Below, piece by piece: positions 1 through 64,000 of a DNA stretch of 64,000 nucleotides. Below the pieces are notes generated by a model. It worked only from the letters and a program-made list of their open reading frames with translations, did no database searches and had not been told where the DNA came from. Within the stretch, counting starts at the first letter, position 1, and the number at the start of each line of letters is the position of its first letter. Source of the stretch: a virus. The stretch is taken from the IMG/VR virus record IMGVR_UViG_3300031687_000001, positions 84,883-148,882 of that record, one strand, 5' to 3'. The translations under genes and the position numbers were made by a program.

Positions 1-22
1 ATTTATAATTCGTCCTTTCCAG

Positions 23-925
23 TCATTCTGTGATTTCTTCTTCTGATATTACCCGTAATTCTTCGACATCGTCAGTTTCCTCAGCAGGGATATATTTGGT
101 TTTCTGTACTTCCCATTCTGCGTTGAAGATACGAGTGTTACTTGGTTCTAGACCTTCTTCTTCTAATAAATCATCACGAATGTTTTGATTGCGTTTTTCT
201 AGATTCAATACACGAGTGAACGAGTTATTGATTACAGTAGTGAAGTATGCAAATGGATTCTGTGATTTAAGTTCATTGAACTGTAAACCGATCATTGTCA
301 ATTGTAAAATTGCTTGACCACGCATTTCATCTACATATGTGTATCCACGCCAGTTACCGCGCATAGAGTATCGTTCACATAATTTCATATACATCATCGC
401 TAAGCGTTCAGTTGTGTGACCACATGTAACACTAAATTTACCTGTGTCTAATTCACCGTCCCAATGAGAACGAGCGACTTCAGTCCATTCATCATTAACC
501 ATAGCAAGATGCTTATATGCTGGAAAATTACAGCGAGAATGATGATCTGCTACTGTTTTAGGTGTCTTCTTACGTGCTTCTAATGGAATATGATCATAGC
601 CCATAACGCGGAATACTATATCAGTAGTCTTGATAGAATCAATACTCACTGCGAACTCGGCTGCTTTAGGTTTAGTTTTCTTGGTTAATTCACCATTATT
701 CCATCGAACCACTTCTGCTTCGTGTGCAATCTTTTGTAACCTAGATGCTTGTGCATCTTTTGCAAGCAGAATAGTTTCTTCATTGATTTCATCGAAGTCT
801 TCTACGATGTGGTCAAATAGGAAATATTGCTCGTCTGCTAACCAGCAGAAAGTCATTTTAGATTTATGTATTTCTTTAAGTATTTCTTTGTTCTTTAAGT
901 AATGTGTAGAGGGATCTCTTGCCAT
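23..925 (-). CDS. 55: Late-transcription sigma factor, T4 gp55-like
   Basis: This is a probable phage sigma factor that directs host RNA polymerase to late promoters. Residues about 174-252 (ERLAMMYMKLCERY..., GNWRGYTYVDEMRGQAI, KSQNPFAYFTTVINNSFTRVLNLEKRN) match the gp55 core, which resembles sigma region 2. Residues 10-24 (KNKEILKEIHKSK) recall the T4 gp55 N-terminus. At 300 residues it is much longer than T4 gp55 (185), because about 145 residues of unrecognised sequence lie between these two blocks. The hydrophobic C-terminal clamp-binding epitope of T4 gp55 is not obvious; the tail here is acidic. It is transcribed divergently from the virion genes, and NATAAATA elements elsewhere in the window are its expected targets. 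Confidence 0.85.
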   Translation of the reverse strand: MARDPSTHYLKNKEILKEIHKSKMTFCWLADEQYFLFDHIVEDFDEINEETILLAKDAQASRLQKIAHEAEVVRWNNGELTKKTKPKAAEFAVSIDSIKTTDIVFRVMGYDHIPLEARKKTPKTVADHHSRCNFPAYKHLAMVNDEWTEVARSHWDGELDTGKFSVTCGHTTERLAMMYMKLCERYSMRGNWRGYTYVDEMRGQAILQLTMIGLQFNELKSQNPFAYFTTVINNSFTRVLNLEKRNQNIRDDLLEEEGLEPSNTRIFNAEWEVQKTKYIPAEETDDVEELRVISEEEITE

Positions 926-956
926 TAGGTTTATTGCTCCGTTTAATATTAGTACA

Positions 957-985
957 ATTATATATCAGTTTGATCAGTTTGTCAA
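957..985 (-). promoter_or_regulatory. Sigma70-like promoter of the gp55 gene
   Basis: On the minus strand TTGACA (980-985) and TATAAT (957-962) are separated by exactly 17 bp. The spacer lacks the GTAAGG/CCTTAC palindrome found in the 48-56 kb promoters and instead contains TGATCA. An early or middle promoter recognised by host RNA polymerase is expected for a late sigma factor. Confidence 0.75.
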
Positions 986-1034
986 GTCTTATTCGTTATT
1001 ACAGTGAAATCATTAAGTACATAGTTTATCTTGG

Positions 1035-1042
1035 GCTAAATA
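1035..1042 (+). promoter_or_regulatory. Late promoter (GCTAAATA) of the virion operon
   Basis: GCTAAATA resembles the T4 late consensus TATAAATA. With T4 spacing transcription would start near 1048, leaving a short leader that carries the ribosome site GTAGGAG before the ATG at 1067. Confidence 0.55.
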
Positions 1043-1066
1043 CATGATAAGTAGGAGATTATTAAG

Positions 1067-1675
1067 ATGCGTATATCAGACATCATTACAGAAAGTATAG
1101 CAAAGCAAGTCACTGTGTTTTATGGCGGACGTTTCCAGCCAATGCACTCAGGGCACTTTGCGTTGTATAAAAAATTAGTTAACAAGTTTGGTGCTGATAA
1201 TGTATTTATCGCTACTACATTTGGCAAGAAACAGCAATCAATGCATATGGCAGATGATTTCTCGACTGATCCATTCACCTTTGAAGAAAAGGCATCGATC
1301 ATGTCTAAGATGTTTGGTGTACCAGCAAATCATATTGTTAATACACAACCATATCGTCCAGATGTTTCATTGGTAGGCAGAGACAAGAGTAACACAGCAA
1401 CCGTATTAGTGTTCAGCGAAAAAGATGCTGGGCGACTAAAGCCGGGTGGTGTATTGGCTCCAATGCCAGATGATATGAACAATTTACAGACAGAAGATGA
1501 AAATCGTGTATATTATATCACAATGCCAACCGAGCAAGGTGGTATGAGTGCGAGCGATTTCAGAGAAGTTATGCGCAGTGAAGCAGAGTTTGAAGAGAAG
1601 AAACAGACATTCACCAAATTCTTTGGTAAATTTGATCAAGAGATTTTTGACTTCATCGAAGGTAGATTACGATAA
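1067..1675 (+). CDS. Cytidylyltransferase-superfamily nucleotidyltransferase, NMN adenylyltransferase-like
   Basis: A 202-residue nucleotidyltransferase with the superfamily signature FYGGRFQPMHSGH; H27 and H30 form the HxGH motif. A second motif, GGMSASDFREVM near residues 157-168, resembles the ISxSxxR motif that binds the triphosphate. Family members transfer AMP or CMP to phosphorylated substrates; NMN adenylylation (NAD synthesis or salvage) is the likeliest role, but the substrate is not proven. It has a good ribosome site (GTAGGAG) and its stop overlaps the next start (TAATG), so it heads the baseplate operon. Similar genes are known next to tail genes in T4-like marine phages. Confidence 0.8.
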   Translation: MRISDIITESIAKQVTVFYGGRFQPMHSGHFALYKKLVNKFGADNVFIATTFGKKQQSMHMADDFSTDPFTFEEKASIMSKMFGVPANHIVNTQPYRPDVSLVGRDKSNTATVLVFSEKDAGRLKPGGVLAPMPDDMNNLQTEDENRVYYITMPTEQGGMSASDFREVMRSEAEFEEKKQTFTKFFGKFDQEIFDFIEGRLR

Positions 1676-2316
1676 TGGCTGGTATTCCAAGTAAAAATAA
1701 ACCAAAATTAGTATTGCGTGATGCAAATGCACAATGGGCAAAAAACTTATTCAAGACAGGTATCTTGAAGGAATTAGCAGATGTCAATGGCATCATATTT
1801 CCGTACACACCTGCTATGATGCAAGCAGCATTCTCAGCCAATTATGGTACATATGATACAACGCATAGTGTGTATCAGCAACAATACTATGTGAATACGC
1901 CAAATCCTACTATTAGTATACAGGCATATTTTGTGTCAAATACAATAGCAGAAGCAAAGTACAACATTGCATGTTTGCATTTTTTAAAAGCAATGACAAA
2001 AATGGATTATGGAACAACATCAAATACTGCTGGCGCACCACCGCCAATTTTGCACTTTAGTGCATACGGAGAATACAATTATAATAATGTTCCTGTGGTA
2101 GTATCTGGCGTTGATTACACATTTGCAGACGCAGAAGATTTGATAACAGTTGAAGTACCAGTTGGTACGTCATCTGACACATCACCAGTATCAATACCGA
2201 CAAGTTTTGCAGTATCTATCACAATGATGATGCAGCAAAATCCAGCAAAGGTAAGTAACGAATTCTCATTTGCTAATTATGCAAGTGGTAGTACATTAAG
2301 AAATGGAATGATATAA
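1675..2316 (+). CDS. Baseplate tail-tube junction protein, gp54/gp48-like
   Basis: A 213-residue structural protein. Its middle (FPYTPAMMQAAFSANYGTYD, then KYNIACLHFLKAMTKMDYG, then GAPPPILHFSAYGEYNYNNVPVVVSGVDY) follows the pattern of phage proteins that cap the baseplate hub and start the tail tube (T4 gp48 and gp54). It is shorter than the T4 proteins (364 and 320 residues), so which one it corresponds to is uncertain. It starts one base inside the preceding stop and is followed at once by the gp53-like gene, consistent with a central baseplate role. Confidence 0.7.
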   Translation: MAGIPSKNKPKLVLRDANAQWAKNLFKTGILKELADVNGIIFPYTPAMMQAAFSANYGTYDTTHSVYQQQYYVNTPNPTISIQAYFVSNTIAEAKYNIACLHFLKAMTKMDYGTTSNTAGAPPPILHFSAYGEYNYNNVPVVVSGVDYTFADAEDLITVEVPVGTSSDTSPVSIPTSFAVSITMMMQQNPAKVSNEFSFANYASGSTLRNGMI

Positions 2317-2317
2317 T

Positions 2318-2605
2318 ATGGCAGTACAATATGATACAGACAGTGTATACAAGAATACAGAAATTGTAGACAATAAATATCTTGACGTAATGGAATCTAT
2401 CATCAGTGATATATCAGTATATGATGTATATTCATTAACTCTGGAATCAAAGTACAACGAGCGACCCGATCTGTTGGCGTATGATTTATTTTCAAATGCC
2501 AACTTGTGGTGGGTATTCGCAGAATTCAATCAAGACATCTTAAAAGATCCGATCATTGATTTTAAGTCTGGACTAACTATACAAGTCCCAAGAGATTTTA
2601 TATAA
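2318..2605 (+). CDS. 53: Baseplate wedge protein, gp53-like
   Basis: A 95-residue protein with the pattern ERPDLLAYDLFSNANLWWVFAEFNQDILKDPIIDFKSG, seen in T4 gp53-type wedge proteins and their LysM-like relatives. T4 gp53 is about twice as long, so this is a minimal version. The gene sits between the tube-junction gene and the hub gene, spaced one base from the former and nine from the latter. In T4, gp53 lies next to gp5 and links wedges around the hub. Confidence 0.72.
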   Translation: MAVQYDTDSVYKNTEIVDNKYLDVMESIISDISVYDVYSLTLESKYNERPDLLAYDLFSNANLWWVFAEFNQDILKDPIIDFKSGLTIQVPRDFI

Positions 2606-2614
2606 GGTAAATGC

Positions 2615-4468
2615 ATGTCTACAAGTAGAATAGATGTAACACCTAACTGGTGTTCAACAGTTGATAGTCCAACATACAAACTTACATGGTACATTGTTAA
2701 TAGAGATGTATTTAATAATCCGCGACTATTAGATCACAATAACGCAGTCATCACCAAAAAGGCTGTGATTATCGCTGCATCTGGAGAAACATCAGAATAC
2801 TCAATAGAAAATTTAGTACTACAGTCTAGGATTTCTCCCGGATCTGATACTGGTAATACAACAACTGGTGCATTTCAATTTGATATATATGAGCCAGGTG
2901 GATTTCAATTATTAAATAGAATATTGCAACTCAGTCATTCATTCGGGTTTTCGACTATGCAAACTGCGACATATGTATTAAAAGTTGAATTCATTGGTAG
3001 AAAGGTATCAAATTCTGCACCAGAAAGATTTCCTGGCGTATTCTATTATCCAATGTTGATGTCAACCATCAATGCAAGTGCTGGTCCAGAAGGTTCACAA
3101 TATAACATTGTGGGAGCAAATCAACATAAGATAGCAGTGGCGAGTTCAAAAATCGTAACTGATATTAAGTTGTCAGGAATTACCACTGTCAAATCATTTG
3201 TAGATAAACTGAAAATAGAGTTGAATGAGCATGAGCAGAATATACGAAAAACACAAATCACTGACGGTAGTGTTCTAAATGCAAAACAATGGGAAATTAA
3301 ACTAGATCCTAAGTTTGAAGAGAAGTATATCAATTCTTCCATGAAATCAGATATTACTGGAACTGGGCACCCCACCGATTTAAATCCTGAAGCAGTGGTG
3401 TATATGATATTCAAGAATAAAAATATAGTAGAGTATATTACTGAAATGTTGACTAAGCGAGTACCAGATTTTTATAATACATTTAGTCAAAATGAAGCCA
3501 AAAATAAAAATACACAAAATAAAATATCACATGCATCAAGTCAACGAAGAGATCAAGGCGATACGGGTAAATCAAAACCTAATCTTGATATGTATGTAAA
3601 TGACTTCATAAAAGTAACACCAACAATAGCATACAAAGACGTAAAGGATTTGTATACAAATTCAGACCAAGAAATAATTACATTGACAATTAGTTTACAT
3701 ACAGCGCATACTAATCCTAGTCCAGATCCAAGCAGTCAACAGAGTGCTACTATTAATGCATCATACCAATCTAGAAGACTTGAGTTATTGCCTATCTACA
3801 AGTCTTATAATTTTTTATTCGCTGGCAATAATTCAGAGGTATTAGACTTCAATTTAAATTTCAATCAGATGTTTTATTTAACTCGTGACCCATCTGATGG
3901 TGTTGCATATACTAAAATCTCAGGCGACATGGGTCGTGGAGAAGCAACTAGGGTAAAATCAAAAGTGCCCACGTATCTAAGTGAGTTATCGGTAAACAAT
4001 TCATCACCGATTACACAACTTGAAAATATTGCATATACTGTAACAACAACAGATTCAAAAGATCAGAAGAATAGTGATGAACCAAATTCAGTAACCGCAG
4101 CAGATCAGGCAGAAATAAATGCAGCAAGTCATGATTACATTATGTTTGATATGACTATCAAAGGTGATCCGTATTGGTTGGGAACACCTGGATCGTATGT
4201 TAAGGCAACAACCTACAAAACGCTTATTGAAAATTTAGACGAAGATTCATTGATTGTATTCATTAATTATCTACCAGACAATGGAAAGACTGACGGTGCA
4301 CGTAGACTTGATATTGCATCAAGTGGTGTATATAAAATATTAGAAGTAGAGAGCAAATTTCAATTAGGTAAGTTTACACAATCGTTGAAAGGTATGCGCG
4401 ATAGAAATTCGTCTACTGATTTAATTCAACAAAAATTAAAAAAAATAGGATCACAGAATGGGAATTAA
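2615..4468 (+). CDS. Putative baseplate hub protein (gp27-like position)
   Basis: A 617-residue structural protein with no enzymatic motif that I recognise. Its C-terminus, SSGVYKILEVESKFQLGKFTQSLKGMRD, resembles the ends of phage hub proteins that are followed directly by a gp5-like spike. It sits immediately upstream of gp5 and overlaps it by 11 nt. In T4 the hub is a gp27 trimer bound to gp5, and this position and size suggest a gp27 counterpart, perhaps enlarged. The assignment rests on context and the C-terminal pattern only. Confidence 0.6.
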   Translation: MSTSRIDVTPNWCSTVDSPTYKLTWYIVNRDVFNNPRLLDHNNAVITKKAVIIAASGETSEYSIENLVLQSRISPGSDTGNTTTGAFQFDIYEPGGFQLLNRILQLSHSFGFSTMQTATYVLKVEFIGRKVSNSAPERFPGVFYYPMLMSTINASAGPEGSQYNIVGANQHKIAVASSKIVTDIKLSGITTVKSFVDKLKIELNEHEQNIRKTQITDGSVLNAKQWEIKLDPKFEEKYINSSMKSDITGTGHPTDLNPEAVVYMIFKNKNIVEYITEMLTKRVPDFYNTFSQNEAKNKNTQNKISHASSQRRDQGDTGKSKPNLDMYVNDFIKVTPTIAYKDVKDLYTNSDQEIITLTISLHTAHTNPSPDPSSQQSATINASYQSRRLELLPIYKSYNFLFAGNNSEVLDFNLNFNQMFYLTRDPSDGVAYTKISGDMGRGEATRVKSKVPTYLSELSVNNSSPITQLENIAYTVTTTDSKDQKNSDEPNSVTAADQAEINAASHDYIMFDMTIKGDPYWLGTPGSYVKATTYKTLIENLDEDSLIVFINYLPDNGKTDGARRLDIASSGVYKILEVESKFQLGKFTQSLKGMRDRNSSTDLIQQKLKKIGSQNGN

Positions 4469-5585
4469 TATTAAGACAGTACGGGGCAAAGATTTCCCTG
4501 CTGGACAATATGTAGGCATTGTTACTGATAATACCGATAGTATGTACACTGGTCGCGTATCAGTACGATTCGGTGAATTTGGTTCGCTAGCAGATAGTGA
4601 AGTAGATCATATTTGTTTATTGTGTACTCCGTATGGAGGCGTTACAGGTACAACAGCAGCAGATGTAACTGATGATGAAAAGGCATATGGTAAAGATGGC
4701 ACGAGTGAAAACGGTACACCAAAAAGTTATGGTATGTGGCCACAACCGCCTGCTGTTGGAACATCTGTGCTAGTTGCATTTGTTGAATTATTAGAACAAG
4801 GCATAATTGTTGGGTCACTGATGTCGCGTAGTAGAAACCACATGATGGGTGGTCGTGCAAGCGCAGAATCACAAGATGGTACTATTCAGCCAGTTGGTGA
4901 AAAGAATCCAACTGATACTGACGATGAAGTAAAGAAGCCCGTTGATCCTATTGCGAAGGCATGGTTGGAGAAACAAGGACTACAAGATGATTACTCCCGT
5001 GGTCATAGTATGTCTAGTGCACGACGAGAATCACCAAGTAACGTATTTGGGATAACCACATTAAATGGCCATGTATTCACAATGGATGACGGCGATTCAG
5101 ACGGAGACAGTAAAAACATTAGATTGCGAACTAGACAAGGCGCACAGATATTATTAGACGATACGAATAAATTTGTATACATTACAAATCATGATGGCAC
5201 TGCTTGGATAGAACTAGACGAATCTGGCAACATAGATATGTATAGTAAAGCAAGCGTGAATATACATGCAGCAGAAGATTTAAATTTACATGCTGGTGGT
5301 AACATCAACATGGAAGCAAAGAAAAATATCAATATGAAAAGTGGAACTGATGTGATAGTACAAGCATTGAATGATATTCATAACAAAGCAGGTGGAAATC
5401 GTGTAGATACTGCTAGCATGGTTTATATGAATAGTTCAGTGAGTGCATTGTCGCCGACCGTTAACCAATTAGATACTAACGAAACAGTTACAGAAAGTGT
5501 GTCTGCGAGAGTACCAGAGCATCATCCGTGGAAAGGTGCGAGTAAGATACAAGAAACAATCAAGACAGCGAAAGGCAAAACATAA
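4458..5585 (+). CDS. 5: Baseplate central spike protein, gp5-like, without lysozyme domain
   Basis: A 375-residue spike protein. Residues about 13-125 (QYVGIVTDNTDSMYTGRVSVRFGEFG ... GTSVLVAFVELLEQGIIVGSLM) match the OB-fold of gp5/VgrG proteins. Residues about 195-350 are rich in short repeats (NIDMYSKASVNIHAAEDLNLHAGGNINMEAKKNINMKSG) typical of the trimeric beta-helix needle. The lysozyme domain that T4 gp5 carries between these parts is absent; a lysozyme-like protein is encoded directly downstream. The start is preceded by TAGGATCACAGA within the hub gene. Confidence 0.87.
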   Translation: MGINIKTVRGKDFPAGQYVGIVTDNTDSMYTGRVSVRFGEFGSLADSEVDHICLLCTPYGGVTGTTAADVTDDEKAYGKDGTSENGTPKSYGMWPQPPAVGTSVLVAFVELLEQGIIVGSLMSRSRNHMMGGRASAESQDGTIQPVGEKNPTDTDDEVKKPVDPIAKAWLEKQGLQDDYSRGHSMSSARRESPSNVFGITTLNGHVFTMDDGDSDGDSKNIRLRTRQGAQILLDDTNKFVYITNHDGTAWIELDESGNIDMYSKASVNIHAAEDLNLHAGGNINMEAKKNINMKSGTDVIVQALNDIHNKAGGNRVDTASMVYMNSSVSALSPTVNQLDTNETVTESVSARVPEHHPWKGASKIQETIKTAKGKT

Positions 5586-6307
5586 TGGCTACTATATTAC
5601 CTACTACTATAACACCAGAAACCGTGATAGATTATTCTCGCTGGACAATCAGTGACGTTGCTGTTGTTGATACAGAGCAAGAACTACGTGTATTTGAGGC
5701 AAGTAGTGATATTATTAATTTTGCATTGAGACGATTCGAGTGGAGAGGGTACAAAACAACCCTTGACAATGACACTCAAATAGGTTACAATACTATCAAC
5801 GATAAAATTAATAGTGTAGGATTACTAGAAAGCGAAGCGTATAGTGAATGGCTAGAAGACTTCAAAACAAAAGAGCGAAGGTTTAAGAGACTACTTGCAA
5901 TTAAAACATTGAGTCAGTCACAATACGATGCGTTACTATGTCTATATTATTTCACTGGTGATTTCACTAAAGTCGGAACGACTGCAAGGACGTTTGATTT
6001 GTCTCAATTGATTATAGATAAGAAGTGGGATTACATAGCAACCGCATTAATTGAAAGTGGATACGATAGACTGTTAACACAGCCGCTTGCAAAGATAATG
6101 ATGTTGGGTGATTATGGAAATCGTACCGAGCGAGCATTATTACGAGAACGTGGACTACAGGCACTGCGCACAGAATATTCTGCATTGACAGATAAACTAG
6201 CACGCCAGCAAGCGGAATATGTTTACTACGCCGAAACAAAAAGATTTTTACCAAACTTAACACAAACAAGAAAACGACAGATAGTTACTACTGCGAATAC
6301 AATATAA
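5585..6307 (+). CDS. Degenerate GH24 (T4-type) lysozyme-like protein
   Basis: A 240-residue protein whose residues about 45-185 follow the T4 lysozyme layout. E52 and D61 are nine residues apart, as are catalytic E11 and D20 of T4 lysozyme. They are followed by QIGYN, where T4 has TIGIG, and by SQSQYDALLCLYYFTGDF (residues 110-127), matching the conserved QxQFDALxxFxxNxG segment. The third catalytic position (Thr26 in T4) appears to be Gln or shifted. Its start overlaps the gp5 stop (TAATG). It probably replaces the lysozyme domain of T4 gp5 and cuts peptidoglycan during infection. It may be partly or wholly inactive. Confidence 0.62.
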   Translation: MATILPTTITPETVIDYSRWTISDVAVVDTEQELRVFEASSDIINFALRRFEWRGYKTTLDNDTQIGYNTINDKINSVGLLESEAYSEWLEDFKTKERRFKRLLAIKTLSQSQYDALLCLYYFTGDFTKVGTTARTFDLSQLIIDKKWDYIATALIESGYDRLLTQPLAKIMMLGDYGNRTERALLRERGLQALRTEYSALTDKLARQQAEYVYYAETKRFLPNLTQTRKRQIVTTANTI

Positions 6308-6319
6308 AGGTATTACCTA

Positions 6320-6874
6320 ATGAATCACCGAGTGCTGCTATTGAATGCAGACGCACAGCCATTGTCTATGCTACCACTGAGTACTATTAGTTGGCAGAAC
6401 GCAGTAAAGGCACATTTCCAAAATAAAATAGTAATACTAGATAGTTACGATACTATGTTGCATTCTGCTAATTTTGAAATGCAGATGCCGTCTGTCGTTA
6501 TATTGAATCGATATCATAGATTACCTACTGTAGCGAAGTTCTCTCGAAGGAATTTATACATACGAGATCAAAACGAGTGTCAGTATTGTGCTAAGCCGTT
6601 TGATAATGAAAAATTAACCATCGATCATGTTATTCCAAAATCTCTCGGTGGTGGTACAAGTTGGACAAACTGTGTAGCATCGTGTAAAAAGTGTAATGGT
6701 GCGAAGGGTAGTAAATTAATGCGACCTATTCGTGAGCCTGTGAAGCCTACATGGCACGCGCTTGCTTATTCTTCTAAGACATTTGGTATTACAGTCCCAC
6801 GAGTTGAATGGTTAGATTATATTAACTGGCCATCAGAGCATGTTAGAATAGAAGAAATGGAAAGTTTTCAATAA
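6320..6874 (+). CDS. HNH endonuclease
   Basis: A 184-residue HNH nuclease of the zinc-bound type. CxxC pairs at C87/C90 and C122/C125 flank the active-site motif LTIDHVIPKSLGG (D102, H103) and N117. Residues 1-80 form a conserved N-terminal extension typical of stand-alone phage and bacterial HNH proteins. The gene interrupts the baseplate operon between the lysozyme-like gene and gp25, and is followed by its own terminator and a new late promoter. That arrangement suggests a mobile or homing-type insertion. The ribosome site is AAAGG before the ATG. Confidence 0.85.
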   Translation: MNHRVLLLNADAQPLSMLPLSTISWQNAVKAHFQNKIVILDSYDTMLHSANFEMQMPSVVILNRYHRLPTVAKFSRRNLYIRDQNECQYCAKPFDNEKLTIDHVIPKSLGGGTSWTNCVASCKKCNGAKGSKLMRPIREPVKPTWHALAYSSKTFGITVPRVEWLDYINWPSEHVRIEEMESFQ

Positions 6875-6904
6875 AACTTAAATATTCATAGATCATCATG
6901 ATAT

Positions 6905-6928
6905 AACCGTCTACAAGGCGGTTTTTTT
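6905..6928 (+). terminator. Rho-independent terminator after the HNH gene
   Basis: AACCGTC pairs with GGCGGTT around the loop TACAA (seven pairs, one of them G-T), followed by a run of seven T. It separates the HNH gene from gp25. Confidence 0.8.
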
Positions 6929-6960
6929 ATGTCTGTCATTAACACGGTAGTTAATTTTTG

Positions 6961-6968
6961 CATAAATA
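6961..6968 (+). promoter_or_regulatory. Late promoter CATAAATA of gp25, predicted leaderless start
   Basis: CATAAATA ends five bases before the ATG at 6974, and no ribosome site lies between. If spacing is as in T4 (motif at -13 to -6), the transcription start falls on the A of the start codon. Confidence 0.65.
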
Positions 6969-6973
6969 TATGT

Positions 6974-7348
6974 ATGAATAAAATAATCGGTTACACCACA
7001 ATTGGTGAAAAGAATACAAGTAAGCAACTATCTGATCTAGATCTTGCTAAACAAGACTTGAGTAATCATTTTTCAATCCGCAAAGGGGAGAAATGGACGA
7101 ATCCAGAGTTTGGTAGTAATTTGCCATACTATGTATTTCAGCCGCTAGATGATATTACAGTTGATTTAATTCAACAGGAAGTATCAATTATTGTGAATTA
7201 TGACCCACGTTTCAATTTAAGAAGTGAAATCGTTAGGGTAGAAGAAGATAAACATACGGTGACAGTAATAATAGAATTATTGTATATACCGACAACGACG
7301 GCAACCGAACTTGAATTAAAGTTTGACCGTGAATCAGGCGAGTTATAA
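6974..7348 (+). CDS. 25: Baseplate wedge protein gp25
   Basis: A 124-residue wedge protein with the gp25 family pattern: LAKQDLSNHFSIRKGEKWTNPEFGSNLPYYVFQPLDD, then IVNYDPRFNLRSEIVRVEED. In contractile tails gp25 helps start the sheath and joins the wedge to the hub. I chose the ATG at 6974 rather than an in-frame ATG at 6929, because the earlier one lies in the terminator T-run and upstream of the late promoter. The chosen ATG is the position where transcription is predicted to start. gp6 follows after three bases. Confidence 0.85.
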   Translation: MNKIIGYTTIGEKNTSKQLSDLDLAKQDLSNHFSIRKGEKWTNPEFGSNLPYYVFQPLDDITVDLIQQEVSIIVNYDPRFNLRSEIVRVEEDKHTVTVIIELLYIPTTTATELELKFDRESGEL

Positions 7349-7351
7349 ATT

Positions 7352-10300
7352 ATGACACAATCAGTAAGACAATCAAAGTTATTTGCAGCGGAAGATTATA
7401 CCGTTGTGTATGATTCGTATATTAATGCGAATTTTCAAGCATACGATTATACTACCATTCGTAGTACGATGGTTGACTATGTACGAGCAAAGTATCCAGA
7501 GAATTATAATGACTGGATTGAATCAAGTGAATTCGTTGCACTACTAGATCTTATTGCACAGTTCGGACACAACTTAGCATTCCGTGCAGATTTAAATACT
7601 CGTAACAACTTCTTGAGTACAGCAGTGCGTCAAGATTCTGTATTTAAATTGGCAGAATTCATAGGTTATCAACCGAGACGTAACGTAGCAGCATTCGGTG
7701 AATTAAAAGTAGTTAGTGTAAAAACTAATGAAACTGTAATCGGCAGTGATGGTACTACGTTGGCTGGTAAAGAAATTAGATATGAAAGCACATCCAACAT
7801 CAATAACCTAGATGATTTCATTACTGTTATGAATGCGGCATTTGCGAGTGGAAATCAATTCGGTACACCAAGAATTAATGTTGACATTGCTGGTCAGCAA
7901 GTTGAATATTATAATTTAAATGCTACGAATGATCAAATTAAGTTTTCAATTCAAGGAACCGCAGCGGGAGCAAGTTCATCGTTTGACGTGATCAGTTTAG
8001 ATTACAACGGACAATCTCGCAGCATGGCAGAAACAACTCCTAATCCAACATCAGCATTTACATTGATATATAAGAATGATGGCAAGGGTGTTAGTAGTAA
8101 TACATCTGGATTCTTCTGTGGATTCAAACAGGGCGCATTGCAGTATAAGGATTTTGTAATAGACAATCCTATCAGTAATCTTTCACTTGACATAGATGTT
8201 CCAAACGTTAATAATTCAGATGTATGGGTTCAGTCAATTGACGAAAATGGTACTATAGGAGCAGAATGGACTAAGGTCGATAGTGTTTTTGGTCACAATG
8301 AAATCTATAATAATATTCAGGCAAATGGTGAAATATTCGCAGTAAAGACACGAGCAAATAATCAGATAAGTATTATGTTCACTGATGAGAATTTTGGTAC
8401 TATCCCAAAGAATATCATACGTGTATGGTATCGTGTAAGTGAGAATATATCTTATACATTGCGTCCAGACGATATATCAAACAAAACTATCAATATTAGT
8501 TATAGCGGTGTAGATGGTAACACGTATACGATGACAGTTGGATTGCAATTAAAATCTTCAGTAGTTAATGCAAGTAGTGCAGAAACAATAGATACAATCA
8601 AAACAAACGCACCACGTAATTACGTAACACAAGACAGAATGATTACCGCAGACGATTATAATAATTTTTTATTGAATCAAAGCGAGAATATTTTAAAAAT
8701 AAAAAGCATCAACCGAACTCATAGTGGACATAGTCGCTATGCTAAATTATATGATCCAACTGGTACATATTCTAATCTACATTTGTTTGGCACAGACGGT
8801 ACACTTACACGTTCAACTGACACTAAAGTAGAACATACTGATGATATTGTTGTCAACAGTGTATTTGAAAATTACATTAAGCCTGCGATACATGATCATG
8901 AGTTATTGAATTTGTATTACACAGAATTCAAATCTAATTTTGAATTACTAAGAAGTTCATTGCCAGCAAACGATGTTATATTTACGTGGCAGTCAAATGA
9001 TAAAACTACTGGGTATTTCAATGACTATCAAAGTGTGATACAAGGGGTTGGTTCTGCTCAAACTCATTACTTAAAATATATCACGATAGGTGCATTAGTT
9101 AAATTCACATCAGGCGGTGAGGAATATTGGGCGAAAGTATCAAGTATATTTGCCAATGGTAGAGGAATAGATGACACACAGGGCGAAGCATCTGGATTAA
9201 CTATTACTGGTACTGGCGCGATCGCATTTGATATTGAAATACCAACGGGTGCTTCATTGGATATGATCTATCCATCATTTGCAAAACAATTTACAACAGC
9301 AGAAAAAGCAGATATTATAGCAAAATTAACTATTGAATCAGCATTCCAATTAAAATATAGATATGAAGCGACACCTGCATATTGGGAAGTAATTACACCA
9401 GTAGTTGATACTAGTCCATTGGCTTGGTTAATCGACGTGACTCCTGCGATAGTAGGATCAGGTACAACAGTAAATAGTTATGATGTTACTACTCGCATAT
9501 CTAGATATGAAATAGAAACAGATCAAATTGAATTCTCGAATCTAACAAACGAATACAATATCAATGAATTCACTAAAAAACGAAATCGTGACATCATTGA
9601 ATTATATGATACAACAACTGCTACATTTGTTAAATTTTATGTATGGGGATATAATATAGATTCAAATGGATTATATCAATCAAACAAAGTCATCGTTGCG
9701 TTATTAGATAGTTCTACTGATTCACGCGCAGACAATCCAGATGCATATTTTGATATTGCTGGAACGAGTTTAACAACATCCAGTCTGAGATTTGAATGGA
9801 CACATATTCCAGCAGACAATGAAATCGTAGATCCTAGTTTGTCAAACATTATTGATATCTTTACATTGACAAGGGAATATGATAATTCCTTCAAGTCTTG
9901 GTTGTTGGAATCACGTTTATTTTCTGGTAAGCCACAGCCACCAACTATAGATGAAATAAATAGACAGTTCAACCAATCTAGTTCGGTTGATACAAAGAAA
10001 GCAATGAGTGATACCATCATCTATAGACCAGTTAAATACAAAGTATTATTTGGTTCAGTAGCAGATCCAGAAGTGAGAGCAAGATTCAATGTTATCAAAG
10101 TTCCAGGCGTGAATTTCACAGACAATGATATTAAGGCAAAAGTGATTATTGCAATCAATAATTTCTTTGATATAGGTCTTTGGGATTTCGGAGAGACATT
10201 CTATTTCACTGAATTGGCAGCATATGTACATAACGAATTGATCGGTGTTATAAGTTCATTCGTAATAGTACCAGAAAGTTCTACTAGTGTATTTGGTTCA

Positions 10301-10408
10301 TTATTCCAAATAACACCATTGACAGATGAGTTATTCATACCAGACGCGACTGTCGTAGATATCGACATCGTAACTAGCATAACACAAGCAAACATTAAGG
10401 CAATTTAA
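7352..10408 (+). CDS. 6: Baseplate wedge protein gp6
   Basis: A 1018-residue wedge protein. Its N-terminus (NANFQAYDYTTIRSTMVDYVRAKYPENYNDWIESSEFVALLDLIAQFGHNLAFRADLNTRNNFLSTA) is the conserved gp6/gpJ-type segment. The region RNYVTQDRMITADDYNNFLLNQ is the second hallmark of T4-like gp6. T4 gp6 has 660 residues, so this version is enlarged, mainly in its second half. gp6 forms the iris-like ring of the baseplate. It directly follows gp25, as in T4-like genomes, and starts after a weak ribosome site, so coupling to gp25 is likely. Confidence 0.85.
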   Translation: MTQSVRQSKLFAAEDYTVVYDSYINANFQAYDYTTIRSTMVDYVRAKYPENYNDWIESSEFVALLDLIAQFGHNLAFRADLNTRNNFLSTAVRQDSVFKLAEFIGYQPRRNVAAFGELKVVSVKTNETVIGSDGTTLAGKEIRYESTSNINNLDDFITVMNAAFASGNQFGTPRINVDIAGQQVEYYNLNATNDQIKFSIQGTAAGASSSFDVISLDYNGQSRSMAETTPNPTSAFTLIYKNDGKGVSSNTSGFFCGFKQGALQYKDFVIDNPISNLSLDIDVPNVNNSDVWVQSIDENGTIGAEWTKVDSVFGHNEIYNNIQANGEIFAVKTRANNQISIMFTDENFGTIPKNIIRVWYRVSENISYTLRPDDISNKTINISYSGVDGNTYTMTVGLQLKSSVVNASSAETIDTIKTNAPRNYVTQDRMITADDYNNFLLNQSENILKIKSINRTHSGHSRYAKLYDPTGTYSNLHLFGTDGTLTRSTDTKVEHTDDIVVNSVFENYIKPAIHDHELLNLYYTEFKSNFELLRSSLPANDVIFTWQSNDKTTGYFNDYQSVIQGVGSAQTHYLKYITIGALVKFTSGGEEYWAKVSSIFANGRGIDDTQGEASGLTITGTGAIAFDIEIPTGASLDMIYPSFAKQFTTAEKADIIAKLTIESAFQLKYRYEATPAYWEVITPVVDTSPLAWLIDVTPAIVGSGTTVNSYDVTTRISRYEIETDQIEFSNLTNEYNINEFTKKRNRDIIELYDTTTATFVKFYVWGYNIDSNGLYQSNKVIVALLDSSTDSRADNPDAYFDIAGTSLTTSSLRFEWTHIPADNEIVDPSLSNIIDIFTLTREYDNSFKSWLLESRLFSGKPQPPTIDEINRQFNQSSSVDTKKAMSDTIIYRPVKYKVLFGSVADPEVRARFNVIKVPGVNFTDNDIKAKVIIAINNFFDIGLWDFGETFYFTELAAYVHNELIGVISSFVIVPESSTSVFGSLFQITPLTDELFIPDATVVDIDIVTSITQANIKAI

Positions 10409-10416
10409 GGTAACAT

Positions 10417-13400
10417 ATGGAAAATTATAAATCTAATAAACAAGAGCAAGCAGATCCTAAGAAGAGATCTGGTGATTACCCTGTAAATGAAATCAAATCT
10501 GTAAATAAGTTACCTACGCCATTTAAGACAGACCTTAACAAGAAATGGCTAGACGCAACATTTGATCAGATGATATCAAAAGGCGACATGGAAAATGTTG
10601 ATGCATTTGTAGGCAATATGTCTGGTAAGTCACTAATTCGTTATGATGATAATTATTTAAACACAAACAGCACAGCACATCAATTAGAACCTGGAATCAT
10701 TACTACTGACGAATTAGACAATGTTACACATACAATTTCAGTTAGTGATATCGCGAATAGTGTTGCAATGAACTTTGATGAATATAGTTATAATGCAGCA
10801 TATAACTCTAATGCATATGTATATGCGCCGCCTATCAACATAGACAAATTTGTAAATTTTGTTTCTTACTATTGGGCAGCAGAACTCCCAGTGTATGAAT
10901 CAACCTTTTCGGTTGCTGGCGACGATAATCCGATAACAACTATCACTGGTGCACCACTAGGAACAATTACAGATAGTGAAAATACTGTTGAGTTGTTCAA
11001 TGGATTGAAAATAAAATTCATTGGTTACGATGCTGCTATTGCAGATAATACATATTTAGTGACAGGCGTTGGTACTCGAATTAGTTTTAAATTACTAATA
11101 GATTCAACTGGCCAAAAGTTCTTCACGGATACTACTCCTTATAGTTATTCCATAGAATCGGTAGCACAAGTACATACTATTAAAGATTATATTGTAATAG
11201 ATACATCTGACAATATTGCAAGTTCGTGGTCACGCGCAAACCACTGGGTACATAAGGACAGTATATTATATTTAGAAACACTAATTACTTCGTTTGTCGC
11301 ACTAGATAGTTGTACTATTGAAAACAGAGCGAAGCGTCCGATTATACAATTTGATACATTAATGCACATGACTGATCATGGTCATGCAAATTATGCAACT
11401 GATGTTGTGTTTAAAGGACAAGTAGATTATGTACTGTCTGATTTAGACGCTACTGGGATTGCATTAGGTTCGCGTATTGCAACAGGGAATGGTATATACA
11501 TCAAAGCAGCAGCCGATATACTAACAGAAGTTGAACGCACATATACATTTACGGATGGAGATACATTCGTTACTTTAAACGATTCGTTGTCAGGAACTGG
11601 TGCATATACAAAAAGTGATATGTATTACGATGGCGAAATTAAGTTAGCACAGAATAAAGCACTGCCAAACACAGCGCCATTATTTAAATTATGCGATCAC
11701 GAAGGAACATCATTAAGTAGTTTCAATGGAAGTTCATTTGTAAGTAGCAAGGTGTTTTCATACAAAGTTGGCACTGGAACAGTTGATAGCGAATTGAATT
11801 TCGCAATCTCATATAAAGATTCTGGCACTGGTGCAAACATTGTGTTTGAAAATAATCTATTCACAGAACGCTACACCTACTCAAGAGATATGGGACACGT
11901 TGCTGCTGAGATCCCAGGATATTATTTCTTTGTTAAAGGAATGAACAATGCAAGTACATATATACCTAGTTCGTATTCAATGGGTGCTAAAGACAGTATT
12001 CAATTATTTGCAGAAGACTCAATCATTACTGTTCCAGTTGGGTATGGTAATTGGAGAGTTGACAAAGAGTTCTTGGTATTTGAGCGAGATGGCAATATAA
12101 CAACAACTGAAGTTTTATCAGAAGGTGTATACAACCGAAGTAGAACAAATCAGCCAGAGTTGATATTGGGCAAAGATACATCATATGTGTTTCACGACAT
12201 TACACCAGCAAAGGATTTAACATTCTACAATACTGATGGTAGTATATTCCCGACATCTGTTATTGGTGAAGAAATTACAGTCACATTGCCAGATGAAGTA
12301 TCATTTGTACTTGAATTTGGTTCAGCATCTGATTCAGTATTGAACAGAGGTCGCATCATAACAAACCTATCACAGGATGAATTTTTTCATACTGTATATG
12401 TTAATGGAAGAAAATTGCCAGCATCTGAATATGATATCAATGAAACTACAATAGAGATAACAGATATCCAAGTCGCTGATGAGCAATCTAATTTTGCTAC
12501 AATAGATGTGGAATATTACAATAATGATACAACGCGCAGCAATGCTGAGCAAACTCAAATACCAGATGTTCATCTACATAATGCAAATAATGAGTTGGTA
12601 ACAGAATTTACAATACAAGAGACATTATCACATTGGTTAAGTATCATAGAAAGCACGCCAGGATTTGTGGGCGATGCGTTTGGTGATAACAATTATCATA
12701 GCAGCATTATCGTTAAATCATATGCTGGTGAAATATTTTTACATGATGATATAAGCATTATGCATGACTTGTGTTATGGAATTGATGAAATGAATATCGC
12801 AACAGCCTTATTTGAACAGGGAAGAGATTGGTGGTCATTTAAGCAGCGTGTCATGGCACAAACAAAACGCTTATATAAAACAAAACCATACAACGATGTT
12901 CGCGCATTGACCACAGATGTAATAGATGCGATGACACAATCACATAAAGGAACAGCAGTTCATAAGAATTCAAATATGCTATACTCGCAACGATCACAGT
13001 ATGTGGAAGTAGCATATATTGCTGGTACTGTTGACTATCATTTGGGTATTACACTTAACAATGATGATTTCAGAAAAGATCATATGTATTTGTATTGCAC
13101 AGATAACAGAGATGGTGATAATATTGCAGTCACTCATCTATTAACATTGGGCAAAGATTATACTTTAGATGGTAGTAAGATAACATTAATTTCTATTCCA
13201 GTAGAATTCACAGATATCCAATTTACTTCTATCAGATCATATTATTATCAAATGGATGCCGATAGTAATGTACCAGCGAGTATGGCTAAACTTGGATTAT
13301 CGCATACATATGTTCCTCAAGTGCTTTCTAATGAATTGATAGGACATGATGGAAGTGTGTATACATTAAAGGCGAATGCTGAATTAGCAAAAATTAATGA

Positions 13401-16400
13401 CATTAACTTTGATCCAGTTGCGGCAGTATTGTACGACATAGAGACTCGTGTGTATAATGGAATGCGTAAGCAAGATTCGCATTATGCGAATAGTTTTGTC
13501 AAATATTTACCATCGCAACATCGTGGTACTTGGTACACATTAAATAAAATAGACAACTACGTAGACAAATATTTTAAAGATTGGTACACAAAGACAGCAC
13601 AAACTACATTAAATCCAGCAAACTATTTTGATGCACTTGATTCAACTACGTGGAATTATTCATCCATTTCAATCACAGAAGGTCATTTAAAATCTAACCT
13701 TCCGGGTCATTGGAAAGGTGCGTACAATGTATTGTTTGGTACAACGACACCTCACATCACACCTTGGCATATGCTAGGATATAGTGATAAGCCTTCATGG
13801 TGGGATGAAAACTATAGTTGGACTGATCCGACTAAACGAACAGCAATGTTAAGTGCATTCAACACTGGATTGGTTAGCGAACCATCTACACCAATAAAGC
13901 AAGATTTATATTTCGCAAGATACTACTGGGACTTCGCAACTAAAAGTCCTGTAACTGTTACTGGATTATTGGAAGATCCAGCAGTTGTATTGGGCACACC
14001 CACTGATCTCGATAAAGCAACACCATTTGTATTTGGCGATTGGGCACCAGTTGAGTTCGAATGGCGCAATAGTTCATTGGGTCATGCAGCGATGGTCGAT
14101 GCAGTCGTTAAATTAAATCCAACCAAAGCCTGGACAGACTTCTTTCAAACGAGTGTGCATGGATCATTTACAAACATCACTGGAATGAATATTGACAGAT
14201 TCACCAAAGGATTGATCACTACTACTATGATGTATGACAATACAAATAATAAGGCTGCGTATATAGATTCAATATCTGTGTTATCAAGTGACTCATCATT
14301 TGAGCCCGATACGGAGATATTAATAAGCGGCGGCGGCTTATATTACAAATCGACTGCAACCTTAGATTTCGATTTAAATTTTAAAATCATAGGTGTTACG
14401 TTAACATCTCGTGGAGGTAATTACCAAACTAAGCCAACGATTGAATTACGTTCAGCAACAGCAACAGCGAAACTTGCAGATAAAGAAACATATCCTGGAT
14501 ATGTGGCAGCGAAAGCAACATTTAATGCGAATGTAAACCATGATGGTACCCAATATCGTCCTGGTATTAACCAAGTACAAACATCATATGCTCAGAGAAA
14601 TTTCTTTGATGACGTCTTTACTACTAATTATATTCTCAGTGATACGAGATTACTGCAACAATTGGGTGGATTTACAGCACCTCATTTAATGAAGATTGAA
14701 ACCGAAACTGGCTCCAATGGCAAGTATACATTAAATCAACTGGATGCACCGTTGATAATGTATACTAGTTCGCCATCAGATGTTCATGTTGCATGTAATA
14801 TTACTATTACAAAAAATGCAACAAGTTATACAGTAGATGGCATTACTAATCATAAGCAACAATTTAAATTCCTTGAACCACGTACATCAAATGTAAATGA
14901 TCATATTAATATTAATTTGAATGATACTGCGACTATAAAGAAATACAAATATTTTTCAGATGTCGTATCTATTGCAGAATATGAAGCACAATTTGTTCGC
15001 ATACAAGATGTATATAACTTTATACGTGGTAACTATGCATACTTAGATAGTGTTGGTTATCAATTTGGAAAAACTGGAGATGGCAAAGCATTCAGTTTTG
15101 CTCAATGGGCGATCACCGCATCGGTAGATGATACATATATTATTCCCATTGACAGAAAAATATCATTTGCTAATACATCACATGTTGTGTTAGAATATAA
15201 TACATTGCCTGGAAAGTTAAATTCCATTCTGAATGAAGGACGACATACAATTGAAGCATCTGATTTACTTATAAATCGAGATACTAATTCATTGACAGTT
15301 GAAACAAAGCCTGGCGTGACTGCTATTGCTAGTATTGGTACTGCGATGGTAACACACGAACATGCGTTCCTATTCAATAATGTAACACAATTTAATGAAA
15401 CCGTGTTTGATGATGTAACCAATGTTAGACAACTGCGATTAAAATTGATTGGTCAGCGTACTCGCAACTGGACTGGTGCTAAGCAAGCGCCTGGATTCTT
15501 AGTTAGAGATAATACTATAATGCAGAACTTTGATTCAACGGTTGAAGAGATTTCAAATTTCTACGATTTTAATGTAGATAAGTTCAATAAGCAAATTACC
15601 AAAGCAGAGAATTTGATGCTTAACAATGTTAACAGAGATTGGGTTTCAAGGTTAAGTTTATCAGATACAGCAGTTAGTAAGTTTTTTCAAGGAGTGATTA
15701 AGGCAAAAGGTACAAAGTCTGTAATACAATCTGTTGCGCGTAGTAAACTTATAAACGACGGCAGAAGTACGATTAACATAGATGAAGAATTTATGTTTAG
15801 ACAGGGTAACTTTGGTGATACAACCATAACCGAATCGACTGAAATCGAAATTACTCCATCTGATGTTGTGTTAAATCCATCTGTTATTGATTTTAGCAGC
15901 AGCGATATAGTGTTTGTTAATAAGGTAAACGCGCCTATATTTGACGTGAAATCATATGAAGAAAATGTAACTACATTATTAACAGCAGGCGATTTGCTTG
16001 ACACCGAAGCAGACAATGTTATATATAATATATCTGAGTTGGAAACGTTATTTGATGCAACGAGCGATTACGCCAACATAGACACATGGAATAATTCAAC
16101 ATCATATAAGTTTGGCAATGAAGTAAGACTTGATGGAAACTTATGGAATTGCAATGTAGATTATATTGGATTAAGTAATACGCCATCTGATTTGGCATAC
16201 GTTGGAACTGTGAACAATCCAATATTCCCTCACCGCAATGTAACAGATGATCTAACGACACCATCTGCGTCTATTGACGGAGTCGATATTTGGTTTAATA
16301 AAACTCAGTTTGTGTACGACTCTATAGTTGCAGAAAGTATAGCAAGTCCCTCTGTTTTATCACCAAGTACTGTTATCGTTGATGGATTTTCAATTGATCT

Positions 16401-19400
16401 AATAAGTAATGCATTGGTTACAGTTATCGATACAGATTCGTATCATGAAGGAAATCCATACTCAGTGACTGCGGTCAATCCGTCATCACTAGATGTTACT
16501 GGGTTGACGTTGGACATCAATGCTACTATCGTTAATTTAGAAGACTATGGTACTTACGTTGAAACATTGACGCCAGGAACTGATACGACTGAATCATTTA
16601 ATGCAACAGTTGCACCTGTTTCGAGTATAACGCTAACAAGTATTATGACAGCCCATCACGTAGGTACGATTGATGTAGTGTCAGGCGGAATAACATCGCC
16701 ATATACACTTGCGACATCTGATTATACATATGATTCCAATACTCAAGTAATTACATTTAACACGCCCATCGCTGATGGAGATGATGCAGATGGGTTTGTA
16801 GATATAACTGTTAATCTTTTAGGATTCTCATCTGTTTATACAATGGACAAACCGCAATTAAAATTAGCAATTAGTTCAGTGGCAAATGTAACTGGCGTAG
16901 ATAACGAACAAGATGCTCTAAGAGTATCGATCTTATATGATGCTGCCGGAGATATCAATGCACAATTAATTATTGCTTATACAACTGGGTTATCTGAATT
17001 TGGTATACTTACTGGTACATATAACGCCACCACTACCCAAGAAATTCAAAGTCAATCAATGGACGAAACGTATATAGCAGCAGTAATCGATGCTGCACTA
17101 TCGGCTGCGTATAATGTAACGGTTGTTTCCAATAAAGTAAAAATAGAAAAAGTAGCAACTGCTTCGTTCACCCAATTAACTACATTAGAAATAGATGGTG
17201 AAGCAAATTCGACTTTATTATTCCCATCGACCACTACGTCATCTGGTGCACTTGCGAATGTTGTTAGTGACGCACAAGATGCGGTGGATTTTATTAATAC
17301 CGCATTACTTGCAGCATCTATATCTAACGTAACCGCATCGGTTATTGGAAACCGAGTGAGCATAGTGTCTACCAACACAGAAATTAATTTAGGTAACAGA
17401 GAACTTAATACACTTGCTGGTCTTGAGACTGGCATATATTATTCTTCAACCGACGTTACTGTAAATGTATTTGACGAAGATGATTGGATTAATATTTCCG
17501 ACGAAGATGAAGCATTATTTAATATCTGGATGCCTGATGATAACGAATTCATCAATGGTTCTACTGGAACAATACCAAGCAAATTCTTTAGTTGGAATGT
17601 GTTACAAGTTCAGCAATTTGGATACCATGCAAGTATAACTGCGGGCACTGATACAGATGATGGCAATGATGCGCAGGTTTCATTGAATGCAGCACACAAT
17701 GTGGAAGTTGGTGATTACATTATGTTAGTTAATACAACCACGACACCTAATATTGATGGCATCCACCGTGTTACTAAACTAGGAAATATAGCACAGCCTG
17801 GAATGTTCTACATTGATAGATTTATTGAATTAGATGGTCCAAGTGAATCTGTATTCGTATTACGTTCAGCGAGATTTAATCGTCTTATTGATATCAATGA
17901 AACACTAGTGCAATCGACTCCATTGTTATATAACTGGAATGTAGGCGACTTAGTTTGGTCTACGACTGACAGTGTCAGTGGCGATGCAGCGACACAGGTA
18001 TATAAATTTAATGGAACTGCGTTTGTATTAACTAGAGAGAATAGCACACGTGTAACTAACGCAGGGATTGCGAATGTATTAATTTACGATGGAGAATCAG
18101 AACAAACTATTAATGAAATGGAAATTTTTGATCCGTTGCGAGGAATTATACCCGGCGTAGCAGACAAAGAATTGGATTTCAAAACACCTGTAGATTTTGC
18201 AGTATATAATACATCTACTGATATAGCATATAATATAGATGAACGTAACTCATGGGGCAAAGCAGAAATAGGTAGAACTTGGTGGGATACTAGTAAAGTA
18301 AGATATTATGATTATGAGCAAGGTGACAACGCATATCGTGCTAAAATGTGGGGCAAGCAATTCCCTAATTCTAGCATTGATGTATACGAATGGACAAAGA
18401 GTTCTGTTCATCCAGAAGAATGGAACGAAGCAGTTATCAATAGCACAGTGCAATATGGTGTAGAAGCAACTGGAGAAGTATATAGTGTATTTGATAAAAC
18501 ACTTAACGAAAACTTATATTACTTCGCGACATTAGATGAATGGAATGATAAACTCAAGAAGTATGATGTTACATATTATTTCTGGGTTAAGAACAAAACA
18601 AATACAGAAGGTAATCATTCATTGTCTGTGAAGCAGATTGCAAGCATCATATCTAATCCAACTGATAATGGTATCGCATGGTGCGCTGCTATAGACGACA
18701 ATGCTATGATTGTTAACAATGTGAAATATATGATCAATGACAAGAGTAGTGTATTGCAAATTAATATGAAATCTGATACTATTGCAGCAACGCACAGTGA
18801 ATCATCGCATACTAATTGGACAGCAATCAAAGAAAACATTGACAACATTCCAGAATATTGGTATATTGGTTTGCGTGATAACTTGACTGAAGAAGTAATT
18901 AAAACAGAACACTATAGTTTGCTCACGCCAGCGAATGAATCAACTGTGGGACAACCATTGCCATCTATGAAATTACATGAATATAACCGCTATGGTGATG
19001 ATCGTGGATTGAGTTTTGATGGTAAGGTATATTCTCAAGGTTGGTTTAAAGATACATGGAATGCTCGCAGAGAAGCAATCGTTGCTATCAACGCATTATT
19101 AAAGCAACAAAATTTGATTCAAGAGTTTACTGGTCAGTGGGATAGAACTATTGGTTCAATTATAGATCCGAACGGTATTAACTTGGACATGAATACTCTT
19201 TGGGATTATACAAATTTCGTACACGAAAGTAGAAACACGGGAAATCAGCCCACCATTGAAGTGACATCTTATTCTGAACTTTCGCAAATTGACACAGATA
19301 TACACTCAATAGCATCATTTAATATCGAAGGTGATATACATCAAATGGACGAAAGTGAGATATTCGAATGGATCGATAACGAATGGCTTCTTGTCGAAAA

Positions 19401-20715
19401 GAGAAATGGAACGATCGCATTCAATGATATTGTATATAATAAGAATTTATTTAATGGATGGGATGGCGATAACGGATTTGACGGCAGCAACTGGGATTCT
19501 AATCCAGCAGCATACATGCAGCATATAATATATGCATGTCGAAATGATTTGTTTATAGAAGAGCATATTAAAAACTTCAATAAACTATTTTTTGCTGTAG
19601 TGAAATTTGCAGTATCGGAACATGATATGGTTGATTGGGTTTACAAGACTACATATGTTCATCTTAATATATCTACCAATATAGAAACTGGTCCGAACAA
19701 ACTTACAAAGTATAATCGTTCAGTACTTAATGAAATTTCTGGTTATATAAATACTGTAAAGCCATACCATACAAAAATCAAGAGTGTAGTAGAATCTTAT
19801 AACGCACAAGACAATGTATCTGTATCAATGGAAGAACTTGATAGAAAGATAAAAATCACAATGGAAACTTTTGAATTATTAGATCATGCTCAGTATGATT
19901 ATGAAAATCCAATCATTACTTCTAGTTTCTCTACTACACCAACTGATATAGTTGATGGTGGGTCTTTTACAGATACGCCAACTGATGTGATTAACAGCAT
20001 TGAGTTCATTAGTCCTACTAATTTAAATAATGTATATAATGAGCATCGTCGTTCTAATGTAGCACCTACATTTAATGAATCATTGTCTGTTAAAGCGATT
20101 ACACATCCAGGCTGGCACGAATTTACTGATTACTTAGAAGACGATCGTGTATTCGTTGATGGCGTCTATTACACCGCTACGGAAGATCACACAAGCGGAG
20201 ACGACTGGACTGAAGCAGATTATTGGTCTATTGATATATCTCAAGCGACAGACGACCGAACCAGAACATACGCATATATACAAGACAATTGGTTGAATAC
20301 AGCAGCATTTAGTCTACGAGAAGATCGTGAATCTACCATTACTACTGATATGACATATAACGCAATTAGCATCACACTTGCTACTGGTGGTGGTGTTAAA
20401 TTCAATGCACTGGGTGGATTCGCATATATCGATGGCGAAATCATTCAGTACACTCAGGCGAGTGGTGATACATTAAATAATATCACGCGTGCAATGTATG
20501 GAACTATAAATAGAACACATAGTGCTAGCACAGTGATTATAGATGTAACTAACGAACAATTAGATATATTCAAAACATTGAAGACTTTCGTAGTCAATGG
20601 ACAATATGGCACGAGTCAACGATTTGATTACATTACGGGCGAGAGTATACTTGATATCACCGCCAAAGATATTGAATCACATGAATTACAAGCAAGTGGA
20701 AAGGGCGTAAGTTAA
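10417..20715 (+). CDS. Giant virion structural protein, probable baseplate wedge component (gp7-like position)
   Basis: A single open frame of 3432 residues, about 16 percent of the window. The N-terminus (KLPTPFKTDLNKKWLDATFDQMISKGDMENVDAFVGNMSGKS) and a strand-rich body recall the very large structural proteins found after gp6 in marine T4-like phages. T4 has gp7 (1032 residues) here. Residues about 1980-2360 are rich in Thr, Ser, Val and Asp and look like inserted beta-sandwich modules. The C-terminal stretch GGFAYIDGEIIQYTQASGDTLNNITRAMYGT resembles phage baseplate or fibre attachment regions. I see no catalytic motif. A baseplate or host-contact role is inferred from position and size. 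Confidence 0.72.
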   Translation: MENYKSNKQEQADPKKRSGDYPVNEIKSVNKLPTPFKTDLNKKWLDATFDQMISKGDMENVDAFVGNMSGKSLIRYDDNYLNTNSTAHQLEPGIITTDELDNVTHTISVSDIANSVAMNFDEYSYNAAYNSNAYVYAPPINIDKFVNFVSYYWAAELPVYESTFSVAGDDNPITTITGAPLGTITDSENTVELFNGLKIKFIGYDAAIADNTYLVTGVGTRISFKLLIDSTGQKFFTDTTPYSYSIESVAQVHTIKDYIVIDTSDNIASSWSRANHWVHKDSILYLETLITSFVALDSCTIENRAKRPIIQFDTLMHMTDHGHANYATDVVFKGQVDYVLSDLDATGIALGSRIATGNGIYIKAAADILTEVERTYTFTDGDTFVTLNDSLSGTGAYTKSDMYYDGEIKLAQNKALPNTAPLFKLCDHEGTSLSSFNGSSFVSSKVFSYKVGTGTVDSELNFAISYKDSGTGANIVFENNLFTERYTYSRDMGHVAAEIPGYYFFVKGMNNASTYIPSSYSMGAKDSIQLFAEDSIITVPVGYGNWRVDKEFLVFERDGNITTTEVLSEGVYNRSRTNQPELILGKDTSYVFHDITPAKDLTFYNTDGSIFPTSVIGEEITVTLPDEVSFVLEFGSASDSVLNRGRIITNLSQDEFFHTVYVNGRKLPASEYDINETTIEITDIQVADEQSNFATIDVEYYNNDTTRSNAEQTQIPDVHLHNANNELVTEFTIQETLSHWLSIIESTPGFVGDAFGDNNYHSSIIVKSYAGEIFLHDDISIMHDLCYGIDEMNIATALFEQGRDWWSFKQRVMAQTKRLYKTKPYNDVRALTTDVIDAMTQSHKGTAVHKNSNMLYSQRSQYVEVAYIAGTVDYHLGITLNNDDFRKDHMYLYCTDNRDGDNIAVTHLLTLGKDYTLDGSKITLISIPVEFTDIQFTSIRSYYYQMDADSNVPASMAKLGLSHTYVPQVLSNELIGHDGSVYTLKANAELAKINDINFDPVAAVLYDIETRVYNGMRKQDSHYANSFVKYLPSQHRGTWYTLNKIDNYVDKYFKDWYTKTAQTTLNPANYFDALDSTTWNYSSISITEGHLKSNLPGHWKGAYNVLFGTTTPHITPWHMLGYSDKPSWWDENYSWTDPTKRTAMLSAFNTGLVSEPSTPIKQDLYFARYYWDFATKSPVTVTGLLEDPAVVLGTPTDLDKATPFVFGDWAPVEFEWRNSSLGHAAMVDAVVKLNPTKAWTDFFQTSVHGSFTNITGMNIDRFTKGLITTTMMYDNTNNKAAYIDSISVLSSDSSFEPDTEILISGGGLYYKSTATLDFDLNFKIIGVTLTSRGGNYQTKPTIELRSATATAKLADKETYPGYVAAKATFNANVNHDGTQYRPGINQVQTSYAQRNFFDDVFTTNYILSDTRLLQQLGGFTAPHLMKIETETGSNGKYTLNQLDAPLIMYTSSPSDVHVACNITITKNATSYTVDGITNHKQQFKFLEPRTSNVNDHININLNDTATIKKYKYFSDVVSIAEYEAQFVRIQDVYNFIRGNYAYLDSVGYQFGKTGDGKAFSFAQWAITASVDDTYIIPIDRKISFANTSHVVLEYNTLPGKLNSILNEGRHTIEASDLLINRDTNSLTVETKPGVTAIASIGTAMVTHEHAFLFNNVTQFNETVFDDVTNVRQLRLKLIGQRTRNWTGAKQAPGFLVRDNTIMQNFDSTVEEISNFYDFNVDKFNKQITKAENLMLNNVNRDWVSRLSLSDTAVSKFFQGVIKAKGTKSVIQSVARSKLINDGRSTINIDEEFMFRQGNFGDTTITESTEIEITPSDVVLNPSVIDFSSSDIVFVNKVNAPIFDVKSYEENVTTLLTAGDLLDTEADNVIYNISELETLFDATSDYANIDTWNNSTSYKFGNEVRLDGNLWNCNVDYIGLSNTPSDLAYVGTVNNPIFPHRNVTDDLTTPSASIDGVDIWFNKTQFVYDSIVAESIASPSVLSPSTVIVDGFSIDLISNALVTVIDTDSYHEGNPYSVTAVNPSSLDVTGLTLDINATIVNLEDYGTYVETLTPGTDTTESFNATVAPVSSITLTSIMTAHHVGTIDVVSGGITSPYTLATSDYTYDSNTQVITFNTPIADGDDADGFVDITVNLLGFSSVYTMDKPQLKLAISSVANVTGVDNEQDALRVSILYDAAGDINAQLIIAYTTGLSEFGILTGTYNATTTQEIQSQSMDETYIAAVIDAALSAAYNVTVVSNKVKIEKVATASFTQLTTLEIDGEANSTLLFPSTTTSSGALANVVSDAQDAVDFINTALLAASISNVTASVIGNRVSIVSTNTEINLGNRELNTLAGLETGIYYSSTDVTVNVFDEDDWINISDEDEALFNIWMPDDNEFINGSTGTIPSKFFSWNVLQVQQFGYHASITAGTDTDDGNDAQVSLNAAHNVEVGDYIMLVNTTTTPNIDGIHRVTKLGNIAQPGMFYIDRFIELDGPSESVFVLRSARFNRLIDINETLVQSTPLLYNWNVGDLVWSTTDSVSGDAATQVYKFNGTAFVLTRENSTRVTNAGIANVLIYDGESEQTINEMEIFDPLRGIIPGVADKELDFKTPVDFAVYNTSTDIAYNIDERNSWGKAEIGRTWWDTSKVRYYDYEQGDNAYRAKMWGKQFPNSSIDVYEWTKSSVHPEEWNEAVINSTVQYGVEATGEVYSVFDKTLNENLYYFATLDEWNDKLKKYDVTYYFWVKNKTNTEGNHSLSVKQIASIISNPTDNGIAWCAAIDDNAMIVNNVKYMINDKSSVLQINMKSDTIAATHSESSHTNWTAIKENIDNIPEYWYIGLRDNLTEEVIKTEHYSLLTPANESTVGQPLPSMKLHEYNRYGDDRGLSFDGKVYSQGWFKDTWNARREAIVAINALLKQQNLIQEFTGQWDRTIGSIIDPNGINLDMNTLWDYTNFVHESRNTGNQPTIEVTSYSELSQIDTDIHSIASFNIEGDIHQMDESEIFEWIDNEWLLVEKRNGTIAFNDIVYNKNLFNGWDGDNGFDGSNWDSNPAAYMQHIIYACRNDLFIEEHIKNFNKLFFAVVKFAVSEHDMVDWVYKTTYVHLNISTNIETGPNKLTKYNRSVLNEISGYINTVKPYHTKIKSVVESYNAQDNVSVSMEELDRKIKITMETFELLDHAQYDYENPIITSSFSTTPTDIVDGGSFTDTPTDVINSIEFISPTNLNNVYNEHRRSNVAPTFNESLSVKAITHPGWHEFTDYLEDDRVFVDGVYYTATEDHTSGDDWTEADYWSIDISQATDDRTRTYAYIQDNWLNTAAFSLREDRESTITTDMTYNAISITLATGGGVKFNALGGFAYIDGEIIQYTQASGDTLNNITRAMYGTINRTHSASTVIIDVTNEQLDIFKTLKTFVVNGQYGTSQRFDYITGESILDITAKDIESHELQASGKGVS

Positions 20716-20719
20716 TTAT

Positions 20720-20727
20720 GCTAAATA
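20720..20727 (+). promoter_or_regulatory. Late promoter (GCTAAATA) before small tail genes
   Basis: GCTAAATA is identical to the element at 1035. A predicted start near 20733 leaves a short leader with CGGAGAA before the ATG at 20746. Confidence 0.55.
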
Positions 20728-20745
20728 CAGTAACGGAGAATTTTA

Positions 20746-21333
20746 ATGAAACAAATTGTTGATGACAACTCAATGCTAGGAATGGACGGACATGTTCTGA
20801 TTAGAGACATTGATACAGGCGAAGTATTATTAAACAAGCACAATGCAATTAACTTTTATAATATGTCAATTGCATTGGCACATTTATTAGCAAATAAAGA
20901 AGACGATGGTTTTGGTAATTTTAATATCGCAAAATTGGCACTAGGTAATGGCGGCACACAGATAGATGGTAGCGGCAATGTATTCTACAAGACACCCAAT
21001 GTTGGGACGACGAGTAGTGAATTATACGCAGAAACTCATGCTAAAGACGTGCAACCTATCGCACCAGATGTTACAAATCAGGTAGATGTAACTACACATG
21101 CTGGTCAAGTATATAGTGATGTTGTTGTAACCGCGACCTTAGAGTATGCAGAACCAGCAGGTCAGAATCTAATTGATAATGACACGGGTGCTGGTGCATA
21201 TGTATTTGATGAAATGGGATTGAAGACTGCTTCTGGTAAGTACTTAACGCATTTGATCTTCCACCCAATTGAGAAATCAGCAAACAGAAAGTTAGAAATC
21301 ATATACACAATACGAATCACGGCGGGGGTTTAA
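20746..21333 (+). CDS. Virion structural protein, tail or fibre associated
   Basis: A 195-residue protein starting MKQIVDDNSMLGMDGHVLIRDIDTGEVLLNKHNAINFYNMS, a pattern I associate with small structural proteins after the baseplate genes of T4-like marine phages. It has no catalytic motif, signal peptide or membrane segment. A phrase typical of fibre or baseplate proteins, LALGNGGTQIDGSGNVFYKTPN, follows near residues 64-85. The gene is first in a three-gene set with gaps of two bases, so the products probably act together at the baseplate edge. Confidence 0.6.
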   Translation: MKQIVDDNSMLGMDGHVLIRDIDTGEVLLNKHNAINFYNMSIALAHLLANKEDDGFGNFNIAKLALGNGGTQIDGSGNVFYKTPNVGTTSSELYAETHAKDVQPIAPDVTNQVDVTTHAGQVYSDVVVTATLEYAEPAGQNLIDNDTGAGAYVFDEMGLKTASGKYLTHLIFHPIEKSANRKLEIIYTIRITAGV

Positions 21334-21335
21334 TC

Positions 21336-22220
21336 ATGCCATATACAGTAGACAATTTTGATAATACCACATCAATCACAGTAAATGACGGTGCGATTAA
21401 TACTGACACTCATGTGCAACTAATAGGAAAAAACTATTATGGTTATGGTACAGAGATAGCAGAAAATTTTATTTACTTGATGGAGAACTTCGCTAGTGCA
21501 GTTGCACCAGCGACGAATAAATCAGTAGCAGGTCAGATGTATTATAACACAACCCAAGATAGATTCTATAGATTTGATGGCACAGCATGGGGATCACTTG
21601 ATGGTTCGTCAACTCGCATTGTAACTGTGTTAGACATTTCAGATGTCTCGCACACCGTTACCGTAATGTATGATGATACGACAGCAGTGTCTGTTGTTAG
21701 TTCGGAAACATTTACAGTTAAGGCTGGCGAGGTATTGGTCGCTGAATTCCCAACCATAAACAAAGGCATCACATTAAACAATGGTGCAGATTATAAATTC
21801 CACGGTACAGCGACAACAGCACAATATGCTGACTTGGCTGAGTTATACAAAAGTGACGCTTCATATGAACCTGGCACTGTTATTAAAATTGGTGGGGAAG
21901 CAGAAGTAACACAAACAACTGAATTATTCTGCGCAAACGTATTTGGTATCGTATCAACTGACCCAGCATATTTAATGAATAGTATGTGTGAAGGTACTAC
22001 AGTTGCGGTAGCACTAGCGGGTCGTATTCCTTGTAAGGTTATAGGTCAAGTTAAAAAAGGCGACCGTATCTTAGCAAGTGAAGAACCTGGCGTTGCACGT
22101 GTACCTACTGATTATGAATTAAAAGATATCAATGATTGGTATCGTATTGTCGGACGAGCATTAGAAGACAAGACAACAGAAGGTATTGGGTTGGTAGAAG
22201 TAGTTGTGGGTGCTAAGTAA
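21336..22220 (+). CDS. Tail fibre-type structural protein
   Basis: A 294-residue protein. The N-terminus has the motif VQLIGKNYYGYGTEIAENFIYLMENFA and then AGQMYYNTTQDRFYRFDGTAWGSL, both common in T4-like tail fibre and baseplate-attached proteins. The C-terminal part, about 165-294 (YADLAELYKSDASYEPGTVIKIGGEAEVTQT ... GIVSTDPAYLMNS ... GRIPCKVIGQVKKGD), is a conserved domain found at the ends of many marine phage fibres. The protein probably contributes to host contact. The two-base spacing to both neighbours indicates one operon. Confidence 0.72.
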   Translation: MPYTVDNFDNTTSITVNDGAINTDTHVQLIGKNYYGYGTEIAENFIYLMENFASAVAPATNKSVAGQMYYNTTQDRFYRFDGTAWGSLDGSSTRIVTVLDISDVSHTVTVMYDDTTAVSVVSSETFTVKAGEVLVAEFPTINKGITLNNGADYKFHGTATTAQYADLAELYKSDASYEPGTVIKIGGEAEVTQTTELFCANVFGIVSTDPAYLMNSMCEGTTVAVALAGRIPCKVIGQVKKGDRILASEEPGVARVPTDYELKDINDWYRIVGRALEDKTTEGIGLVEVVVGAK

Positions 22221-22222
22221 CG

Positions 22223-23218
22223 ATGTCACCTATTTCAACTGGTGATCTGATTACAGCAGTTCAATTTAATGAACTGGTAACTTCATATAATAAATTATGG
22301 GGAGACAATGTGGCATCTGCGATATTTGCAGATATCGCTACTAATTTCGATGAGCATTCGCACGGATGGGGACAAGCAACCGCTGAACCAACTGTGTCAC
22401 CAGAAACTATAATAGAGACTGAGCATACCAATAGATTGTTAGCACAGATGAATGCTGGGCTATATCATTACGATACCACATCATCATTGATTCCACATTT
22501 TAGTACAACCGTGATTGATGCTTCTTACATTACAAGTACAATTGAAGATAACATTGTCGATATGGGGTTACTTGCTAATAGATTTAAATCTGAATCTGAC
22601 ATTGCGCTCTTGGAAGCATCTGATGACGCGTCACCTACGTGGACTGACACCATCACTTCAGTTGGTAAGGCAGAGTTCACCAACTACGATGAAGCAAGAT
22701 ATTTTTTCAACTCAGGCGGCAAATTAACTATTGACTTAGATTCGATAGATGGCGACTGGGACGACATATTTACAACTACTGGACAACTTGTAATATCGGC
22801 ACTTAATGTAGTGAACGGTGGTACTAACCTAATTGATCCATTGTTGACTAAAGGATTCTATGGAATTAATCCCAATGTCGACTACACTGAGGTGTTTTCT
22901 GTAATTGGCTATGTTGCATCTGGAGAATATTCTGGTAGTGCATATTCTAACAGAAGTATCAAGATATCGTTGAAAGGCGAAGAAACAGTCGTAGGTGGTG
23001 TGTTTAATCTTTATATTAAAGTAACGTTAACCGACGATGCAACATCTGGTACAATCAATTCACAACTAAATGCTGATTATGGCTATATAAGTCAGAATAC
23101 TACGCCAGTAATACCATCTGGCAGTAATGATACATATTTCATAGCAGGCGTGCATGTTTATCAATTTATACAAAGAGAAGTACCAACAATAACAGTTGAC
23201 ACATCCTGGACAATATAG
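22223..23218 (+). CDS. Virion structural protein, probable tail fibre or baseplate component
   Basis: A 331-residue protein that I recognise only by pattern. The N-terminus (TGDLITAVQFNELVTSYNKLWGDN) and the segment DEARYFFNSGGKLTIDLDS (about residues 154-172) occur in structural proteins of T4-like marine phages. The rest is predicted to be beta-rich, with no transmembrane segment or enzyme motif. It is the last gene of the tail set that starts at 20746, and a perfect TATAAATA late promoter follows immediately. Confidence 0.6.
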   Translation: MSPISTGDLITAVQFNELVTSYNKLWGDNVASAIFADIATNFDEHSHGWGQATAEPTVSPETIIETEHTNRLLAQMNAGLYHYDTTSSLIPHFSTTVIDASYITSTIEDNIVDMGLLANRFKSESDIALLEASDDASPTWTDTITSVGKAEFTNYDEARYFFNSGGKLTIDLDSIDGDWDDIFTTTGQLVISALNVVNGGTNLIDPLLTKGFYGINPNVDYTEVFSVIGYVASGEYSGSAYSNRSIKISLKGEETVVGGVFNLYIKVTLTDDATSGTINSQLNADYGYISQNTTPVIPSGSNDTYFIAGVHVYQFIQREVPTITVDTSWTI

Positions 23219-23223
23219 TATAA

Positions 23224-23231
23224 TATAAATA
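23224..23231 (+). promoter_or_regulatory. Perfect T4 late promoter TATAAATA
   Basis: An exact match to the T4 late consensus just after the tail genes. The predicted start near 23237 gives a leader containing AAGGAG before the ATG at 23260. Confidence 0.8.
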
Positions 23232-23259
23232 ACTTTAACCAATAAGGAGTTATACTATA

Positions 23260-23604
23260 ATGGATGAACGCTTACAGAAAGCATTAGACTTCTCTAATTA
23301 TTCACTTACGATATCAAATCAAAAGAAAAATCTAAAGAACCGATTAAATCAAATGCTATTAGTACATCATAACAATGGTGTATTTGTGGCAGATCCCACT
23401 ACTATCAATTTTGTATGTCACCTGTCTACCGCACAAGATACTGCGGTATTGTTAGATACAAAAGAAAATCCTATCCGCATAACTAATCTAGTTGAATTTT
23501 CATCTAAGTTAGAAAGCGCGTATGACGATGCTATGCGTGAATACGAAGCAGAATTTAATAAAATTAAAAAACTTCGTAACCTTAATAAATTGCTGGAAGA
23601 TTAA
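23260..23604 (+). CDS. Conserved T4-like phage protein of unknown function
   Basis: A 114-residue, largely helical protein (MDERLQKALDFSNYSLTISNQKKNLKNRLNQMLLV ... CHLSTAQDTAVLLDTKENPIRITNLVEFSSKLESAYDDAMREYEAEFNKIKKLRNLNKLLED). The pattern is familiar from small conserved proteins of T4-like marine phages, but no function is known to me. The charged C-terminal helix could form a coiled coil. The gene follows a perfect late promoter and a strong ribosome site, and its stop overlaps the next start. Confidence 0.7.
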   Translation: MDERLQKALDFSNYSLTISNQKKNLKNRLNQMLLVHHNNGVFVADPTTINFVCHLSTAQDTAVLLDTKENPIRITNLVEFSSKLESAYDDAMREYEAEFNKIKKLRNLNKLLED

Positions 23605-24482
23605 TGACTGAAGGAATTTGTTTCTTTGCTTACAATAATGAGCAAATAGATTACGTCAAGTTGGCAACCATCGCTGCATCATATGCAAAACTAAAACTAG
23701 GTAAGCCTGTGTGCTTAATAACAGACGCTGGATCATATGCATGGTTACAGCAATCACAGACTGAAAGTTTAATAGATTCATGTTTCGATCACATTGTATT
23801 GACTGACGATGAAATGAAGAAAAATATGAGAACGCACAATGATAGTCCTTGGTCAAACTTTCATGCGCAATTCAACAATAGCAACAAGCATAAAGTGTTT
23901 GAATACACTCCATTTGACAAGACTATTCTACTTGATATTGATTACATACTAAAGACTGATTTTCTAAATATGGCATTCGATTACGAAGGTGTCGCAATGT
24001 ATAGTAATGCAATCAATATCCGCAATGACAAGCCTCATTTGTTCGAGCAACAATTATATGATGTGGGTATTCCTATGTGGTGGTCGACTGTAGTCTATTT
24101 TGATAAGTCAGAAAAAAGTAAAATATTTTTTGATACTTGGTCACATGTCGCAGACAATTATGATTTCTATCAATATCTTTATAACTTCCCAGGCAAGTTA
24201 TTCAGAACTGATTACTGTACGAGCATTGCAATTCATATTATGAATGGCATGATCCCAGGCGATGCAATACATGACTTTGGTGGTTTGCCTATGCAGAACA
24301 TGTCTCAGAATGATGATATTATAGAAATAAAAAACTTGAATGAATGGGTATGTGTAGCGAGTGATACAATCGAAAATTGGAATGATATCGCAGTACGACA
24401 TAGCAATCACGATGTGCATGTAATGAACAAGCGATCATTAGATCGTATGAGCGATAGATTATTGGAGTTGTTGCATGAGTAA
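23604..24482 (+). CDS. Glycosyltransferase-like protein (GT-A fold, DxD)
   Basis: A 292-residue protein with a probable nucleotide-sugar transferase fold. The motif FDKTILLDIDYILKTDF places D111 and D113 in a DxD metal-binding motif, preceded by the conserved pattern LGKPVCLITD. The donor and acceptor are unknown. The next gene is a divergent relative with a similar layout but a poorer DxD. The position between virion genes and nucleotide genes suggests late expression, perhaps glycosylation of virion proteins or host surface. It overlaps the preceding gene by one base and the next by eight. Confidence 0.62.
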   Translation: MTEGICFFAYNNEQIDYVKLATIAASYAKLKLGKPVCLITDAGSYAWLQQSQTESLIDSCFDHIVLTDDEMKKNMRTHNDSPWSNFHAQFNNSNKHKVFEYTPFDKTILLDIDYILKTDFLNMAFDYEGVAMYSNAINIRNDKPHLFEQQLYDVGIPMWWSTVVYFDKSEKSKIFFDTWSHVADNYDFYQYLYNFPGKLFRTDYCTSIAIHIMNGMIPGDAIHDFGGLPMQNMSQNDDIIEIKNLNEWVCVASDTIENWNDIAVRHSNHDVHVMNKRSLDRMSDRLLELLHE

Positions 24483-25326
24483 CGGATATGTGATACTGGC
24501 ATTTAATGCCCAAGAACAGAAAGCAGCATCAGCATGTGCATACAGTATAAAAATTCAGAATCCTGATGCACATGTGAGCATGATAATTGATTCACTAAAT
24601 AGTTTAATAGATGCATACGAAGAGCCATTTGATAATATTATTGAATTACCATATGATGCTGTAGAAGATCTTCGCGTTAATGATTGGCAATTAAACAAAG
24701 TAACACCTTATGATAATACCATTGCGATTGATTGTTACTCTCTTGTAAAAGAAAAGCACGATGAGTTATGGGATTACCTTAGTAATTATGAGATGTGTTA
24801 TAGTATTCAAAGCATGGATTTCAAGACTAATATATATGATATAGTGCCTGCATGGTACGATGAATATAATCTAAAAAAGATATCATCTGATTTATTTTAT
24901 TTTAAAAAAGATTCTGAAATCGCAAAGCAATTCTTTTTATTATCAGAGTTGTATATGAAAGAGTGGGCAAATACATTAAGAGAATTCATTCAGTTTCAAT
25001 ATATACCAAATGATTATGAATCAAATTTAATGCATGCATTTATTATTTCACATCTTGATATACACAAAGATGTAACTCCTTGTCATGCAAATATATTAGA
25101 GATAATTGACATGAATCCTCTCACTGAATATTTGAAAGATAACGATAGAATAGAAAATAATTGGTCAGATTATATCAATGTATGGACAAGCGCAGAAGCA
25201 AAGTTGAAGATACAGAATTATGCAATCAATCACACGATTTCCTACAAAGATGAAACCTTTATAACAGACGAGATATATGACGAACATCGAAAGCAATATG
25301 AAACTCAAGCAAACTTGGTGGATTAA
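24475..25326 (+). CDS. Degenerate glycosyltransferase-like paralogue
   Basis: A 283-residue protein that resembles its upstream neighbour in size and layout: an N-terminal VILAFNAQEQKAASACAYSIKIQNP block, then PYDNTIAIDCYSLVK where the neighbour has FDKTILLDIDYILK. The DxD is replaced by DCY, so catalysis may be lost or altered. It starts inside the end of the previous gene (ATGAGTAA overlap). It probably arose by duplication and may partner the upstream transferase. The function is otherwise unknown. Confidence 0.5.
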   Translation: MSNGYVILAFNAQEQKAASACAYSIKIQNPDAHVSMIIDSLNSLIDAYEEPFDNIIELPYDAVEDLRVNDWQLNKVTPYDNTIAIDCYSLVKEKHDELWDYLSNYEMCYSIQSMDFKTNIYDIVPAWYDEYNLKKISSDLFYFKKDSEIAKQFFLLSELYMKEWANTLREFIQFQYIPNDYESNLMHAFIISHLDIHKDVTPCHANILEIIDMNPLTEYLKDNDRIENNWSDYINVWTSAEAKLKIQNYAINHTISYKDETFITDEIYDEHRKQYETQANLVD

Positions 25327-26251
25327 ATACCACTCAGACACTGGTAAGATAGTTGGAGTGTCATCCAAAATGCTAACATCTGGTAACAAGAAACATTCTA
25401 TAACTGCTACACATAATGAATTATGTCGTAAGTTAATTAAAGGCACAGTTTCTTTTAAGGCTTGTAGTATAGTATGGGATGTAGAAAATGAAATATGGGA
25501 CATTGATTTAAAGCAAGATGTACTATCGATCAACGAAGTTAACTCAAACTTTCTATATCAAATCAAAGAGACACCTGCGACCAAATCTGATTTACTGATA
25601 CGTGTATACAGGAAAGAAAATATAGTTGAGATCGCTGTTGATATCGAGAACATAAAGCGGTCGATGAACTTAACAGCGATTAATGATATCGCGAATAAAG
25701 AAAACGCGTTACTGAATTTATATATTACAAAGAAGAATGATCCTGATTATCTTATTCAATCAATGGAAGTTGATCCGTTAGTACTGTTCAAACGAAAGTC
25801 GGCATTGTTTAGGATACCATTAGATTGGGATGATGTATCATTATTCACAAGACAGATATTTAAAAATTACAGTCTTGAAATATTTGAAAGATATATACCA
25901 ACAATGGTTACTGCGAATAAGAATACATTATTGCAACACGCGATAACAAGTGATAGAGATGCACATTTATGTATTACTGCATCTGGCAATACTATTAATA
26001 TACATAGTAACATAGATGCAAAGCAAGATTACTTATTGGATAAAGACAGATATGTCGATTCAATGTTGAAATTTTTAGTATGTGATGAATCAATTGATAA
26101 CTTCGTAGGTGCATTTGAAGTACCATCACATAAAATAATAAATGAAGATGATGTAAGTATTGATGTAGATTTTGACATTCCGTTGAATCCATTATTCATT
26201 TTTAAGAACAAACATATGGCAGTTAATTTTACAGGAGATAGTAATGACTAA
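25298..26251 (+). CDS. Protein of unknown function
   Basis: A protein of about 317 residues that I do not recognise. It begins MKLKQTWWIKYHSDTGKIVGVSSKML, a pattern reminiscent of proteins that report or bind small ligands, but no motif supports a role. An alternative in-frame ATG lies at 25277. I prefer 25298 because it shortens the overlap with the previous gene, although neither start has a strong ribosome site. Its end overlaps the next start by eight bases, so it belongs to the same operon as the sugar-transferase-like genes around it. Confidence 0.55.
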   Translation: MKLKQTWWIKYHSDTGKIVGVSSKMLTSGNKKHSITATHNELCRKLIKGTVSFKACSIVWDVENEIWDIDLKQDVLSINEVNSNFLYQIKETPATKSDLLIRVYRKENIVEIAVDIENIKRSMNLTAINDIANKENALLNLYITKKNDPDYLIQSMEVDPLVLFKRKSALFRIPLDWDDVSLFTRQIFKNYSLEIFERYIPTMVTANKNTLLQHAITSDRDAHLCITASGNTINIHSNIDAKQDYLLDKDRYVDSMLKFLVCDESIDNFVGAFEVPSHKIINEDDVSIDVDFDIPLNPLFIFKNKHMAVNFTGDSND

Positions 26252-27227
26252 TATGGTAAGCGTTAATGATTTTGATATCATTTACATAAGTTACGATGAA
26301 CCAAACGCAGACGAAAACTATGCAGACTTGCTTGACAAGTGTCCGTGGGCTAAGCGTAGTCACGGTGTATGGGGAAGTGATGCATCGCATAAAGCAGCAG
26401 CAGCATTATCTGAGACAGATAGATTCATCACCATCGATGCTGATAATATTGTAGACCCAAATTTCTTCAATGTCGAATTGGATATGGATAAGATTGGCGA
26501 CAATGATGTTGTTAGTTGGGCTGGTAAGAATGAAATCAACGGTCTGATATATGGCAACGGTGGAATCAAGTGCTGGCCTAAGTCTGTAGTAGAGAATATG
26601 CGCACACATGAAGCAGCACCCGACACTGACAAACGCGCACAAGTAGACTTTTGTTGGAACATCAATTATGTACAAATGAATAATGTATATTGTAATGTAA
26701 TGAACAATGCGAGTCCGCTTCAAGCATGGCGTGCGGGATTCCGCGAAGGTGTTAAGATGGGATTAGTCGATGGCGATATCGTAGATCCTGCAAAGTTGAA
26801 AGCAACAGTACATAAGAAGAACTATCAACGATTGCTTACATGGATGTCTGTAGGTGAAGATTCTCTGAACGGCTTGTGGGCGGTGTATGGCGCACGCTTA
26901 GGTTGTCATATGACTAACGTACTCAGAACAGAATGGGATTGGAAAAACGTACGTGACTTTGATTGGTTGACCAATTATTTCAATACTGAGATCTTACCAC
27001 AGTTTGAAGGTGGCGATCAGTTGTGTATTCGTACTGGTGGTAAGTGGGATCTAGATAAATTAAAAGCCGACACAATTAGATTGGGTATTGAGTTGCAACG
27101 AGAATTGCAATTAGAAATTGCTGACCTTGATGTAAATGGTTCTAAGTTTTTCAAGACAGTTCAGATTAATCCAAGTCGATTGGGCGCACAGATTAGAGAA
27201 GATCAAGTCATCGACACACTTGAGTAA
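26244..27227 (+). CDS. Glycosyltransferase-like protein with DAD motif
   Basis: A 327-residue protein. GVWGSDASHKAAAALSETDRFITIDADNIVDPNFF places D65 and D67 in a DxD motif at the usual distance for GT-A glycosyltransferases, following an N-terminal strand FDIIYISYDEP. Relatives of this pattern occur in T4-like marine phages without proven substrates. The ribosome site ACAGGAG lies upstream of the ATG. The gene ends three bases before the dihydrofolate reductase gene, so sugar and nucleotide genes share one transcript here. Confidence 0.62.
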   Translation: MTNMVSVNDFDIIYISYDEPNADENYADLLDKCPWAKRSHGVWGSDASHKAAAALSETDRFITIDADNIVDPNFFNVELDMDKIGDNDVVSWAGKNEINGLIYGNGGIKCWPKSVVENMRTHEAAPDTDKRAQVDFCWNINYVQMNNVYCNVMNNASPLQAWRAGFREGVKMGLVDGDIVDPAKLKATVHKKNYQRLLTWMSVGEDSLNGLWAVYGARLGCHMTNVLRTEWDWKNVRDFDWLTNYFNTEILPQFEGGDQLCIRTGGKWDLDKLKADTIRLGIELQRELQLEIADLDVNGSKFFKTVQINPSRLGAQIREDQVIDTLE

Positions 27228-27230
27228 TAT

Positions 27231-27701
27231 ATGATAAGAGCAATACTAGCCGCTGATACTAATTGGGGTATTGGCAAAGATGGTACAATGCCGTGGCCAC
27301 ATAACTCAGATGATCTTAAATGGTTTAAAGAGTGTACTATAGATTCTACTGTGATCATGGGGAGAAAGACGTGGGATTCATTACCATTCAAGCCATTGCC
27401 AGACCGACAGAATATTATAATATCAAGAACTTTAAATGTTGACACATACTATAACTGTGCTATAATGAGTATTGAAATATTAAAAGAGTTGGGACAACAC
27501 TCATCTGAGCCTATTTGGATTATTGGTGGTGCACAACTCTTAGAAACAATGATACCTTTCATAGATGAAATATGGATTAGTCGCATTGGCGAGGTATATG
27601 CATGTGATACATTTTTACCAGAGCAAGCGATTAAAAAATTGTTCAGATGTACTAATATAGATCACGATACACTAACAATAGAGAAATGGCAGAAGATTTA
27701 A
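27231..27701 (+). CDS. frd: Dihydrofolate reductase
   Basis: A 156-residue DHFR that regenerates tetrahydrofolate for thymidylate synthesis, using NADPH. Characteristic features are NWGIGKDGTMPWPHNSDDLKWFKECT (substrate site with D28-type acid), VIMGRKTWDSLP (NADPH binding) and IWIIGGAQLLE. Its length is normal for phage and bacterial enzymes. It overlaps the thymidylate synthase gene by one base (TAATG), the same pairing as T4 frd and td. Confidence 0.93.
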   Translation: MIRAILAADTNWGIGKDGTMPWPHNSDDLKWFKECTIDSTVIMGRKTWDSLPFKPLPDRQNIIISRTLNVDTYYNCAIMSIEILKELGQHSSEPIWIIGGAQLLETMIPFIDEIWISRIGEVYACDTFLPEQAIKKLFRCTNIDHDTLTIEKWQKI

Positions 27702-28549
27702 TGAAACAATATTTACAATCGCTAAGTGATGTATCAGAATACGGCGAAGAGAAAACAGATCGTACTGGCACAGGTACAGTTAGTTTGTTTGGACATCAGT
27801 CAAGATATAATCTACAAGATGGGTTCCCCGCAGTGACTACAAAGAAGTTAGCATGGAAGTCAGTAGTAAGTGAACTACTTTGGTTCTTAGAAGGTAGCAC
27901 AGACGAGCGAAGATTGGCTGAAATACTACATGGTACTCGTGACATCAATAAGAAAACCATCTGGACTGCCAATGCAGACAATCAAGGTGTGGCATTAGGC
28001 TACACTAATACAGATACAGTCAAAGATCTTGGTCCTGTGTATGGCAAGCAGTGGGTAGATTTCGGTGGTGTAAATCAGATTGAATGGGCGATCAACGAGA
28101 TCAAGACTAATCCAGACAGTAGACGTATCATTGTAAGCGCATGGAATCCACCTGAGATTGATAAGATGGCATTGCCGCCTTGTCATACATTGTTTCAATT
28201 CTATGTAACGAACGGAAAATTAAGTTGTCAGATGTATCAGCGTAGTGCTGATATGTTTCTTGGAGTACCCTTCAATATTGCAAGTTATTCATTGTTGGTT
28301 CACATCATAGCAAACATTTGTGACTTAGAAGTAGGTACGTTCGTGCATACAATTGGTGATGCACATATCTATCAGAACCATGCAACACAAGTAAACGAAC
28401 AATTGGCACGCACCCCGATGGAGTTGCCAACACTAAATATAAGTAAGAAATTCACATCATTATCTGATGTAATAGAATCTTCTGTAGAAGATTATCAATT
28501 ATTGAATTACTATCCAATGCCTTTCATCAAAGCCCCAATGGCAGTATAA
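27701..28549 (+). CDS. td: Thymidylate synthase (ThyA type)
   Basis: A 282-residue enzyme that methylates dUMP to dTMP with methylene-tetrahydrofolate. The catalytic cysteine C161 lies in MALPPCHTLFQFYV, followed by LSCQMYQRSADMFLGVPFNIASYSLL and VGDAHIY-like GDAHIYQNH. I start it at the ATG overlapping the DHFR stop, which gives the standard MKQYLQ opening; an in-frame ATG 15 bases upstream is less likely. It is the folate-dependent ThyA family, not the flavin-dependent ThyX that is usual in cyanophages. Confidence 0.95.
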   Translation: MKQYLQSLSDVSEYGEEKTDRTGTGTVSLFGHQSRYNLQDGFPAVTTKKLAWKSVVSELLWFLEGSTDERRLAEILHGTRDINKKTIWTANADNQGVALGYTNTDTVKDLGPVYGKQWVDFGGVNQIEWAINEIKTNPDSRRIIVSAWNPPEIDKMALPPCHTLFQFYVTNGKLSCQMYQRSADMFLGVPFNIASYSLLVHIIANICDLEVGTFVHTIGDAHIYQNHATQVNEQLARTPMELPTLNISKKFTSLSDVIESSVEDYQLLNYYPMPFIKAPMAV

Positions 28550-29301
28550 TGACTAAATCAAAAGTAGTGGTAGTCTCTGGCGGATTCGACCCGTTGCATA
28601 GTGGACACATTGCTATGTTTGAATCAGCAGCATTACTAGGCGATCGTCTTGTTGTCACTGTGAATAGTGACGAATGGTTAACTCGTAAAAAAGGTAGACC
28701 ATTCATGTCGCAAAGCGAACGCATGAATATTATTGAAAATCTTAAAATGGTTACAATGACAATTGCGTTTGATGATTCAGATGACTCTGCAATAGATGCG
28801 TTATTAAAAACAAAAGAAGCATTCCCTACAAGTGATATTATTTTTGCCAATGGTGGCGACAGGACTGTGTATAATATTCCAGAGATGTCGTTATTGGATG
28901 TTACATTCGTATTTGGAGTAGGCGGCAACGATAAGAAGAATAGTTCTAGTAGTATATTGGATGATTGGAACACACACCGAACTGAACGAGATTGGGGTTA
29001 TTGGCGTGTACTTGATGATAAGAAAACTGTGAAAGTAAAAGAACTTGTTATCATGCCTGGAAAAAGTTTAAGCAATCAACGACACAAATTCCGTAACGAA
29101 ACATGGCATGTTATTAAAGGTGAATGTAAAATTCAATTTGATGATACTGCAATTACGACCACGGCAACTATGGGTGACATAAATATCATACCTATCATGT
29201 CATGGCATCGTGCATACAACGACACTGATGAACCTTGTCATATTATTGAAATACAATCTGGTGAGCAATGCACCGAAGAAGACATAGAGAGAAAAGAATG
29301 A
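28549..29301 (+). CDS. Cytidylyltransferase-cupin fusion protein
   Basis: A 250-residue two-domain protein. Residues 1-140 are a nucleotidyltransferase of the RfaE/TagD type: GGFDPLHSGH with H17 and H20, NSDEWLTRKKGRPFMSQSER, and FANGGDR. Residues about 148-240 are a cupin like the C-terminal isomerase part of ManC (WGYWRVLDDKKTVKVKELVIMPGKSLSNQRHKFRNETWHVIKGECKIQF ... IIPIMSWHRAYN). The protein may both activate and isomerise a sugar phosphate, although the pairing of these two families is unusual. Its start overlaps the thymidylate synthase stop and its stop overlaps the next start (ATGA). Confidence 0.8.
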   Translation: MTKSKVVVVSGGFDPLHSGHIAMFESAALLGDRLVVTVNSDEWLTRKKGRPFMSQSERMNIIENLKMVTMTIAFDDSDDSAIDALLKTKEAFPTSDIIFANGGDRTVYNIPEMSLLDVTFVFGVGGNDKKNSSSSILDDWNTHRTERDWGYWRVLDDKKTVKVKELVIMPGKSLSNQRHKFRNETWHVIKGECKIQFDDTAITTTATMGDINIIPIMSWHRAYNDTDEPCHIIEIQSGEQCTEEDIERKE

Positions 29302-30869
29302 GCAAGCAAATAAAAGATTCAAATTTAGAAATTCATCAAAACGGACAAATACATGGTTCGCATGAGAATAAAATTGCAATGCGCGATTTATTAAATGACA
29401 AGGGACCTGGATTTTGTTTGGCAAAATGGACACAGGTAACTATGCACCTTGGTCAGGGATTAACTCATAGTTGTCATCATCCGGTCGCACATAAAATTCC
29501 ATTAGACGAACTAAAAGATAATCCTAGTGCATTGCACAACACTTCATTTAAAAAATCAATTAGAAAGGAAATGCTTAACGGAGATCGTCCAAAGGAGTGT
29601 GATTTCTGTTGGCGCATAGAAGATAACACGGGCGAGTTCAGTGATCGTACATTAAAAAGTTTAGATGCGTATAGTGTACATGATCACGACAATATTGTGG
29701 GAATGTCAGGCGATGAAGATGTAATTCCAAAGTATGTTGAGGTTAGTTTCAGTAATGTATGTAATTTAAAATGCAGTTATTGTGGTCCAAGTTTTAGTAG
29801 CAAATGGATTGAAGAAATAAAAACACATGGTGTGTATCAGTTGACCAATAGTAATTTTAACAATATTACTGATGTTCAGTATAAAGACAGTGAAGATAAT
29901 CCATACACTGATGCATTTTGGAAATGGTTCCCCGAAGCATCTAAGTCTATACACACCCTTAGAGTAACTGGCGGCGAGCCGTTAATGAGTAAGCATACAT
30001 TTAAGGTAATGGAATATTTGTTAGCGAATCCAAATCCGAATCTAGACTTTGCAGTGAACAGCAATGCATGTGTTCCAGACAAACTTTGGAAAAAATTCAC
30101 AGCACTATCAAAGAAATTAACAGACACTAATAGTGTTAAAAATATGACATTGTTTGTAAGTGCAGAAGCAACTGGCGATCAATGTGACTACAGTAGATAT
30201 GGCATGAACTGGAATGTGTTTAAAGAAAATGTAGAATATTTTTTAGATAATACTGACAATAGTAGAATTACATTTATGTCTGCGTTTAATGTGTTCAGTA
30301 TACCATCATTCAAGAATTTATTAGAATATGTTTTATTTTTAAAACAATCTTACAACGTAAATGGTCTTGTCAGATGGTTTGAAGAATGCGGTCTTGATGT
30401 TTCTGCTACTCACAACTCGCTTAAAGCCCCGCTACATATAGGTAGACCAGATAAAAAAGTGTCTCGCGTGGGAATTGATATCCCGTATGTAAGACACCCT
30501 GAGTTTTTAGATGCAAACATAATTACGTTAGCATTAGTCCAAGACTATTTGTTTCCTGCTGTTGAATTTATGTATGCAAACACAACTGATTCTGGTTGGA
30601 ATGATTTAATGGGATTTGAACCAGATGAGTCATTAAAACTAAGAAGAATTTTAATTGATATTCTGAAAACTATAAAAGATCAAACCGCGTTAGATAACAC
30701 AACAACTAATCACTCTATATCAATAAAGCGTGTAGACTTTGTTAAATTTGTAACAGAGTATGATAGTCGTCGAAATTTAAATTTCTTAGAGACATTCCCA
30801 GAGATGACAGAGTTTTTTGAAATATGCAAGTTGGAAGAAATTAAAAATGCAACCGCTACAGATTCTTAA
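29298..30869 (+). CDS. Radical SAM protein (twitch/SPASM-type), copy 1
   Basis: A 523-residue radical SAM enzyme. The iron-sulphur motif CNLKCSYC (C155, C159, C162) follows EVSFSNV, and GGEP appears in LRVTGGEPLMSKH. The N-terminal part has additional cysteines (C59, C101, C104 in KECDFCW) that may bind an auxiliary cluster. Radical SAM proteins of this kind modify peptides or sugars; the substrate here is unknown. I use the ATG overlapping the upstream stop (ATGA). Two related proteins lie at 35188 and 36783 in the same cluster. Confidence 0.82.
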   Translation: MSKQIKDSNLEIHQNGQIHGSHENKIAMRDLLNDKGPGFCLAKWTQVTMHLGQGLTHSCHHPVAHKIPLDELKDNPSALHNTSFKKSIRKEMLNGDRPKECDFCWRIEDNTGEFSDRTLKSLDAYSVHDHDNIVGMSGDEDVIPKYVEVSFSNVCNLKCSYCGPSFSSKWIEEIKTHGVYQLTNSNFNNITDVQYKDSEDNPYTDAFWKWFPEASKSIHTLRVTGGEPLMSKHTFKVMEYLLANPNPNLDFAVNSNACVPDKLWKKFTALSKKLTDTNSVKNMTLFVSAEATGDQCDYSRYGMNWNVFKENVEYFLDNTDNSRITFMSAFNVFSIPSFKNLLEYVLFLKQSYNVNGLVRWFEECGLDVSATHNSLKAPLHIGRPDKKVSRVGIDIPYVRHPEFLDANIITLALVQDYLFPAVEFMYANTTDSGWNDLMGFEPDESLKLRRILIDILKTIKDQTALDNTTTNHSISIKRVDFVKFVTEYDSRRNLNFLETFPEMTEFFEICKLEEIKNATATDS

Positions 30870-32115
30870 AATACCAAATACAGAATGGTATGATGTTAAC
30901 ACGGGCGATCATTTATATGGTACATCTATTTCAGTCAATACAGTGTCGTGCGTAAGTGAATCTGATCTAAGTACTAAGATTATTTGGTTTAAACACCACG
31001 GCGATTGTAGATCACTTCCCGTGAGTACGATTTATAATGGAACAGTGCTAAATTGTATACCTACTGAGTGGATACCATTAATAAACCAAAAAAGAATACA
31101 TATTGTCATTGATACTATGGAAGAGAGTTGGGGACCTGTTTATAAAAATACAATTAATCATGTAGAGAGTATTGACTTACATACGATGTTAGAAACAAAT
31201 GCAGACGAACTCAACATAGATTGTGCTCAGATTACATGGTTAACGGGAGACATGAACGCAGAGGAATATTGCAAAGGCAGTAAAATAAATGTAAAAAGTG
31301 TTTGTATGTTTTTGTGGAGTTTTGCTAATATTATAGGAACTAGAGACGATGTGACTACCAGCGCATCTAGTAACATAGATAATTTTATAATATGTCCTAA
31401 CAGATTTCCAAAAGCACATAGAGGATACACTGTTTCAAGATTAAAAAAAATGCAAGAACAAAATAACGAATACGCATTTAAACATATTCGTTATAGTTTC
31501 CCAAAGGAAATAGATGATTTGCCCGCGTCCACTATTATAGATGCGTATAATAAATTAAAGTATAGAAAAGAACAATGGCCCGATTATTTTGACAGAAACA
31601 ACACATTTGATTGGAATGATATCAAAAAGCATATATATGAACTGCATGATACACTTCCGCGTAAATTAGATGATGTTGATGTTAATACGAATAATTGTGC
31701 TGATATACATGCAATAAATAGCATCAGTGAGTATTATCACCAAAGTGCCGTTTGTTTAGTTACAGAAACTTGGGCAGAAGGTAGAAAGTTATTTATAAGT
31801 GATGCAGTGCTTGCTCCTATACTACACCGCACTCCATTTTTATTAATTGGGTGCAGAGGAAGTCTGTCATTTTTACGAAGCAAAGGATTTAAAACATCTG
31901 GTGATATCATAGATGAAAGATATGATGACATCGAAGATGATGCAGAGCGATGGGACGCTGTATTAACGCAAGTTGAGAAACTAGGAAAAGAACAAACAAT
32001 TTTTTCTATTAAAGAACAATTAAGAGAAGCATTAGATTATAATTTAAATCATATGTTTGACATTGCACCACAAGAAGAACAATTGTTTGAAACATTTTTG
32101 AGAGGATTAGTATGA
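30847..32115 (+). CDS. Putative surface-sugar protein with glycosyltransferase-like C-terminal pattern
   Basis: A protein of about 422 residues. Near its C-terminus is SAVCLVTETWAEGRKLFISDAVLAPILHRTPFLLIGCRGSLSFLRSKGFKTSGDIIDERYDDI, which resembles a phage family with the pattern xSEKTxKPxxxxxPFxxxGxxGxLxxLxxxGFxTFxDxxDExYD. I believe this is glycosyltransferase-like (GT10-like end), but that is an inference. The gene at 33980 carries a related C-terminal block. The start at 30847 has GGAAG nine bases upstream; an earlier in-frame ATG at 30817 lies deeper in the previous gene. Confidence 0.5.
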   Translation: MQPLQILKIPNTEWYDVNTGDHLYGTSISVNTVSCVSESDLSTKIIWFKHHGDCRSLPVSTIYNGTVLNCIPTEWIPLINQKRIHIVIDTMEESWGPVYKNTINHVESIDLHTMLETNADELNIDCAQITWLTGDMNAEEYCKGSKINVKSVCMFLWSFANIIGTRDDVTTSASSNIDNFIICPNRFPKAHRGYTVSRLKKMQEQNNEYAFKHIRYSFPKEIDDLPASTIIDAYNKLKYRKEQWPDYFDRNNTFDWNDIKKHIYELHDTLPRKLDDVDVNTNNCADIHAINSISEYYHQSAVCLVTETWAEGRKLFISDAVLAPILHRTPFLLIGCRGSLSFLRSKGFKTSGDIIDERYDDIEDDAERWDAVLTQVEKLGKEQTIFSIKEQLREALDYNLNHMFDIAPQEEQLFETFLRGLV

Positions 32116-32957
32116 TTTTAATAACTGGAGCAAATGGCTTCATCGGAAAACGATTGCGCGAATACGTGAAATGCATTACTGTTGATTATGATAACTGTGA
32201 TTATAATGGTAACTTAAACGACATAGACTTTGTCAACACGTTACCTGACGTTGACACCATTATACACTTAGCGGCTTTCAATAGCACAAAGAACTTTTAT
32301 AGCACACCATTTAGTGTCATAGATAGTATAGTGACTCCCACAATGAACTTACTCAAGCGTTATCCTACTGCGCACTTTGTGTATGCTAGTAGCAGTGAAG
32401 GATACGCTAGTACAGTCAATCAAGGATGGGCTACCATACCAACACCAGAAGCAGTTGCACTCACGATAGAAGACATTCAGAATCCTCGCTGGTGTTATGC
32501 TAGTGGTAAGATCGCAATGGAGAGTGCAGTTATTAGCAATAGCATTGAGAACAATAGCACGTATACTATCATACGCTTTCATAACATTTACGGACCTGGG
32601 CAATTGAATCATTTTATTCCTGAATTCGTAGATCGTCTAAAGCAGGGCGATAGTGTTCTATACGGACATAGTGATACAAGAAGTTTCTGTTTCATAGATG
32701 ATGCATGTGAACTTATTAAGAGAGTGTGCAATACAGAGAACGAGATAATCAACATTGGTTCAGATGTAGAAACAACTATACTAGATGTGGCACATCAAAT
32801 AATGGAATTGATGAATATAGATCACACCACACTCAGACTAGAAGATGGACAAGAAGGTAGTACGCCTCGCAGAGTACCGGACATTACTAAGTTGCGCGGA
32901 CTAGTACCGAATTTTGAATACGTTAGTCTAAAAGACGGTTTGGAAAAATGTCTATAG
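32112..32957 (+). CDS. NAD-dependent nucleotide-sugar epimerase/dehydratase
   Basis: A 281-residue extended short-chain dehydrogenase. GANGFIG (residues 6-12) is the NAD-binding glycine motif; the catalytic YxxxK is Y129 and K133 (CYASGKIAME), with Ser94/95 in YASSSEGY. RSFCFIDDACELIKR is the usual late motif of sugar epimerases. It probably converts an NDP-sugar made by the neighbouring nucleotidyltransferases. The exact reaction (4-epimerase, dehydratase or reductase) cannot be told. It overlaps the previous gene by four bases. Confidence 0.88.
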   Translation: MILITGANGFIGKRLREYVKCITVDYDNCDYNGNLNDIDFVNTLPDVDTIIHLAAFNSTKNFYSTPFSVIDSIVTPTMNLLKRYPTAHFVYASSSEGYASTVNQGWATIPTPEAVALTIEDIQNPRWCYASGKIAMESAVISNSIENNSTYTIIRFHNIYGPGQLNHFIPEFVDRLKQGDSVLYGHSDTRSFCFIDDACELIKRVCNTENEIINIGSDVETTILDVAHQIMELMNIDHTTLRLEDGQEGSTPRRVPDITKLRGLVPNFEYVSLKDGLEKCL

Positions 32958-32958
32958 A

Positions 32959-33942
32959 ATGAAAATATACTGGAGCAATGGACAAGTCGCCAATATAGAA
33001 TTAATCAAAAATGATTTCGTTGAATACTGGCATAGTATTGCTGCTCCATTAGAGTCTGCTAATACGCGCATTGAAACATGGCATTGGCATGAGATACCGA
33101 ATAAGAATGTACCAGATGCACATGATCATGTTATTAGAAATATAGAGATTGAAAAATTCAATAATAATGTAGATGCGTTAGCGACACAACATGATATACA
33201 GTTCCCAGGAAAGATGTATGCTGATCAACCACAGATATTCTTAAATAAAATACATCACTTCATCACACATGGTGCGTTTACCCAATCATGGTGGGATCTA
33301 CCAAATGCAAGTATATCTGATATGGTGAGTGCAAAATATGCGCATTGGAGAGAATACAACTGGGACAATCATCACGGGAGTCATGATTTTGATTTGACCA
33401 ATAAAGATTCTCAGGAAGTTCTTAGAATATTATTTGAAATGAACTGTGAAATACATGAGTATGAAGAAACAATTATCTCGCCTAGGAAACAGGAATTACT
33501 AGATTGGGGATTTAAGCAAAGCGATGGAGATCATATTATACAACGTTGGAGGAATACCGACAATGATTTACGAATGTTCGACACTTATCAGATCGACAAT
33601 GAGTATAGAAAATATTGTACATTTGATACTGATCCAGATATATGGTTGCCGTTTAGTGTATTAGGTAAAGAATATTTTACTTGCTGGATGGACATGGATA
33701 ATCCACTGCCATTTGATATTACAAATATTGATCAGCATGCTCATATAGGATTGGAGTGGCAACCAAATAGTTTCACTCTACAAGTACTAGGACATAATAA
33801 TTTCAAACAATACTTATCTGATCACCATGTGCCACACGATGAACGCATAATAGGGAAAATACCATTGGGATACTGTACAAACAAGCATGAATTGGATTTA
33901 GACGAAATCAGTCGTAGTTCTATCACTCATATAGATATGTAA
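32959..33942 (+). CDS. Unknown protein, paralogue A of a cluster-specific family
   Basis: A 327-residue protein of unknown function. It begins MKIYWSNGQVANIELIKNDFVEYW and ends with DPDIWLPFSVLGKEYFTCWMDMDNPLPFDITNIDQHAHIGLEWQPN ... GKIPLGY. The gene at 38797 has the same opening (SNGEYLYIDLVDDDWIHQW) and the same C-terminal block (HDVWLAKRILGKDFRECWLDNDDPSYEDITNIGEILHYAFEVDPL ... GRIPIGN). Both also share an HxxxNxIHH/R segment in the middle. The two are clearly related but diverged. Both sit inside the sugar cluster, which suggests a role there. Confidence 0.65.
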   Translation: MKIYWSNGQVANIELIKNDFVEYWHSIAAPLESANTRIETWHWHEIPNKNVPDAHDHVIRNIEIEKFNNNVDALATQHDIQFPGKMYADQPQIFLNKIHHFITHGAFTQSWWDLPNASISDMVSAKYAHWREYNWDNHHGSHDFDLTNKDSQEVLRILFEMNCEIHEYEETIISPRKQELLDWGFKQSDGDHIIQRWRNTDNDLRMFDTYQIDNEYRKYCTFDTDPDIWLPFSVLGKEYFTCWMDMDNPLPFDITNIDQHAHIGLEWQPNSFTLQVLGHNNFKQYLSDHHVPHDERIIGKIPLGYCTNKHELDLDEISRSSITHIDM

Positions 33943-33966
33943 CTAATTAACTACCACTATAATAAT

Positions 33967-33974
33967 CATAAATA
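33967..33974 (+). promoter_or_regulatory. Late promoter CATAAATA, predicted leaderless start at 33980
   Basis: CATAAATA ends five bases before the ATG at 33980 (intervening TATAT). There is no ribosome site. The geometry is the same as at gp25. Confidence 0.6.
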
Positions 33975-33979
33975 TATAT

Positions 33980-35194
33980 ATGCAAATATATATAACTGAT
34001 AGTACCAAAACAACAAACCAATTAACTAAGAATGTATCACTAGTAGGCGAAGGTGGAAAGGCAATTACTGCCTTTTTAACAAAAGAGCATATAACTCATA
34101 CACGTCCTGATACTTTCTATTACTACTATGTATATGCAGACAATGCCACATTTCTATTGTTAGATGTAATAGGAAATGACGGAATTTCTGAACAACTATA
34201 CGTACCAACAGAAGTAGCCAATGATGTTAGAACAGGACGTTGTAAAATTATACTAGATCATTCGCTTGAAGGATTTCCATCTAGGTATTATAATTCAATT
34301 AATTTTCAAAAATTCTTAGGAGAGTTCGCAGATAATACTATTTACTTATCTGGTGACTATATAAGAGGTACTGAACAATTTGTAGATACACAGTATTCTA
34401 ATTATTGGGAGTTATTATGTTCAAAAATGACGACACGTAATACAGTAATGCATTCATACACAGATGCAAAGATTAATATAACCTCTCCTACTAAATTTAA
34501 AGCAATATGTAAAAATAGATTAACACGTCCACATCGGATAGAGATTGTTAAACGCATAAATGATTTAAATTTGCAACACGATATTAACTATAGTTTTGGA
34601 ATAGTACCACACCACGGCACAGGTTTGAATTTTACATTACTAGGTCTTACTCGTGTTATTAATAAAACTGCACGAATATGGAATCATGATGTAAATGAAC
34701 TGACCGCATGGGTGATAAGACACGGAGAAAAACATTTATTCCATGAGTACGTTAACCTAGCAGAGAACCAAGCACGCACTGTTACTGATGAATTACTAAA
34801 TGCACACTTGGATTCGTACTTTGAAATGATTGTCGAAACAAACTACACAGAACATACTATATTTCATAGTGAAAAAACATTTAAATCAATATCGTGGTTA
34901 CAGCCATTTGTGATGTTCGCAGAACGATATAGTGTACAGGCGCTGCGTGAAATGGGATATGATGTATTTGATGATTTCATAGATCATAGTTATGATAGCA
35001 TTGCTGATCCTATAGAACGAATGACAGCAACGTTTCTAGAAGTCACTAGGTTGTGTGATATTAGCCATGATGATTGGTTGAAAATATATACACAGATTAC
35101 AGATAGATTGGTCAACAATAGGAAACACTTGCTTACATGTGAAGAAAGATCAACTGTATTACTTAACATAAAAAACAATGGAGAATCATGTTAA
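33980..35194 (+). CDS. Unknown protein with glycosyltransferase-like C-terminal pattern
   Basis: A 404-residue protein. Residues about 290-360 read HTIFHSEKTFKSISWLQPFVMFAERYSVQALREMGYDVFDDFIDHSYDSIADPIERM, a better match than the gene at 30847 to the SEKTFKxxxxxxPFxxxxxxxxLxxxGYxxFxDxxDxxYD phage pattern. Function is unproven; a surface-sugar role is inferred from context. The start codon coincides with the predicted late transcription start and no ribosome site precedes it. It overlaps the next gene by seven bases. Confidence 0.55.
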   Translation: MQIYITDSTKTTNQLTKNVSLVGEGGKAITAFLTKEHITHTRPDTFYYYYVYADNATFLLLDVIGNDGISEQLYVPTEVANDVRTGRCKIILDHSLEGFPSRYYNSINFQKFLGEFADNTIYLSGDYIRGTEQFVDTQYSNYWELLCSKMTTRNTVMHSYTDAKINITSPTKFKAICKNRLTRPHRIEIVKRINDLNLQHDINYSFGIVPHHGTGLNFTLLGLTRVINKTARIWNHDVNELTAWVIRHGEKHLFHEYVNLAENQARTVTDELLNAHLDSYFEMIVETNYTEHTIFHSEKTFKSISWLQPFVMFAERYSVQALREMGYDVFDDFIDHSYDSIADPIERMTATFLEVTRLCDISHDDWLKIYTQITDRLVNNRKHLLTCEERSTVLLNIKNNGESC

Positions 35195-36258
35195 CAAAGG
35201 AAGAAACATTAAAAAAATGGGTATGCACTAAACCTTGGAACTACTTAGATGTTAATCACTTTGGGTCATACATGTGTTGTCCAAGTTGGCTACCAACAAG
35301 TATTGATGATGTTGGTACAGGAAATCAAGTATCTATTACCGAAGGTTGGTTTGGCGAAACAGCAGAACAGATTCGTGCAAGTGTACTAGATGGTAGTTTT
35401 AGTTATTGCGATCACACATTGTGTCCCGATATAAGCGAAGTATTAGCAGGACGTACAACTGAAAGTTATAACTTTAAATTAAAAGAAAACTTCCAGCCGC
35501 CCAAAGTTCCCATGGTAGAAACTATACTGTATGGACAAGACAGAAGTTGCAACATGAAATGTCCTAGTTGTAGACATGATGTTATACCAAACGACAATGT
35601 AAACAGTGATACTCATAAGAAAAAACAATCAGTACAAGATGAGATTGAAGATACATTTGGTAGTAGCATTAAACAAATAATGCTAACTGGCTCCGGCGAT
35701 CCCATTTATAGTAAAATATATAGAGACTTCCTAATTAATTTTAATGCTTTAAAATATCCAAATATAAATGATATTCAGATAGTCACAAACGGTGTATTAC
35801 TTAATGAGAAAATGTGGAATAGTTTTAACTGCCAACAATATATTAAAACGCTTGATATAAGTTTAGATGCTGGCACAAAAGATACTTATGAAAACGTTAC
35901 AAGACTGGGCGGGATATGGGAATCTTTAATTAACAATATTAAATTCCTAGTCAACTTAAAGGATATGAAGCGTCATTTTATTTTTAGTTATGTAGTGAGT
36001 GAGTATAATTTTAAAGAAATGATACAAGCAATGGAAATAATTGATGACATTACGAAAGATATGATAGGAACTTTTATTATTAATTTTAGACAACATGTAT
36101 ATTGGGAAACAGGTGCATTCACACAAGAGCGTGTAACTGCTATTAGTGTATTTGATCCGTTGCACTTGCAACACAACGAATTTTTAGAACAACTAGACAT
36201 TATAAACGCACATCAACATGTGTCGCATAATTTCCATCATTTATTAAAGGAAGTATAG
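35188..36258 (+). CDS. Radical SAM protein, copy 2
   Basis: A 356-residue radical SAM protein. CNMKCPSC (C121, C125, C128) binds the catalytic cluster. LTGSGDP takes the place of the usual GGEP motif. The N-terminus has KPWNYLDVNHFGSYMCCPSW, typical of the twitch/SPASM-like proteins that often occur in surface-sugar and peptide-modification loci. It overlaps the gene before it and is followed after one base by a redoxin gene, which might supply electrons or thiol chemistry. The substrate is unknown. Confidence 0.78.
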   Translation: MLTKEETLKKWVCTKPWNYLDVNHFGSYMCCPSWLPTSIDDVGTGNQVSITEGWFGETAEQIRASVLDGSFSYCDHTLCPDISEVLAGRTTESYNFKLKENFQPPKVPMVETILYGQDRSCNMKCPSCRHDVIPNDNVNSDTHKKKQSVQDEIEDTFGSSIKQIMLTGSGDPIYSKIYRDFLINFNALKYPNINDIQIVTNGVLLNEKMWNSFNCQQYIKTLDISLDAGTKDTYENVTRLGGIWESLINNIKFLVNLKDMKRHFIFSYVVSEYNFKEMIQAMEIIDDITKDMIGTFIINFRQHVYWETGAFTQERVTAISVFDPLHLQHNEFLEQLDIINAHQHVSHNFHHLLKEV

Positions 36259-36259
36259 T

Positions 36260-36778
36260 ATGACACTATTAACAAGCAACCACATGATAGGTAAGCAACC
36301 AACACAATTAATTAAACCTGACAAGGTAAACTTAATAATGATTATATGTAATCATTGTCCCTATGTACTGTTTAGGATGCCTGCTATTAGTCAGATCGTC
36401 AAAGACTACAAAGATCAAGTAAACATTGTAGCAGTGAACAGCAATGACGCAAGTCCAACAACAGATGATAGCAGTATGGAAGATGCTCCAGAATTAATGC
36501 CAGCATTTATAGAACGATGGGATTTGCAATGTGATTATGTATTTGATGAAGATCAAAGTATTGCACGCGAGTATGATGCAGTATGTACACCAGAGTTTTA
36601 TATAGTCAACGAAGAAGGCGTGATTGTATACCACGGAGAATTAGATCCTAGTCATACCTCTAATAGACTAATGCCGACGGGCAGTAGTGTTAGGCATGCA
36701 CTAGACTTGACATTGGTTGGTAAACCGATTAACTGGAAACCTACTCCAAGTTTTGGTTGTAGTGTTAAGTGGAAGTAG
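36260..36778 (+). CDS. Thioredoxin-fold redoxin (AhpC/TSA-like)
   Basis: A 172-residue thioredoxin-fold protein. ICNHCPYV contains the C30-x-x-C33 pair; AVNSNDASPTTDDS, DAVCTPEFYIVNEEG and the ending PSFGCSVKWK are the hallmarks of a bacterial redoxin family usually annotated as thioredoxin-like or alkyl-hydroperoxide-reductase-like. It could reduce disulphides or peroxides in the host cell. It lies between two radical SAM genes, so a role in keeping those enzymes or their substrates reduced is possible, though inferred from location only. Confidence 0.82.
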   Translation: MTLLTSNHMIGKQPTQLIKPDKVNLIMIICNHCPYVLFRMPAISQIVKDYKDQVNIVAVNSNDASPTTDDSSMEDAPELMPAFIERWDLQCDYVFDEDQSIAREYDAVCTPEFYIVNEEGVIVYHGELDPSHTSNRLMPTGSSVRHALDLTLVGKPINWKPTPSFGCSVKWK

Positions 36779-36782
36779 TAAC

Positions 36783-38009
36783 ATGAATAAGATATGCACA
36801 CATGCATGGAAAGGTTTACATATAACTCCTAGTAGTGACGTTACCATGTGTTGCAAACAAAAAAGACAACTACCGTATCATACCGACTTGGTATCTAGAG
36901 ACAACCGTATACACGATATACGACACAGTGAAAACTGGAATAAAGTAAGACAGAGTATGCTAGACGGCGAAGAACACGACAGTTGTAAAATGTGTTGGGA
37001 CGATGAAAAAGATGGTATCACGAGTCTACGTCAAAATTCTAATAAATCTCACAGTGATTATTACGCAGAAATTCTTAACAATAACAGCGCAGAACTTATC
37101 GATGACCGATTAGGCATAGTTGATATTAGGCAGTCTAATATATGTAACATGAAATGTTTAAGTTGCTCGCCTAGGTTTAGCAGTCTATGGAATTTAGAAT
37201 CATTAAAACACGATACTAAATTTACTCAACACTTGCCCGGAACTAATGTAAAGAACAACGGTGTATTAGAAGTAAACACGGATTACATTAGCGATGATAT
37301 TATGGAAAATATACCATATATTAACGAGTTTTATTTTGCTGGCGGTGAGCCAATGCTTAATAAAATACATTGGGATATTCTCGAAGAACTAGATAGACTA
37401 GGCAGATATGATGTGAAAATTGTATACAACACAAACCTATTAAAACTAGAGTATAAAGGCAAACACATTTTTGATTATTGGGATAAATTCACAAATTGGC
37501 ACGCCGGCATCAGCATTGATGCAATTGGTGCAAGGGGCGAATATGTAAGAACTGGCACAAAATGGGATATATTAGATCACAATATTTCACTTGCATCTAA
37601 ATATTACAAAGATAAAATAAACCTTGATGTTACTGTAAGTGCGCTAAATTTAGGAGGACTGGTTGATGTATTAGAATACACTAAGTCAAAGTCTATTGAC
37701 AAAATTGTATTCACTAATTTTGTATACATGCCACAATGGATGAATACATATAATTTGCCATTGCACTATAGACAACAAATAGTAAACGATATACAACAAT
37801 TTATTGATCAGCAGACAAACTCTGAGTTTCTCAGATTTTTAAATAATAGTTTTAGCAACTTCAAAATAAAAATGAACCAAAGCCAGAGATTTGATCTCAA
37901 TGAAGAGTATGGATTTAAAGAGTTTATCAAAACGCATGATAAAATAAGAGGCACCAATATATTTGAGAGTTGTCCAGAATTTATCGACTTATGGGATGAT
38001 ATTAAATGA
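36783..38009 (+). CDS. Radical SAM protein (twitch/SPASM-type), copy 3
   Basis: A 408-residue radical SAM enzyme. CNMKCLSC (C121, C125, C128) and FAGGEPMLNKIHWD are the core motifs. The N-terminal ICTHAWKGLHITPSSDVTMCCKQ and HDSCKMCWDDEKDG contain further cysteine pairs, as in copy 1. I start it at the ATG after GGAAGTAGTAAC; an upstream in-frame ATG lies inside the redoxin gene. It is closer in layout to copy 1 than to copy 2. The substrate is unknown. Confidence 0.82.
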   Translation: MNKICTHAWKGLHITPSSDVTMCCKQKRQLPYHTDLVSRDNRIHDIRHSENWNKVRQSMLDGEEHDSCKMCWDDEKDGITSLRQNSNKSHSDYYAEILNNNSAELIDDRLGIVDIRQSNICNMKCLSCSPRFSSLWNLESLKHDTKFTQHLPGTNVKNNGVLEVNTDYISDDIMENIPYINEFYFAGGEPMLNKIHWDILEELDRLGRYDVKIVYNTNLLKLEYKGKHIFDYWDKFTNWHAGISIDAIGARGEYVRTGTKWDILDHNISLASKYYKDKINLDVTVSALNLGGLVDVLEYTKSKSIDKIVFTNFVYMPQWMNTYNLPLHYRQQIVNDIQQFIDQQTNSEFLRFLNNSFSNFKIKMNQSQRFDLNEEYGFKEFIKTHDKIRGTNIFESCPEFIDLWDDIK

Positions 38010-38800
38010 ATATAGGCATAATTGGAAGCGAAGGTATCGTAGGATCAGCATTGCGTGCTGGATTTAATCGTCTGGGATTCTCGGTGACTAGTTACGACAT
38101 ACTACTTAATCAGCCTATATCAAACATGTTATACACTGAAATAGTATACATATGTGTCCCAACACCATCGCACGAAGACGGTAGTTGCAATACAGATATA
38201 GTAGAATCAGTTGTAGATGATTTGTATAAACTAGAATACAAGGGTGTCATCGCAATAAAAAGCACTGTGGGACCTGGAACAACACAGCGTCTTATAGATA
38301 AACACAATGATCAGATAGTATTTGTACCAGAATTTCTCAAAGAACGCAGTGCAGAATACGACTTCGTATTCAATCATCGCTTACTATTAGTAGGTACACA
38401 TAATGTTAATCACTATTATCTAGTGCAGTGTACGCACGGACAGTATCCACAAGACTCTATGAGAGTAACACCAGTTGAAGCAGAGATGATGAAGTACTAT
38501 TGGAATACATTCAACGCTACTCGCATAACCTTTGCTAATGTATTCTATGAGATATGTCAAGCGAACGGGGCAGAGTATGATCGAGTTAAAGAAGCATTCC
38601 TACGAAGCAGTGACATGCCAGACGAATACCTAGACGTTAAGCCTGAGTTACGAGGATACGGCGGTGCATGTTTACCAAAAGATGTTAAGGCAACACAGCG
38701 ACTATGTGATCAACATAGTCTACCATTAAAGTTCTTTGAAGCAATAGATGAGACTAATGATCTATTCCACGCCACTGTGTTTGATGGCATGAGGAAATGA
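38006..38800 (+). CDS. Truncated UDP-glucose/GDP-mannose dehydrogenase-like protein
   Basis: A 264-residue member of the nucleotide-sugar dehydrogenase family. GIIGSEGIVGSAL binds NAD, STVGPGTT is a conserved turn, and GYGGACLPKDVKA carries the catalytic cysteine C222. Full enzymes have 390-450 residues; this one ends after the central helix and lacks the C-terminal UDP-sugar-binding domain. The second family member at 42392 is full length, so this copy may be specialised or dependent on a partner. It overlaps its neighbours by four bases on both sides. Confidence 0.8.
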   Translation: MNIGIIGSEGIVGSALRAGFNRLGFSVTSYDILLNQPISNMLYTEIVYICVPTPSHEDGSCNTDIVESVVDDLYKLEYKGVIAIKSTVGPGTTQRLIDKHNDQIVFVPEFLKERSAEYDFVFNHRLLLVGTHNVNHYYLVQCTHGQYPQDSMRVTPVEAEMMKYYWNTFNATRITFANVFYEICQANGAEYDRVKEAFLRSSDMPDEYLDVKPELRGYGGACLPKDVKATQRLCDQHSLPLKFFEAIDETNDLFHATVFDGMRK

Positions 38801-39699
38801 AATTAAGGTTGGCATTGTCGAATGGTGAATATTTATATATTGATCTGGTTGACGATGATTGGATACATCAATGGGCAAAAAAGATCACAACATTAGAATT
38901 AGATATCACGGAGCATGTAGCACTTGGGTCTATTTGTAATACAGACCACAATGTACTATTCGATTGTATCGATAACTTTATATGCGTACTCAACGAAGAA
39001 CTTTCTAATTTAGGAATAACCGTACCAGATTTTTTGCCAACTGCAATAGATCTCAAAAAATTAGATTCACGTGATATACAAATGCATTTAAATCGTATTC
39101 ATCGCTGGCTTGTTTTTATGATGTTTAGAAAATCTTATATAGTAAATAACCAAGATTATATACCCAATAATATTAATGAACTATTTGAAACACAATATGA
39201 TAATATGATGACTACGTTATTAAAGTTAAATCAATTAGTACATGCAATTGAAAGCAATTACACTAGTCCTGGGACAGACACATTCCCTGGCAATCAACAT
39301 CAACATCCATATTGGGATCAAGCATTTAAGGGCGATGATGTAATTTCATTAGCAGCAGATGCGCCACTTGAGCGCATGTTATCTACAAACAATCATGATG
39401 TGTGGTTAGCAAAGCGAATACTAGGCAAAGACTTTAGAGAATGCTGGCTTGACAATGATGATCCGTCATACGAAGATATTACCAATATAGGTGAGATATT
39501 GCATTATGCATTTGAAGTTGACCCACTTAATAATTTAGATGACTTCTACAACAGTGAGCAATTCGCTTCATGGATGAAGCAGTACGGACGTGATATAAAT
39601 AATATAGGAAGAATACCAATTGGAAATATTATAGACATGCCAGATAATATATATGAAATAATGCAATGTTGCACCATAGAAAAGATAGAGATAATATGA
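38797..39699 (+). CDS. Unknown protein, paralogue B of a cluster-specific family
   Basis: A 300-residue relative of the protein encoded at 32959. Shared blocks are the opening LSNGEYLYIDLVDDDWIHQW, the HLNRIHRWLVF segment near residue 100, and the C-terminal DVWLAKRILGKDFRECWLDNDDP with NNIGRIPIGN. I recognise no characterised family. Two diverged copies in one sugar cluster suggest a repeated biochemical step, perhaps acting on similar acceptors. It overlaps both neighbours by four bases (ATGA type). Confidence 0.65.
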   Translation: MKLRLALSNGEYLYIDLVDDDWIHQWAKKITTLELDITEHVALGSICNTDHNVLFDCIDNFICVLNEELSNLGITVPDFLPTAIDLKKLDSRDIQMHLNRIHRWLVFMMFRKSYIVNNQDYIPNNINELFETQYDNMMTTLLKLNQLVHAIESNYTSPGTDTFPGNQHQHPYWDQAFKGDDVISLAADAPLERMLSTNNHDVWLAKRILGKDFRECWLDNDDPSYEDITNIGEILHYAFEVDPLNNLDDFYNSEQFASWMKQYGRDINNIGRIPIGNIIDMPDNIYEIMQCCTIEKIEII

Positions 39700-40070
39700 A
39701 TGTAGTAACAGTAATGAAACCAGATGTATTCACTGACTCAAGAGGAACTATACAAAGTTTCTATCCAGACGAGAACATAGTCGAATACAATCTAATGATC
39801 ACAAAGAAAGATGATGAACGTGGATACCATTATCATCCTCACTTCATAGAGTACATGCTAGTAGTAGAAGGCGAGTGCTTGTTTAAAGAATATAGCGATG
39901 AGGTATACGAAACTGTTTTAACAGTAGGTGACAGTATTAGAATACCAAAGCACACACCTCATACATTTGTGGCACTCACAGACTTCAAGTTTGTTAGTAT
40001 GCTTACACAACGATGGAACGACAGCCATCCTCCAATAATAAAGGTAGACAAAAATGGAAAGTCCATTTAG
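39696..40070 (+). CDS. Cupin, dTDP-sugar 3,5-epimerase/FdtA-like
   Basis: A 124-residue single-domain cupin. MKPDVFTDSRGTIQSFYPDENIVEYNLMITKKDDERGYHYHPHFIEYMLVVEGECLF and IRIPKHTPHTFVAL form the two cupin motifs, and the opening DSRG is typical of RmlC/WxcM-like sugar isomerases. It probably isomerises or epimerises an NDP-sugar. The start used overlaps the upstream stop (ATGA). It overlaps the next gene by 17 bases. Confidence 0.75.
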   Translation: MNVVTVMKPDVFTDSRGTIQSFYPDENIVEYNLMITKKDDERGYHYHPHFIEYMLVVEGECLFKEYSDEVYETVLTVGDSIRIPKHTPHTFVALTDFKFVSMLTQRWNDSHPPIIKVDKNGKSI

Positions 40071-40662
40071 ATTCGTACACAAATTTGAAGAGCAGATTGC
40101 AGAATACACCGGCGCTAAGTATGCTATAGCAACCGACTGTTGTACTCATGCATTGTTCCTCAGTCTGTATTACTATAAACAACAGAGCGATATCACCACT
40201 GTGACATTGCCAAAGAACACCTATATCAGTGTGGCAATGCAATGCAAGCATCTAGGATTAGATGTAGAGTTTGTTGACAAAGAGTGGAAAGGATGCTATA
40301 CTATAGGGAATACCAATGTAGTTGATGCTGCTCCTAGACTTAGGAGAGGTCAGTATGAACCTGGCACAAATACATGTCTAAGTTTTCAGTTTAAGAAGAT
40401 ACTCAGCACAGTACGAGGAGGCATGATACTCACTAACGACATAGACTTCTACAACTGGGCACAACGTGCTACACATGATGGTAGAGATATGAGTGTACCA
40501 TATGAACAAGACAACATTACATTCGCTGGTTGGCATTACTTTATGACACCAGAGACAGCACAAATGGGATTAGCAAAACTACGTTACCTGCCAGACTACA
40601 ATGAAGATTGTGCAGGTAGTGAAACTTATCCAGATATAAGTTATACAACGGATTTTAAATAA
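40054..40662 (+). CDS. Short DegT/DnrJ-type sugar aminotransferase
   Basis: A 202-residue relative of PLP-dependent nucleotide-sugar aminotransferases. FEEQIAEYTGAKYAIATDCCTHALFLSLYYY is the N-terminal signature, D91 (VVDAAPRL) the PLP-nitrogen acid, and K115 in CLSFQFKKILSTVRGGMI the likely Schiff-base lysine. Normal members have about 370 residues; the C-terminal small domain is missing. The key residues are kept, so it may still bind PLP, but activity is uncertain. Gene order with a cupin isomerase matches pathways for 3-amino-sugars. Confidence 0.75.
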   Translation: MESPFRFVHKFEEQIAEYTGAKYAIATDCCTHALFLSLYYYKQQSDITTVTLPKNTYISVAMQCKHLGLDVEFVDKEWKGCYTIGNTNVVDAAPRLRRGQYEPGTNTCLSFQFKKILSTVRGGMILTNDIDFYNWAQRATHDGRDMSVPYEQDNITFAGWHYFMTPETAQMGLAKLRYLPDYNEDCAGSETYPDISYTTDFK

Positions 40663-41186
40663 TGACCACTGGAATTATAAACGGCACACCTATACATGAC
40701 GATAATAAAATGTATATACATGCTAGAACAAAATTCACACAAATTTATGCAGTTGATATGGCAACACATGGTATACATGTTGATTACGAACATGAGATAG
40801 AAGATATAGCAATTCGTTTCGTAGAATTTACTAAAAAAAATAAGTTCGTGAATCAGGTTATATCACAGAACGGATTAGTTCAAAGCAAATATCCAGTACG
40901 AGATCATCTTGAAATATTTAACATACATACTGACTTTCAAATAAGTCCAGTAACAATACCCAACCTTATTCTAGTATTTGGTATTCATACTGAGATGTGT
41001 GTGTTAGATCACGCAGAGGCTATTAAACAACGTTTCCCAAACACACAAGTACTAATACTAAGTGACTTTTGTGCATCAAAACACGAGGGTGGATATGCAT
41101 TATTTAATTACTGCCTGCGATCTAGGCGTATAGATTTTGTAGATTCTAGTAAGATGGTAATAATAAACGAAGATTACGATTTATAA
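40662..41186 (+). CDS. Isochorismatase-like cysteine hydrolase, divergent
   Basis: A 174-residue protein. LILVFGIHTEMCVLDHAEAIKQRFPNTQVLILSDFCASKHEGGYA matches the second half of isochorismatase-type hydrolases, with C113 at the nucleophile position. The usual N-terminal aspartate and the lysine of the catalytic triad are not clear. The family cleaves amides and vinyl ethers; a role in this sugar cluster is unknown. It overlaps the aminotransferase gene by one base. Confidence 0.5.
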   Translation: MTTGIINGTPIHDDNKMYIHARTKFTQIYAVDMATHGIHVDYEHEIEDIAIRFVEFTKKNKFVNQVISQNGLVQSKYPVRDHLEIFNIHTDFQISPVTIPNLILVFGIHTEMCVLDHAEAIKQRFPNTQVLILSDFCASKHEGGYALFNYCLRSRRIDFVDSSKMVIINEDYDL

Positions 41187-41195
41187 AGGATTAAA

Positions 41196-42392
41196 ATGAG
41201 ACAAGTAAAGAAAGTAGATGAATGTCGCAGTTGCGGCACTGATAGTATGAATACCGTATTTGACATAGGCGATCTAAAGATCAATGCGTTCACAGTAGAA
41301 CCAAATACAGATGTAGGAAATGCCCCACTTACATTGGTGCATTGTCACGTATGTGATTTAATACAACTAGACCACACTGTACGAGAACAAGAACTATACG
41401 AAAACTATTGGTACTTGTCAAGGCTCAATCAAAAGATCGTAGATAACTTGAGCAACATAGTAGATGACATCGCCAACGAAGTAGGACTAAACAAAGACGA
41501 CATAGTATTAGACATCGGTGCTAACGATGGTACACTGCTAAGTAATTACGACAGTAAAAAAGTCACACGAGTAGGATGTGATCCCGCAAAGAATATACAT
41601 CTTGATTTAGTAAAGCATACAGATATCATGATAGGTGACTTCTTCAACTACGATAATTGGGTGTCGCGCGTAGGTATAAAAACCGCACGCGCTATCACTA
41701 CCGTTGCTATGTTCTATGACTTAGATGATCCCAATAGTTTCGTACAAGACATTAAGAAAGTATTAGCGACTGATGGTGTATGGTTATGTCAATTAATGAC
41801 AGCAGAACCTATGTTAGCAAGCAACGATCTAGGCAACGTGATACATGAGCATATAGAGTATTATAGTTTCAAGAGCCTTGTTGTATTAATGGAACGTCAC
41901 GGACTAGAGATATACAAAGTACTAGAGAATGATATCAATGGCGGCAGTTATCAACTATACATTAGACATTACACAACTGGTAGCATTGAATACGCAGAAG
42001 ATATTACACCAGAACGCATCTCTAAGTGGGCAGGTAATATTGCACAAAACAGAGATGATACAGTAGACTTTCTGCGTAAAGTAGTTAACGAAGGTAAGCG
42101 CGTATACATCATGGGTGCTAGTACCAAAGGCAATACCATCATGCAGTATTACGGATTAGACAGTGAACTAATCGCCGGAGCAGCAGAGATACATCCTGAT
42201 AAGATAGGTAAGTATCTAGTAGGTAGTAGTATACCTATTGTACATGAGGATGATGCAAAGATAGATGCTGATTACTTCTTAGTGTTCCCATTCCACTTCA
42301 AAGACTTATTCGTTAATCGTATCATGAAAGATTGGATAGCAGATGGTGGTAAGTTAATATTCTGTACACCACAGTTTGAGGTAATAGGTTAA
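41196..42392 (+). CDS. NDP-sugar C-methyltransferase-type protein
   Basis: A 398-residue class-I SAM methyltransferase. An N-terminal zinc-binding part has C10, C13, C50 and C53 (CRSC, CHVC). The SAM-binding motif is IVLDIGANDGTLLSNY near residues 102-117, and EHIEYYSFKSLVVLMERHGLEIYKV follows. The C-terminal Rossmann-like part has VYIMGASTKGNTIMQYYGL. This three-part layout is that of sugar 3-C-methyltransferases such as TylCIII-type enzymes. The ribosome site is AAAGGA. It abuts the dehydrogenase gene at 42392 with a one-base overlap. Confidence 0.85.
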   Translation: MRQVKKVDECRSCGTDSMNTVFDIGDLKINAFTVEPNTDVGNAPLTLVHCHVCDLIQLDHTVREQELYENYWYLSRLNQKIVDNLSNIVDDIANEVGLNKDDIVLDIGANDGTLLSNYDSKKVTRVGCDPAKNIHLDLVKHTDIMIGDFFNYDNWVSRVGIKTARAITTVAMFYDLDDPNSFVQDIKKVLATDGVWLCQLMTAEPMLASNDLGNVIHEHIEYYSFKSLVVLMERHGLEIYKVLENDINGGSYQLYIRHYTTGSIEYAEDITPERISKWAGNIAQNRDDTVDFLRKVVNEGKRVYIMGASTKGNTIMQYYGLDSELIAGAAEIHPDKIGKYLVGSSIPIVHEDDAKIDADYFLVFPFHFKDLFVNRIMKDWIADGGKLIFCTPQFEVIG

Positions 42393-43618
42393 TGAACATA
42401 GGATTTATAGGAACTGGCAAACTTGGAATGCCCTGCGCAGAAGCAATCGCCAAGAAAGGACATGACGTAACTGGCTACGATGTCGCAAATCATACAAGTG
42501 AGTTTGTTGAAATGCATAGTACTATCGCAGATGCAGTACACAACAGAGACATTGTATTTGTTGCAGTACCCACGCCTCATGATAGTGAATACGATGGTCG
42601 CGCACCAACTGCACATTTAACACCAAAGGACTTTAGATACGATATTGTATCTAGCGTGTTAGAAGAAGCAAATAAACATATGACAAAGAATCAATTATTG
42701 GTTCTCATTAGTACGGTACTGCCTGGAACTGTTCGTAAACAATTCGTAGACCTTGTACCCAACACGCGTTTCATATATAACCCTTACTTAATTGCAATGG
42801 GAAGTGTCGCATGGGACATGGTTAATCCAGAAATGGTTATGATCGGCACAGCAGATGGAAGCACTACTGGTGATGCAAGTATGCTAGTTGACTTCTACAA
42901 GACTATTATGGAAAATGATCCTCGCTATGAGATCGGTACATGGGATGAATGCGAATGCATAAAAGTGTTTTACAATACATTCATTAGTGCCAAGATAGGT
43001 CTTGTCAACATGATACAAGATGTGGCACAAAAACAAGGTAACATTAATGTAGATGTAGTAACTAATGCACTTGCTGCAAGTACTATGCGTATCATGGGTC
43101 CCCAATATATGAAGGCTGGCATGGGAGATGGCGGTGGGTGTCATCCACGCGACAATATCGCACTACGTTATATGGCAGACGAATTAAACTTAGGATATGA
43201 TCTATTTGACAGTATAATGGCTGCAAGAGAAATACAGGCGAAGAACATTGCGTTGGAATTAGTGAAATATGCAGAGCAAGAAAAGATGCAAATTGTCATA
43301 CATGGCAAGGCGTACAAGCCCAACGTAGAGTATTGTGATGGTAGTTATAGTTTACTGATTGGACATTACTGTATAGAGGCTGGACATCAACCAGTGTATG
43401 TAGATCCGTTAACATGCGATGAATATAATCCAATTCAACCATGCGTGTTCTTATTGGCACATAGTGCTAGTACTACATATCAATATACTGGTGAAAATAT
43501 TATAGATGTATTATATTGTGATGTACCAAATGGTAGTATCATAATTGATCCATGGCGTTCATATGTTAATAAAGATTGTAAGGTAATACACTATGGGAAC
43601 ACTAGAAATGAAAGGTAG
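42392..43618 (+). CDS. UDP-glucose/GDP-mannose dehydrogenase family protein, full length
   Basis: A 408-residue nucleotide-sugar dehydrogenase. GFIGTGKLGMPCAEA binds NAD; STVLPGTV is the conserved turn; C250 in DGGGCHPRDNIAL is the catalytic cysteine, although the usual PKD is PRD. The C-terminal UDP-binding domain (HGKAYKPNVEYCDGSYSLLI) is present, unlike in the family member at 38006. Such enzymes oxidise the C6 hydroxyl of an NDP-sugar to a uronic acid. Its last 11 bases overlap the preferred start of the next gene. Confidence 0.85.
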   Translation: MNIGFIGTGKLGMPCAEAIAKKGHDVTGYDVANHTSEFVEMHSTIADAVHNRDIVFVAVPTPHDSEYDGRAPTAHLTPKDFRYDIVSSVLEEANKHMTKNQLLVLISTVLPGTVRKQFVDLVPNTRFIYNPYLIAMGSVAWDMVNPEMVMIGTADGSTTGDASMLVDFYKTIMENDPRYEIGTWDECECIKVFYNTFISAKIGLVNMIQDVAQKQGNINVDVVTNALAASTMRIMGPQYMKAGMGDGGGCHPRDNIALRYMADELNLGYDLFDSIMAAREIQAKNIALELVKYAEQEKMQIVIHGKAYKPNVEYCDGSYSLLIGHYCIEAGHQPVYVDPLTCDEYNPIQPCVFLLAHSASTTYQYTGENIIDVLYCDVPNGSIIIDPWRSYVNKDCKVIHYGNTRNER

Positions 43619-44330
43619 AATATTTACATTTGGTTGCAGTTTTACACACTATCATTGGCACACTTGGGCAGATATAATAAATTTTGATTTAGATAATGAA
43701 TTTCAGAATTGGGGCGTAAGTGGTATTGGCAATGTTTCTATATTGCACAAGATGCTTGAGTGTGACCTAAAACATAAGTTCAATTCTAATGATATTATAT
43801 TAGTAAATTGGAGTTCGTGGCATAGAGAAGATAGAATATCAATTGGCGGGAACTGGATGTGTGGTGGGAACATTTTTAATAATCCTACCTTTGACAAATC
43901 ATTTATTGATACGTATTGGAATGAACACAATGATATTGTAAAAAATACATCTGCTATAATAATGGCAAACAAAATGTTTAATATAAATTTTCAGAGTCAC
44001 ATGACAGACTTTGATACTTATAAAGATATATCAGATAATTATAAATATCTTTTTGATAACTTACCTAATACAGTTATTTTTGATATTACTAATAATTCTA
44101 AGTTTAATAACAAAACATGGGATGCTCATCCAGATGTTATATGTCATCTCAATCACGTTAGTACAATATACAATAGTCTTGACTTAACAATAAATCCAGC
44201 AACCGTTGATCATTTTAATAAATTACAAGAATATATAGTAACTGAATTAACCGACGCTGGCATTAATATGTCGTGGGATGAAAAAAGCAAATTCTTTATA
44301 GAACTATTAGGTCGCAACAGCACTTTTTAA
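43608..44330 (+). CDS. SGNH/GDSL-like hydrolase
   Basis: A 240-residue protein. MKGRIFTFGCSFTHYHWHTWADII has GCSFT (residues 9-13) where the SGNH family places its nucleophile Ser; a late DAHPDVICHLNH resembles the Asp-x-x-His block. The family removes acetyl groups from sugars or cleaves esters, which would fit a surface-sugar cluster. I chose the second ATG (43608) because the conserved segment then begins near the N-terminus; an in-frame ATG lies at 43593. The gene ends 13 bases before the end of a convergent gene. Confidence 0.6.
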   Translation: MKGRIFTFGCSFTHYHWHTWADIINFDLDNEFQNWGVSGIGNVSILHKMLECDLKHKFNSNDIILVNWSSWHREDRISIGGNWMCGGNIFNNPTFDKSFIDTYWNEHNDIVKNTSAIIMANKMFNINFQSHMTDFDTYKDISDNYKYLFDNLPNTVIFDITNNSKFNNKTWDAHPDVICHLNHVSTIYNSLDLTINPATVDHFNKLQEYIVTELTDAGINMSWDEKSKFFIELLGRNSTF

Positions 44331-44342
44331 GCATTTCTAGCC

Positions 44343-45287
44343 TCACTGTAATATATCTGACTGGGAGAATGGTTTATCAGTTGTCCATGACACCATGTTA
44401 TTCTCAAAGGCTTCAATGCTATTATATGGATTTATCATATCCCCGAACTCTCTAACGAGAGTATACCCTATCGAACGAGTCGGTGTCCCCGTCCAGGTCC
44501 CATTGGCGTTCCCATGTTTGTCAAAGCAAGGATAATTAGCAACTGGAATGTTTGATTTCCTAGTGATTAATCCAAGTCCCTCATGTCCGCCACGATTATT
44601 TCTATCTGGATAAATGTGTGTTTTTTTATTAGTTGCGAATTGCTGATCATTAGTGAGCAATAGTGAATTAGATGCGACCAAATCCATTGTCATGCTACTG
44701 CCAAAGAAGAATATATCGTTCCATGCTACTTTTGGTGCATATGTGTTCTTGCGTCTTATATCTACTCTGGGTGTAAACATCCACGAGTCTCCTTCATTTC
44801 CAAATATATCAAATTTTGTATTTATGAATTCCGTATTGTGCCACTCAATGTAATGATCTAGGTAGGTTGACATATTAGGGTGGAATAATACATCGTATCT
44901 AGTTACAAATACTACGTCATATTGCATATCATTATTAACTTCGTAGTTACTCTTCAACATGATTGATTCACATATTTGACTAAACAGTAGTGGACCACTG
45001 CTCTCAAAGCCCCTACGAAGATCGACCTCGTACTCAACGATTAGGGTGTCTTTGGGATTATACATTGATAACATGTCGGTTAGATATTCAGTATCTATCT
45101 TGGTGATGTCATCCCTTGATCTGTTATACTTAGTCTGATAATAATTATCATAATCCTTTGAAGCGCAAAAGAAATCTACATTAACGCCTTTGGTATTCTT
45201 GAAGAATTCTAGTGTATTAGGAGCGCAAAATTCTCCAGTACCGAATCGTCCATACAAGCAAACTGCTATGTTCCTTATATCATTCAT
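44343..45287 (-). CDS. Glycosyltransferase-like protein, GQTR/RWD family (divergent member)
   Basis: A 314-residue protein with the layout of the family at 58.5-62.2 kb: an N-terminal strand IAVCLYGRFGTGEF, a YDVVFVTRYDVLFHPNM block (RYD in place of RWRWD), and a late conserved region. It is the most divergent of six related proteins in this window. I infer a sugar-transferase-like role from the xRxDxxF motif, but no substrate is known. It is transcribed opposite to the sugar cluster and overlaps the upstream gene of its operon by four bases. Confidence 0.55.
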   Translation of the reverse strand: MNDIRNIAVCLYGRFGTGEFCAPNTLEFFKNTKGVNVDFFCASKDYDNYYQTKYNRSRDDITKIDTEYLTDMLSMYNPKDTLIVEYEVDLRRGFESSGPLLFSQICESIMLKSNYEVNNDMQYDVVFVTRYDVLFHPNMSTYLDHYIEWHNTEFINTKFDIFGNEGDSWMFTPRVDIRRKNTYAPKVAWNDIFFFGSSMTMDLVASNSLLLTNDQQFATNKKTHIYPDRNNRGGHEGLGLITRKSNIPVANYPCFDKHGNANGTWTGTPTRSIGYTLVREFGDMINPYNSIEAFENNMVSWTTDKPFSQSDILQ

Positions 45288-45730
45288 TTATTTACCTTTA
45301 AAAAATCTGATTGTCTCACAGTAATATTCTGGTACTCAAGTATTCTACTTAGAAAAAAGATCTGATTCTGTTGATCCAACATTGTGGTTGTTATCTCACG
45401 CCAATTACTCATGAGTCTAAAGAACACACTATATTCGCAGACAAAATTATCAAAGCATCTTCCCTGGATCTCATTCCTGATAAGATCTCGTTCTGTCAGT
45501 TGTTCGAAATAGATAACATCATAGTCTACCTCTAGTTCAGATACTATGTTCATATCAACCAGATCAGTGTTACATGTTCCGTACACTGTAACATTGCGTG
45601 CTGACAGTCTATCGTAACCATGTTGTTCATATAACTTAACAGCATTAACCCAATGCTTTTTAAAAATGTCACATACGGCAGCATTGCCAGTTAGTGTAGT
45701 ATCTGGTGTTATATTAGAATATATTATCAT
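45284..45730 (-). CDS. Protein of unknown function
   Basis: A 148-residue protein that I do not recognise, with no membrane segment or obvious motif. I start it at the second ATG (MIIYSN), because the late promoter AATAAATA on the minus strand ends five bases before it. The first in-frame ATG (45736) overlaps that promoter. Like gp25, this predicts a leaderless message. It forms a two-gene late operon with the sugar-transferase-like gene downstream. Confidence 0.55.
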   Translation of the reverse strand: MIIYSNITPDTTLTGNAAVCDIFKKHWVNAVKLYEQHGYDRLSARNVTVYGTCNTDLVDMNIVSELEVDYDVIYFEQLTERDLIRNEIQGRCFDNFVCEYSVFFRLMSNWREITTTMLDQQNQIFFLSRILEYQNITVRQSDFLKVNK

Positions 45731-45735
45731 ACTCA

Positions 45736-45755
45736 TATTTATTCTAGAATAAATA
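45736..45755. promoter_or_regulatory. Back-to-back late promoters in a perfect 20-bp palindrome
   Basis: TATTTATTCTAGAATAAATA reads the same on both strands and gives one AATAAATA in each direction. The minus copy serves the gene at 45730; the plus copy (45748-45755) serves the nucleotidyltransferase at 45780, whose leader carries GAGGAAG. Confidence 0.7.
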
Positions 45756-45779
45756 CATCATACTATAGAGGAAGTAACT

Positions 45780-46472
45780 ATGAAACTAATAATGCCTATG
45801 GCGGGTATGGGCAGTCGCTTTGAAGAAAAAATTAAACCATTAGTCGATGTTAATGGTGTACCTATGTTCGTTAATAGCGAGAGATGTCTAAAGATGGAAT
45901 TCGACGAATATATCTTCATCACTCGTATAGAACATAATCTAAAAGAAATAATACATCAGTACTATCCAAATGCTCATGTAATCGAAATAGACTATACCAC
46001 AGAAGGTACAGCATGTAGTGTAAAGTTAGCACAAGAACACTTCAAAGATGGTAGTAGCATACTAATAAGTAATTGCGATCAACACATAGAATGGTCTGGT
46101 ACAATACCAACAGACGCTGATGTTGCTGTAGCAGTCTTTCACGATCCAGAGAAAAACCCCAAATGGTCTTTTGCTGAACTAGAAAATGATCGTGTACTCA
46201 GAGTAGCAGAGAAAGATCCTATCAGTCATTGGGCTACTGCTGGATGGTATTACTGGAAAGATGGTAGAGACTATATCAGTGCAGCAGATGCAATGATTGC
46301 AGCAGACGATAGAGTAAACAATGAATTCTATACATGTCCTGTTATCAACTATAGCATACTAGAAGGTAAGCATGTAGAATCATTTGAAGTAGACTCTATG
46401 CAAGGTACTGGAACACCAGAAGACTTAGCACAGTATCTCGCAAATGGCGGCGCGAGAAAAACAGAAAAATAG
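45780..46472 (+). CDS. Sugar-phosphate nucleotidyltransferase
   Basis: A 230-residue NTP-transferase. MKLIMPMAGMGSRFEEKIKPLVDVNGVPM contains the AGMGSRF nucleotide loop and the downstream Lys-Pro; SNCDQHIEW supplies the metal-binding Asp. Such enzymes make NDP-sugars from sugar 1-phosphates, and this could feed the epimerases and dehydrogenases of the cluster. It is driven by the plus-strand half of the palindromic late promoter and ends in a row of hairpins. Confidence 0.85.
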   Translation: MKLIMPMAGMGSRFEEKIKPLVDVNGVPMFVNSERCLKMEFDEYIFITRIEHNLKEIIHQYYPNAHVIEIDYTTEGTACSVKLAQEHFKDGSSILISNCDQHIEWSGTIPTDADVAVAVFHDPEKNPKWSFAELENDRVLRVAEKDPISHWATAGWYYWKDGRDYISAADAMIAADDRVNNEFYTCPVINYSILEGKHVESFEVDSMQGTGTPEDLAQYLANGGARKTEK

Positions 46473-46612
46473 TTTCGCTGGCGAAACTATTAGCGACGAA
46501 GTCGCTGCTATTTTTTTTTTGTAATTTTTTTTTAGCGGCTACATAATTATTCTTTAAGTTTTACACAGCGGCTCATAATTACTTAGCGACCATGTCGCTG
46601 CGAAATTTTTTT
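46468..46612 (+). terminator. Tandem hairpin terminator region with direct repeats
   Basis: Hairpin 1 (46468-46491) is AATAGTTTCG/CGAAACTATT with loop CTGG and includes the stop codon of the preceding gene. Hairpin 2 (46492-46506) is AGCGAC-GAA-GTCGCT followed by ten T (46511-46520). Hairpin 3 (46585-46599) repeats AGCGAC-CAT-GTCGCT, followed by seven T (46606-46612). Between them AGCGGCT-CATAATTA occurs twice (46534, with one extra base, and 46567). Hairpins 2 and 3 are good rho-independent terminators. Confidence 0.75.
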
Positions 46613-46650
46613 AGAGTTAACTACAATGTTATTATAATAGTCCCATACTA

Positions 46651-46693
46651 TATCTCCTACAGCGCGGAAGACATTTATTCACCGTAGGAGATA
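46651..46693. repeat. Inverted repeat overlapping a late promoter
   Basis: TATCTCCTAC (46651-46660) pairs perfectly with GTAGGAGATA (46684-46693), with 23 nt between. The right arm contains the GGAG in front of the HAD gene and the first bases of its GATAAATA promoter. Confidence 0.6.
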
Positions 46694-46697
46694 AATA
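46690..46697 (+). promoter_or_regulatory. Late promoter GATAAATA, predicted leaderless start at 46703
   Basis: GATAAATA ends five bases before the ATG at 46703. A GGAG precedes the promoter, but by T4 spacing it would not be transcribed from this promoter. Confidence 0.55.
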
Positions 46698-46702
46698 TAC
46701 TT

Positions 46703-47287
46703 ATGATCAAACCCCTTATAATATTAGACTTCGACGGTACATTAGTAGACTGTAAAGAACTACATCAAGTCGGCTTTAGACAAGCAGTATTAACACAATG
46801 TCCTGACGCACTATACTTAGACGATGAAGTAGAAGGTCTACCCACCACCGCTAAGATATCTTATCTACAAGCGAAAGGACTCCCCATTGATAACCATATC
46901 AATTATCTGAAACAGTTACATACCGTAGCACACATGGATAAGTATATCGTATACAACAGTGACCTACATGCTGTACTGAGTGCATTGTGTGTAGAGTATA
47001 CCGTGTCGCTGGCATCAAATGGTAGAAAGGAATTCATTGATAGAGCGTTAGAGATACTAGACTTAACAATGTTTCACTCTATATACACACCTAATGATGG
47101 TCCTAGTAAACCTGATATATGGATGTTTAAACAATGTATGATAGAGGCTAACAGTAGTCCTAACAGTACAACCATAGTAGAAGACTCCCCAATGGGTATA
47201 CAGTGTGCGATAAGTACTGGTGCTACCGTAGTAACTGTAACGTGTCAAGCAGACACTATAGTATACCTACAGTCGTTATTACCATAA
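46703..47287 (+). CDS. HAD-superfamily phosphatase
   Basis: A 194-residue haloacid-dehalogenase-type phosphatase. LDFDGTLVD (D9, D11) is motif I, SLASNGRKEF supplies the motif II Ser, and KPDIWMFKQ and TTIVEDSPMGI supply motif III Lys and motif IV Asp. The layout matches the beta-phosphoglucomutase/phosphoglycolate-phosphatase subgroup with a helical cap. It may dephosphorylate a sugar phosphate linked to the nearby cluster, but the substrate is unknown. Its end overlaps a convergent minus-strand gene by 32 bases. Confidence 0.87.
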   Translation: MIKPLIILDFDGTLVDCKELHQVGFRQAVLTQCPDALYLDDEVEGLPTTAKISYLQAKGLPIDNHINYLKQLHTVAHMDKYIVYNSDLHAVLSALCVEYTVSLASNGRKEFIDRALEILDLTMFHSIYTPNDGPSKPDIWMFKQCMIEANSSPNSTTIVEDSPMGIQCAISTGATVVTVTCQADTIVYLQSLLP

Positions 47288-47477
47288 TAATTATAGCGAC
47301 AGTAACTACAATCTTTTTTGTATGATTCGGCTTAGGTAGTGGGATAGGTACTTCCATATCACCGTAACCAGATTCCCAATCCCAGTGTGCTTTGGATTTA
47401 ATCATATGAGGATGTTGTATCCTAGTCCTACGATCTTCTTCCTTTTGCTCATCGGTTAGTTTATGTTTAGTTACCAT
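47256..47477 (-). CDS. Small single-pass membrane protein
   Basis: A 73-residue protein with a charged N-terminal half (KHKLTDEQKEEDRRTRIQHP) and one C-terminal transmembrane helix (TKKIVVTVAIIIMVITTVGIL). The function is unknown. It overlaps the upstream zinc-ribbon gene by 11 bases and is the last gene of a minus-strand operon of small genes starting near 48727. Its 3' end runs into the convergent HAD gene. Confidence 0.55.
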   Translation of the reverse strand: MVTKHKLTDEQKEEDRRTRIQHPHMIKSKAHWDWESGYGDMEVPIPLPKPNHTKKIVVTVAIIIMVITTVGIL

Positions 47478-47664
47478 ACCATACTATTAGTTTGTGCCAT
47501 AGTATTGCTAGTGAGTAGCCTTGCTTTTTACGCTGTGGTTCATAGTCTACGTCTACGTTGACGTTGACGTCTAAGCAATCGTCACACCACTCTATAGCAG
47601 AGTCTTGTGCTATTGTGCTAGTGAACGTGTCGTTACATACCTGACAGATGTACACGTAACTCAT
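47467..47664 (-). CDS. Small zinc-ribbon-like protein
   Basis: A 65-residue protein with two CxxC pairs (C7/C10 and C27/C30, ICQVC and WCDDC), as in zinc ribbons, followed by an acidic stretch DVNVNVDVDYEP and a basic, hydrophobic tail. I start it at the ATG that overlaps the stop of the tiny upstream gene (ATGA). Such proteins often bind nucleic acid or protein partners, but no role can be assigned. Confidence 0.55.
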   Translation of the reverse strand: MSYVYICQVCNDTFTSTIAQDSAIEWCDDCLDVNVNVDVDYEPQRKKQGYSLAILWHKLIVWYGN

Positions 47665-47753
47665 GATATGCAACTTAGTTCGTATACATATATTGCTGCG
47701 GTTAGGGTTACAGAGTACATGATTAGTATTGCCCATAGGCATTTGTCAAACAT
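47661..47753 (-). CDS. Tiny 30-residue membrane peptide
   Basis: The reading frame MFDKCLWAILIMYSVTLTAAIYVYELSCIS has a strong ribosome site (GGAGAAG, then ATA and the ATG) and one hydrophobic helix. Its stop overlaps the start of the zinc-ribbon gene, which indicates translational coupling. It is small but well supported by signals. Function unknown. Confidence 0.5.
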   Translation of the reverse strand: MFDKCLWAILIMYSVTLTAAIYVYELSCIS

Positions 47754-47768
47754 TATCTTCTCCATTGC

Positions 47769-47882
47769 TCATAATCTGATGCCTATACACCATAGATCTA
47801 TTCTAGCGAACCATACGCCGTTGTTCTTACCGAATCCTATACGAAGCATACGGTTATCTTTGTCTAGAGGTATGTATGTCAT
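47769..47882 (-). CDS. Small conserved-type phage protein
   Basis: A 37-residue frame, MTYIPLDKDNRMLRIGFGKNNGVWFARIDLWCIGIRL. The pattern RxGFGKNNGxWFxRIDLWxxGxR is one I recognise from very small proteins of many tailed phages. An in-frame ATG three codons upstream is also possible. The stop lies 15 bases before the next start in the operon. Function unknown. Confidence 0.55.
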   Translation of the reverse strand: MTYIPLDKDNRMLRIGFGKNNGVWFARIDLWCIGIRL

Positions 47883-47992
47883 AGAGTGCATACTGACATA
47901 TCATCTAGTACATAGTCTGTCTCTTCTACCATAACCCCACCGTGTACTTGCCATGTACTAGCATAACTAACGAAGTCGTGTGTATCTGTATA
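47879..47992 (-). pseudogene. Possible frameshifted small gene
   Basis: One minus-strand frame here reads NDYTDTHDFVSYASTWQVHGGVMVEETDYVLDDMSVCTL and looks coding, but has no start codon at its 5' end. An ATG in another frame (ATGATTATACAG) lies exactly where the start should be. Inserting one base after that ATG would restore the frame. Its stop overlaps the next start (ATGA). It could be a broken gene, a frameshifted extension of the upstream gene, or a sequence error. Confidence 0.35.
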
Positions 47993-47993
47993 A

Positions 47994-48314
47994 TCATTGT
48001 TTTTCCGCTAATGATAGCATCTCTAATGCTTGTTGGTATTCTTCTTGTGTCATATACACATGTTGCTGAGCATCCCAACTGGCAGCGTTAGCATCTACGA
48101 TCGCTTGTGCTGTGGTAATGGTTAGATTCTGTGCAACCTCTAGTTTGGTTAACTCACTGTCATCTTCGTCATCCCAGTCACTACCTAGTAACGCATCTAG
48201 CATCTCGCTATTGGATAGACTATCTATATAGTCTCGTATCTCTGTGTACTCACCGTGAGATCCGTGCTTGGCTACTTGGTTATGGAACACCTTCAACTGT
48301 TCTTCTAATGTCAT
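47994..48314 (-). CDS. Small acidic helical protein of unknown function
   Basis: A 106-residue acidic protein (MTLEEQLKVFHNQVAKHGSHGEYTEIRDYIDSLSNSEMLDALLGSDWDDEDDSELTKLE...). It has no recognised motif, signal or membrane segment. The opening TLEEQLKVFHNQVAKHG and the DWDDEDD patch suggest a soluble protein that could mimic nucleic acid or bind a basic partner, but this is speculative. It is the third gene of the minus-strand early operon. A ribosome site is weak, so coupling to the gene above is likely. Confidence 0.6.
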   Translation of the reverse strand: MTLEEQLKVFHNQVAKHGSHGEYTEIRDYIDSLSNSEMLDALLGSDWDDEDDSELTKLEVAQNLTITTAQAIVDANAASWDAQQHVYMTQEEYQQALEMLSLAEKQ

Positions 48315-48318
48315 ACTG

Positions 48319-48552
48319 TTATTCCTCGTTATCTTCTACTCTATATATTATGTAGACTACTGTACTTATCAGTATGCACATGCCAATGAATGCGGTTACA
48401 CCACCAGCAAAAGTAAAGTTAGTCTCACCACCAGCGTATATTATAGCGAAGATGATGGGACTAAGGGTTAGTGTTGCAGCAGCAAGTGTTAGTGCTATTG
48501 TTTTATGCAAACTGATTCTCGTATGCAGTAGCAAGTGCATCAAACTCATCAT
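48319..48552 (-). CDS. Small membrane protein with two transmembrane helices
   Basis: A 77-residue protein with two hydrophobic helices (IALTLAAATLTLSPIIFAIIYAGG and AGGVTAFIGMCILISTVVYIIY) joined by a short loop, ending in a charged tail. Several starts are possible: a GTG at 48561, an ATG at 48552 with GGGGTG eight bases upstream (preferred), and an ATG at 48540. It overlaps the end of the upstream gene by 50 bases. The function is unknown; a membrane-acting early protein is plausible. Confidence 0.5.
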   Translation of the reverse strand: MMSLMHLLLHTRISLHKTIALTLAAATLTLSPIIFAIIYAGGETNFTFAGGVTAFIGMCILISTVVYIIYRVEDNEE

Positions 48553-48727
48553 AGTATACACCCCAATCGGTTATGGCTGGTAATGCCATAACACAGTCAG
48601 CGTCTACGAAGTTCCAGTTAACATCGTGATGTTGTTCATCAGACATATCATGATAGCCGTCTACTGTAACGTAACGATTTTCTGGTGACGCTAATGCTGC
48701 TTCAAATGCTTGTGCTAATGCAATCAT
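48503..48727 (-). CDS. Small early protein of unknown function
   Basis: A 74-residue acidic protein (MIALAQAFEAALASPENRYVTVDGYHDMSDEQHHDVNWNFVDADCVMALPAITDWGVYYDEFDALATAYENQFA), unrecognised. It is the first gene of a minus-strand operon and has the leader motif TTAATTAAAGAGAG followed by the ATG, shared with early genes at 52636 and 53185. The promoter has the most perfect spacer palindrome in the window, so the gene is probably expressed early and regulated with its relatives. Confidence 0.65.
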   Translation of the reverse strand: MIALAQAFEAALASPENRYVTVDGYHDMSDEQHHDVNWNFVDADCVMALPAITDWGVYYDEFDALATAYENQFA

Positions 48728-48759
48728 TGTCTTGCTCTCTTTAATTAACTTATGTAACT

Positions 48760-48788
48760 ATTATACCGTAAGGATCCTTACTTGTCAA
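48760..48788 (-). promoter_or_regulatory. Early promoter with perfect spacer palindrome
   Basis: TTGACA (48783-48788) and TATAAT (48760-48765) are 17 bp apart. The spacer holds GTAAGGATCCTTAC (48768-48781), a perfect 14-bp palindrome. Downstream follows AGTTACATAAGTTAATTAA, the leader shared by this promoter set. Confidence 0.88.
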
Positions 48789-48791
48789 GTA

Positions 48792-49634
48792 TTAAGTGGG
48801 AGGTCTACCTACACTTCTTTTATTTTTCATATCATCTGTTATACTATGCCACGTGTCGTATATACTCTTGTCCATTACTAGTTGTCTATCTGAATTTCTA
48901 AATGCCTGTATTATTCTTAGAATCTCTGTAGGCAGAAACTCATAATTAAAGAACCCAATGCTTAGGTCATTGCTAGGCGTATTGCAAAAACTTGTTTCTA
49001 TATTATTCGATATTATTTGTTCAGTTGGTGTGGTGTATATATAGTCTTGCAATTTGCGATTAACTGCAAATATATAATCGCTCCACTTGAAGTCTCCTAA
49101 CGGAAACTGTGACGAGTAGTGAATTTCTGGATTACATGTTGCTAGTGTAGGCATCTCATTATCACAATTGCTTAACGAATATATACTACTAATCATCTCC
49201 AGTCTGGGAGCCATGTCCCACCTAAACTTAATAATCCAATCGTACTCTCCTAACGATTTTGCTAATTTTATTCCTTCAAACCACATGTACGCTTGGGCAT
49301 AGTAATTATACATCACTACATCATCTGTGCTCATGGTGTCAATGATCAGTCGTTGTCTATTTTTATTTAGTACACCTGTCATTGTTTCATTTTTATAATC
49401 TGTTTCGAAATTAAGTTTCTTGACTGACTTAAACATATCTAATTTTTTTGAGAGTTTACAGTGATCCCATGTAATACCATAGTAATCAATATCCATTGCT
49501 CGACTACATTCATCATTAAATTTAGTATATTCGTCTGGAATGCACATGGGCGGAGTTGCAGTACTAGCATCATTCTCCCAAGATCTTGTTTCTCCTGTGA
49601 GTACTATTGCAACTCTTAATGGTGTATCAAGCAT
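48792..49634 (-). CDS. Glycosyltransferase-like protein, GQTR/RWD family member
   Basis: A 280-residue relative of the proteins encoded at 58.5-62.2 kb. LRVAIVLTGETRSWEN corresponds to their KIxICxSGQTRxW opening, and YDWIIKFRWDMAPRL to their DIYLRWRWDL block. The C-terminal conserved region is weaker. A sugar-transferase-like role is inferred from these motifs only. It overlaps the small gene above it by eight bases and ends next to the early promoter of the 48727 operon. Confidence 0.6.
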   Translation of the reverse strand: MLDTPLRVAIVLTGETRSWENDASTATPPMCIPDEYTKFNDECSRAMDIDYYGITWDHCKLSKKLDMFKSVKKLNFETDYKNETMTGVLNKNRQRLIIDTMSTDDVVMYNYYAQAYMWFEGIKLAKSLGEYDWIIKFRWDMAPRLEMISSIYSLSNCDNEMPTLATCNPEIHYSSQFPLGDFKWSDYIFAVNRKLQDYIYTTPTEQIISNNIETSFCNTPSNDLSIGFFNYEFLPTEILRIIQAFRNSDRQLVMDKSIYDTWHSITDDMKNKRSVGRPPT

Positions 49635-49842
49635 TGTTAATCATTCTCCCAAGATAGATCACTTCATTGGCTATCTTCGCGTCTAGTCCATAATACTCTG
49701 CAAATCTATCAACTGTAAGGAAATTATTAAAGTAATCTAAGAACAGATCTTCTAGGAATACACCAGACTTATTGTCTCCAGATACTGTTGTGTTGTAGTT
49801 GTCGATGGTAGTCTCAATGAGATCAGAAATTAATTCAGACAT
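49627..49842 (-). CDS. Small protein of unknown function
   Basis: A 71-residue, mostly helical protein (MSELISDLIETTIDNYNTTVSGDNKSGVFLEDLFLDYFNNFLTVDRFAEYYGLDAKIANEVIYLGRMINNA). I do not recognise it. The tail (FAEYYGLDAKIANEVIYLGRMI) resembles a helix-turn-helix-like end. It has a good ribosome site (CGGAG) and lies directly downstream of the conserved gene at 50249, so the three genes 50249-48792 probably share one early transcript. Confidence 0.6.
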   Translation of the reverse strand: MSELISDLIETTIDNYNTTVSGDNKSGVFLEDLFLDYFNNFLTVDRFAEYYGLDAKIANEVIYLGRMINNA

Positions 49843-49865
49843 AATATACTCCGTAGTGTTAAGGT

Positions 49866-50249
49866 TTATCCAGTGAATGAGTAAGGCTTGTTGAATGAAC
49901 CAATGTTCATACTAACGTAGTGTGAACGGTGGAAATAGTCAGTCATTGCATCAGACTCGTCGAAGAAGTCTGGGCCTTTCATAGCAGCATGTAGTTCGTT
50001 TAGAAAGTCTTTAATGGTAACGTTATCAGCATAATGGTTGTCTATGTGATACTCGTTCACTTCAAGATACTCACGTGCCCATTGTGCATTCTCTAAGTAC
50101 TGACTGAAGTCTAATGCACCACCTGATACTTTAACGACTAAGGTAGAATAGTTCTGAACAGAGATAGAACCTTTCATCTTGTACTTCTTCAACACTGCTT
50201 TGATCGCTGGTGCCAAACTCGCTTTGTCTTCTTTAGATACATACGCCAT
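49866..50249 (-). CDS. Conserved phage protein of unknown function (MAYVSKEDK family)
   Basis: A 127-residue protein beginning MAYVSKEDKASLAPAIKAVLKKYKMKGSISVQNYSTLVVKVSGGALDF, a pattern that recurs in many unrelated phages without known function. I use the ATG preceded by AAGGAA; a longer frame upstream would overlap the promoter and the leader. The gene has an early promoter of the palindrome class. No enzymatic motif is visible. Confidence 0.75.
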   Translation of the reverse strand: MAYVSKEDKASLAPAIKAVLKKYKMKGSISVQNYSTLVVKVSGGALDFSQYLENAQWAREYLEVNEYHIDNHYADNVTIKDFLNELHAAMKGPDFFDESDAMTDYFHRSHYVSMNIGSFNKPYSFTG

Positions 50250-50289
50250 GATATAATTCCTTGCTTTGATTAACTTAACTTCTATAACT

Positions 50290-50318
50290 ATTATAACGTA
50301 AGGAGCCTCACTTGTCAA
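50290..50318 (-). promoter_or_regulatory. Early promoter, palindrome class
   Basis: TTGACA (50313-50318) and TATAAT (50290-50295), 17 bp apart on the minus strand. On that strand the spacer reads GTGAGG-CT-CCTTAC, the class palindrome with one mismatch. Confidence 0.85.
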
Positions 50319-50342
50319 CCCCTTATAGTGAATTAATTGTAA

Positions 50343-50441
50343 TTAACTCTTGATAGCACGTACGATACGCAATGGTACTATCCACAATGAGTATGTAAGG
50401 AGTACTGATACTAAAACATAAACTAACAAGTCACTAGACAT
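50343..50441 (-). CDS. Tiny 32-residue membrane peptide with its own promoter
   Basis: MSSDLLVYVLVSVLLTYSLWIVPLRIVRAIKS is a single hydrophobic helix with a basic C-terminal end, so the N-terminus is probably outside. The ribosome site is AAAAGGAA six bases before the ATG, and a full sigma70-like promoter lies 38 bases upstream. A dedicated promoter for such a small frame argues that it is a real gene, perhaps an early membrane-acting toxin-like or host-takeover peptide. Confidence 0.55.
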   Translation of the reverse strand: MSSDLLVYVLVSVLLTYSLWIVPLRIVRAIKS

Positions 50442-50478
50442 AATGCGTTCCTTTTGGTTAACTCTTTATCTTGTAACC

Positions 50479-50507
50479 ATTATATAACAAGGAGCCTCAC
50501 TTGTCAA
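50479..50507 (-). promoter_or_regulatory. Early promoter, palindrome class (weak palindrome)
   Basis: TTGACA (50502-50507) and TATAAT (50479-50484), 17 bp apart on the minus strand. On that strand the spacer has GTGAGG-CT-CCTTGT, keeping only part of the palindrome. It drives the 32-residue membrane peptide. Confidence 0.8.
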
Positions 50508-50541
50508 CTATTTAAGTGCATTTAATCCCATTAATTTACTA

Positions 50542-50570
50542 TTGACACTACATCATTATACATATATAGT
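50542..50570 (+). promoter_or_regulatory. Sigma70-like promoter without the class palindrome
   Basis: TTGACA (50542-50547) and TATAGT (50565-50570), 17 bp apart. It faces the hairpin at 50591-50620 and has no clear gene before the next promoter at 50656, so it may drive a short RNA or add to expression of the 50716 operon. Confidence 0.6.
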
Positions 50571-50590
50571 ATATACACACCGCAGACAGC

Positions 50591-50620
50591 CGTACAGTAA
50601 GACTCAACAGTAACTGTACG
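50591..50620. repeat. 8-bp inverted repeat between two promoters
   Basis: CGTACAGT and ACTGTACG pair perfectly around a 14-nt loop. No T-run follows, so it is more likely an operator or RNA structure than a terminator. With the promoter at 50542 it could form the 5' end of a small RNA. Confidence 0.5.
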
Positions 50621-50655
50621 TATGACTATCATAGTAACTAATTGTATCAAATCAC

Positions 50656-50684
50656 TTGACAGGTAATGATCCTTAGTATATAAT
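50656..50684 (+). promoter_or_regulatory. Early promoter, palindrome class, of the nuclease-methyltransferase pair
   Basis: TTGACA (50656-50661) and TATAAT (50679-50684), 17 bp apart. The spacer is GTAATG-AT-CCTTAG, an imperfect palindrome. The shared leader AGTTACATAAGTTAATT follows, with AAAGGAAG before the ATG at 50716. Confidence 0.85.
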
Positions 50685-50715
50685 AGTTACATAAGTTAAT
50701 TTTAAAGGAAGTACC

Positions 50716-51285
50716 ATGAACACATCAACGTATGCAGACGACCTGCGTAATGCGATCAATCTAGTTGACTACACCAACCTAGTAGCCGCGTTAGGTACAC
50801 AGTTGAACTCACCCAAAGATCGCTTCGATAAGAGCGACATCATTGAACAATGTATTGACGTATACTCTAATGGTAGACTATCATGGGTAGACGAAGTAGG
50901 ACGTGATCATCGTGATAACAAACTCAACGTTGATCTAGAGTTCAAGTATGTAACCAATGGTATGTTCACCCCATTGAAACGCGAGAAGAAGATGGTCAAA
51001 GTTAAACTAAAGAATAGTCTAGGCTCATCTAAAGGTACTAACATAGATCATCCCGCTGACTTCTATATGATTGGTCAACAAGACGCTATCGCTATCATCA
51101 GTTGGGATGATGTCAAACCATTCCTAGTCGCTGTACCAGACGGCATAGAAAGTCACATACCGTTTGAGGCACTAACGTTCTTAATGAAGCCTACCAATGT
51201 GGTTAACAACAATACAATGAACCTAGACTATAAAGCAGTCAAAGCCCAAGCACAACGAAAGATCATAGAGGATGCTCGTGTATAA
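50716..51285 (+). CDS. Putative PD-(D/E)xK restriction-type nuclease
   Basis: A 189-residue protein directly upstream of, and overlapping, a DNA methyltransferase gene. WVDEVGRDHRDNKLNVDLEFKYVTN contains D73-x-E75-x-K77, a possible PD-(D/E)xK core, followed by VKVKLKNSLGS (residues 94-104) and ADFYMIGQQDAIAIISWDDV, an arrangement seen in type II restriction enzymes. The assignment rests on this motif reading and on the neighbour; it could instead be a nuclease relative used for host DNA breakdown or superinfection exclusion. It has a palindrome-class early promoter and AAAGGAAG ribosome site. Confidence 0.55.
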   Translation: MNTSTYADDLRNAINLVDYTNLVAALGTQLNSPKDRFDKSDIIEQCIDVYSNGRLSWVDEVGRDHRDNKLNVDLEFKYVTNGMFTPLKREKKMVKVKLKNSLGSSKGTNIDHPADFYMIGQQDAIAIISWDDVKPFLVAVPDGIESHIPFEALTFLMKPTNVVNNNTMNLDYKAVKAQAQRKIIEDARV

Positions 51286-52144
51286 CGTATATAACCAAAA
51301 CTGTATAGAAGGTATGAGAGACAACGTTGACTCTAACTCAGTCGATCTTATCTTCACAGATCCACCATACGGCATAGAGGGCGACAAACTAGATGCTCAC
51401 TATAACCGTGACGAATCCAATGTAGTTCCTGGCTATGTGGAAGTACCACTAGAGACATACGGACAGTTCTCATTAGATTGGATTACTCAGTGCGCTAGAG
51501 TATTACGTCCTGGTGGTTCAATGTATATCGTTAGCGGTTACACTAACCTACACCATATACTCAACGCATTACATTCTACTGATCTTACCGAAGTGAACCA
51601 TATCATAGCGGAATACTCTTTCGGTGTGAGTACTACGAAGAAGTATGTCAGTAGTCATTACCATGTATTGTTCTGGACTAAACCACCAGCAAAGAAACAA
51701 CAACGTACATTCAATACAAACGCATACTATGCTGATAGTAAAGATAGTTACCATGATAGACTAACTGTGCAGAAGATGCCTCGTAGTCATAAGCCGGGAC
51801 AAATAAAGAATAAGAATCAGTTGAGTGAAGACTTCATTGAAAAGTTCATCATGTATAGTTCCAATAGAGGCGACATAGTGATGGACCCGTTCTGTGGTGG
51901 TTTCACTACCGCTAGGACAGCATTGCGTTACGGTAGAGAGTTCGTAGGCTTTGAACAGAACACCAACGCATACGATACCTTCCTACCAACGTTGGCTAAT
52001 GTAGAGAGTAAAGATGATCCCACTGTGGTGTCACCTGATCCTGTAGAGTTAGCGAAGCGTGTTAAGATGCGTGAGGGTTGGAAGCGTGATAGAGCGAAGA
52101 AGAAGGCTGAACTACCCAGTGATCTGTTCAGTGAAGATAATTAA
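51272..52144 (+). CDS. DNA methyltransferase (beta-class, N6-adenine or N4-cytosine)
   Basis: A 290-residue SAM-dependent DNA methyltransferase. The catalytic TDPPYGI (D30-Y33) precedes the SAM-binding DPFCGGFTTA (residues 205-214), the order of beta-class enzymes; GREFVGFEQN follows. It probably methylates adenine N6 or cytosine N4 in a sequence-specific way. The start is ambiguous: the ATG at 51272 abuts AGAGG, while a GTG at 51278 has AGAGG at ideal spacing and removes two residues. It overlaps the putative nuclease gene by 14 bases, suggesting coupled expression. Confidence 0.9.
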   Translation: MLVYNVYNQNCIEGMRDNVDSNSVDLIFTDPPYGIEGDKLDAHYNRDESNVVPGYVEVPLETYGQFSLDWITQCARVLRPGGSMYIVSGYTNLHHILNALHSTDLTEVNHIIAEYSFGVSTTKKYVSSHYHVLFWTKPPAKKQQRTFNTNAYYADSKDSYHDRLTVQKMPRSHKPGQIKNKNQLSEDFIEKFIMYSSNRGDIVMDPFCGGFTTARTALRYGREFVGFEQNTNAYDTFLPTLANVESKDDPTVVSPDPVELAKRVKMREGWKRDRAKKKAELPSDLFSEDN

Positions 52145-52158
52145 TTTACAATAAACAC

Positions 52159-52187
52159 TTGACAAGCAATGTGCCTTACGTTATAAT
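52159..52187 (+). promoter_or_regulatory. Early promoter, palindrome class
   Basis: TTGACA (52159-52164) and TATAAT (52182-52187), 17 bp apart. The spacer is GCAATG-TG-CCTTAC, retaining the right half-site only. The shared leader AGTTAAGTAAGTTAAT follows. Confidence 0.87.
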
Positions 52188-52221
52188 AGTTAAGTAAGTT
52201 AATCAACGCAAGGAACAACAG

Positions 52222-52572
52222 ATGAAATACGCAATCTACCAAATCCAACTGTCAAACGCTCAATACGATCTTATCAATGCAGAAGGACACGATTCTGTTC
52301 ACAAGCAATCAATGAAACTAGACATGGGTCTTAGAAAAAATGACACTGGCGCTGTTGCTAAGGAAGCATTTGATTTAGGTTACTACACACATGTTTCAAA
52401 CATCGATGCGTATACATTAGAAGGTGTATTCCACGTAGGCAATATGGGACCAGAGACAGATATTGAAAGACTTTCTAGAATGAGTTCTATAAGTGTTGGA
52501 GATATTATTGAAGATGAAAATGGAAAGCAATCAGTTGTTGCTAACTACGGATTCCAAGAAGTTTCAAAATAA
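52222..52572 (+). CDS. Conserved phage protein of unknown function
   Basis: A 116-residue protein. The ends MKYAIYQIQLSNAQYDLINAEGH and GVFHVGNMG ... IERLSRMSSISVGDIIEDENGKQSVVANYGFQEV follow a pattern found in small proteins of several phages and plasmids; it has no known function to me. It is a single-gene unit between two early promoters, with ribosome site AAGGAA. Confidence 0.7.
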   Translation: MKYAIYQIQLSNAQYDLINAEGHDSVHKQSMKLDMGLRKNDTGAVAKEAFDLGYYTHVSNIDAYTLEGVFHVGNMGPETDIERLSRMSSISVGDIIEDENGKQSVVANYGFQEVSK

Positions 52573-52575
52573 AGG

Positions 52576-52604
52576 TTGACAAGTAAGACGTCTTACCTTA
52601 TAAT
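52576..52604 (+). promoter_or_regulatory. Early promoter with perfect but changed spacer palindrome
   Basis: TTGACA (52576-52581) and TATAAT (52599-52604), 17 bp apart. The spacer holds GTAAGACGTCTTAC (52583-52596), a perfect 14-bp palindrome in which one base in each half has changed together compared with GTAAGG-CCTTAC. Confidence 0.88.
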
Positions 52605-52635
52605 AGTTATATAAGTTAATTAAAGAGAGAACGAT

Positions 52636-53163
52636 ATGACTACTAGAAACCAACAAGTTAAGATGATTGCTGAAGAGATCAAAGAATCTGTTCGCCCGTT
52701 AATGGCTAAATGGGTAGATGATCGTGTCAAGTATCTTCTTAACACTAGAACATGGATGCAGTCAGATGAGACTCAATCTGCTATCGATGAAAAATATAAT
52801 AAGATGAAGCCAATTGCAGGCAGGTATTTTATGCGTTCCGATGCACGTAATAGTGTATATGAAAATGCTGGTATTAGTAAAGGTGACAAACAACTAATCG
52901 CTTACTACGGTCAAGATGATTGGTTACTTAAAGCCCAGAAGGATGCTGAGGCAAAACTATTAAAGATCGAAGTTGCTGTCTTTAAGAAAGTTACATTCGA
53001 TGTTGATACAGTTGAAAAGATACGTATCATTGAAGGGCGTGACGGTTACATGGAAGGTTCATGGAAATTGAATAACGATAAGGTGTTCTCATTTGAAACA
53101 TTTTACGCTGGTGGTTATAACATACAATGTCTTCACGTTCGCACCAAATATAAATTAAAATAA
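52636..53163 (+). CDS. Early protein of unknown function
   Basis: A 175-residue protein (MTTRNQQVKMIAEEIKESVRPLMAKWVDDRVKYLLNTRTWMQSD...), rich in charged helices in the first half and probably beta in the second (KVTFDVDTVEKIRIIEGRDGYMEGSWKLNNDKVFSFETFYAGGYNIQCLHVRTKYKLK). I do not recognise it. It is followed after 21 bases by a small gene whose leader nearly repeats its own (TTAATTAAAGAGAGANCGAT before the ATG). Confidence 0.65.
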   Translation: MTTRNQQVKMIAEEIKESVRPLMAKWVDDRVKYLLNTRTWMQSDETQSAIDEKYNKMKPIAGRYFMRSDARNSVYENAGISKGDKQLIAYYGQDDWLLKAQKDAEAKLLKIEVAVFKKVTFDVDTVEKIRIIEGRDGYMEGSWKLNNDKVFSFETFYAGGYNIQCLHVRTKYKLK

Positions 53164-53184
53164 ATTAATTAAAGAGAGACCGAT

Positions 53185-53385
53185 ATGATTACCGAACTTA
53201 AAGCACAGTTGGTACATGCACAAGATACATGGGCAGCGTCCGAAGAAGATTGGATGAATACGATCAATCGTGGTAGGTATTCAGCACAGTATAACGCTTA
53301 CATGAAGGCTGCTGCCGATTGGAAAATAGTTGTCGAGATACAGGCAGAAATAAAAGAATTAGAGAAAACTATGCATTGCGCGTAG
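53185..53385 (+). CDS. Small helical protein of unknown function
   Basis: A 66-residue helical protein (MITELKAQLVHAQDTWAASEEDWMNTINRGRYSAQYNAYMKAAADWKIVVEIQAEIKELEKTMHCA), probably a helical hairpin. Unrecognised. Its leader TTAATTAAAGAGAGACCGAT copies that of the 52636 gene but has no promoter, so it is co-transcribed with it. A terminator at 53462 follows. Confidence 0.62.
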   Translation: MITELKAQLVHAQDTWAASEEDWMNTINRGRYSAQYNAYMKAAADWKIVVEIQAEIKELEKTMHCA

Positions 53386-53625
53386 ACTAACACAACTATG
53401 CATACGGATCTTTACTGTAGTATTTCATAATAGCGAGTCTCATAATCTCGCATTCTCTTAGTGAACATTATTTAACTGTGATGTTCATTTTTTTTGTCTA
53501 AAATATATCCGTGACTATACACACCTCGATAGTCACACACGTGAAATCCATTTTTATATATGTTATAATAGACTGACGGACTACGTTCCCTGACCACGCA
53601 TTAAATAATTTAATTACAATAACAC
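53386..53625. other. Gene-free regulatory interval
   Basis: No convincing gene is visible here. It contains the terminator at 53462, the 8-bp inverted repeat GTGACTAT/ATAGTCAC at 53511-53536 with a 10-nt loop, and an extended -10 element TGTTATAAT (53561-53569) without a good -35. Confidence 0.5.
53462..53495 (+). terminator. Rho-independent terminator
   Basis: TGAACAT (53462-53468) pairs with ATGTTCA (53481-53487) around a 12-nt loop, followed by eight T. It closes the 52636-53385 unit. Confidence 0.75.
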
Positions 53626-53654
53626 TTGACAACCAAGGCTCCTTACGTTATAAT
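53626..53654 (+). promoter_or_regulatory. Early promoter, palindrome class
   Basis: TTGACA (53626-53631) and TATAAT (53649-53654), 17 bp apart. The spacer CCAAGG-CT-CCTTAC keeps the right half-site and most of the left. Confidence 0.87.
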
Positions 53655-53688
53655 AGTTATATAAGTTAATCAAGAGAAGGAAGTAATT

Positions 53689-54024
53689 ATGTCTTATTCA
53701 GCAATGGCAGTAACTGATTCACTAGGAAGGGGTTTGAAGATGGGGATGGACTTCTCTACTCTTTCCGTTGCAGAGGTAGGCGAACGCATTGACCCTTGGG
53801 TTAGAGAAGTATCATACAAAGGTAAGACTACTTTGTCTCAACTGTTCACTTCCGATAAATTCATTAAGTTCGACCTTCTTGCTCGTATCGTTCAACGTAC
53901 TGATAAAGTAGATATGAACGACGAAATCTCTCTATACACATCTGGTTACATCAAAGAACTTAGAATCGGCAACAAAAAGTATAGGACTGTTAACTCTTCA
54001 TACTTAGGTTCTCGTTCACTTTAA
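53689..54024 (+). CDS. Early protein of unknown function
   Basis: A 111-residue soluble protein (MSYSAMAVTDSLGRGLKMGMDFSTLSVAEVGERIDPWVREVSYKGKTTLSQLFTSDKFIKFDLLARIVQRTDKVDMNDEISLYTSGYIKELRIGNKKYRTVNSSYLGSRSL) with no motif I recognise. The second half looks beta-rich. It has its own palindrome-class promoter, ribosome site GAAGGAAG, and is a one-gene unit. Confidence 0.65.
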   Translation: MSYSAMAVTDSLGRGLKMGMDFSTLSVAEVGERIDPWVREVSYKGKTTLSQLFTSDKFIKFDLLARIVQRTDKVDMNDEISLYTSGYIKELRIGNKKYRTVNSSYLGSRSL

Positions 54025-54038
54025 ATTAATATAAAGCC

Positions 54039-54067
54039 TTGACAAGTAAGGCGCCTTATAGTATAAT
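54039..54067 (+). promoter_or_regulatory. Early promoter, palindrome class
   Basis: TTGACA (54039-54044) and TATAAT (54062-54067), 17 bp apart. The spacer contains TAAGGCGCCTTA (54047-54058), a perfect 12-bp palindrome. Confidence 0.88.
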
Positions 54068-54102
54068 AGTTATATAAGTTAATTAAGAGAAGGGAAGTTA
54101 TT

Positions 54103-54567
54103 ATGTCAAATGTATCTGATGCACATATCCTAAACGATCTAGAGTATCGTGGTATTGATGATTTCCTTTCTGAGATGGAAGTAGGACTAGTTGTCCCAAC
54201 TTGTTTCGTTGAGCGTATCAAGGCTATCATTAAAGAAAACTATGACATTGATCTAGTTGCTAAACCTGGCATGTTGGATAACCTACATGAAGGTGTGTTC
54301 TGTTCAATGCCTTACAATGATACTAGTGTAACACTAGTGTCTTCATACTGTCAAAGAGAAAATATTATGTCACGAATGGCTCCAATTACAAATGAATTAA
54401 CCATGCTGTACTCTATCGTAGATGATCTAACTAATCTACAAGGGTCTGCACTTCCTCTACAATACCAACGCATTGACGCGCTTATTGAGAAGTATGAATT
54501 AAAGGTTAAAGACGCACAGCAAACTTCATGGGAAGATGCTCGTAACGCATTCCATACACTAGACTAA
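54103..54567 (+). CDS. Early protein of unknown function
   Basis: A 154-residue protein (MSNVSDAHILNDLEYRGIDDFLSEMEVGLVVPTCFVERIKAIIKENYDIDLVAKPGMLDN...), largely helical, with no recognised motif or membrane segment. The C-terminal third (LPLQYQRIDALIEKYELKVKDAQQTSWEDARNAFHTLD) resembles a coiled-coil end. A one-gene unit with a palindrome-class promoter and ribosome site GAAGGGAAG. Confidence 0.65.
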   Translation: MSNVSDAHILNDLEYRGIDDFLSEMEVGLVVPTCFVERIKAIIKENYDIDLVAKPGMLDNLHEGVFCSMPYNDTSVTLVSSYCQRENIMSRMAPITNELTMLYSIVDDLTNLQGSALPLQYQRIDALIEKYELKVKDAQQTSWEDARNAFHTLD

Positions 54568-54585
54568 ATTAATTCCCGAAAAGAG

Positions 54586-54614
54586 TTGACAAGTAAGGCT
54601 CTTTACGTTATAAT
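54586..54614 (+). promoter_or_regulatory. Early promoter, palindrome class
   Basis: TTGACA (54586-54591) and TATAAT (54609-54614), 17 bp apart. The spacer is GTAAGG-CT-CTTTAC, the palindrome with one mismatch. Confidence 0.87.
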
Positions 54615-54641
54615 AGTTAATTAAATCAAAGAGAGAATATC

Positions 54642-54914
54642 ATGGCTATGCTAAACACTGTTCAAGATCAAATAGGTCGTATGTCTTCAGACGAACTAAA
54701 CAAAGTAGTAGAATCAGTTAAACTACGTAGGACTTACTTAGCCCGTCAAACAACTAACAGCATTGTCATCGGTGACAAAGTTCAATTCAATGGTGGACCA
54801 AAGCATGGGACTATCACTGGTAAAGTGGTTAAAGTCAACATCAAAACCATCGTAGTAGACTCTGGTCCTAATAACTGGAAAGTATCTGCCAACCTTATCT
54901 CTAAGGTATCATAA
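54642..54914 (+). CDS. Small SH3/KOW-like protein
   Basis: A 90-residue protein. Residues about 43-88 (IVIGDKVQFNGGPKHGTITGKVVKVNIKTIVVDSGPNNWKVSANLISKV) match the short beta-barrel pattern common in small T4-like phage proteins and KOW-type RNA- or protein-binding domains. The N-terminus is helical. A nucleic-acid or RNA-polymerase-binding role is plausible but unproven. The gene has a palindrome-class promoter and ends in a strong terminator. Confidence 0.7.
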   Translation: MAMLNTVQDQIGRMSSDELNKVVESVKLRRTYLARQTTNSIVIGDKVQFNGGPKHGTITGKVVKVNIKTIVVDSGPNNWKVSANLISKVS

Positions 54915-54932
54915 CCATTACAATAACACAAT

Positions 54933-54960
54933 AAAGGTATGCTAATCACATACCTTTTTT
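54933..54960 (+). terminator. Strong rho-independent terminator
   Basis: AAAGGTATG (54933-54941) and CATACCTTT (54949-54957) form a perfect nine-pair stem with a 7-nt loop, followed by a T-run. It ends the plus-strand early unit before the gene-free region. Confidence 0.85.
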
Positions 54961-55000
54961 ATATATAACAATAATATATAACAAGGCATCATACCTTAAT

Positions 55001-55417
55001 AAGTCATATCTCCCCTAGTAGAACTCCAATCATATACCAAGTAACGATACACATAACAATAAGTCAATCATCCCCTAGTACAACTCCAACAATAACTACA
55101 TTCTCCCCTACCATAACCCCACAACAATAGACGGACATAGTAATACATACTATAAGTCATATCTCCCCTAGTAGAACTCCAATCATATACACTATAACTA
55201 CATTCTCCCCTAGTAGAACTCCACAATATATACAATAGTATATCATAACCCCAGCAATATATACAATAGTATATCACACCTTAATAAGTCATATCTCCCC
55301 TAGTAGAACTCCAATATAATACACAATATACACAGTAAGGCACTATACATGGGACACCAACTGTAGGAGTAGTGTAACATACTATACAAGTCATATCTCC
55401 CCTAGTGTAACTCCAAT
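55001..55417. repeat. Irregular array of a 30-bp repeat in a gene-free region
   Basis: Five 30-bp units begin AAGTCATATCTCCCCTAGTA and end in ACTCCAAT or a close variant, at 55001, 55061, 55154, 55286 and 55388. Three partial copies of the CTCCCCTA...CTCCA or CATAACCCC kind lie near 55102, 55204 and 55244. A second motif, CAATATATACAATAGTATAT, appears twice (near 55224 and 55254). The strand shown has very few G. No open frame is convincing. On the opposite strand, each complete unit reads AGGGGAGATATG, a ribosome-site-plus-ATG pattern. The function is unknown. Confidence 0.8.
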
Positions 55418-55507
55418 GTCTACGCCTCACTGTAGGATTATAGTAGGATACCATAATGGGCTGTATAGTAGGGTTTTACCATAGCCTTTATATTTTTAGT
55501 CACACAG

Positions 55508-55646
55508 GGCGAGAGGGTGTTTAGATAATTATCAACGTTTAAGCATCATTCAGCCAGTATAGACTCATAATAGGGCTACAATAGGGCTATAAATCGGTAG
55601 TCTTTATATTTTAGTCCGGGTAAGGCGAGAGGGTGTTTAGATAATT
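55508..55646. repeat. Direct repeat pair of 23 bp, 116 bp apart
   Basis: GGCGAGAGGGTG followed by TTTAGATAATT occurs at 55508-55530 and 55624-55646. Each copy is preceded by a related CTTTATATTTTAGTC element (55486 and 55601), so the similar blocks extend to about 45 bp. No gene is visible. Confidence 0.72.
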
Positions 55647-55992
55647 TTGAGCCTTATTTTGTATATACAATTAATTAATAATTAAGCCGCAACAGTCTCC
55701 CAACGATGGTAGAATGATAGTGATACACTGCCTAACGCTGTGTGGTATGATATGAGAGCGTGTATGGGTGTGTGTTACGAGAGTAGAGTCTAGTGTAGTA
55801 TAGAGTGTTCCTAGTGTGTATAGGTTATAGTTTCTGTAGGGGAGAGTATAGTTATAGTTTAGTGTGAGTATGTTATAGAGAGAGTAGTTGTTTATGTAGT
55901 TGTTATGGTTATGCGTGTTAAGAAATATGATAAAAGAGGGTAAAAATTTTGGTGATGTATTTGTATTATATTTAATTAATTTAATTAAGTTA
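55647..55992. other. GT-rich gene-free tract
   Basis: The displayed strand becomes strongly GT-rich (for example GTGTGGTATGATATGAGAGC and TGTAGGGGAGAGTATAG), the reverse of the C-rich array to the left. TGTAGGGGAGAGTATAGTTA near 55836 is nearly the reverse complement of TAACTACATTCTCCCCTA near 55195, so the two halves share an inverted similarity. No convincing open frame is present. Confidence 0.55.
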
Positions 55993-56021
55993 TTGACAAG
56001 TGAGAGTCCTTACTGTATACT
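55993..56021 (+). promoter_or_regulatory. Early promoter, palindrome class (variant)
   Basis: TTGACA (55993-55998) and TATACT (56016-56021), 17 bp apart. The spacer GTGAGA-GT-CCTTAC is an imperfect version of the palindrome; the shared leader AGTTATATGAGTTAAT follows. Confidence 0.8.
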
Positions 56022-56053
56022 AGTTATATGAGTTAATGAAATGGGAAGAGATT

Positions 56054-56221
56054 ATGAAGGTATTATTGATTGGTATGTTGTTCAGTTTTATAGGTGTGTT
56101 ACTATATGTATTTTCGGTAGGATTTGGTCCTGAGGTATTTGGAGTAGTTTATATTCTAGTGATTCTATTGTTTGGATTGTATTTGTTAAGGTTGAAGAGG
56201 TTGGAAAATTCTGATGAATAA
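56054..56221 (+). CDS. Small two-helix membrane protein
   Basis: A 55-residue protein with two hydrophobic helices (VLLIGMLFSFIGVLLYVFSVGFG and VFGVVYILVILLFGLYLLRL) and a charged tail RLKRLENSDE. The start used has GGGAAGAG upstream of the ATG; an ATG 18 bases earlier is also in frame. It leads the transcript that probably continues into the six-gene tandem family. The function is unknown. Confidence 0.62.
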   Translation: MKVLLIGMLFSFIGVLLYVFSVGFGPEVFGVVYILVILLFGLYLLRLKRLENSDE

Positions 56222-56297
56222 GGTATTATTGAGTAAGATGTCTTATTGTGTTAAATGTTAAAAAAAATTCGTTGGTTTGTGTTATGGGAGATTGGTG

Positions 56298-56570
56298 ATG
56301 GCTGTCTTTATTGGAAGTATGAGGGCTGAATTGATTGAGCGTTATGGTGCGATAAAGCAGAGTGATGGAACTTATGTAGATGAATTTGGTGCGATTAGTT
56401 GGTTTAATGAAAAAGGTCAATGGCATCGTGAAGATGGTCCTGCTAGTATATTTGTAGACACTAGTGTTGAGTGGTTTTTCAATGGTGTAAATTATCCATT
56501 TAATCAGTGGTGTAAAATTGTAGGAATAAGTGAAGAGTATAAGATGATGTTGAGGTTACAGTATGGGTGA
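56298..56570 (+). CDS. HREDGPA-motif protein, tandem copy 1
   Basis: A 90-residue protein of a six-copy tandem family. The core is IKQSDGTYVDEFGAISWFNEKGQWHREDGPASI, then VEWFFNGVNYPFNQWCKIV, and the end YKMMLRLQYG. The repeated W/Y-N-x-x-G-x-x-H-R-E-D-G-P-A unit recalls short repeat motifs seen in phages and giant viruses, without a known function. I start it at the ATG preceded by GGGAG. Its last codons contain TTGAGGTTACAGT, which doubles as the ribosome site for copy 2, and it overlaps that gene by eight bases. Confidence 0.72.
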   Translation: MAVFIGSMRAELIERYGAIKQSDGTYVDEFGAISWFNEKGQWHREDGPASIFVDTSVEWFFNGVNYPFNQWCKIVGISEEYKMMLRLQYG

Positions 56571-56853
56571 TCGTTATGAGTATTGCGAGAGGACTAAGTT
56601 GTCACATCATATAGAAGATTATAAGGCTGAGTTGCAGAGTGATGGTTCGTATTTGCATAATGATGGTGATGTGTATTGGTATAAAGATGGTAATATACAT
56701 AGAGAAGATGGACCTGCTGTGATAAGGTGTGACACGGATGGTGGTTATGTACAGTGGCATTTGGGTAATAATAAGTATTCATTTGACGATTGGTGTAGAT
56801 TCACTAATTGTAGTGATGAACGTAAGATGATGTTGAGGTTACAGTATGGGTAG
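56563..56853 (+). CDS. HREDGPA-motif protein, tandem copy 2
   Basis: A 96-residue copy. The core LQSDGSYLHNDGDVYWYKDGNIHREDGPAVI is the clearest in the set, followed by YVQWHLGNNKYSFDDWCRFTNCSDERKMMLRLQYG. The start ATG lies inside the last codons of copy 1 (ATGGGTGA), with GAGG seven bases upstream, so translation is expected to be coupled. No membrane segment or catalytic motif is visible. Confidence 0.72.
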   Translation: MGDRYEYCERTKLSHHIEDYKAELQSDGSYLHNDGDVYWYKDGNIHREDGPAVIRCDTDGGYVQWHLGNNKYSFDDWCRFTNCSDERKMMLRLQYG

Positions 56854-57175
56854 CATCAGCATCAGAGTTAGTTCTTTGTGGGAGCCATATACGGGCAGTA
56901 GTACCAGATTGGAAGATCATATAAAAGATTGGAACGCGACACAATTAGAAGATGGTTCATGGTTGCATGATCACGGACATGTATATTGGTATAATGATCT
57001 TGGTGGTCTACACAGAGAAGATGGTCCTGCTATAACATCGCCACCGAACAAATATGGTGTAGTAGAAGTATGGTGGTATTTGAATGATAGTCATTGTCGT
57101 TCATTTGAAGAGTGGTTGATTAATGTTAAGATTAGTGATGAACGTAAGATGATGTATAGGTTGCAGTATGGATGA
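56846..57175 (+). CDS. HREDGPA-motif protein, tandem copy 3
   Basis: A 109-residue copy with a slightly longer N-terminus. Core: LEDGSWLHDHGHVYWYNDLGGLHREDGPAIT, then VWWYLNDSHCRSFEEWLINVKISDERKMMYRLQYG. It starts within the end of copy 2 and overlaps it by eight bases. The insertion PPNKYGVVEV between the motif and the second aromatic block distinguishes it from its neighbours. Confidence 0.72.
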   Translation: MGSISIRVSSLWEPYTGSSTRLEDHIKDWNATQLEDGSWLHDHGHVYWYNDLGGLHREDGPAITSPPNKYGVVEVWWYLNDSHCRSFEEWLINVKISDERKMMYRLQYG

Positions 57176-57449
57176 TTTTGTTAATAACTTTAATGCGAGG
57201 TACGATCATATAAAGAATTATAGTGCTGCGTTGCAGAGTGATGGTACGTGGTTGCATGATGATGGTGATGTGTTTCGTTACGATCATTTGGGTCGGGTAC
57301 ATTGTGAATTTGGTCCTGCTATATTGCATCATATAGAGGGTGATGGATGGTATTTAGATGGTATTGAGTATGGTACATTTGAAGAGTGGTTGATTGATAC
57401 TGCGGTTGATGAAGAGACAAAGATGATGTTGAGGTTGCAGTATGCGTGA
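57168..57449 (+). CDS. HREDGPA-motif protein, tandem copy 4
   Basis: A 93-residue, more divergent copy: the key motif reads VHCEFGPAIL instead of HREDGPA. Preceding it is LQSDGTWLHDDGDVFRYDHLG, and the end is DEETKMMLRLQYA. The loss of the RED triplet may mark an altered ligand or a decaying copy. It starts inside copy 3 and overlaps it by eight bases. Confidence 0.7.
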   Translation: MDDFVNNFNARYDHIKNYSAALQSDGTWLHDDGDVFRYDHLGRVHCEFGPAILHHIEGDGWYLDGIEYGTFEEWLIDTAVDEETKMMLRLQYA

Positions 57450-57759
57450 GAGTTATGGCGAGATAATGCAAAGGATAGCACTGAGTGATATGAAGATGTC
57501 CATGAGTGATAGGGATCGTCATATCAATGCGTATGATGCATGTCGTCAAAGTGATGGCTCATACTTGCATAGTGATCGCGATGTGTATTGGTATAATGAG
57601 GAGGGACAAGTACATAGAGAAGATGGTCCGTCTATTATATATAGGTTGGGTGGATTGTATTGGTATTTAAATGGTTTTGATTATACATTTAATGAATGGT
57701 GTAATACATTGAATAAGACAGATGAAGAGAAGATGTTGTTGAGGTTACAGTATGGTTGA
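57442..57759 (+). CDS. HREDGPA-motif protein, tandem copy 5
   Basis: A 105-residue copy with an extended N-terminus (MRESYGEIMQRIALSDMKMSMSDRDRHINAYDACR) before the core QSDGSYLHSDRDVYWYNEEGQVHREDGPSII and YWYLNGFDYTFNEWCNTLNKTDEEKMLLRLQYG. It overlaps copy 4 by eight bases. The core is close to copy 2, so the array has probably been reshuffled by recombination between repeats. Confidence 0.72.
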   Translation: MRESYGEIMQRIALSDMKMSMSDRDRHINAYDACRQSDGSYLHSDRDVYWYNEEGQVHREDGPSIIYRLGGLYWYLNGFDYTFNEWCNTLNKTDEEKMLLRLQYG

Positions 57760-58066
57760 TTATTACGATACAAATTGTTATAGTAGTGAATTTGCGTATC
57801 ATGAGGATTCGTTCAATATGGAATTGCAAGATGATGGTAGTTATTTACATGATGATGGTGAATATTTTTGGTATAATGAAGCAGGTGAAATACATCGTGA
57901 AGATGGTCCTGCTATTACCAATGAGTCAGATGTTCTTGATAGTAGATCTAGTAGATCTCACAGTTGGTGTCTTAATGGTGAGGATTTAAGTTTTAAAGAA
58001 TTTTTGGAGGTATCCCCAACGAGTGATGAGGTTAAGATGATGTTGAGGTTACAGTATGATAGATAA
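57752..58066 (+). CDS. HREDGPA-motif protein, tandem copy 6
   Basis: A 104-residue copy: LQDDGSYLHDDGEYFWYNEAGEIHREDGPAIT, a Ser-rich insert DVLDSRSSRSHS, then WCLNGEDLSFKEFLEVSPTSDEVKMMLRLQYDR. It overlaps copy 5 by eight bases. The family ends here: the next ATG in the usual position opens only a 12-codon frame (58056-58094), as if a seventh copy had been lost. Confidence 0.72.
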   Translation: MVDYYDTNCYSSEFAYHEDSFNMELQDDGSYLHDDGEYFWYNEAGEIHREDGPAITNESDVLDSRSSRSHSWCLNGEDLSFKEFLEVSPTSDEVKMMLRLQYDR

Positions 58067-58086
58067 ATTAATTGGAGTAAAAGAGT

Positions 58087-58149
58087 ATGCTTAGTACATT
58101 TGCATATGTAAGTCGTGAAGCATTAAAACATGCGCAGGGGTATGAATGA
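58087..58149 (+). CDS. Tiny 20-residue frame, possible gene remnant
   Basis: MLSTFAYVSREALKHAQGYE has GGAG eight bases before its ATG, and its stop overlaps the GDPD-like start (ATGA). It may be a leader peptide for coupling, or the remnant of a longer gene. It is listed because the signals are good despite the length. Confidence 0.35.
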   Translation: MLSTFAYVSREALKHAQGYE

Positions 58150-58571
58150 TATTTATAGCACATAGAGGTAACACCGAGGGACCTAGTTCGTCTGAGAATG
58201 AGTTGGAATATATGAAGCACGCCTACAACATGGGTTATGGTGTTGAGTGTGATCTACAGTTATTTAATAATAAGTTATATTTTGGACATGATGAGCCGCA
58301 GCGTCTTGTTGATCATAAATTTATAAGAAAAGATAATGTATTCTGTCATGCAAAGACAGTTGATGTGTTATCTATATTAATTAATTTAGGAGTTAATTGT
58401 TTCTTTCACGAGACCGATGAAGTAACGCTAACGAGTAGAGGACAGATATGGTGTTATCCTGGAGTACATCCAGACAATGAAAATGCTATCTGGTTAGATT
58501 TGCAAGGTAAATCATTGCCCGATGTAGTAGGAAATATCTATGGTATCTGTAGTGATTATAAGTTGTTATAG
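58146..58571 (+). CDS. Compact glycerophosphodiester phosphodiesterase-like protein
   Basis: A 141-residue protein with the GDPD/PLC-like active-site pattern: IAHRG (H6, R7), VECDLQL (E34, D36) and YFGHDEP (H48). The usual enzymes have 230-330 residues, so this is a compact version with the first half of the barrel best preserved. It could act on phospholipid head groups or glycerophosphate-containing surface polymers. The ribosome site GGGG lies just upstream, and the gene meets the end of a convergent gene with a six-base overlap. Confidence 0.75.
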   Translation: MIFIAHRGNTEGPSSSENELEYMKHAYNMGYGVECDLQLFNNKLYFGHDEPQRLVDHKFIRKDNVFCHAKTVDVLSILINLGVNCFFHETDEVTLTSRGQIWCYPGVHPDNENAIWLDLQGKSLPDVVGNIYGICSDYKLL

Positions 58572-59447
58572 AAATCGACTTTCCAAATAAGTCATAGAAA
58601 CACATCCAGGTAGTTTGCATACACCTTCCATTTTAATAAGATCGGTCATGCACCATGTCCAGAAAGTATGATATAATGCTCTATTCATCTGTAAACATTT
58701 TATATTATCGCCGATCATCGGATGGAAGCATAAATCTATTGCGTCAAATATATCGACAGCATTTATTTTTTCTTTTGCCAATGATGAGAAGCCGAAGAAT
58801 ATATCATCGACGCATGCCTTATATGCATGGTAAATTATAGTATTATTGCCGAATAAAATATTAAGATTACCAGCAGATGAAAACGATACTGAATGAAAAG
58901 ATGTAATTATATCTATTAAATATGGTGCCCAATAATCTATTACAAGATTATATTCATCATCACTGGTGTTGGAGTTATCTTTAGTGAACACAAGATCCCA
59001 TCTCCATCGCAGATATATATCATATCCGTCATCTGCTAGTTGGAATGATTTCCAACCAGATACATGTTGTCCATAGCCAGCGCGACAATTTTGTAATATT
59101 TTATTGATATGATCATCAGAAAGGTTATCATATTCTAATGTAGTCATATCAAACCCGTCTTGATCGCTAGGATCATAATTAAACAGATCACATAGTTCAT
59201 CATTAAGTGTTATGCGATTAATCCAATCTTTCTTAACCCAATCATCTATTATTACTTGATCTTCTATTATTAATTTTTTAAATTTCACATGTTCTTCGGA
59301 TGGCGGTATACAATGACTCCATGTATGGCCAACGACATCTACCTCATGCCCTGCTGCTTCTAAAGTAGATATAAAGTATGCTAAGTTTTTTGATGGATAG
59401 TCGTGCCAATCACGCGTCTGTCCGGATATGCATATTGCTATTTTCAT
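58566..59447 (-). CDS. Glycosyltransferase-like protein, GQTR/RWD family, tandem copy D
   Basis: A 293-residue protein. Family hallmarks are MKIAICISGQTRDWHDYPSKNLAYFISTLEAAGHEVDVVGHTWSHC, then YGQHVSGWKSFQLADDGYDIYLRWRWDLVF, and a late VDDIFFGFSSLAKEKINAVDIFDAIDL. The RWRWDL block is reminiscent of the acidic motif of GT-A enzymes. It is the last gene of a five-gene minus-strand operon that begins with the amidotransferase-like gene at 62766. Substrates are unknown. Confidence 0.65.
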   Translation of the reverse strand: MKIAICISGQTRDWHDYPSKNLAYFISTLEAAGHEVDVVGHTWSHCIPPSEEHVKFKKLIIEDQVIIDDWVKKDWINRITLNDELCDLFNYDPSDQDGFDMTTLEYDNLSDDHINKILQNCRAGYGQHVSGWKSFQLADDGYDIYLRWRWDLVFTKDNSNTSDDEYNLVIDYWAPYLIDIITSFHSVSFSSAGNLNILFGNNTIIYHAYKACVDDIFFGFSSLAKEKINAVDIFDAIDLCFHPMIGDNIKCLQMNRALYHTFWTWCMTDLIKMEGVCKLPGCVSMTYLESRFL

Positions 59448-59454
59448 AATATTT

Positions 59455-60348
59455 TTACTTCCTGAAATGTGATCTAGATGTTTCTATTTCTCTAAGGTAT
59501 CTAACGTCATTGTAAGTAGCACGAGCGATATTTGGGAATAGGGATGATCCTATTTCTCTAGTCATGTTTATATTTATATATGTCCATAGGAAGTGATATC
59601 CGCCACGTTTGCAATCGTATTCGTTATCACGTGCATATGTATCGATTGCATTGAATATATTGATATTATCTATTTTTTGTTTTGCATTATTTGTGAATAT
59701 AAAGTATTGATCATCGACGATCACTGCTGATGATGATTCTAGATGTATCTGTTCTCCGCAGAAATGGAATCCAGTATTTATTTTGGTTGCGTATTCAAAC
59801 AAATCATTTAAATATGCAATCCAATAATCTATGTTATTCTTATAATCCTCTTCGACTACTCCAGCATGTACTGTGCTAAAGATAAGATCCCACCGCCACC
59901 GTAGATATATATCAGAGTCATCATCTGCTAATTGGAATGATTTCCAACCAGAAATATGTTGTCCTATTTGGCTGCGAGTATACGCTAGCATGTCGTTTAT
60001 TTGATCTTTTGATAAGTTATTGTATTCTAATTTTTTGGTTGATTTTTCTTGATCTTCCATTGAATAATCAAAGAATTGTGTCATCTCATTATCGATTACG
60101 ATGCGTTTATTCCAGTCTTGTTTTACCCAATCTTCTATGACGACTTGGTCATCTACTACTAGTTTTTTAAACTGAACTATATCCTGTGAAGGGTATTGAA
60201 AAGGTTCATTGCGGTATGACCATGTGTGTGCAACCACGTCCACTGTATGTCCTAGTTGTTCTAGTTGTGAAACAAAATACCCTAAATTTTTAGATGGGTA
60301 TCCATCCCACGATCTAGTTTGTCCTGAGACGCATATTGTGATTTTCAT
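59455..60348 (-). CDS. Glycosyltransferase-like protein, GQTR/RWD family, tandem copy C
   Basis: A 297-residue copy: MKITICVSGQTRSWDGYPSKNLGYFVSQLEQLGHTVDVVAHTWSY, IGQHISGWKSFQLADDDSDIYLRWRWDLIFS and VDDQYFIFTNNAKQKIDNINIFNAID. It is closest to copy B, with which it shares the FIFTN(N/K)AKQKIDN block. The spacing to copy D is seven bases. A role in surface-sugar transfer is inferred for the family. Confidence 0.65.
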   Translation of the reverse strand: MKITICVSGQTRSWDGYPSKNLGYFVSQLEQLGHTVDVVAHTWSYRNEPFQYPSQDIVQFKKLVVDDQVVIEDWVKQDWNKRIVIDNEMTQFFDYSMEDQEKSTKKLEYNNLSKDQINDMLAYTRSQIGQHISGWKSFQLADDDSDIYLRWRWDLIFSTVHAGVVEEDYKNNIDYWIAYLNDLFEYATKINTGFHFCGEQIHLESSSAVIVDDQYFIFTNNAKQKIDNINIFNAIDTYARDNEYDCKRGGYHFLWTYININMTREIGSSLFPNIARATYNDVRYLREIETSRSHFRK

Positions 60349-60352
60349 TTAA

Positions 60353-61243
60353 TTATTCCTTGGCGTATTTACGTTGTGGTCGGTTGCCTCTATGAGGACT
60401 GTATGTGGTACGTGCAATAGGTGGAAGCATGTTAAGTCCTGATAGTTCGGTTAATCCAATATTAATAAATCTCCATAAATGTTGTTCTGCTGTTCGAGTC
60501 ATAGAATTGTCATTAATTACAGCATATGCATCTATGGCTTCAAATATATCGATATTATCTATTTTTTGCTTTGCTTTATTTGTGAATATAAAGTATTGAT
60601 CGTCTACAATTGCTTCTCCATCAGTCAATAAAACTGAAGACCCGCAAAAATAGAAATCGGCTGTCATGTGATTAGATGCGTATGTAAACAAATCATTTAG
60701 GTGATCAGTCCAGTAATTTATATTATTTTTGTAATCGTCTTCGTCCACGAACCGATTGAGTGTATTAAAGATAAGATCCCATCGCCATCGTAAATATATA
60801 TCTGAGTCACTGTCGGCTAGTTGGAATGATTTCCATCCAGAAATGTGTTGTGCGTATTCATTGCGTGACCATTCCAGCATATCGTTTCGTATGTATTCTG
60901 GTATACGATCATAAGCCATATCATCTCGTGGTGGGAAATCTGTATCATCATTATTATTATTTTGTGGTGCATACTCAAAATAATCGCATAGATCATTATC
61001 GATTATGACACGGTTATGCCAATCTTGTTTAATCCAATCATCAATCATCGACGAGTTATTTAATTCTATATTTTTAAATTGTACAAGATCTTGTGTTGGT
61101 GTATCGCAATTATCCCAAGTATGGCCTACTACATTTACAGTATGTCCCATTTGTTCTAACACGGAAATGAAATACTGTAAATTATTAGATGGATGATCAT
61201 TCCAAGATCTAGTCTGACCTGATACGCAGATGGATATTTTCAT
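60353..61243 (-). CDS. Glycosyltransferase-like protein, GQTR/RWD family, tandem copy B
   Basis: A 296-residue copy with MKISICVSGQTRSWNDHPSNNLQYFISVLEQMGHTVNVVGHTWDNC, YAQHISGWKSFQLADSDSDIYLRWRWDLIFN and VDDQYFIFTNKAKQKIDNIDIFEAID. A Pro/Asp/Asn-rich insertion (PQNNNNDDTDFPPRDDMAYDRIPEY) distinguishes it from copy C. It shares its first base position with the end of copy A (one-base overlap). Confidence 0.65.
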   Translation of the reverse strand: MKISICVSGQTRSWNDHPSNNLQYFISVLEQMGHTVNVVGHTWDNCDTPTQDLVQFKNIELNNSSMIDDWIKQDWHNRVIIDNDLCDYFEYAPQNNNNDDTDFPPRDDMAYDRIPEYIRNDMLEWSRNEYAQHISGWKSFQLADSDSDIYLRWRWDLIFNTLNRFVDEDDYKNNINYWTDHLNDLFTYASNHMTADFYFCGSSVLLTDGEAIVDDQYFIFTNKAKQKIDNIDIFEAIDAYAVINDNSMTRTAEQHLWRFINIGLTELSGLNMLPPIARTTYSPHRGNRPQRKYAKE

Positions 61244-62181
61244 TACATTTTTGCATCTATTAGCAATGCTTCTTCGTGTAATTCGTCTATTTTCATTTGA
61301 TTGCGATTTGCTTCATCTATTTTCAACTGAAAACGTGCTGGTCTATATGTCGCACGTACACATGCTGGTAGACTACATGATCCGTCTAGTTCAGGATATT
61401 GGGTCATTATATATGTCCACAATGTATGATATACTTCTCTGTTAAGCACATTGTCGTTTACGTTAGAGTATTCATGTATTGCATCAAATATATCTAAAAG
61501 ATCTATACGCTCTTTTGCGCGTGAGGTGAATGCAAAGAATGTATCATCGACGCATACACTATTCACTGCATGAACAATAGTAGATCCGCCGAAATGCACA
61601 TCGATTCCGTCGCTTGATGATCCCGTTAACATTGCACATTGTTCGAATAGGTCGTTTAAATAGTGCATCCAATAATCTATATTATCTTTGTATTCATCTT
61701 CTATTACACCTATTTGAAGTTTATTAAAGATAATATCCCATCTCCATCTGATATACAGGTGAGCATCATTGTCTGCCAATTGAAAAGATTTATATCCGGA
61801 AATATGTTGTCCATATGCATGACGACATCCATATGCGAGTTCGTATTGATCATCCTTAGATAGGTTGTCATATTCAAATGTGTTAAACTCATGACTTTCC
61901 CGTCCATGGTAGTCGAATCTTTCAGCAACCAAATCACTAATAGAAAGTCGGTGCATCCAATCTTCCTTGACCCATTCTTCTATCATTGCCTGATCATCGA
62001 TTACAAGTTTATCAAACGTCACGTGGTGTTGTAAAGGTACTTCGCAATGTGACCACGTATGTCCTACTACTTTCACTTGATGTCCAAAATCTTTTAAGCG
62101 TGTAATAAAGTATCCTAAATTTTTAGATGGGTAGTTGTTCCAGTCGCGGGTCTCGCCAGATATGCATATTGTTATTTTCAT
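61243..62181 (-). CDS. Glycosyltransferase-like protein, GQTR/RWD family, tandem copy A
   Basis: A 312-residue copy, the first of the tandem set: MKITICISGETRDWNNYPSKNLGYFITRLKDFGHQVKVVGHTWSHC, YGQHISGYKSFQLADNDAHLYIRWRWDIIFN and VDDTFFAFTSRAKERIDLLDIFDAIH. It is most like copy D in several blocks (HTWSHC, MTQ/CMT end). A charged C-terminal helix (KIDEANRNQMKIDELHEEALLIDAKM) is unique to it. Confidence 0.65.
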   Translation of the reverse strand: MKITICISGETRDWNNYPSKNLGYFITRLKDFGHQVKVVGHTWSHCEVPLQHHVTFDKLVIDDQAMIEEWVKEDWMHRLSISDLVAERFDYHGRESHEFNTFEYDNLSKDDQYELAYGCRHAYGQHISGYKSFQLADNDAHLYIRWRWDIIFNKLQIGVIEDEYKDNIDYWMHYLNDLFEQCAMLTGSSSDGIDVHFGGSTIVHAVNSVCVDDTFFAFTSRAKERIDLLDIFDAIHEYSNVNDNVLNREVYHTLWTYIMTQYPELDGSCSLPACVRATYRPARFQLKIDEANRNQMKIDELHEEALLIDAKM

Positions 62182-62196
62182 AATATTGATTCCTGT

Positions 62197-62766
62197 TTAT
62201 AATCCTAATATGTTATATGCTTCATTGGGAAGCCCGTGTGATTTCATTCGTTCTGGATGCCATAGTACTGTTACTATATTATCCATTATCCAACTTTCAC
62301 AGTATCCTTCGGTATCTGTAGCAAGACAAGTTGCACCGATTGGAATACTATTTAATACTTCCTCGTGTCTGCTATGCACATTTATGCTACGATTATTGTA
62401 GCATATAGTATGATTTTCTGTATGGTTATCGTTTGGTTTAATGTCACCACCCAGTTGCATGGTGAGGAATTGTGTTCCTCTACTGATGCCTAGTATGGGT
62501 TTATTGTGTAGTCTAGCGATGTCTAGTGTTTGTTTTTCTATTTGCAATCGTATGTTATTATATTGCCAATTATCTGACATCATGCTATTGCCGCCAGAGA
62601 ACACGATGATGTCACAATTAATTATTGCGTCAGTATTAAAGTGTTTTAAGTTATTTGGTATTGGGTATAATGTATGACCTGCGAACATGTCATAGAAGCC
62701 GTGGTCGATACTATCATAAGGTCCGTTACGAAAGTCAATTACACGTTGAGTAATCGCTATATTCAT
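62197..62766 (-). CDS. Class-I glutamine amidotransferase-like protein with Ser at the nucleophile position
   Basis: A 189-residue protein of the GATase1/peptidase C26 fold. FSGGNSMMSDNW, ILGISRGTQFLTMQLGGDI, SRHEEVLNSIP and LWHPERM (H170, E172) align with that family. The nucleophile position, normally Cys in GxCRGxQ, is S95 (GISRG). Family members remove glutamyl groups or supply ammonia; with Ser the activity may be changed or lost. It starts the minus-strand operon ahead of the glycosyltransferase-like copies, behind a perfect TATAAATA promoter. Confidence 0.75.
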   Translation of the reverse strand: MNIAITQRVIDFRNGPYDSIDHGFYDMFAGHTLYPIPNNLKHFNTDAIINCDIIVFSGGNSMMSDNWQYNNIRLQIEKQTLDIARLHNKPILGISRGTQFLTMQLGGDIKPNDNHTENHTICYNNRSINVHSRHEEVLNSIPIGATCLATDTEGYCESWIMDNIVTVLWHPERMKSHGLPNEAYNILGL

Positions 62767-62800
62767 TTATTAATTCCTATATTCATTTATTAATTCCTAT
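62761..62800. repeat. Perfect 20-bp tandem duplication of a start region
   Basis: ATTCATTTATTAATTCCTAT occurs twice in tandem. On the minus strand each copy is AGGAATTAATAAATGAATAT, a ribosome site plus start codon. The upstream copy opens a frame MNIGINK whose stop overlaps the true ATG at 62766. Confidence 0.85.
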
Positions 62801-62808
62801 TATAAGAC

Positions 62809-62816
62809 TATTTATA
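62809..62816 (-). promoter_or_regulatory. Perfect late promoter TATAAATA on the minus strand
   Basis: An exact T4 late consensus. A predicted start near 62803 gives a leader that includes both copies of the 20-bp duplication. It should drive the amidotransferase-like gene and the four glycosyltransferase-like genes. Confidence 0.72.
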
Positions 62817-62838
62817 TTGATTTAATTATGTATTAATC

Positions 62839-62867
62839 TTGACATGTAATGTGTATTGCTGTATAAT
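62839..62867 (+). promoter_or_regulatory. Sigma70-like early promoter
   Basis: TTGACA (62839-62844) and TATAAT (62862-62867), 17 bp apart. The spacer begins TGTAATG and has almost lost the class palindrome. It drives the 62899 operon. Confidence 0.8.
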
Positions 62868-62898
62868 TAATATATAAATTAATGACAGGAAGCATGTG

Positions 62899-63069
62899 AT
62901 GAAATATACAGTAATTTACAGTGATGGTACTGAGCAAATGTTTTATATACGTGGAATGGCAGAGATGAATGCTCGCTTATATGACGGTCGTGTAGTAGGC
63001 AAGCCTAAGTTAACATTAGTAACGGATGAACCATCGCAACCAATGCTTCCAGCATGGGTAGCAGCATAA
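62899..63069 (+). CDS. Small protein of unknown function
   Basis: A 56-residue protein (MKYTVIYSDGTEQMFYIRGMAEMNARLYDGRVVGKPKLTLVTDEPSQPMLPAWVAA) with a probable small beta-sheet core and a Pro-rich end. Unrecognised. The ribosome site AGGAAG lies eight bases before the ATG and the early promoter just upstream, so it is likely real despite its size. Confidence 0.62.
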   Translation: MKYTVIYSDGTEQMFYIRGMAEMNARLYDGRVVGKPKLTLVTDEPSQPMLPAWVAA

Positions 63070-63096
63070 ATTGAAATAAAAGAGAGAGAGAGTATA

Positions 63097-63408
63097 ATGA
63101 GAACTAAAGAAGAGATTTTAACAAATATTGAAGAAGTAATGACAAAGTATGTGACACCTAATGTTGCCGCACATGGTGGTAAGGTGAATGTACTAGGATT
63201 TGATATGAACACTGGTATATTGAGTACCCAACTAAGTGGTAGTTGTAGTGGATGTGCGAGTAGTGCAGCAACGTTGAAGATGGGTATTGAGAATACATTA
63301 ATGCATTTTATCCCAGAGATTACAGAAGTTACGGGCGAAGATGATCCTAATTTCAACCAACCGTATTATTCCGATGATGGTGGTTATCCCGACTTCAATG
63401 ATTATTAA
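63097..63408 (+). CDS. NifU-like (NfuA C-terminal) iron-sulphur scaffold protein
   Basis: A 103-residue protein matching the C-terminal NifU domain: YVTPNVAAHGGKVNVLGFDMNTGILSTQLSGSCSGCASSAATLKMGIENTLMHFIPEITEV, with the cluster-binding C50-x-x-C53. It would hold or hand over Fe-S clusters, perhaps supporting host enzymes or the radical SAM and other Fe-S proteins encoded by this phage. It is preceded by AAGAGAGAGAG and follows the small 62899 gene in one operon. A short acidic tail (GEDDPNFNQPYYSDDGGYPDFNDY) is extra to the family. Confidence 0.88.
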   Translation: MRTKEEILTNIEEVMTKYVTPNVAAHGGKVNVLGFDMNTGILSTQLSGSCSGCASSAATLKMGIENTLMHFIPEITEVTGEDDPNFNQPYYSDDGGYPDFNDY

Positions 63409-63420
63409 GTAGAGGTTAGT

Positions 63421-63684
63421 ATGGACAGTAGAGTTGTCAATGGTCAAGTCTTAGATTACAGATACAAGAAAGTAGGCAACGATAAGTTTGTCTCAAATTT
63501 TTATCTTGATAATCATTTTATCGGTCAATTATTTCACATGCGCAACCGAACATGGTCATGTGTCGTGTGGCACAGTATGCCTACCGCACTATCTAGTGTT
63601 AAAGGATTTAGCACTAGAGCAGATGCAGTTGAATACATGTTAGAGGCAACCGACTTAGAAGCATTAATAGCAGAGGAAATTTAA
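63421..63684 (+). CDS. Conserved-type small phage protein of unknown function
   Basis: An 87-residue protein (MDSRVVNGQVLDYRYKKVGNDKFVSNFYLDNHFIGQLFHMRNRTWSCVVWHSMPTALSSVKGFSTRADAVEYMLEATDLEALIAEEI). The pattern YxFYLxxxxIGQLFxxxxxTWSxVxW with a C-terminal RxDAVEYML helix is familiar from small phage proteins, but no function is known. Ribosome site GAGG. It is followed after one base by the ligase-like start. Confidence 0.65.
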   Translation: MDSRVVNGQVLDYRYKKVGNDKFVSNFYLDNHFIGQLFHMRNRTWSCVVWHSMPTALSSVKGFSTRADAVEYMLEATDLEALIAEEI

Positions 63685-63685
63685 A

Positions 63686-64000
63686 GTGACTACATTATAT
63701 AAACGTGATACAAAAGGCAACGTAAGAAGTTGGGTCACAGAAGTTGAAGATGACCAATGGCGAACGGTGGCTGGTATTCATAATGGTACATTGGTTACAT
63801 CGGGCTGGCGCAAGAGTGATGCAAAGAATGTAGGTAAGGCAAATGCAACTACAGGACATGAACAAGCACTTGCGGAAGCACTTGCAAAACATAATAAACA
63901 ATTAGAGAAAGAGTATTTCACTAACATAGAAGATATTGATAATTTTCATTTGTTTAAACCTATGCTTGCTGCTGATTATGCTAAGTTAAAGAAGCCCGTA
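63686..64000 (+). CDS. Probable ATP-dependent DNA ligase, 5' part only
   Basis: An open frame from a GTG start that runs off the window. The first 105 residues (TTLYKRDTKGNVRSWVTEVEDDQWRTVAGIHNGTLVTSGWRKSDAKNVGKANATTGHEQALAEALAKHNKQLEKEYF ... FKPMLAADYAKLKKPV) match the N-terminal WGR-like region of phage ATP-dependent DNA ligases. The PMLA segment normally lies just before the nucleotide-binding KxDG motif, which is beyond the edge. The ribosome site AGAGGAA lies seven bases before the GTG. Confidence 0.72.
   Translation, partial: MTTLYKRDTKGNVRSWVTEVEDDQWRTVAGIHNGTLVTSGWRKSDAKNVGKANATTGHEQALAEALAKHNKQLEKEYFTNIEDIDNFHLFKPMLAADYAKLKKPV

Follow-up and report, generated by a model that had tools for sequence, protein, structure and literature searches.

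Tandem paralogues of a large phage in which the 3' end of each gene carries the predicted ribosome-binding site and start codon of the next

Introduction

Translational coupling through short gene overlaps, or termination-reinitiation, has been described for adjacent prokaryotic genes; three overlap spacings are enriched in prokaryotes, 8 nt (-8) among them (PMC12548453), and short distances, from -8 to +10, are associated with both termination-reinitiation and heteromeric complexes (PMC10666635). The phage gene array described here resembles such systems in its unidirectional -8 overlaps, in the location of the Shine-Dalgarno (SD) sequence inside the upstream coding sequence, and in its probable common transcript. 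It differs from known coupled pairs in that the genes are paralogues and in that the same junction occurs five times in a row (as many as 11 times in the related array L094), so that the duplication unit brings its own coupling signal. No description of the HREDGPA motif of these proteins, or of coupled paralogue arrays, was found in the literature.

At the protein level the closest described systems include the MORN proteins, which the family resembles in having repeats of approximately 22 residues that are predicted to form beta hairpins; a four-repeat relative matches MORN4, Trypanosoma brucei MORN1 and further MORN proteins of the PDB. The model of a window protein matches giant-virus repeat proteins, namely a MORN-annotated protein of Harvfovirus (E 0.0022) and Mimivirus R871, less strongly than it matches phage proteins. 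However, the family has another consensus (HREDGPA) and a C-terminal helical cap, and its TM scores against MORN structures are low (0.3-0.4).

This paper describes the array, its relatives in other phages, and the explanations that may account for its junctions. The window, i.e., the whole stretch of DNA analysed, comprises the final 64 kb of an IMG/VR record of 148,882 bases. A 1,018-aa protein encoded at 7352 matches baseplate wedge proteins of jumbo phages (39% over 97% for Pseudomonas phages PA5oct and Paride; 38% for Salicola phage SCTP-2), which indicates a large myovirus-like phage.

Results

Six paralogues joined by identical overlaps

Among the open reading frames (ORFs) of the 64-kb window, six paralogues of 90-109 aa lie head to tail in one direction at 56298-58066:

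56298..56570, plus strand: copy 1, 90 aa, with its own SD (GGAG) 7 nt before the ATG
56563..56853, plus strand: copy 2, 96 aa, overlapping copy 1 by 8 nt, GAGG 7 nt before the ATG
56846..57175, plus strand: copy 3, 109 aa, overlapping copy 2 by 8 nt, GAGG 7 nt before the ATG
57168..57449, plus strand: copy 4, 93 aa, with the divergent motif HCEFGPA, overlapping copy 3 by 8 nt, weak SD (TAGG)
57442..57759, plus strand: copy 5, 105 aa, overlapping copy 4 by 8 nt, AlphaFold2 pLDDT 90.6
57752..58066, plus strand: copy 6, 104 aa, overlapping copy 5 by 8 nt, GAGG and ATG in its tail with no paralogue after it

The initial annotation had described six overlapping paralogues in which the tail of each gene supplies the ribosome site of the next, and the ORFs, overlaps and SD positions bear this out. 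The five overlaps are each of exactly 8 nt, the T|ATG lying within the codons CAG-TAT-G, and junctions 1, 2, 4 and 5 read GAGG-TTACAGT-ATG or GAGG-TTGCAGT-ATG, with a spacing of 7 nt. The end of copy 3 reads TATAGGTTGCAGT, as had been noted, and carries TAGG instead of GAGG. Identity to copy 5 ranges from 41 to 48%, and 17 alignment columns are invariant among the six. The overlap is the same at every junction despite N-termini that vary by up to approximately 20 codons; the bodies differ at more than half of their residues and the overlap never slips. The KMMLRLQYG ending attributed to all six is alike throughout but not identical, since copies 3 to 6 deviate (KMMYRLQYG, KMMLRLQYA, KMLLRLQYG and KMMLRLQYDR, respectively).

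Junction strength and codon choice

The predicted anti-SD pairing energy is -6.3 kcal/mol at four junctions and -3.1 kcal/mol between copies 3 and 4; the median at random internal positions of the window ORFs is -0.9 kcal/mol, and 55% of the starts of long window ORFs reach -4 kcal/mol. Many genes in the genome of this virus overlap and carry the SD in the upstream gene, and the -8 geometry with such an SD also joins two pairs of unremarkable genes in the window, with starts at 24475 and 26244. A single junction of this type is therefore ordinary; its repetition in an array of paralogues is not.

The DNA of the tail doubles as SD and next start, with a codon choice biased towards the SD. Of the 1,728 synonymous ways to encode EKMMLRLQ, none gives a better energy than -6.3 kcal/mol (P 0.009 for a single tail, weighted by codon usage). 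The tail arginine codon is AGG in six of six copies, whereas the bodies of the same genes use AGG for 7 of their 28 arginines (Fisher p 0.0013) and the other window genes for 5.7% of theirs. Over the tail as a whole, synonymous identity (0.77) is only slightly above that of the bodies (0.71). The latter is also above random, implying that common ancestry accounts for some of the codon agreement in the tails; moreover, AAG for lysine and CAG for glutamine are fixed in the tails without an obvious SD role. Overall, the codon choice in the tail looks selected for coupling, and the junction sequences suggest that coupling between adjacent copies operates.

Protein family and fold

The proteins contain one to several units of approximately 22 aa (xDGxxxWYxNGxxHRxDGPAxxx), modelled as MORN-like beta hairpins and closed by a hairpin-helix-helix cap that ends in [KR]LQYG. 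For the four-repeat relative the model has a pLDDT of 95.6, and MORN proteins make up most of its best PDB matches (E 0.0075-0.1, TM 0.3-0.4, probability up to 0.96). A single window copy had no significant structural match in the PDB; its best structural matches in BFVD are uncharacterised Caudovirales or uncultured phage proteins (E 7e-7 to 5e-4). Structural matches in BFVD also include proteins of Agrobacterium phage Atu_ph07, in which five places were detected by tblastn; the annotation and paper of this phage list hypothetical proteins only and do not mention the repeats.

Profile searches of the six window proteins in Pfam, PHROGs, NCBIfam and PADLOC returned nothing above threshold, and none of 24 sequences matched the PADLOC anti-phage defence models. 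The Pfam MORN profile matched none of the six window proteins and 21 relatives. The Pfam domain DUF6745 (206 residues) matched 14 of the 21 relatives weakly (A3), below its gathering cut-off, and none of the six window proteins; in the first relative the match covers the W..G..HR.DGPA part (19 positions; 24.0 bits against a cut-off of 27). A profile search of PDB sequences yielded only chance matches, copy 5 had no tblastn match among named phages, and 53 stretches of bacterial genome contigs that match the tail peptide encode no relative.

Conservation of the ending as protein and as RNA

A scan of IMG/VR with a generalised tail yielded 18 further stretches, several of which are the same viruses from different samples, and in these a [DE]EKVMxKLQYG ending is kept at junctions as well as at array ends. 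Approximately 14 array-terminal relatives keep [KM][VMI][MI]x[KR]L[QK]Y-type ends while no paralogue starts at the tail ATG. The closest relative is L008, whose junction copy reads TTA AGG TTA CAG TAT (SD energy -3.9) and whose last copy encodes KMLLRLQYG as CTA CGG TTG CAG TAC (-2.4), which contains neither SD nor ATG; this single instance shows the separation of peptide and ribosome site that the initial annotation had called for as a check.

The 8-nt overlap of the window recurs in the arrays L093 and L094, which are runs of at least 10 and at least 12 copies, respectively. Across their 20 junctions the peptide and the overlap are kept with no SD (tail AAG/AAA-TTG-CAA, energy -0.5 to +1.3), whereas SDs do precede other genes of these contigs (median energy -4.0 and -3.1, respectively). 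Alternative starts were considered and rejected, as the ATG at -8 is the sole early in-frame start in nearly all translations. The overlap in these arrays thus works, if at all, without an SD, and the architecture does not depend on the SD.

In AlphaFold2 models the tail forms a C-terminal helix that is predicted with confidence both in copy 5 (residues 94-104, pLDDT approximately 97) and in an L093 relative (residues 104-114). Together, the terminal copies, the SD-less arrays and the helix models indicate that the KMMLRLQYG-type ending is conserved as protein, mainly as part of the fold, and that its codons are probably tuned as RNA. The suggestion of the initial annotation that the amino-acid ending is itself kept for coupling is not upheld, since the peptide persists in the SD-less arrays and where no paralogue follows, which is largely the pattern that the annotation itself had named as refuting it.

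Arrays in other phages

Relatives were detected at 78 loci in a first scan, many of them arrays, and most arrays repeat a junction geometry particular to them (the tallies reflect mechanical start choices, and the arrays L029 and L049 are irregular):

KLQYG tails: junction -8
L056/L071: junction -4, with invariant ATGATCAC
L039: junction -11, HYE[AT] tails
L050: junction -1, FLRTFGxxL tails
L031, L048 and L076: junction mostly +3 or +4, after LKALW tails
L022: junction +4, after KW[GS] tails
L063: junction +22 to +26, with AAGGA

These lineage-specific junctions indicate that the coupled-array architecture probably arose or was retuned several times. In L056/L071 (a 402-kb contig) the genes are joined by the start-stop overlap ATGATCAC, with GAGG or GGAGG at most joints; a strong SD (to -12.6) is present at most of 16 junctions while the residues vary (EEG, ERP, ERG, ERR, KEE, EGA), which makes these arrays a better case for a tail conserved at the DNA level. 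On this contig (IMGVR_UViG_3300028422_000919 and its twin) the region 85-109 kb holds at least 25 HREDGPA-type ORFs within 24 kb, in two stretches approximately 4 kb apart, many of them joined by ATGATCAC. In many arrays (L086, L087, L089 and L099-L101), a conserved TTGACACCATRACGYCTTGCTGCTATAAAGAACAAGTAAG-like sequence follows the last copy, which is either an intergenic signal or a short peptide (MVDTITSCCYKEQVS).

Duplication history

In a tree based on 65 columns, copies 1 and 2 pair, as do copies 3 and 4, and copy 5 groups weakly with the second copy of L008; the branches are long. A second record of the same virus (192,024 bases) shows 99.98% identity across a compared stretch of 20 kb, and no copy-number difference was found between the two assemblies, each containing six copies. 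Tandem duplication of neighbours, as had been proposed, is thus supported by the tree, but the proposal that duplication is ongoing was rejected for the window array for lack of recent copies: the long branches and neighbour pairing indicate an old array that is not freshly expanding.

Promoter and flanking genes

The array is flanked by the following features:

55993..56021, plus strand: sigma-70-like promoter TTGACA-17-TATACT (11/12 match), with spacer and downstream sequence common to other copies of this promoter
56036..56221, plus strand: small ORF of 61 aa with hydrophobic stretches, the first gene after the promoter, no PHROG match
58056..58094, plus strand: 12-codon ORF MIDKLIGVKEYA, opened by the ATG in the tail of copy 6 (11-nt overlap)
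58087..58149, plus strand: 20-codon ORF MLSTFAYVSREALKHAQGYE, starting 8 nt inside the MIDKLIGVKEYA ORF and overlapping at its end, by ATGA, the gene at 58146
58146..58571, plus strand: 141-aa protein, phrog_34507 (E 1.9e-17, function not annotated), no Pfam match

The site at 55993 is the probable promoter of the array operon. Approximately 10 near-perfect TTGACA-17-TATAAT promoters occur on both strands at 48788-56021, sharing the palindromic spacer AAGTAAGGCTCCTTACGT and the downstream sequence AGTTATATAAGTTA; they are probably a phage early promoter family, perhaps with an operator inside the spacer. A further site at 62839 matches 12/12 and is without most of the shared spacer. The membership of the 55993 promoter in this set (48.5-56 kb) suggests early expression of a host-interaction region, in which the array may provide matched co-expression of diversified modules. 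An AT-rich region with repeated CTCCCCTAGTAGAACTCC units (55068-55500) lies between the early genes and the array.

Downstream, the MIDKLIGVKEYA ORF is either the relic of a seventh copy or a relay ORF, and it is possible that the two mini-ORFs (58056-58149) relay coupling from copy 6 into the gene at 58146, of which the N-terminus IAHRGN presumably resembles glycerophosphodiester phosphodiesterase. Beside the array, four tandem ORFs of 293-312 aa occupy 58566-62181 on the minus strand; the three of which the full sequence was read are paralogous, with the N-terminus MKI[ATS]IC[IV]SGQTR, and the one ORF tested had no Pfam match. Elsewhere in the same virus, L103 (G001:179500-183500, locus 1663-2261) is a distant solo relative (...HRLDGPAHIVYN...EEIFIFKMAKV), of which the stop overlaps (ATGA) a small gene ending in DAMMFKMANS; these are two different proteins with a similar ending.

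Discussion

The explanation that we favour, with moderate confidence, is that of an early-type operon in which six old tandem paralogues form a translational relay, the peptide of the ending being kept by protein function and its codons for the SD and start. A ribosome finishing one copy would stop 8 nt beyond the start of the next, and the strong SD in the last codons would lie within its reach, enabling re-initiation. The cap peptide would be maintained by its role in the protein, and the synonymous codons TTG-AGG-TTA/G-CAG-TAT by their role as SD and start. With the entire junction inside the conserved 3' end, a gene duplicated in tandem would bring a working junction along automatically, and the array could grow without loss of coupling. 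Such coupling may serve to match the expression of partner proteins that form assemblies or work jointly in the host early in infection.

The tails could instead be identical as shared homologous 3' ends, homogenised by recombination or gene conversion, with SD and overlap copied along and no extra selection, which appears somewhat unlikely. Neighbouring copies do pair in the tree, copies 3 and 4 share a TTG variant, and exact blocks spanning the junction are frequent in L093/L094 (one of 67 bp, from -55 to +12, and several of 36-47 bp that start 18-33 nt before the stop and end at most 30 nt after it), which is compatible with recombination there. However, some identical blocks in these arrays lie inside the bodies, off the junctions, the window overlap never slips between bodies that differ at more than half of their residues, and copying alone does not explain the SD kept at most L056/L071 joints while the residues change. 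It is more doubtful still that the SD is incidental, such that the overlap alone drives termination-reinitiation and AGG is kept otherwise, e.g., for rare-codon slowing before termination. The rarity of AGG in the window fits this proposal, as do the 20 SD-less junctions that keep the overlap although SDs are used elsewhere in their contigs, but the window SD energy is the maximum possible for the peptide and another array lineage conserves the SD at most junctions. Conservation of the entire ending, residues included, for translation coupling is the strong form of what the initial annotation proposed, and although peptide, SD and start coincide at all five junctions, it is highly improbable: the ending is a confident helix in the models, and the proposal is already largely refuted by the terminal copy of L008 and by L093/L094, as well as by the other array-terminal copies that keep the peptide.

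Beyond the favoured relay of old paralogues, HREDGPA arrays might be self-propagating coupling cassettes, in which a 3' end that evolved in several phage lineages to carry SD and next start in a fixed geometry would let any unequal crossover generate automatically co-translated variants, and so a stoichiometric set of diversified MORN-like modules for host takeover or counter-defence; this broader proposal is speculative and on balance unlikely.

The arrays point to a widespread phage protein family, without a name in Pfam, PHROGs or NCBIfam, which was repeatedly amplified into coupled arrays. One short overlapped sequence here separates protein-level from RNA-level conservation, and nature provides the controls: peptide and overlap with an SD (the window), the same without an SD (L093/L094), and the peptide without a following gene (the last copy of L008 and others). 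The family thereby offers a tractable system for the joint evolution of gene amplification and translational coupling.
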